Positions 1-17,996 of a stretch of 17,996 nucleotides of DNA are shown piece after piece. Within the stretch, counting starts at the first letter, position 1. Every line of letters starts with the position of its first letter. Source of the stretch: Clostridia bacterium (GTDB taxonomy: Bacteria > Bacillota_A > Clostridia > Christensenellales > Aristaeellaceae); contig JAFUPT010000060.1 in the NCBI GenBank assembly GCA_017481065.1, positions 1-17,996 of the forward strand, written 5' to 3'. The notes beneath the pieces are model-generated. The model was not told the origin of the DNA. It did no database searches and saw only the letters and a list, made by a program, of their open reading frames with translations. The position numbers and the translations under genes were made by a program.

Positions 1-1
1 C

Positions 2-901
2 TCCGAGGTCATGTCCTCCAACGGTTCCACCTCTCAGGCCTCCGTGTGCGGCTCCACCCTGGCTCTGATGGATGCGGGCGTGCCGATCAAGCGCCCCGTA
101 GCCGGCGTTGCCATGGGTCTTATCAAGGACGTTGAAAACACCGGCAAGGTTGCCGTTCTCACCGATATTCAGGGCCTCGAGGACTTCCTCGGCGACATGG
201 ACTTCAAGGTAGCCGGCACCACCAAGGGCATCACCGCCATCCAGATGGATATCAAGATCAAGGGCATCGACGAAGCCATCCTGCGCCAGGCTCTGGCCCA
301 GGCTTACGACGGCCGCCTGTTCATCCTGGACAAGATGCTCGAAACCATCCCCGCACCCCGCGAGGAGCTGAGCAAGTATGCTCCCAAGATCGTTTCCTTC
401 ATGATCAACCCCGAGAAGATCGGCGAGGTCGTCGGCCCCCGCGGCAAGACCATCAACAAGATCATCGAGGAGACCAGCGTGAAGATCGACATCGAGGACG
501 ATGGCTCCGTATTCATCGCCACCGAGGACGCCGAGGCTGCCAAGCGCGCACGCCAGATCATCGAAGGCATTGCCAAGGATCCCCAGGTGGGCGATACCTT
601 CCTGGGCAAGGTCGTTCGCATCATGACCTTCGGCGCATTCATCGAGTATGCTCCCGGCAAGGACGGCATGCTGCATATCTCCAAGATGGCAAACGAGCGC
701 GTTGAGAAGGTGGAAGATGTGATGAACATCGGCGACACCGTACCCTGCAAGATCGCTGAGATCGATTCCCAGGGCCGCATCAACCTGCTCCGCACCGATA
801 TCGTATACGAAGACGAATCCATGCCGGTGCGCCGTCCCCCGCGCCGTGACGGCGAGCGTGGCGGCCGCGGCGGCGACCGTGGCGGACGTCGCAGAGACTA
901 A
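2..901 (+). CDS. pnp: Polyribonucleotide nucleotidyltransferase (PNPase), 3' part
   Basis: The reading frame is open from base 2, so the gene starts outside the window; the first ATG at 11 is internal. PNPase degrades RNA 3' to 5' by phosphorolysis in the cytoplasm and acts as a trimer. Visible parts are the second RNase PH core ([12 protein letters not shown], then [19 protein letters not shown] with its conserved aspartates), a KH domain with the GPRG loop ([15 protein letters not shown]), an S1 domain ([21 protein letters not shown] to GRINLLRTD), and a short Arg/Gly-rich tail ending RGGRRRD. The tail is a common lineage-specific RNA-binding extension. The family is about 700 residues long, and roughly 300 are seen here. 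The M16 peptidase downstream matches the pnp-mlpA neighbourhood known from Bacillus, although a hairpin-rich gap and a fresh promoter lie between the two genes. Confidence 0.97.
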
Positions 902-946
902 TTGTAGGTAGAGGGGGACCTGTCCCCCCTCCACTACCACCCCCTC

Positions 947-984
947 AAAAATCCATCGCGCCCTGAAGTGCACAATGGATTTTT
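947..984 (+). terminator. Candidate pnp terminator
   Basis: The arms AAAAATCCAT (947-956) and ATGGATTTTT (975-984) pair perfectly around an 18-nt loop, and the right arm ends in five T. The loop is long and the stem is AT-rich, so strength is uncertain. A GGGGGAC/GTCCCCC hairpin (913-928) lies just upstream, between the pnp stop and this site. Confidence 0.45.
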
Positions 985-1119
985 GCAAGGAAGCGATTTC
1001 TGTGGAAATCGCCCCGTCGCCATCGCGGGTGCAGCGATTCAAATTTAAATTTGAATCGCGCAGTCGGCAAAGCCGACCAAGAATCCTTGGGGATTCTTGC
1101 CTTCAGTCGCTGGCGACGA

Positions 1120-1148
1120 TTGAAATGGGATACAAATCATGTTATGAT
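1120..1148 (+). promoter_or_regulatory. Sigma-A promoter of the M16 peptidase gene
   Basis: A -35 TTGAAA (1120-1125) and a -10 TATGAT (1143-1148) are separated by 17 nt, each matching consensus at five of six positions. Transcription should begin near 1155, inside the left arm of the 14-bp hairpin 1151-1185, giving a transcript that starts with a stable stem. Confidence 0.65.
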
Positions 1149-1150
1149 CA

Positions 1151-1185
1151 GGATTGGGCATACTGAAAGCGAGTATGCCCAATCC
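1151..1185 (+). promoter_or_regulatory. 14-bp perfect stem-loop in the 5' leader of the M16 gene
   Basis: GGATTGGGCATACT (1151-1164) pairs perfectly with AGTATGCCCAATCC (1172-1185) around a 7-nt loop. No T-run follows, so it is not an intrinsic terminator. Its place at the predicted transcript start suggests a 5' mRNA stabiliser or a protein-binding site. Confidence 0.6.
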
Positions 1186-1211
1186 GTTTATCGATTTAAT
1201 AGGAGTAAAGA

Positions 1212-2462
1212 ATGTCTTTTGATCTTTTAACCATGCCCAATGGCCTGCGCGTGATCGGCGAGCGGATTCCCCATTTCCGCAGCGTATCCGTGGGCCTGTG
1301 GCTGGGCGCAGGTTCCCAGCTTGAAACGCCCTCCGAAGCGGGCATCAGCCATTTCCTGGAGCACATGGTGTTTAAGGGAACCGGCAGGCGCTCCGCCCGC
1401 CAGATTGCCGAGGAGATGGACGCCGTCGGCGGCCAGCTGAATGCCTTCACTTCCAAGGAATGCACCTGCTTCTATGCCAAGACCGTGGATGAACATCTGC
1501 CGCTGGCCACCGATGTGGTGTGCGACCTGGTGACCGGCCCGGTTTTTGACGCCAAGGAGCTGGAGAAGGAAAAGGGCGTGGTTCTCGAGGAGATTTCCAT
1601 GTCCGAGGACACCCCGGAGGATCTGGTGCACGAGCTTTTGATGCTGGCCCATTACGGCGACCAGCCCATCGCCCGGCCCATCCTCGGCACCGCGTCGCGG
1701 ATTTCCAGCTATGTGCGCGATGACCTGCATGCTTACTGGCAGGCCATGTACCGCCCCCAGAACGCCGTGTTCTCCATCGCAGGCAATTACGACTGGGAGC
1801 GCGTGCAGGAGCTGCTGGGCGCGCATCTGGGCGCCTGGAAGCCGGATGGCCTGGAGGCGCGCAGCTGCGAAACCCATGAATTTGCGCCCACCACCATCAC
1901 CAAGGAAAAGGAGATCGAGCAGGTGCACATCTGCCTCGGCTTCCAGGGTCTGCCCATCGGCGATAAGGACAGCTATGCCCTGTCCCTGTTCAACAGCATT
2001 TACGGTGGCGCGATGTCCTCCCGCCTGTTCCAGAAGATTCGCGAGGAGAGCGGCATGGCTTACACTGTGTACAGCTATCCCAATGCATACACCACCAGCG
2101 GCATGCTTTCCGTGTACGCCGCCACCAACCCCGATACCGCCGTGGCCGTGCACGACCAGATTCTTGAGGAGACCCGCAAGATCGCCGAGGGCGGCCTCAC
2201 CCGCGAGGAATTTTCCATGGCGCGGGAACAGCTAAAGGCCGGATTTATCCTTGGCAGCGAGTCCACCTCCTCCCGCATGCAGTCCAATGGCCGCCGCCTG
2301 CTGCTGATGAACGAAACCCGCACCGAATCCGAAGTGATCGATAAGGTGAACGCCATCGGTTTCGATGAAACCAACGAGCTGATGCGCCGCATCCTCACCG
2401 CGCCCAATTCCCTGGCGCTGGTGGGCAAGGGTGTGGGCGAACTGGCGAAGAAGATGGTGTAA
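1212..2462 (+). CDS. M16-family zinc metallopeptidase (MlpA/YmxG-like)
   Basis: This is a 416-residue cytoplasmic-type M16 peptidase with no signal peptide. The inverted zinc motif HFLEH is at residues 47-51 (H47, H51 as ligands, E50 catalytic). The third ligand is E127 in VVLEEISMSED, exactly 76 residues after H51 as in the family. The C-terminal half carries the usual inactive M16 domain, including GGAMSSRLFQKIREESGMAYTV-type sequence near residues 261-285. Length fits the 410-420-residue processing-peptidase-like proteins. The ATG at 1212 follows AGGAGT at a good spacing. In Bacillus the equivalent gene lies downstream of pnp, which supports orthology with mlpA/ymxG. The gene has its own promoter and a structured leader. 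The precise substrate is not visible from sequence. Confidence 0.93.
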   Translation: MSFDLLTMPNGLRVIGERIPHFRSVSVGLWLGAGSQLETPSEAGISHFLEHMVFKGTGRRSARQIAEEMDAVGGQLNAFTSKECTCFYAKTVDEHLPLATDVVCDLVTGPVFDAKELEKEKGVVLEEISMSEDTPEDLVHELLMLAHYGDQPIARPILGTASRISSYVRDDLHAYWQAMYRPQNAVFSIAGNYDWERVQELLGAHLGAWKPDGLEARSCETHEFAPTTITKEKEIEQVHICLGFQGLPIGDKDSYALSLFNSIYGGAMSSRLFQKIREESGMAYTVYSYPNAYTTSGMLSVYAATNPDTAVAVHDQILEETRKIAEGGLTREEFSMAREQLKAGFILGSESTSSRMQSNGRRLLLMNETRTESEVIDKVNAIGFDETNELMRRILTAPNSLALVGKGVGELAKKMV

Positions 2463-2480
2463 AGGGGAGACGAGGAAACG

Positions 2481-2613
2481 CTGGGGCGCTGCCCCAGACC
2501 CTGCTTAGGGGCTTTGACCCTAAGAATCCCGGATTCCCTTTGGCCCCCCTGCAAGCGATGCTTCGCATCGCAGAAAAATTAAAAAATCGATCTCGGAGCG
2601 AGATCGATTTTTT
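2481..2613 (+). repeat. Dispersed three-hairpin element, copy A (degenerate)
   Basis: Hairpin 1 is CTGGGGC-GCT-GCCCCAG (2481-2497). After the spacer ACCCTG comes hairpin 2, CTTAGGG/CCCTAAG (2504-2524), with a 7-nt loop ending TTGA. Extra short hairpins follow at 2524-2536 and 2555-2571, and then a terminator-like stem at 2581-2613. It starts 18 nt after the M16 stop codon, in the sense direction. The lead sequence GAGGAAACGCTGGGG is almost repeated in front of copy E. Copy A departs from the others in its hairpin 2 loop and in the extra stems. Confidence 0.7.
2581..2613. terminator. Intrinsic terminator, probably bidirectional
   Basis: AAAAAATCGATCTCG (2581-2595) and CGAGATCGATTTTTT (2599-2613) form a perfect 15-bp stem with a 3-nt loop, with six A before and six T after. 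It would end the M16 transcript. The same AAAAAATCGATC-type stem recurs at 10168-10200. Confidence 0.85.
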
Positions 2614-2690
2614 GTTGAACGAAGGAAAAATATAGATTTGTGGGCGCGCACACAGGTGCGCTCCTACGGGAAAAGCAAACTTTTATTTTC

Positions 2691-2717
2691 AAATCGTGCC
2701 GCTGTCCGGCACGATTT
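2691..2717. terminator. Terminator-like hairpin 3' of the dehydrogenase
   Basis: AAATCGTGCCG (2691-2701) and CGGCACGATTT (2707-2717) pair perfectly over 11 bp with loop CTGTC. It is the first strong stem downstream of the minus-strand dehydrogenase. The T-tract is poor on the minus strand (TTTGAAAATAAAAG), so termination efficiency is uncertain. The same CGTGCCG core with loop TTGTC occurs at 9598-9616. Confidence 0.6.
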
Positions 2718-2793
2718 GTTTTGCAGAGGTGCAGGGATGGAGTTCCTGCCGGTGTCCCCAGCGGCGCCCTGGCGTTCCCCCAGCGTACTTTTC

Positions 2794-3732
2794 TCAGTTT
2801 ACCACATTCACCGGCTTGCCTGCGATAAACGCGCGCGCGTTTTCCACGGCGATCGCCATCAGCCGGGTGCGGGCCTCATGGGTGGCCCAGGCGATGTGGG
2901 GCGTGAAGAACACCTTATCGCAGCCCAGCAGCGGATTATCTGCGGGGATGGGCTCCACGGTGGAAACATCCAGTCCTGCGGCATAGAGCTTGCCGGAATC
3001 CAGGGCGGCGCGCAGGTCCGCGTCGTTCACCACCGGGCCGCGGCTGGTGTTGATCAGGATGGCTCCATCCTTCATTTTTGCGATGGTTTCGCTGTTGATC
3101 AAGTTCTGGGTTTCTGGGAAGAGGGGACAGTGGAGGGAGATCACATCGCTCTGCCGCAGGAGTTCATCCAGGGAGACGCATTCCGGGTCCCGGGGCGTGC
3201 GGGTCCAGGCGAGCACATTCATGCCGAAGCAGCGGGCGATCTCGGCCACTTTCCTGCCGATGCGGCCGTAGCCCACGATGCCCATGGTTTTGCCTGCGAG
3301 CTCCATCAGCGGGAAATCCCAGAAGCAGAAATCCCGGCTGGCGGTCCAGCGCCCGGCGTGCACGGCATTGCTGTGGTGGCCGACCCGCTGGCAGATTTCC
3401 AGCAGCAGGGCAAACACCATCTGCGCCACGGAATCGGTGGAATATGCCGGGATGTTGGTCACAACGATGCCCAGCTCCTTTGCGGCGGCGGTATCCACCA
3501 CGTTGTAACCCGTGGCGAGCACGCCGATGTATTTCAAATTCTTTGCCCCGGCCATCAGCTCCCGGGTGAGCACGGTCTTGTTGGTGAGCGCCATATCCGC
3601 GCCCTCCAGCCGGGCGGCGGCGTCCGCAGGTGCGGTGCGCTCGTGCACGGTGAGCTCGCCCATCTCCGCAAAGGGGGTCCAGCTCAGGTCGCCGGGGTTG
3701 GCTGCGTATCCATCCAGAATCACGATTTTCAT
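2794..3732 (-). CDS. D-2-hydroxyacid dehydrogenase, glycerate dehydrogenase/hydroxypyruvate reductase type
   Basis: This 312-residue NAD(P)-dependent enzyme belongs to the D-isomer 2-hydroxyacid dehydrogenase family and most likely interconverts hydroxypyruvate and D-glycerate. The N-terminus MKIVILDGYAANPGDLSW is the form seen in glycerate dehydrogenases. The Rossmann nucleotide motif GYGRIG is at 154-159. The catalytic Arg231 (NTSRGP), Glu260 (STVEP) and His279 (TPHIAWAT) are all present, and HIAWATHEAR is typical of the glycerate dehydrogenase subgroup. The ATG at 3732 follows AAGGAGT with an 8-nt spacing. It diverges from the PHP phosphatase gene. Substrate assignment within this family is often wrong by sequence alone; a broader 2-hydroxyacid reductase is the alternative. 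Confidence 0.9.
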   Translation of the reverse strand: MKIVILDGYAANPGDLSWTPFAEMGELTVHERTAPADAAARLEGADMALTNKTVLTRELMAGAKNLKYIGVLATGYNVVDTAAAKELGIVVTNIPAYSTDSVAQMVFALLLEICQRVGHHSNAVHAGRWTASRDFCFWDFPLMELAGKTMGIVGYGRIGRKVAEIARCFGMNVLAWTRTPRDPECVSLDELLRQSDVISLHCPLFPETQNLINSETIAKMKDGAILINTSRGPVVNDADLRAALDSGKLYAAGLDVSTVEPIPADNPLLGCDKVFFTPHIAWATHEARTRLMAIAVENARAFIAGKPVNVVN

Positions 3733-3762
3733 AGGAAAAAACTCCTTTGCTTTGCTGCATCC

Positions 3763-3791
3763 ATTATAAATGAAAAACTCTCCCTGCGCAA
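3763..3791 (-). promoter_or_regulatory. Promoter of the dehydrogenase gene
   Basis: On the minus strand a perfect -10 TATAAT (plus-strand 3763-3768) lies 17 nt from TTGCGC (3786-3791), which matches only the first half of a -35. Transcription should start near 3756, just upstream of the AAGGAGT ribosome site. Confidence 0.55.
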
Positions 3792-3839
3792 GGAGGCGGA
3801 ACTCTACAAAAAATTAATCATGGAATCACTTTGTTGGGG

Positions 3840-3845
3840 TATAAT
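3840..3845 (+). promoter_or_regulatory. -10 element of the PHP phosphatase gene
   Basis: A perfect TATAAT lies 30 nt before the ATG at 3876. No convincing -35 box is visible 15-19 nt upstream, so this may be a weak or activator-dependent promoter. It faces away from the dehydrogenase promoter. Confidence 0.45.
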
Positions 3846-3875
3846 AGGTGCATACAGAGCAAACGAGGTGTTTTC

Positions 3876-4685
3876 ATGAACCGCCGCCCCCTGATCAATT
3901 ATCATTCCCACACCACCCGCTGCATGCATGCCCGCGGCGCCGAGGAGGAATATGTGCTCCGGGCCATCGAAGCGGGCTTTGATGTGCTGGGCTTTGCGGA
4001 TCATACCTGCTGGCCCTACAAGAGCGATTTCGTGGCGGATATGCGCATGCATATTTCCGAGCTGGACAACTACATTGCCACCATTCGCGGCCTGCAGGCG
4101 AAATACGCGGATAAAATCCGCATCCGCTGCGGCCTGGAGTGCGAGGCATTCCCGGAATTCTATCCCTGGCTGCGCCAGGTGAAGGCGGAGAAGGGCTTGG
4201 ATTATTTCATCCTCGGCAACCATTACGATACCAACGATGAAAATCGCGGCCCCTACTTCGGCCGGTGCGAAACCCCGGAGCGCGTGCGCCGCTATATGGA
4301 AACCACCATCGCCGGCATGCGGACGGGGCTCTTCCTCTACCTCGCCCATCCGGATCTCTTCCTCCACCGCTATCCCGTTTTCGATGAAACCTGCGAGGAG
4401 GCCAGCCGCGCCATCTGCGCCGCTGCGAAGGAGCTGGATATGCCCCTGGAATACAACCTGCTGGGCATGAAGCGCAACCCCGACAGCCGCAGGCGGGGAT
4501 TCATCGGCTACACCAGCGATGAATTCTGGAATATCGCCGCCGAAACCGGCAACCGCGCCATCGTTGGCGTGGACGCCCATGATCCCGAATCCCTGGACTG
4601 CGCAGCGCTGTACGAGCTTGCCCGCAAAAAGCTGGAAGACCTTGGCATTGAAGTTGTGGACGGCTTGGAGGATGCGCTGGGGTAA
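3876..4685 (+). CDS. PHP-domain histidinol-phosphatase-like phosphoesterase
   Basis: This 269-residue protein of the polymerase/histidinol phosphatase (PHP) family matches the size of HisK/HisJ-type histidinol phosphatases, which remove phosphate from histidinol phosphate in histidine synthesis using a trinuclear metal site. Metal-binding motifs visible are YHSHTTRC at 9-16 (H10, H12), GFADHT near 43-48, CGLECEAF, FILGNHYD, YLAHPDLF and GVDAHDPE. The start at 3876 is chosen because GAGGTG sits 5 nt before it. An upstream in-frame ATG at 3831 lies before the -10 box and is rejected. No other histidine genes are in view, so a different phosphoester substrate is possible. It faces the dehydrogenase gene across a 143-bp divergent promoter region. 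Confidence 0.87.
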   Translation: MNRRPLINYHSHTTRCMHARGAEEEYVLRAIEAGFDVLGFADHTCWPYKSDFVADMRMHISELDNYIATIRGLQAKYADKIRIRCGLECEAFPEFYPWLRQVKAEKGLDYFILGNHYDTNDENRGPYFGRCETPERVRRYMETTIAGMRTGLFLYLAHPDLFLHRYPVFDETCEEASRAICAAAKELDMPLEYNLLGMKRNPDSRRRGFIGYTSDEFWNIAAETGNRAIVGVDAHDPESLDCAALYELARKKLEDLGIEVVDGLEDALG

Positions 4686-4742
4686 TATTGGAATAGAGAA
4701 GGACTCGCAGGGCGGCGTGTATGGCCGGATGGGGTGTGCCCA

Positions 4743-4786
4743 AATAGAGAAGGGACGTTTTTTATGAAAAACGTCCCTTCTCTATT
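4743..4786. repeat. 20-bp perfect inverted repeat between convergent genes
   Basis: Two 20-nt arms (4743-4762 and 4767-4786) are fully complementary around the loop TATG. The sequence is GC-mixed at the base (AATAGAGAAGGGACG) with a T5/A5 block at the tip. It lies between the phosphatase (plus) and the membrane protein (minus). The T-run is at the apex rather than after the stem, so it does not look like a classical intrinsic terminator. A partial copy of the left arm, AATAGAGAAGGAC, occurs at 4691-4703. Confidence 0.8.
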
Positions 4787-4803
4787 CTGTTGAAATTCCT
4801 TGT

Positions 4804-5244
4804 TTAGAATCCCTTGGTGATTGCGATGACCACGAAATACACCACGATGCATACGCCCATGGTGATGGCCTCCACGATGCGGGCCTTGGGAATCTTGCGC
4901 AGGCCCTGCCTTTCGATGATATTGGGAATCAGCATGGCGATAGCGATGGCGATCACGAGGGTCCAGGTGAAGGCGGATTCATCCTCGTTCTTGCCGGTAT
5001 TCCAGAAGAGGGCCACGCAGGCGGCCACGCCCAGCACCACGCCGAGGATGCGCTGGTACAAATCCCATTTTTTATCATCCAGCTTGGCGATGAACTTCTG
5101 GAAGGAATTCATGTTGGAATCTGCCAGGATGCTGTCCTGCAGCTCATCTTCGCTCATTTCGGGATCGGGGTCGAAGCTGGCGTTGTATTCCTCAATTTCG
5201 GGCTCGCGGACTTCGAATTCGTTGTTATCGTGCTTTTCTGCCAT
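4804..5244 (-). CDS. Small membrane protein with acidic N-terminus, unknown function
   Basis: I do not recognise this 146-residue protein. The first 45 residues are hydrophilic and acidic (MAEKHDNNEFEVREPEIEE, then SFDPDPEMSEDELQDS). A short basic stretch follows (KFIAKLDDKKWDLYQR), and then three predicted membrane helices at about 66-82 (ILGVVLGVAACVALFW), 91-109 (FTWTLVIAIAIAMLIPNII) and 126-143 (ITMGVCIVVYFVVIAI). The ATG at 5244 has GGAGG 5 nt upstream. It begins 32 nt after the stop of the alarmone synthetase on the same strand, so the two are probably co-transcribed. The hypothesis that it links membrane state to (p)ppGpp is inference only. Confidence 0.85.
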   Translation of the reverse strand: MAEKHDNNEFEVREPEIEEYNASFDPDPEMSEDELQDSILADSNMNSFQKFIAKLDDKKWDLYQRILGVVLGVAACVALFWNTGKNEDESAFTWTLVIAIAIAMLIPNIIERQGLRKIPKARIVEAITMGVCIVVYFVVIAITKGF

Positions 5245-5276
5245 GGTAGCCTCCGTTGTTAGATAGTCTTACACTA

Positions 5277-5951
5277 TTATGCCTGAAAACCGGCTTCAGC
5301 GCAAGTGTTTTTTTCGGGTTCACCGTGGATTTCCCGATAGATATCCTGCATTTCCAAATCCAGCGCGGCGCTGGCCTCGGCGCACTTTTGCAGCCGGCGG
5401 CGCAGGCGGAGGGTGGTCTCCTGATCGGATTTGTATCTCAGCTGGTGCTCAAGGCTTGCCCAGAAATCCATGGCGATGGTGCGGATCTGCACCTCCACGG
5501 GCACCAGCTCCGTGTGGCTGGACAGGTATACCGGAATCCGTATCACCAGATGCAGGCTGCGGTAGCCGGATTCCTTCGGGCTCTGGATGTAATCCCTGCG
5601 GGCAACCAGCTCCACATCCCGCTGGCGGGTGAGCAGATCGGCCACATGGTAGATATCTTCTAAGTAATTGCACACGATGCGCACGCCTGCGATATCATTT
5701 AAATTCGCCTCGGCGGCCTCCAGGGTGGCGGGCAGGCCCTTGCGCTCCAGCTTCCCGGCGATGCTGGAAGGGGATTTCAGCCGGGAATCGATATGGTGGA
5801 TGGGGTTGCGGGCATAGCGCACCTTGAATTCAGAATCGAGCACCTCCAGCTTTGTGCGCACCTCGCGGATGGCGCTGTCGTAGAGCTGCACCATTTCGCG
5901 GTAGCGCTGCTGCAGCTCCTGGCCGGTGATCGTAACAATTGCATTTTCCAT
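5277..5951 (-). CDS. Small alarmone synthetase, RelA/SpoT synthetase domain (RelQ/YjbM-like)
   Basis: This 224-residue protein consists of a stand-alone ppGpp synthetase domain, without the hydrolase, TGS or ACT domains of long RelA/SpoT proteins. Such enzymes transfer pyrophosphate from ATP to GDP or GTP in the cytoplasm. Motifs in order are SRLKSPSSIAGKLERKG (56-72, ATP site), NDIAGVRIVCNYLEDIYHV (85-103), DYIQSPKESGYRSLHLVI (120-137, G-loop and guanine pocket) and VEVQIRTIAMDFWASLEHQ (152-170). The N-terminal helix and C-terminal helices fit the tetrameric RelQ type. The ATG at 5951 has GGAGG about 12 nt upstream, a long spacing that may keep expression low. It is followed at 32 nt by a membrane-protein gene and diverges from the two-component operon. 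Confidence 0.92.
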   Translation of the reverse strand: MENAIVTITGQELQQRYREMVQLYDSAIREVRTKLEVLDSEFKVRYARNPIHHIDSRLKSPSSIAGKLERKGLPATLEAAEANLNDIAGVRIVCNYLEDIYHVADLLTRQRDVELVARRDYIQSPKESGYRSLHLVIRIPVYLSSHTELVPVEVQIRTIAMDFWASLEHQLRYKSDQETTLRLRRRLQKCAEASAALDLEMQDIYREIHGEPEKNTCAEAGFQA

Positions 5952-6098
5952 GGTTTTATCTAGCCTCCGGATTTTATGTTATAATAAACTTATGAACTGT
6001 GTATAAACGAATGGGAAATAAAGCTGGGCATTTCTTCCAAGTACCAATATTTAGACGAAACCGGGTTCCCGATTCATATTCAATTCACATGCCCATGC

Positions 6099-6104
6099 TA
6101 CAAT
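6099..6104 (+). promoter_or_regulatory. Possible -10 of the two-component operon
   Basis: TACAAT (6099-6104) is 28 nt upstream of the preferred GTG start at 6132. No good -35 box is seen at 16-18 nt, so the call is weak. Confidence 0.3.
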
Positions 6105-6131
6105 AAAGCCAGATAAAATGAGGTGATTGCT

Positions 6132-6806
6132 GTGTTTCATATTCTTGTTGTAGAGGACAATGCAAATACGCGCAAGCTCATGCAGGCGGTGCTCAGCCAG
6201 AACGGCTATGAGCCGATTTTGGCCTGCGATGGCGAGGAAGCGCTGGAAATGCTGGACAGGAAGCATGTTGATTTGATCGTGCTGGATATCATGATGCCCC
6301 GCATGGACGGCTATGAGTTTACCGAAACCCTGCGCGCCTCCGGCTGCGAAATTCCCATCCTGATGGTCACTGCCAAGGAAAAGCCCGCCGACAAGCACAA
6401 GGGCTTCCAGATCGGCACGGATGATTACATGGTGAAGCCCGTGGACGAGGAAGAAATGCTGCTGCGCATCGCAGCCCTGCTGCGCCGGGCGAGGATTGTG
6501 AATGACCATAAGCTCGCCATCGGCGATACCGTGCTGGATTATGATTCCCTTACCGTAACCAGCGCCCTCGGCGTGATGGAGCTGCCGAAGAAGGAATTCA
6601 TGCTGCTCTTCAAGCTCCTTTCCTACCAGAACAAGATATTCACCCGCCGCCAGCTGATGGATGAAATCTGGGATATGGACAGCGAATCCGATGAGCGCAC
6701 CGTGGATGTGCACATCAACCGCCTGCGGGACCGCTTCCGCAGCAGCGCGGATTTTGAGATCGTGACCGTGCGCGGCCTCGGCTATAAGGCGGTGAAGCGG
6801 GGATGA
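6132..6806 (+). CDS. OmpR/PhoB-family response regulator
   Basis: This is a 224-residue two-component DNA-binding regulator. The receiver domain (1-115) has the acidic pair in VVEDN, the phospho-acceptor Asp52 in VLDIMMPRMDG, the switch Thr in MVTAKE and the Lys in MVKPVD. The C-terminal winged helix (about 128-224) ends with the family signature ERTVDVHINRLRDRF and GLGYKAV. I prefer the GTG at 6132 because AGGTGA (6121-6126) is spaced 5 nt from it. The GTG at 6123 lies within that site and lacks its own. The stop overlaps the kinase start in an ATGA, so the two are translationally coupled. The regulated genes are unknown; the MFS gene lies beyond a terminator. Confidence 0.94.
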   Translation: MFHILVVEDNANTRKLMQAVLSQNGYEPILACDGEEALEMLDRKHVDLIVLDIMMPRMDGYEFTETLRASGCEIPILMVTAKEKPADKHKGFQIGTDDYMVKPVDEEEMLLRIAALLRRARIVNDHKLAIGDTVLDYDSLTVTSALGVMELPKKEFMLLFKLLSYQNKIFTRRQLMDEIWDMDSESDERTVDVHINRLRDRFRSSADFEIVTVRGLGYKAVKRG

Positions 6807-7867
6807 AGCGCCGCAACGGAAGGCCCCGGAAGAAAAAGAGCATGTCGCTGGGCTGGCTGATGACGGCCTTCATCGTGGCCATATTGATCAATGCCGGCTT
6901 GATGACCAGCTCCTCCTATATCATCATGAACCGCACCGGCATCATGGAGCCGCTGCAGCGCTCGGCCTATTGGCCGCTGTTCCTGGTGCTTTTGTGCATC
7001 CTGTTTGCGCTGCTGCTTACGCTGGGCTTCGGTCGGCAGCAGATTCGCCCCATTCACCGGGTGATCAAGGCCATGAAGCGGGTCTCCCAGGGGGATTTCA
7101 GCGCCCGCGTGCCGGAGGACGACTGCGTGGGCGAGATGCAGGAGCTATCCTCCAGCTACAACCACATGGCCGAGGAGCTGAGCGGCATCGAAATGTTCCG
7201 CACGGACTTCATCAACAACTTCAGCCATGAATTCAAAACCCCCATCGTATCCATCCGCGGCTTTGCCAAGCAGCTGGAGAGGGAGGACATCACCGATGAA
7301 CAGCGCCGGGAATACACCCGCATTATTGTGAAGGAATCGGAGCGGCTGGCGAATATGAGCGCCAATGTGCTGCTGCTCACCAAGCTGGAAAACCAGCAGA
7401 TCATCAGCAACAAGGAAAAATACCCGCTGGACGAGCAGATTCGCAATTGCATACTGCTGATGGAAAAGCAGTGGGAGGACAAGGGCCTGGACCTCCGGCT
7501 GGAGCTCGATCCCCTGATTTATGAGGGCGATGAGGAGATGATGAGCCATGTTTGGGTGAACCTGCTCAGCAACGCCATTAAGTTTTCCCCCGAGGGCGGC
7601 GAGCTGGGGGTGAGCTGCATGCGGGTGCAGAACTACATCGAAGTGCAGGTTTCCGACCAGGGCGAGGGCATGGATGAGCTCACACGCCTGCGGGTTTTTG
7701 AGAAGTTTTACCAGGGAGACAGCGCCCATGCCACCGAGGGCAACGGCCTTGGCCTCCCGCTGGTGAAGCGCATTGTGGACCTCTGCGGCGGTAAGGTTGC
7801 CGTGCAGAGCGCGCCCGGGCAGGGAACCACATTTTCCATCTACCTGCCGATTGAGGAGGAAATATAA
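6803..7867 (+). CDS. Membrane sensor histidine kinase
   Basis: This 354-residue kinase should phosphorylate the adjacent regulator. It has a basic N-terminus, a first membrane helix (about 16-42), only a dozen residues outside, a second helix (about 55-76), a HAMP linker (77-128), and a DHp helix with H142 in NFSHEFKTPIVSIRGF. The ATP-binding domain has the N-box WVNLLSNAIKFSPEGG (251-266), the G1 box VSDQGEGMD (283-291), the F box FEKFYQGDSAH and the G2 box GNGLGLPLVKRIV. With so short an external loop it lacks an extracellular sensor domain. It thus resembles intramembrane-sensing kinases, which often take signals from a membrane partner; none is encoded beside it unless the MFS protein serves. 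Confidence 0.94.
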   Translation: MKRRNGRPRKKKSMSLGWLMTAFIVAILINAGLMTSSSYIIMNRTGIMEPLQRSAYWPLFLVLLCILFALLLTLGFGRQQIRPIHRVIKAMKRVSQGDFSARVPEDDCVGEMQELSSSYNHMAEELSGIEMFRTDFINNFSHEFKTPIVSIRGFAKQLEREDITDEQRREYTRIIVKESERLANMSANVLLLTKLENQQIISNKEKYPLDEQIRNCILLMEKQWEDKGLDLRLELDPLIYEGDEEMMSHVWVNLLSNAIKFSPEGGELGVSCMRVQNYIEVQVSDQGEGMDELTRLRVFEKFYQGDSAHATEGNGLGLPLVKRIVDLCGGKVAVQSAPGQGTTFSIYLPIEEEI

Positions 7868-7907
7868 TTTACAGTGAAGAAGGCGTCGCTTTGGAGGATG
7901 GCAGATG

Positions 7908-7943
7908 CGGCCTGCGGGAGAGATCCCCGCGGGCCGTTTTTTT
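7908..7943 (+). terminator. Intrinsic terminator of the two-component operon
   Basis: CGGCCTGCGGG (7908-7918) pairs with CCCGCGGGCCG (7926-7936) over 11 bp with one G-T pair and a 7-nt loop, and is followed directly by seven T. It lies 40 nt after the kinase stop. Confidence 0.9.
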
Positions 7944-8035
7944 ACGGAGAATCCGCGTTTATCCGGATGCAGGAAAAACGGCGTTTGCATCGAATATTTC
8001 CTTATATTGCGCATGCGCCCCGGCGGCAAAAAATG

Positions 8036-8064
8036 CTGAAAACTTATGATTCGGGGCGTATATT
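8036..8064 (+). promoter_or_regulatory. Candidate sigma-A promoter of the MFS gene
   Basis: CTGAAA (8036-8041) and TATATT (8059-8064) are separated by 17 nt, matching consensus at four and five of six positions. The site lies after the strong terminator at 7908-7943, so the MFS gene needs its own promoter. Confidence 0.45.
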
Positions 8065-8090
8065 GAGCATATATTGGAGGTATATTTCCC

Positions 8091-9269
8091 ATGCACGATA
8101 AGTACAATCGCACGATACTAACCTGCTTTATTGGTTCAAGCGTGCAGGCGGTTGTGATCAATTTCGCGCCGCTGCTCTACCTTACATTCCACAATACATA
8201 CGGCATCCCGCTGCAGAAGATCACCCTGCTGGTGACCTTCAATTTTCTGCTGCAGCTCTGCGTCGATGCGGCTTCCGTAGGCTTCATCGATCGCATCGGC
8301 TACCGCGCCGGCGCGGTGCTGGCCCATGCCTTTGCCGGCCTCGGCCTCATCCTGATGGCGCTTTTGCCGGACAGGATGGCCGATCCCTACACCGGCCTCC
8401 TGATCGCCACCATCGTATATTCCGTGGGCAGCGGCCTGCTGGAAGTGCTCATCAGCCCCATTATGGAAGCCTGCCCCACCAGGAACAAGGATAAGGCCAT
8501 GAGCCTGCTGCATTCCTTCTATTGCTGGGGACACACCGCCGTGGTGCTGCTCAGCACGCTCTTTTTCGTGGCCTTCGGCGTGGAGAATTGGAAGATACTC
8601 ACCCTGATCTGGGCGGTTGTGCCGCTGGTAAACATGGTCAGCTTCACCCGGGTGCCCATCGCACCGCTGATCAAGGAGGGCGAAAAGGGCATGTCCATTG
8701 CCGAGCTGGCCAAGAGCAGGCTGTTTTGGCTGATGCTGGTATTGATGATCTGCGGCGGCGCTGCCGAGCAGTCGGTGAGCCAGTGGGCCTCCGCGCTGGC
8801 GGAGAAGGGTCTCGGCGTGAGCAAAACCCTGGGCGACCTGATGGGCCCGATGTTCTTCGCCATCACCATGGGCCTCTCCCGCGTGCTCTACGGCAAGAAG
8901 GGCGATAAGCTGCCGCTGGAGAAGTTCATGCTCGGCTGCTGCCTGCTTTGCATCGCCTCCTACCTGATGATCAGCCTCACGCCCTGGCCCATCGTGGGCC
9001 TGATCGGCTGCGGCGTCTGCGGCTTTTCCGTGGGAATCTTCTGGCCCGGCACCCTCAGCCTCGCCTCCGCAGCCATGCGCCGCGGCGGCACCGCCATGTT
9101 CTGCCTGCTGGCGCTGGCGGGCGACCTCGGCTGCTCCCTCGGCCCCACCGTGGCCGGCATGGTTTCCGGCGCGGCCGGCGACAACATGAAGCTGGGCATA
9201 CTCGCCGCCATCGTGTTCCCGCTGGTGCTGCTGGCGGGCTTGCTGGCGAAGCGGCGCGGGAAGGCGTAG
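8091..9269 (+). CDS. Major facilitator superfamily transporter
   Basis: This 392-residue integral membrane protein has about twelve hydrophobic helices in two halves, split by a hydrophilic loop near 195-215 (RVPIAPLIKEGEKGMSIAEL). An MFS motif-A-like loop, GFIDRIGYRAGA, follows the second helix (about residues 64-75). The pattern ISPIMEACPTRNKDKAMSLLHSFYCWGH, seen around 122-150, and GGAAEQSVSQWAS near 218-230, resemble the FHS (fucose permease-like) branch, so a sugar or similar small solute is possible, but the substrate is not readable. GGAGG stands 10 nt before the ATG at 8091. A copy of the dispersed hairpin element starts on the base after its stop codon. Confidence 0.9.
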   Translation: MHDKYNRTILTCFIGSSVQAVVINFAPLLYLTFHNTYGIPLQKITLLVTFNFLLQLCVDAASVGFIDRIGYRAGAVLAHAFAGLGLILMALLPDRMADPYTGLLIATIVYSVGSGLLEVLISPIMEACPTRNKDKAMSLLHSFYCWGHTAVVLLSTLFFVAFGVENWKILTLIWAVVPLVNMVSFTRVPIAPLIKEGEKGMSIAELAKSRLFWLMLVLMICGGAAEQSVSQWASALAEKGLGVSKTLGDLMGPMFFAITMGLSRVLYGKKGDKLPLEKFMLGCCLLCIASYLMISLTPWPIVGLIGCGVCGFSVGIFWPGTLSLASAAMRRGGTAMFCLLALAGDLGCSLGPTVAGMVSGAAGDNMKLGILAAIVFPLVLLAGLLAKRRGKA

Positions 9270-9377
9270 CCAGAGGACGCTGTCCTCTGGACTCCTGCTG
9301 GGGCGCTGCCCCAGACCCCGCCAAAGGGGATGATCCCCTTTGGAAACCTCAGAAAAAGGCACGCATTGCGTGCCTTT
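9270..9377 (+). repeat. Dispersed three-hairpin element, copy B (with doubled hairpin 1)
   Basis: The element begins on the base after the MFS stop. Hairpin 1 is present twice: CCAGAGGAC-GCT-GTCCTCTGG (9270-9290) and CTGGGGC-GCT-GCCCCAG (9298-9314). After the spacer ACCCCG comes hairpin 2, CCAAAGGGGA/TCCCCTTTGG with loop TGA (9321-9343). After the spacer AAACCTCAGAA comes hairpin 3, AAAGGCACGC/GCGTGCCTTT (9355-9377). Hairpin 2 is the exact reverse complement of that in copy E. Confidence 0.85.
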
Positions 9378-9384
9378 GGGTTTT
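9355..9384 (+). terminator. Intrinsic terminator of the MFS gene (hairpin 3 of copy B)
   Basis: AAAGGCACGC (9355-9364) and GCGTGCCTTT (9368-9377) pair perfectly over 10 bp with loop ATT, followed by GGGTTTT. The T-tract is interrupted by three G, so efficiency is uncertain. Confidence 0.6.
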
Positions 9385-9590
9385 ATGGAAAAGGAGCAAG
9401 GGCTCCCCTGTGCAAAGTCGGCTGCCCCACACTTTCAGTGTGTTGTAACTTCGTGGCGGCTTGTGGGCAAGCCGCCCTACGGATTTTCTCTCAATCGATA
9501 CAGATTGCAAATCGGATATTCCCTTTGCGGGCGATCACACAGCCGGCAGGGCCGGCGGCCATAATTTGCGCACCCTATAATTCTCCCCAC

Positions 9591-9621
9591 AAAAAAACGT
9601 GCCGTTGTCCGGCACGATTTT
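9591..9621 (-). terminator. Intrinsic terminator of the unknown gene 9665-10138
   Basis: On the minus strand CGTGCCG (9610-9616) pairs with CGGCACG (9598-9604) over 7 bp with a 5-nt loop and is followed by seven T. It stands about 50 nt past the stop of the minus-strand gene. The plus strand also has ATTTTTATT after the stem, so it may work both ways. Its core is shared with 2691-2717. Confidence 0.8.
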
Positions 9622-9664
9622 TATTCGGAGGGGCAGGGGGCGGCACTCTAGCATTGCTTCTTCC

Positions 9665-10138
9665 TTAAAACACAATTTGCGGTTCTTCTAGCTCGTTATC
9701 CGAAACGGAAAATATGCGGTAGTTTTCATCTTCCCAGGGTTCAGTGGCTTCCTGGAAGTGCATGCGAATGCATTCAAGAACGTAACCGCCTTCAAAACAA
9801 ATCCGCAGGTCAAGAGTGGGGGAGAACTCCACATGCGTTACGATTCTTCCCGCCAATTTGTCATTCAGCACGATGGTGCGCTGGTCAAAGAGGGTTGAAC
9901 CAATCTCGGGATCGTCCCAGCGAAAATCTTCCTCCGGAATACCGCAGCCCATGTCGTATATGTCATGAGAACTGAGCAGAATCTGCCCGCTTTCTACAAT
10001 GCGCAGGGGGCAGGATGCATGCAGGCGCGGCGCAGTGCTTGCGGAATGAAATGCAACCCAAACCATGTCCGCTGCACGGCCAATTTCTTCAAATGTAGCG
10101 CCCAGCAGCAACTCGCAAACACGCTCTACGATTTTCAT
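9665..10138 (-). CDS. Hypothetical protein, unrecognised family
   Basis: I do not recognise this 157-residue soluble protein. It starts with an amphipathic helix (MKIVERVCELLLGATFEEIGR) and continues with alternating beta-like segments: LRIVESGQILLSSHDIYD, TLFDQRTIVLNDKLAGRIVTHVEFS, LDLRICFEGGYVLECIRM. It ends with an acidic tail rich in W, E and D. The compact, strand-rich, acidic make-up recalls small immunity-type or DUF proteins, but that is only an impression. The ATG at 10138 is preferred because GGGAGG lies 4 nt upstream; the ATG at 10150 has no ribosome site. It lies on the same strand as potD, but the terminator stem of element copy C lies about 30 nt upstream of its start and no clear promoter fits between them. 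Confidence 0.75.
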   Translation of the reverse strand: MKIVERVCELLLGATFEEIGRAADMVWVAFHSASTAPRLHASCPLRIVESGQILLSSHDIYDMGCGIPEEDFRWDDPEIGSTLFDQRTIVLNDKLAGRIVTHVEFSPTLDLRICFEGGYVLECIRMHFQEATEPWEDENYRIFSVSDNELEEPQIVF

Positions 10139-10167
10139 AAAACCTCCCATTGTACAAGACCCATTCT

Positions 10168-10200
10168 AAAAAATCGATCCCGAAACGGGGTCGATTTTTT
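10168..10200 (-). terminator. Intrinsic terminator of the pot operon (hairpin 3 of copy C)
   Basis: On the plus strand AAAAAATCGATCCCG (10168-10182) pairs with CGGGGTCGATTTTTT (10186-10200) over 15 bp with one G-T pair and loop AAA. Read on the minus strand it ends in six T, about 80 nt after the potD stop. It is closely similar to the terminator at 2581-2613. Confidence 0.85.
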
Positions 10201-10263
10201 ATTCTGAGGGGTCCAGGGGGAATCATTCCCCCTGGCAGGGTTCCAAGGGACGGAGTCCCTTGG
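10168..10263 (-). repeat. Dispersed three-hairpin element, copy C
   Basis: Read on the minus strand, hairpin 1 is CCAAGGGAC/GTCCCTTGG with loop TCC (10243-10263). After the spacer AACCCTG comes hairpin 2, CCAGGGGGAA/TTCCCCCTGG with loop TGA (10213-10235). After the spacer ACCCCTCAGAAT comes the terminator hairpin 3 (10168-10200). It starts 19 nt past the potD stop in the sense direction. This is the only copy whose hairpin 1 loop is not GCT. Confidence 0.85.
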
Positions 10264-10282
10264 CCAGCGCCTCCCTCAGCGT

Positions 10283-11359
10283 TTATCGTGCCAGGCGCAC
10301 TTCCATCCACACGTTTTCGTAGAGGGACATGCAGTCGGCCACATCGTTGAAGTATTCGCAGCGCGCGACCACTTCGGGGGAGGGGTTGATGGTATCGGAT
10401 GCTGCATCCTCCTCGGAGAGGCCGTCCACAACGGACTGGATGGGGGAGCAGTAATAGATATATTCGAAGTTCATCTTGGCGATATCATCGCGGCACATGA
10501 AATCGATGAACTTGTGGGCGGCGTCCACATTCTTGGAGGACTTGGGGATAACCATGCTGTCCACCCAGATATTGGAGCCTTCCTCGGGAACGACATACTT
10601 CAGCTTGTCGTTCTTTTCGATGGCATACTGGGCGTCGCCGGAGTAAACCACGCCGATGGCGGCTTCGCCGCCGACCATCTTATCCTTGGTTTCATCCAGC
10701 AGGTAGCCGGATTCGATCTTCGCCTGCTTCTGGGCGACCAGCAGCTCCTTGGCGGCGTTGAGCTCGGCCTCATCGCGGGTATTCATGGAATAGCCCAGCT
10801 TCTTGAGGGCGAGGCCGATGGTATCGCGCATGGAGTTCATCATGATCACGTTGCCGGCGTAGCGCTCGTCAAAGAGGGCGTCCCAGCTGGTGATCTCTTC
10901 GGAAACCATCTCGGTGTTGTAGAGGATGCCGAGGGTGCCCCACATGTAGGGAACGGAATGTTTGTTCTCCGGATCGTAGCTGGGGTTTTTCAGGTTCTCC
11001 AGCACGTTGGCATAGTTGGGAACCTTGCTGAGGTCCAGCTCGGCGAGCAGATCGGCATTGATCAGGCGCTCGATCATGTATTCGGAGGGGAAGAGCACAT
11101 CGTAGGTGCCCGCGCCGGCCTCTACCTTGGTGTACATCTCCTCGTTGGTGGTGAAGTTTACATACTTCACCTCGATGCCGGTTTCTTCCTCAAACATATC
11201 GATGGCGGCCGGATCGATATAATCGTACCAGTTGAAGACCGTGATGGACTGGGTGGGCGCGGCGGTGGCCTCGTCGGCAGCCTTCTTATCACCGCCGCCG
11301 CAGCCGGCAAGCATGGTCATGGTGAGTACGAGGCACAGGAGCAGGGCGATCTTTTTCAT
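10283..11359 (-). CDS. potD: Spermidine/putrescine ABC transporter substrate-binding lipoprotein
   Basis: This 358-residue extracytoplasmic binding protein of the PotD/PotF family captures polyamines and delivers them to PotBC. MKKIALLLCLVLTMTMLAGC is a lipoprotein signal with lipobox LAGC and acylated Cys20. The mature part begins with a Gly/charged linker, then SITVFNWYDYIDPAAIDMFEEE, the typical PotD start, with YDVLFPSEYMIERL, VPYMWGTLGILYN and GVVYSGDAQYAI following as in the family. The ATG at 11359 has AAGGAGGAA 7 nt upstream. An in-frame ATG at 11467 would read through hairpin element D and is rejected. It is last in the operon, separated from potC by 248 bp that hold two hairpin elements, so it may be expressed at a different level from the permease genes. 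Confidence 0.96.
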   Translation of the reverse strand: MKKIALLLCLVLTMTMLAGCGGGDKKAADEATAAPTQSITVFNWYDYIDPAAIDMFEEETGIEVKYVNFTTNEEMYTKVEAGAGTYDVLFPSEYMIERLINADLLAELDLSKVPNYANVLENLKNPSYDPENKHSVPYMWGTLGILYNTEMVSEEITSWDALFDERYAGNVIMMNSMRDTIGLALKKLGYSMNTRDEAELNAAKELLVAQKQAKIESGYLLDETKDKMVGGEAAIGVVYSGDAQYAIEKNDKLKYVVPEEGSNIWVDSMVIPKSSKNVDAAHKFIDFMCRDDIAKMNFEYIYYCSPIQSVVDGLSEEDAASDTINPSPEVVARCEYFNDVADCMSLYENVWMEVRLAR

Positions 11360-11401
11360 GGTCGGATTCCTCCTTGGTGTGGGATGTGGGGAGAAGGACG
11401 G

Positions 11402-11486
11402 CCAAGGGGACGCTGTCCCCTTGGAACCCCTGCCAGGGGAAATGATTTCCCCTGGACCCCTCTCCATTGCGCTGTTTCACAGCGCA
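11402..11486 (+). repeat. Dispersed three-hairpin element, copy D (antisense to the operon)
   Basis: Hairpin 1 is CCAAGGGGAC-GCT-GTCCCCTTGG (11402-11424). After the spacer AACCCCTG comes hairpin 2, CCAGGGGAAA-TGA-TTTCCCCTGG (11433-11455). After the spacer ACCCCTCTCCAT comes hairpin 3, TGCGCTGT/ACAGCGCA (11468-11486). It has the full architecture but follows no plus-strand gene. It lies upstream of potD, pointing at copy E. Confidence 0.85.
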
Positions 11487-11512
11487 GTAGAATTATTTTA
11501 TATGTTATTTCT

Positions 11513-11593
11513 GCAACGCGCATCGTTGCTTACTGAGGTTTCCAAAGGGGATCATCCCCTTTGGCTGGGGGTCTGGGGGACAGCGTCCCCCAG
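11513..11593 (-). repeat. Dispersed three-hairpin element, copy E
   Basis: On the minus strand hairpin 1 is CTGGGGGAC-GCT-GTCCCCCAG (11573-11593). After the spacer ACCCCCAG comes hairpin 2, CCAAAGGGGA-TGA-TCCCCTTTGG (11542-11564). After the spacer AAACCTCAGTAA comes a short hairpin 3, GCAACG/CGTTGC (11513-11529). It starts 14 nt past the potC stop in the sense direction. No T-run follows hairpin 3, so it may be a processing or stability element rather than a terminator. Confidence 0.85.
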
Positions 11594-11607
11594 CGTTCCT
11601 CACGTCC

Positions 11608-12396
11608 TCACAGTATCTCCAGGCCCGACCTGCGGTTGACGATCAGCAGCAGCACGAGGATGCACACGAACATCAGCGCGGAGAGGGCGTACATCGTGGG
11701 TTCCACGCCCAGGCGGGCGGAGGAATAGACCACCATGGCCAGGTTCTGGTCGGTATTGGAGGTGAAATAGGAGATCACGAAATCATCCAGCGACATGGTG
11801 AAGGCCAGCAGGCCGCCGGTCACGATGCCGGGCGCGATTTCCGGGATGATCACCTTCGGCAGGGCCTGCATGGGCTTGCAGCCCAGGTCCAGCGCGGCTT
11901 CGTAGATGTTGGGATTCATCATCTGCAATCTCGGCAATACCGAAAAGAGCACATATGGCGTATCGAAGGCGATGTGGGCGAGGATCATGGTGCCCTTGCC
12001 CAGCGGTACCTTCATGAAGATGAACATCAGCATCAGGGATACGCCGGTGACGATATCCGGCATGGTCATCGGGATGTTGGCCAGTGCGGAGAGCACATTG
12101 AACCAGCCCTTCTTCATGGAATACATGCCGATGGCGGCCAGCGTGCCGATGATGACGGATACGATGGTGGCGATCACCGCCACGAAGAGGGTGACCTTCA
12201 GGGCGGAAATGATGCTCTCATTCTGGAAGAGCTTGATATACCAATCGAAGGTGAAGCCCGTCCATTCGGCGCGGGATTCGCTGGCGTTGAAGCTCAGCGC
12301 AAACATCACCATGATGGGCAGGTAGAGGAAGGCCAGCACCAGCGCCAGGTAGGTGCCCTTGAGCAGGCGGGCCGACCTGCGGCTCTTTCTTACCAT
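11608..12396 (-). CDS. potC: Spermidine/putrescine ABC transporter permease
   Basis: This is a 262-residue inner-membrane permease with six predicted helices (about 15-36, 66-88, 100-128, 134-156, 186-208 and 236-253). The cytoplasmic EAA coupling loop reads YEAALDLGCKPMQALPKVIIPEIAPG (from 165) and contacts the PotA ATPase. SLDDFVISYFT, near 202-212, is highly typical of PotC/PotI. It overlaps the end of potB by 7 nt. Its AAGGAGG site lies 9 nt before the ATG at 12396, inside the potB end, so translation is coupled. Downstream lies element copy E and then potD. Confidence 0.95.
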   Translation of the reverse strand: MVRKSRRSARLLKGTYLALVLAFLYLPIMVMFALSFNASESRAEWTGFTFDWYIKLFQNESIISALKVTLFVAVIATIVSVIIGTLAAIGMYSMKKGWFNVLSALANIPMTMPDIVTGVSLMLMFIFMKVPLGKGTMILAHIAFDTPYVLFSVLPRLQMMNPNIYEAALDLGCKPMQALPKVIIPEIAPGIVTGGLLAFTMSLDDFVISYFTSNTDQNLAMVVYSSARLGVEPTMYALSALMFVCILVLLLIVNRRSGLEIL

Positions 12397-13208
12397 ACGC
12401 CGCCGCCTCCTTCCTTATCGGGGTTCACCTTGCGCAGCAGCAGGGTGGAAATCAGGATCAGCACCAGCATCACCAGCGAAAGGGAGGAACCTGCCGGGCG
12501 GTTGTTGACCGTGATGAAGTATTCCTCAATCATATCGCCCACAAGGTAAATCATGCCGTTGGAGAGCAGGCGGGTGATGGCGAAGGTAGTGACTGCGGGC
12601 ATGAATACCATTGTGATGCCCGATACCACGCCGGGAACCGACTGGGGAACAACCACCTTCAAGACCACGCGGATGGGGTTTGCGCCCAGGTCCTCCGCGG
12701 CCTCAATTACGCCGGTATCCAGCTTCTTGAGCGCCGTGTGGATGGGCAGCACCATGAAGGGCAGGAAGTTGTACACCATGCCAAGGAGAACCGCGCCCTC
12801 CGTGCCGATCAGCCGGAGCTTGCCGATGCCCAGCTTTTCAAGCAGGGTGTTCAATAGGCCGTTGTTTTCCAGGATGGTCATCATGGCGTAGGTGCGCAGC
12901 AGGAAATTCATCCACATGGGCAGCAGGATGAGCACCACCAGCATCTTGTTGGCGGAAAAATCCTTGCTGGCCAGGAAATAGGCGGTGGGATAGCCGATCA
13001 GCAGGCAGATGATGGTGCAGTAAAGCGCTAGGCGCAGGCTGTCCAGCAGTACGGAGAGATAGCCCGGCTGGAAGATGCGGGAAAAGTTTTCCACGGTGAA
13101 GCCGCCGTTGCCATCGGAAAAGGCATAATATACCACGAACAGCAGGGGCACGATGGTGAACATCAGCATCCATAAGCCGTAGGGGGCCGCATACCATTGT
13201 CTCTTCAT
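12390..13208 (-). CDS. potB: Spermidine/putrescine ABC transporter permease
   Basis: This is a 272-residue permease with six helices at about 9-30, 57-79, 88-110, 136-158, 190-212 and 240-259. The EAA loop VIEAAEDLGANPIRVVLKVVVPQSVPG starts at residue 167. PotB pairs with PotC to form the membrane channel. Its ATG at 13208 is preceded by AAGGAGG (8-nt spacing), which is itself formed by the last codons and stop of potA, only 3 nt apart. The C-terminus ends in an unusual Gly run (EGGGGVW) where the coding sequence doubles as the potC ribosome site. Confidence 0.95.
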   Translation of the reverse strand: MKRQWYAAPYGLWMLMFTIVPLLFVVYYAFSDGNGGFTVENFSRIFQPGYLSVLLDSLRLALYCTIICLLIGYPTAYFLASKDFSANKMLVVLILLPMWMNFLLRTYAMMTILENNGLLNTLLEKLGIGKLRLIGTEGAVLLGMVYNFLPFMVLPIHTALKKLDTGVIEAAEDLGANPIRVVLKVVVPQSVPGVVSGITMVFMPAVTTFAITRLLSNGMIYLVGDMIEEYFITVNNRPAGSSLSLVMLVLILISTLLLRKVNPDKEGGGGVW

Positions 13209-13211
13209 GGA

Positions 13212-14288
13212 TCAGGCCTCCTTGTGCATGATATGGATGTTGAAGGGCACGATGGTCAGGCCCACGCGGCTGCCCGCAGGCTGCATGCTGGTGGAATGCA
13301 CCTTCCACTTCATACTGCCGATATCGATCATCATTTCATAGTGCACGCCCTTGAAGAGCACGCTTTCCACGGTGCCGGTGAGCATGCCCACATCCTCGCC
13401 CACGATCATTACATCCTCGGGGCGCACAACCACATCAACGGGCTCGTCCTTGCCGAAGCCCTCGTCAACGCACTGGAATTCCACGCCCAGCATTTCAACG
13501 GTATAGTCTTCCTTCATCACGCCGGGGATGATGTTGCTCTCGCCGATGAAATCGGCCACGAAGGCGTTTTTGGGCTCATCGTAGATGCGCTTGGGATCGC
13601 CGATCTGCTGGATGCGGCCGCCGTTCATTACCACGACCGTATCGGACATGGTGAGCGCTTCCTCCTGGTCGTGGGTGACGTAGATGAAGGTGATGCCCAG
13701 CTGCTGCTGCATGCTCTTGAGCTCCACCTGCATCTCCTTGCGCAGCTTCAGATCCAGCGCGCCGAGGGGCTCGTCCAGCAGGAGTACTTCCGGCTCGTTC
13801 ACCAGCGCGCGGGCGATGGCGATGCGCTGCTGTTGGCCGCCGGAGAGCTGGTTGATGGAGCGCTTTTCATAGCCCTCCATCTTCACGAGCTTGAGCATGC
13901 GGTCCACGCGGCGCTTGATCTCTTCCTTCTTCTGGGCGCGGGTTTTCACGCCGAAGGCCTCCGGGGCCTTCAGGTTCAGGCCGAAGGCAATGTTATCATA
14001 TACATTCAGGTGGGAAAAGAGCGCGTACTTCTGGAACACCGTATTGATGCGGCGCTTATAGGGCGGCAGGTTGGCCACATCCACGCCGTCGAAAAAGATC
14101 TGGCCGCTGGAGGGGGAATCAAAGCCGCCCAGCAGGCGCAGCAGCGTGGTCTTGCCGCAGCCGGAAGGGCCCAGCAGGGTCACGAATTCGCACTTGCGAA
14201 TGTAGAGGTTGATATGATGCAAAACCTCGGTATCGCCGAAACTCTTGGAAATATCCTTCAGCTCGATCAATCGCGTTTCCTGAATCAT
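13212..14288 (-). CDS. potA: Spermidine/putrescine ABC transporter ATP-binding protein
   Basis: This 358-residue ATPase powers polyamine import. Walker A GPSGCGKT is at 40-47, the Q-loop Gln86 in VFQKYALF, the signature LSGGQQQR at 148-155, Walker B VLLLDEP at 168-174 and the switch His206 in [10 protein letters not shown]. The C-terminal part (about 240-358) is the regulatory TOBE-type domain with [11 protein letters not shown] start at 14288 because GAGGA lies about 7 nt upstream. The longer frame from 14354 would overlap the regulator gene and add 22 residues unlike the family. It is 26 nt behind the regulator gene. Confidence 0.96.
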
Positions 14289-14314
14289 GTTCGGATCCTC
14301 GCTGTAATTATTGT

Positions 14315-14857
14315 TTAGAATGAAGGCGGAGTGGAGACCCAGATAACCTTGCACACGCCCGTGCCGGCGTTTACCAGCTTGTGGGGGGCGGTGGGGGCAT
14401 AATAGAAGCTCTCGCCCTTGCGCACGCGCTCCACCCGGTCGCCCACGATTACCTTTATCGTGCCGGAGAGCACATAGCCGAATTCCTCGCCCTCGTGGGG
14501 ATCATCCTCCACGGTTTCGCCGCCGGGAGCCATTTCCACCAGGATGGGCTCCATGCGGTTTTTCTGGGCGGAGGGCACCAGCCAGCGGATGCGGCCCCTG
14601 AGCTGCTCCTCATCTTCTTTGACAAAGATATCATCCTCGCCGAAAACAATCTTCTCCTCGCCATTCTTGGCGAAGAAGGAGGTTAAATCCGTGCCGAGGG
14701 ATTCCAGGATATCCGCCAGCGTATCCAGGGAGGGGGAGGTGAGATCGCGCTCCAGCAGGGAAATGAAGCCCTTGCTCAGCTCGCAGCGGTCTGCCAGTTC
14801 CTCCTGCGTCAGCCCCCTCTGCAGGCGGATTCTACGGATTTTATTTCCGATTTCCAC
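14315..14857 (-). CDS. XRE-family regulator with cupin domain (PuuR-like)
   Basis: This is a 180-residue transcription factor. Residues 1-60 form an XRE helix-turn-helix ([19 protein letters not shown], then [21 protein letters not shown]). Residues about 100-175 form a small cupin ([31 protein letters not shown]) that could bind a polyamine or related ligand. This pairing is the PuuR-type arrangement that commonly heads potABCD operons in Clostridia, where it is thought to control polyamine uptake. The start is a GTG at 14857 with AGGAAGG about 8 nt upstream. It is the first gene of the operon, so autoregulation is likely, and a repeated 11-mer near the promoter is a candidate operator. Confidence 0.92.
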
Positions 14858-14890
14858 AGGTTTTCCTTCCTTTCGTCCGTTGGTCCCATG

Positions 14891-14931
14891 GGTTTAAAAA
14901 TGCTAAACTTTTGAAGCAATATTATTAAACC
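14891..14931. promoter_or_regulatory. Candidate operator overlapping the pot promoter
   Basis: GGTTTAA (14891-14897) and TTAAACC (14925-14931) form a perfect 7-bp inverted repeat around the -10 and start site. The right half belongs to TATTATTAAAC (14920-14930), which recurs exactly at 15017-15027. Repression by the XRE-cupin regulator is inferred. Confidence 0.4.
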
Positions 14932-14952
14932 ATCAATGCATGCATATGTCAA
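14924..14952 (-). promoter_or_regulatory. Sigma-A promoter of the puuR-like/potABCD operon
   Basis: On the minus strand a perfect -35 TTGACA (plus-strand 14947-14952) and a -10 TTTAAT (14924-14929) are separated by 17 nt. The predicted start near 14917 gives a leader of about 60 nt. Confidence 0.75.
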
Positions 14953-15016
14953 TGGCATAAGGGTTATATGGCGTGTTAAATATATGTGTAGCTGTTTTAT
15001 GCGAGCAAAAGTTTTG

Positions 15017-15027
15017 TATTATTAAAC
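15017..15027. promoter_or_regulatory. Second copy of the TATTATTAAAC motif
   Basis: An exact 11-nt direct repeat of 14920-14930, 97 bp away and upstream of the pot -35 box. It could be a second regulator site that allows looping, or a chance match in AT-rich sequence. Confidence 0.3.
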
Positions 15028-15073
15028 AAGAGGAGGCGGAAGCGGACCAAAAATCAAAAAATAAAAAAAGGTG

Positions 15074-15102
15074 TTGACAAAAGGGCGTTCTTGGTGTAGA
15101 AT
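15074..15102 (+). promoter_or_regulatory. Sigma-A promoter of the tRNA pair
   Basis: TTGACA (15074-15079), a 17-nt spacer, and TAGAAT (15097-15102). This is near-consensus, and the start would be about 34 nt before the first tRNA. An A-rich tract precedes it. Confidence 0.8.
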
Positions 15103-15142
15103 ATTCAAGTCGGCAAGGATTGCCGCAATTGGAATTGAATAT

Positions 15143-15219
15143 GCTCCCTTGGCTCAGTTGGTTAGAGCACCGTGTTCACATCGCGGGGGTCGTTGGTTCG
15201 AGTCCAACAGGGAGCACCA
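15143..15219 (+). tRNA. tRNA-Val(CAC)
   Basis: A full cloverleaf is visible. The acceptor GCTCCCT pairs with AGGGAGC, the D arm is GCTC/GAGC, and the anticodon stem CCGTG/CGCGG has one G-T pair. The loop TTCACAT carries anticodon CAC, and the T arm is GTTGG-TTCGAGT-CCAAC. The discriminator is A and CCA is encoded at 15217-15219. CAC reads the valine codon GTG. It is co-transcribed with tRNA-Ala 6 nt downstream. Confidence 0.95.
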
Positions 15220-15225
15220 TTCCAT

Positions 15226-15302
15226 GGGGCATTAGCTCAGTTGGCTAGAGCGCTACACTGGCAGTGTAGAGGTCATGGGTTCGAGTCCCATATGCTCCAC
15301 CA
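15226..15302 (+). tRNA. tRNA-Ala(GGC)
   Basis: Acceptor GGGGCAT pairs with ATGCTCC (one G-T pair). The D arm is GCTC/GAGC, the anticodon stem is CTACA/TGTAG with loop CTGGCAG (anticodon GGC), and the T arm is ATGGG-TTCGAGT-CCCAT. CCA is encoded at 15300-15302. It reads GCC, and probably GCT, alanine codons. Confidence 0.95.
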
Positions 15303-15304
15303 TG

Positions 15305-15330
15305 AACCAGTCAGAAATGGCTGGTTTTTT
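15305..15330 (+). terminator. Intrinsic terminator of the tRNA operon
   Basis: AACCAGTC (15305-15312) pairs with GGCTGGTT (15319-15326) with one G-T pair, and the T-run continues to 15330. It starts 2 nt after the tRNA-Ala CCA. Confidence 0.8.
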
Positions 15331-15488
15331 CGTTGTTTTGGAGCGGCTTCTGCAAGTTTCCCTGTAAACGAAAAGCAGGTTTGTAAATGATGTAAAGGAA
15401 ATGACCACAATTATATTTTGATTTGGCGTAAAGAGAATAGATGGGCAACAATGTAGTGTTTTTAAGGAACACAATCATAAGAATCAAT

Positions 15489-15517
15489 AAAAGGCTCTCC
15501 GTTGAGAAGGGCCTTTT
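15489..15517 (-). terminator. Intrinsic terminator of the lysin gene
   Basis: AAAAGGC (15489-15495) and GCCTTTT (15511-15517) pair, with an inner TCTC/GAGA and a small bulge. On the minus strand the stem is followed by TTTTATTG. It lies directly after the lysin stop. Between this and the tRNA terminator (15331-15488) I see nothing. Confidence 0.65.
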
Positions 15518-15523
15518 GAGCAT

Positions 15524-17260
15524 TTATTCTTTGGGGATCTTTAGAACATCGCCTGCATGAATGATCTCGTTTTCAAGCTGGTTCAGTTTGCTGATTTCTG
15601 TCCACCGATTGCCGCTGCCGAGCAGATTTTTGGAAATCTTCCACAGGCTGTCGCCGTCCCGCACGACATAATTCGTGTAAGTGGGTTCTGATGCGTCCTC
15701 GGCGTACTTCCTTCCCGTGAACCAAGATAGCGGCACAATACCTGTCAAGCGGTTTAGGTCGATGCGGTGGTCGATGCCGGGCGCGCCTGCAACCCTGGTA
15801 TAGCCGTAGCTTGTGTACTGATGCATATGAATCTTGCCGGTGTAGGCAGCGCTCTCGATTTTCCAACCGGTGTATGTTCCCTCATTGGAACCCCAGCTGG
15901 CAATCCACAAGGTATCAAAAATCGCTTCAATCTCGCGATAGGAAGTGCGCCAGCGGTAATCGCCGGTGTATTGACCGATCAGCTTCACGCCATGTTCGCG
16001 CAGACGGCCTACATAAACCTTGATAAGCTCGCGCTCAAGCGCATAGGTGATTCCATCGGCAAGCTCCTCTGTGTCAAGATAGTAGATCTTCGGCTGGTAA
16101 GCGGCGCAGGCGGCGTACATGGCATCGGCCTGTTCGATTGCATCCGCTTCGGACTTCAACTTCAGGTAATCGTACACTGCAAACGGGAAGCTGCGCTTTT
16201 TCAGTTCGGCGGCCCAAGAAGCAAACTTGGCGTCATCCTTGCCGTTTACCCGAGCACGAAAAATTGCGAAGTCATTGCCTGCGCAGAACGCATCCATGTC
16301 GATGGCTTCCTGATACGCGGAAATATCGGGTATGAAGCCGTGAATCGGATACACGATTTTATCGGTTTCTCCGGCTTCAGGCGCATTCTGTTCAGGCGCG
16401 ATTTCCTCAGCCTCGTCCCGGGAAGCGGAATAGCTGTTCAGGGCCGCGAAGGACGCCTCGCCGAATTTGCCGTCAACCTCAATCCCAGCGGCGGCCTGGA
16501 ACGCCTTCACGGCCTTTTCGGTATTCTTGCCAAACTTGCCGTCGGCCGCGCCGCTGCCAAACCCCAGGGCGTTCAGCCGGGTTTGCAGCTCAGCCACATC
16601 CGCGCCCGTCATCATCGGGGAGGCGAGCCTGAGCATCCTGCCGCCCAGCTTCCGGGCGGCGGGTTCAGCTTCGGGGGGGACAATCGCGATATTGTCCGTC
16701 TCGGCGGAGGTATCACCGTAATCAATCAGGAAGTCGGGCAGGTATGCCCATTCCGTCCAGGGACGCTTCGAGAGCTGCGTTTTTTCCACACCGCCGGAAA
16801 AGCTGTGCGCTTCAACAACATAACCATTGCCGACATAAACGCCAACGTGCCCCGGCTTGAAAAGCAGAATTCCGGGAACCTCCGGCATCGAGGCGATCTT
16901 GCCATTCTCGCAGCCGATGGATTTCAGCCAGGAGAGCATGGAGTTTGCGCTCTTATCAGGACAGTTGTTGGAATTGTATGTGTTCTTGAACACTTCTCCG
17001 CCGTTGATATATTCAAGAACACCCTGCCCGCCGTCCGTCCAGAAAAAGCCCTTGATCAGGCCGCTGCAATCCATGCAAACCTTTCGGGCGCGGATATGTT
17101 TTTTGTAGGTCGATGTGCGGTTGCTGCCGTAATGGGATGGATACTGCTTGGTTTTGCTGTCCAAAAGGGACTGCGTACAGACGTACACGCACGTCCCGTA
17201 CCAATAGGGCATCCCGACCATGGAAAGAGCAAATGTGATAAACTGTGAAACCTCAAACAT
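15524..17260 (-). CDS. Modular cell-wall lysin: NlpC/P60-like peptidase, peptidoglycan-binding, GH25 lysozyme, LysM
   Basis: This 578-residue protein has two catalytic parts and two wall-binding parts. Residues 5-180 are an NlpC/P60-type cysteine peptidase with Cys65 in CMDCSGLI, His138 in KPGHVGVYVGNGYVVEA and His152 following. Residues 205-277 are a PG_binding_1 domain (GADVAELQTRLNALGF, DGKFGEASFAAL). Residues 306-505 resemble a GH25 lysozyme, with Asp312 in PDISAY and the catalytic-type D396-x-E398 in YYLDTEE, then GQYTGDYRW and GIDHRIDLNRLTG. Residues 530-577 are a LysM repeat (YVVRDGDSLWKISKNLLG). There is no signal peptide, because the first helix is part of the P60 fold. This points to a phage-type endolysin needing a holin, or another release route. 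AAAGGGG lies 8 nt before the ATG at 17260. It diverges from the collagen-like gene. No other phage gene is visible. Confidence 0.9.
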   Translation of the reverse strand: MFEVSQFITFALSMVGMPYWYGTCVYVCTQSLLDSKTKQYPSHYGSNRTSTYKKHIRARKVCMDCSGLIKGFFWTDGGQGVLEYINGGEVFKNTYNSNNCPDKSANSMLSWLKSIGCENGKIASMPEVPGILLFKPGHVGVYVGNGYVVEAHSFSGGVEKTQLSKRPWTEWAYLPDFLIDYGDTSAETDNIAIVPPEAEPAARKLGGRMLRLASPMMTGADVAELQTRLNALGFGSGAADGKFGKNTEKAVKAFQAAAGIEVDGKFGEASFAALNSYSASRDEAEEIAPEQNAPEAGETDKIVYPIHGFIPDISAYQEAIDMDAFCAGNDFAIFRARVNGKDDAKFASWAAELKKRSFPFAVYDYLKLKSEADAIEQADAMYAACAAYQPKIYYLDTEELADGITYALERELIKVYVGRLREHGVKLIGQYTGDYRWRTSYREIEAIFDTLWIASWGSNEGTYTGWKIESAAYTGKIHMHQYTSYGYTRVAGAPGIDHRIDLNRLTGIVPLSWFTGRKYAEDASEPTYTNYVVRDGDSLWKISKNLLGSGNRWTEISKLNQLENEIIHAGDVLKIPKE

Positions 17261-17384
17261 AAGAATAGCCCCTTTCTCTGATCCTGAAGGTCATCGGCAA
17301 TGCAGAAATCAAAGCTGCCGCCGGAAGAAATGTTGTTTTTGCGATTTCAAGCGTTCGGCCGTCGAACCATTGAGCAAAAGCAAA

Positions 17385-17413
17385 ACACGGAATTTCCCGC
17401 AGAGCATACGATA
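17385..17413 (+). promoter_or_regulatory. Candidate sigma-K-type sporulation promoter
   Basis: CATACGATA (17405-17413) fits the sigma-K -10 pattern CATANNNTA, and AC (17387-17388, within ACAC) stands 16 nt upstream, as expected for the short -35. The collagen-like ATG is at 17456, with a leader of about 35 nt. No sigma-A-like pair is obvious here. The motif is short, so chance is possible. Confidence 0.45.
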
Positions 17414-17455
17414 TTATGTAGCCCCTCAAGTGAAGGCTGCATAGGAGGAATCGAA

Positions 17456-17996
17456 ATGGCGAATTCAAATTGGTGCAATGATACAGGCCGATTTGATTGC
17501 TGCCAGCGTCGAAATCAGCGTTTATGCCGATGCTGCGGGAATCAGATTGACAATTGTAATAATTTCGCCTGTTATGGCAATGCTTCTTGCGGCAATGACT
17601 ATTGCTGCTGCATTGGAATACCGGGACCCATGGGCCCTCGTGGCTTCACGGGCGAAACGGGTCCTGTAGGCCCACAGGGCCCCGCTGGTGCAACCGGTCC
17701 TGCCGGTCCGCAGGGTCCCGCTGGTGAAACAGGCCCCGCTGGTCCGCAGGGTCCCGTTGGTCCGCAGGGTCCCATTGGTGCAACCGGTCCTGCTGGTCCG
17801 CAGGGTCCCGCTGGCGAAACGGGTCCCGCCGGTCCGCAGGGTCCCACTGGCGAAACTGGTCCCGCAGGTCCGCAGGGTCCCGCTGGCGAAACTGGCCCCG
17901 CCGGTCCGCAGGGTCCCGTTGGTGAAACCGGCCCCGCAGGTCCGCAGGGTCCCGCTGGTGCGCAGGGTCCTGTTGGCGAAACTGGTCCCGCCGGTC
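17456..17996 (+). CDS. Collagen-like (G-X-Y)n protein with cysteine-rich head, 5' part
   Basis: The frame is open from the ATG at 17456 to the window edge (180 codons, no stop), so the gene is incomplete. AGGAGGAA is spaced 5-6 nt before the ATG. Residues 1-52 hold 12 cysteines, in pairs and a triplet (DCC, RCC, YCCC), mixed with Asn, Arg and Gly. From Gly54 the rest is uninterrupted G-X-Y, dominated by GPA, GPQ, GET and GPV, with a loose 12-residue unit [12 protein letters not shown]. There is no signal peptide or membrane helix in view. Bacterial proteins of this kind (for example BclA-type) form trimeric filaments on spores, and the Cys-rich head could crosslink to a coat. A sigma-K-like promoter upstream fits that role. 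A cell-surface or phage-tail collagen protein is the alternative. Confidence 0.88.

Follow-up and report, generated by a model that had tools for sequence, protein, structure and literature searches.

The window, by which we mean the whole stretch of DNA analysed, comprises 17,996 nt (contig JAFUPT010000060.1, positions 1-17,996, assembly GCA_017481065.1) of a Clostridia bacterium belonging to the Aristaeellaceae. This host is a gut bacterium and, like its relatives, has chains of perfect DNA hairpins directly 3' of many gene ends. Five copies of such a palindromic element, A to E, are present in the window. Copy A starts 18 nt past the stop of an M16-protease-like gene (1212-2462), copy B (9270) adjoins the TAG stop of an MFS-like gene at a distance of 0 nt, copy C starts 19 nt past the potD stop and copy E 14 nt past the potC stop, the four distances being correct in the initial annotation. 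It also gave these four copies as always in the sense direction, which extends neither to the family as a whole nor to copy D (11402), which is antisense to both potD and potC and precedes the potD start by 42 nt. Copies D and E (11593, reverse strand) form an inverted pair, tail-to-tail across the potC-potD gap. The parts are as follows:

Copy A, module 1: 2481..2503 (+), hairpin 2481-2497 and linker ACCCTG; core triads 3/4
Copy A, module 2: 2504..2524 (+), imperfect hairpin CTTAGGGG...CCCTAAG, GGGG facing CCC, then AATCCC
Copy A, terminal hairpin: 2581..2613 (+), with T-run, resembling an intrinsic terminator
Copy B, module 1: 9270..9297 (+), CCAGAGG...CCTCTGG and linker ACTCCTG; core triads 4/4
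Copy B, module 2: 9298..9320 (+), CTGGGGCGCTGCCCCAG and linker ACCCCG; core triads 4/4
Copy B, module 3: 9321..9354 (+), CCAAAGGGG-ATGAT-CCCCTTTGG and linker AAACCTCAGAA; core triads 3/4
Copy B, terminal hairpin: 9355..9377 (+), followed by GGGTTTT, terminator-like
Copy C, module 1: 10236..10263 (-), CCAAGGGACTCCGTCCCTTGG and linker AACCCTG; core triads 3/3
Copy C, module 2: 10206..10235 (-), CCAGGGGGAATGATTCCCCCTGG and linker ACCCCTC; core triads 4/5
Copy C, terminal hairpin: 10168..10201 (-), with T-run, terminator-like (read by eye)
Copy D, module 1: 11402..11432 (+), CCAAGGGGACGCTGTCCCCTTGG and linker AACCCCTG; core triads 4/4
Copy D, module 2: 11433..11462 (+), CCAGGGGAAATGATTTCCCCTGG and linker ACCCCTC; core triads 4/4
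Copy E, module 1: 11565..11593 (-), CTGGGGGACGCTGTCCCCCAG and linker ACCCCCAG; core triads 5/5
Copy E, module 2: 11535..11564 (-), CCAAAGGGG-ATGAT-CCCCTTTGG and linker AAACCTC; core triads 3/4

The core triads amount to 37 of 41 over ten modules, a score in which the imperfect hairpin at 2504 is left unscored and an unrelated one at 2555 is not counted. The copies had been assigned a common three-hairpin layout; the copies are there, but 9270-9377 contains four hairpins (9270-9290, 9298-9314, 9321-9343 and the terminator-like 9355-9377), and 2504-2524 is the imperfect one.

Model R1, for which 24 elements from relatives served as input and the window was excluded, recovers exactly the five annotated copies as full-length matches at E < 0.01 in the window (1.2e-12, 4.6e-12, 5.3e-10, 9.9e-10 and 6.1e-9). 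The predicted RNA fold of 9267-9390 has a z-score of -6.6, with 0 of 200 shuffles equally good. The proposal that stems change and yet stay paired is borne out at the three pairs directly outside the seed, which are Watson-Crick in 109, 108 and 87 of 126 distinct seed contexts, against shuffled means of 39, 38 and 34 (a MAFFT alignment of 70 elements was set aside because its arms were out of register). No copy matches any of 4227 Rfam families at E <= 1; of the five Rfam matches elsewhere in the window, two are tRNAs, one is a plastid model lying on a tRNA and two are weak.

Selection on RNA structure, which had been deduced from this pairing, is not supported by the mismatches. A structured RNA module would be expected to tolerate G-U over A-C besides showing compensatory changes, and we looked for such a preference in the stems without finding it: the N:N pair and outer pairs 1-3 of the 126 contexts give 14 G-U and 23 A-C, or 6 and 9 when outer pair 3, where many stems end, is omitted, and another count including neighbouring hairpins gives 8 and 7 (n = 19). 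In contrast, terminator-like hairpins at the same loci have 18 G-U and 8 A-C (n = 34). The mismatches are strand-symmetric in alignment A2, with one-sided changes absent. The missing G-U preference fits a constraint that would act on DNA or on a triplex.

The spacers had been regarded as simply conserved. They vary between modules and co-vary with the preceding stem, something that a plain hairpin module does not need: in sequence, the spacer is the mirror-image third strand of that stem. A module has, in succession on one strand, a 5' arm made of a purine tract, a 3' arm that is the Watson-Crick complement of this tract, and a linker that is rich in pyrimidines and mirrors the 3' arm. Thus, the mixed purine tract AGAGG of copy B module 1 is followed by ACTCC, and in the same manner AGAGAGGG by ACTCTCCC and AGAGGAGG by ACTCCTCC. 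Among 64 modules with mixed purine cores, pre-filtered for a C-rich linker, 38 have the mirror code and three, all of them the symmetric GGAGG, the direct code of a Watson-Crick competitor (2000 shuffles: mirror mean 12.4, maximum 19). Hairpins unfiltered by linker give 43 mirror and 0 direct among 286 asymmetric cases, counting both flanks (1000 shuffles: mirror mean 12.9, maximum 22). In 49 whole genomes, omitting G038, where the rule was first noticed, the tail is CTCC in 46 of 74 cases, the direct CCTC in 1 and something else in 27. Base by base, in the 211 of 288 modules that could be parsed, the linker has C opposite G in 792 of 838 positions, and T 48, A 2 and C 1 times opposite an internal A. 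Leading A's are also matched (A by A in 102/106, AA by AA in 10/12, AAA by AAA or AAT in 35/35), although the linker still has A in 41 of 58 modules whose tract lacks it. The modules are kin by descent, and these counts are accordingly not independent events. Linker shuffles within genomes are surpassed in only 3 of 13 groups (G038, the window and the pooled 'other'); the remaining ten have few tracts or mostly pure ones, mixed tracts being concentrated in G038, G224 and G028.

In pure G tracts, the G-run length correlates with the linker C-run (Spearman 0.785, n = 222), but they do not discriminate, because the matching lengths are accounted for just as well by a slipped Watson-Crick hairpin. 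This correlation supports an explanation in which replication template switching generates the perfect palindromes without selection and the linker match comes from slippage, as a Watson-Crick repeat of the C-run. The strand-symmetric mismatches and the absence of one-sided changes also agree with it. Nevertheless, template switching copies in antiparallel order, so that mirror copies are not expected, and the 43 to 0 and 46 to 1 excess of mirror over direct codes in mixed tracts leads us to give this explanation hardly any credence. G-quadruplex and i-motif structures, weighed by reasoning only, could both use matched G and C runs; they are disfavoured because the mirror order of mixed tracts is best explained by antiparallel purine association of Hoogsteen type, and an antiparallel quadruplex with A layers may be an alternative fold. 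The rule is seen in the present lineage only, since the AGAGG module (AGAGGN{3,5}CCTCTNNAYYYY, 62 matches) in 398 genomes of the phylum of genome G012 has no mirror excess (3 mirror tails, 2 direct). Phage carriage was rejected, the viral contigs giving too few matches (4 mirror-code and 2 direct-code), and a BLAST search of a G224 chain against plasmids gave short matches only.

For the position of copies relative to genes, we used a gene model with the window and five relatives as its seed, which called potD on the correct strand at 11 of 11 loci, five of those in the seed set. An earlier gene context (tandem 17 vs 16 and 19 vs 22, with 18-20 copies 'inside genes') was discarded because the gene finder had called wrong-strand ORFs in high-GC genomes. 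Copies favour gene 3' ends and avoid genes and promoter regions: convergent regions hold 37 copies and divergent ones 6 (p = 2e-6), and 1 of 119 chains lies inside a gene, compared with 0 of 95 in a second set of model matches (43/45 and 58/63 matches used, about 32 bits or more). The 119 are merged chains recovered by the detector, not every seed, and omit L061 (same site as L122), the intragenic-looking L084, L085, L097 and L099, and the re-fetched loci L081-L083, L092, L094, L095, L098, L100-L102, L108, L110 and L172-L174. Three of the four intragenic-looking loci are in genes, as chance-like single hairpins or with no chain, and L085 is a true intergenic copy. In pooled tandem intergenic regions, 86 copies are sense and 44 antisense (p = 0.0003), as anticipated in the initial annotation, but G001, which is among the two nearest relatives, has no such bias (11 sense vs 15 antisense). 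The anticipated closeness to stop codons is likewise partial: sense copies close behind the stop make up at least half of the copies in 7 of 14 genomes, whereas adjacency is weak in G039, G037, G024, G208, G224 and G058. In G038, the distance from the stop is 60 nt or less for 40 of 41 sense copies. Among all copies with an upstream sense gene, 60 of 138 (36/75 and 24/63) start within 12 nt of its stop. The initial description remains valid insofar as the modules are dispersed, conserve structure and sit at gene 3' ends, with a sense bias overall and frequently near the stop.

This placement is what a 3'-UTR RNA module, the initial interpretation, would show, its hairpin chain shielding the upstream message from 3' exonucleases or meeting the terminating ribosome; a role of this kind has reportedly been proposed for those E. 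coli REPs that lie about 15 nt or less from a stop codon. Besides the orientation and convergence biases and the short distances to stops, at least two G012 copies have, by eye, a separate terminator-like hairpin with a T-run after the chain, and six copies in G011 and G006 fill intercistronic gaps in which both genes run in the same direction, beginning -4 to 10 nt past the upstream stop and leaving 17 to 25 nt to the next start. Neither the stems without G-U preference nor the mirror-order linker is predicted by it, and G001 lacks the sense bias; we find such a module unlikely. Intrinsic terminators built of hairpin clusters, as described in PMC8355165, are much less probable still. The elements resemble them in having several stable hairpins in tandem soon after stops (that paper gives 98% of confirmed sites within 80 bases), and a separate terminator-like hairpin closes three of the five copies in the window. 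However, just 19 of 105 chains have TTTT within 12 nt of the final hairpin recognized, even if PMC8355165 argues that U-tracts are not always needed, and in the six intercistronic copies the next start codon follows closely; both facts count against the termination role initially suggested. In addition, the elements are, unlike those clusters, a repeat family with a sequence grammar, and E. coli PIT elements are cited in PMC4666352 as having no terminator activity.

The family is dispersed, multicopy and uneven. There are at least 137 copies in G001 and at least 119 in G038, lower bounds with 150 candidates scored per genome, and the seed is patchy within the order, 16 of the 200 genomes having it. 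Chains reach six consecutive hairpins, inverted pairs occupy 4 regions in G038 and 7 in G001, copies occur at contig ends (first survey, 41 of 80 loci used) and G001 has a composite repeat of about 290 bp. Such features would suit a mobile repeat of REP/MITE type moved by a transposase, its position and orientation reflecting target choice and purifying selection, and dispersed extragenic palindromes with inverted pairs are typical of REP/BIME and other stem-loop repeat families (PMC2267715). The Y1 transposase family PF01797, present in 15 of 45 genomes, is represented by a gene in each of the element-rich G038 and G024, while G001 has a fragment of 22 positions. It has no match, however, in ten other element-carrying genomes (G011, G012, G028, G037, G039, G041, G058, G182, G208 and G224), whose bins may be incomplete. 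Terminal inverted repeats were not seen by eye in the G001 composite, four sites are common to G006 and G011 when compared directly (one truncated in G006), and no empty sites were found for two G011 copies, the second query having no orthologue. Unlike REP/BIME, the elements are not consistently accompanied by a Y1/RAYT transposase match and have near-perfect Watson-Crick stems with a mirror linker; we regard mobility of this kind as improbable.

The mirror linker corresponds to the domain order of an intrastrand triplex, and we therefore read the elements as a variant of the BoxC/PIT triplex-motif repeats. With somewhat better than even confidence, we think that the five copies are dispersed modular DNA repeats at gene ends, most likely BoxC/PIT-like structural repeats that would fold into triplexes. 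The E. coli motif (BoxC, PIT or TMECO; Holder et al. 2015, PMC4666352, also Hoyne et al. 2000 as described there) folds as an intrastrand triplex in vitro, whereas duplex DNA and in vivo footprinting gave no triplex, and no clear function was shown for it there. The present elements share with it the G/C-rich, multicopy and intergenic character, the triplex symmetry of three consecutive domains on one strand, some inverted pairs and an uneven copy number among relatives. In contrast to TMECO as characterized there, which is of class II with the third strand at the 3' end, shows no strand bias or fixed distance and lies oftener upstream of ORFs, they have class I/III order, are chained and, in the pooled count, sense-biased (G001 taken by itself shows no bias) and often stand next to stops. 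On inspection, module order and sequences differ from the TMECO consensus CCCTCNCCC-N3-6-GGGNGAGGG-N3-GGGNGAGGG, and the third strand co-varies with the stem. Judged by sequence, they are best read as a new, chained and stop-codon-hugging kind of these repeats, the predicted module layout corresponding to the pyrimidine motif (class III) when the transcript-like strand is read and to the purine motif (class I; G.G-C with A.A-T or T.A-T) on its complement. Pyrimidine-motif C+ triads require acid, which counts against the triplex.

In the triplex reading, the modules would fold into triplex hairpins when the complementary strand becomes single during replication or transcription. The elements would act and persist as DNA, module number shifting through duplication and loss, and the region 3' of genes, remote from promoters, would be the niche where they are tolerated; RNA hairpins behind the stop codon would influence transcript ends secondarily at best. 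A further point against a triplex is the short turn from 3' arm to third strand, which consists of GG, or of TGGA should the outer pairs open. The sense bias behind stops, unexplained by a purely DNA-level reading, points to a transcript-level role.

A natural cellular role for nucleic-acid triplexes has long been in question. A third strand that changes together with its duplex, over several purine-tract types, provides evolutionary evidence of a kind not found for the BoxC case: the term 'covari' does not occur in the main text of PMC4666352. Among the open-access papers listed, titles and abstract openings gave no report of three-way co-variation or of stop-codon-adjacent triplex repeats, and no relevant paper contains the core sequences. 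This co-variation suggests that triplex folds at gene ends may be kept by evolution. More tentatively, and with less than even confidence, we propose that evolution maintains natural intrastrand triplexes with three co-varying strands, whose chains behind stops would be a genome-wide gene-end device, be it a polymerase barrier, a supercoil sink or a transcript-end guard. Since hairpin and third strand are open to separate mutation, the triplex question can be tested, and the position at the stop codon offers a defined place in which to search for a phenotype.

All five copies of the element described in the initial annotation are present in the window sequence, and a covariance model (R1) built from 24 elements found in relatives, with the window excluded, recovered them as its sole full-length window matches at E<0.01. 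Four of them had been placed behind stop codons, always in the sense direction, which holds for those four; the fifth is antisense between potC and potD.

Copies of the element in the window (gene names are putative and rest on the appearance of the proteins, that of potD also on relatives)
2481-2613, 9270-9377, 10168-10263 and 11513-11593: copies behind genes, 3' of an M16-protease-like gene, an MFS-like gene, potD and potC
11402-11486 (+): fifth copy, tail-to-tail with 11593(-) between potC and potD

The best relatives of the window PotD are 77% identical (80 relatives retained). Elsewhere in the window, a perfect hairpin with a 20-bp stem (AATAGAGAAGGGACGTTTTT...) at 4743-4786 between convergent genes is possibly a two-way terminator, and a reading frame with a collagen-like GPxGPx repeat lies at 17599-17847, close to the window end.

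In the R1 alignment of 24 elements, two-sided changes occupy 55 of 384 cells and one-sided changes none, and 99.0% of cells are paired versus 86.8% in shuffles. As the elements of this alignment were selected for paired inner stems, a test with seeds picked by sequence alone is the cleaner one. There, the three pairs outside the seed are Watson-Crick in 109, 108 and 87 of 126 cases (shuffled means 39, 38 and 34), which bears out the claim that the stems co-vary; beyond these pairs, stem pairing drops to chance.

The spacers had been regarded as conserved; instead, the linker varies along with the stem in mirror order, a dependence first noticed in intergenic regions of the relative G038. The module table, in which a module is a hairpin with its following linker, contains 294 distinct modules pre-filtered for a C-rich linker, 288 of them with a purine tract. 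Their 5' arm consists of NN-A(0-3)-purine tract. The linker mostly has A(1-3) followed by the complement of this tract, written in unchanged 5'->3' direction, and so mirrors the 3' arm.

Purine arms and the linkers that follow them
AGAGG: ACTCC
AGAGGG: ACTCCC
AGGAGG: ACCTCC
AAAGGG: AAACCC or AATCCC
AGAGAGGG: ACTCTCCC
AGAGGAGG: ACTCCTCC

Among 64 pre-filtered modules with mixed purine cores, 38 follow the mirror order and 3 the direct, Watson-Crick competitor order, many of the misses being tracts like GGAGGGG or GAAGGGG with outer pairs counted in. With no linker filter, the figures are 43 mirror and 0 direct of 286, with at most 22 mirror cases in shuffles. A base-by-base parse gave full matches for 170 of 211, compared with at most 99 in shuffles, or 115 when linkers were shuffled within genomes; the latter were exceeded singly in only 3 of 13 groups, namely the window, G038 and a pooled group of 'other' genomes. 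Across 49 whole genomes, a set that excludes G038, 46 of 74 cases were mirror, 1 direct and 27 other, the mirror share being 26/29 in G224 and 15/17 in G028, a few of whose loci were already in the module table. In the window, the sequences of ten modules fit 37 of 41 core triads. The direct order is what alternative Watson-Crick pairing, or template switching, would produce. Hoogsteen recognition is marked by parallel complementarity to a purine tract within a duplex. The linker carries A opposite the leading A and mostly T opposite internal A; on the complementary strand both make permissible purine-motif triads, whereas the pyrimidine motif admits T only.

The initial annotation treated the element as RNA. 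Mismatched pairs show no G-U bias, with 14 G-U and 23 A-C across the N:N pair and the first three outer pairs; leaving aside outer pair 3 the numbers are 6 and 9, and the A-C surplus comes mostly from that pair, as many stems end there and flank composition takes over. One-mismatch hairpins around seeds gave 8 G-U and 7 A-C of 19, several of these being neighbouring hairpins and not modules, and terminator-like hairpins of the same loci gave 18 and 8 of 34, small numbers. The absent G-U bias argues against a plain RNA-hairpin function; it would suit a triplex in DNA or RNA, because triads require Watson-Crick pairs.

According to validated gene calls, 1 of 119 merged chains (runs of perfect hairpins and linkers) is intragenic; tandem regions hold 42 sense versus 18 antisense chains and convergent regions 23 versus 4 in divergent ones, the others having no neighbouring gene on at least one side. 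Up to 64 nt separate 48 of 75 copies from the stop of the upstream sense gene, 41 of these lying at -5 to 19 nt. By genome, sense copies within 64 nt of a stop make up 7/8 in G011, 4/5 in G006, 9/12 in G182, 4/4 in G028, 8/16 in G012 and 4/5 in the window, and the pattern is weak in G039 (1/21), G037 (0/7), G024 (0/10), G208 (2/9), G224 (1/5) and G058 (0/1). G038 has 33 sense and 11 antisense copies, and its sense copies lie within 60 nt of a stop in 40/41 cases and within 90 nt in 41/41. Its divergent regions hold 1 copy, despite 29 such regions (>=60 nt) in the sample, and its 11 convergent regions hold 7; copies beside a divergently read neighbour start 28-111 nt from the neighbour's start codon. 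Stop codons beside G038 copies (TAA 23, TGA 16, TAG 1) are as in other genes (148, 113, 6). The sense bias is missing in G001 (11 sense versus 15 antisense), with 1/22 copies within 60 nt of a stop; there the rest of a composite repeat precedes the chain. Pooled, the orientation bias stands at 86 sense versus 44 antisense (p = 0.0003), and convergent versus divergent at 37 to 6 (p = 2e-6). The case for an additional transcript-level effect rests most firmly on this sense bias beside stop codons.

Termination, one of the roles first proposed, appears not to be what the chain as such does: in G011 and G006, six copies take up the space separating two genes of the same direction, and only 19/105 chains have TTTT after their last hairpin. 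Another recurring hairpin of G018, G025, G026 and G029, AGAGG...CCTCT then CCATTTT, is terminator-like and repeated within some of these four.

The family is dispersed. The seed pattern GGGNCGCTGNCCCN{2,7}ACCC occurs 145 times in 19/41 relatives' genomes, with 0 occurrences in the reversed-control reading; within G012's order 16/200 genomes have it, next to 3 control matches. The AGAGG module showed no excess when 398 genomes from G012's phylum were sampled. R1 found some match in 22/30 genomes (E <= 0.01), with at least 146 in G001, 136 in G038 and 87 in G028. Part of the copies in G037 and G012 stand in tandem arrays with 149-172 bp steps, such as the intergenic ones at loci L141 and L146 (G037) and L131 (G012). 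G001 and one other genome are the nearest relatives; in G001 the chain forms the right half of a ~290 bp composite repeat (L303-L322). This repeat occurs in both orientations and has further hairpins, GCGGCCCGCGG...CCGCGGGCCGC as well as a variable one of the TTTTGATTTGG type; terminal inverted repeats were not seen in it. After the chains, G038 loci L323-L333 show recurring blocks, some made of GGGGTCACGGCGC...GCGCCGCGACGC hairpins and others of short repeats resembling ATTCCGAATTCCGC that stand in runs. On a Desulfobaculum plasmid, a sense-direction chain of the same layout lies ~11 nt after an annotated stop codon, and similar chains probably also occur in Desulfovibrionales and Rhodospirillales. 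A G038 chain used as BLAST query matched nine phage-labelled records, including MT839801.1 and the human faecal contig MT837077.1 (L205), whose sequence bears another such chain; most of the nine are small contigs from human faeces, unannotated and submitted as phage, and possibly bacterial DNA instead.

Between G006 and G011 (flanks ~92-96% identical), direct comparison gave four sites with the element in both, one truncated in G006; at a probable fifth (L148), a seed seems to mark the break of the corresponding G006 contig. L149/L165 has two units in G011 versus one in G006, showing tandem gain or loss of units. A Y1 transposase (PF01797) is present in G038 and G024, but ten other genomes with the element gave no match, and it is thus not a general explanation of the spread. 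Two G039 loci (L123:7305-7400 and L127:2487-2580) share a ~65-nt structured insert within the last hairpin's loop, which gives the impression of an IS200/IS605-type end or small mobile element.

What the sequences show directly is the linker rule, the dispersal and the genomic position. We think it most likely that the modules work and persist as DNA that would be able to fold into triplex hairpins in the cell when single-stranded; they may also affect polymerases or transcripts. Module number would most likely shift through duplication and loss, and selection would most likely confine modules to the 3' flanks of genes.

PIT elements were reportedly first described by Hoyne et al. in 2000, and other work is said to have dealt with REP, the stop codon and the ribosome. 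PIT elements and BoxC/TMECO, the latter an E. coli motif, are the precedent for intrastrand triplex motifs, and G/C-rich motifs are reported from many genomes (PMC4666352). TMECO folds in vitro as a triplex, neither the duplex nor in vivo footprinting gave a triplex signal, and the motif has no strand bias and is tied to genomic instability (PMC4666352). Our family shares the triplex symmetry of BoxC/PIT and departs from BoxC/TMECO in its class order, in being chained, in lying beside stop codons with a sense bias, and in its co-variation. Hairpin clusters as terminators (PMC8355165), stem-loop repeat families of 40 genomes (PMC2267715) and palindromic RNA candidates (PMC8040213) are also covered in the sections available, and in those of all four papers the window family is not named. 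Judged from its sequence, this repeat family would join intrastrand-triplex symmetry to chaining, stop-codon position, sense bias and stem-linker co-variation.
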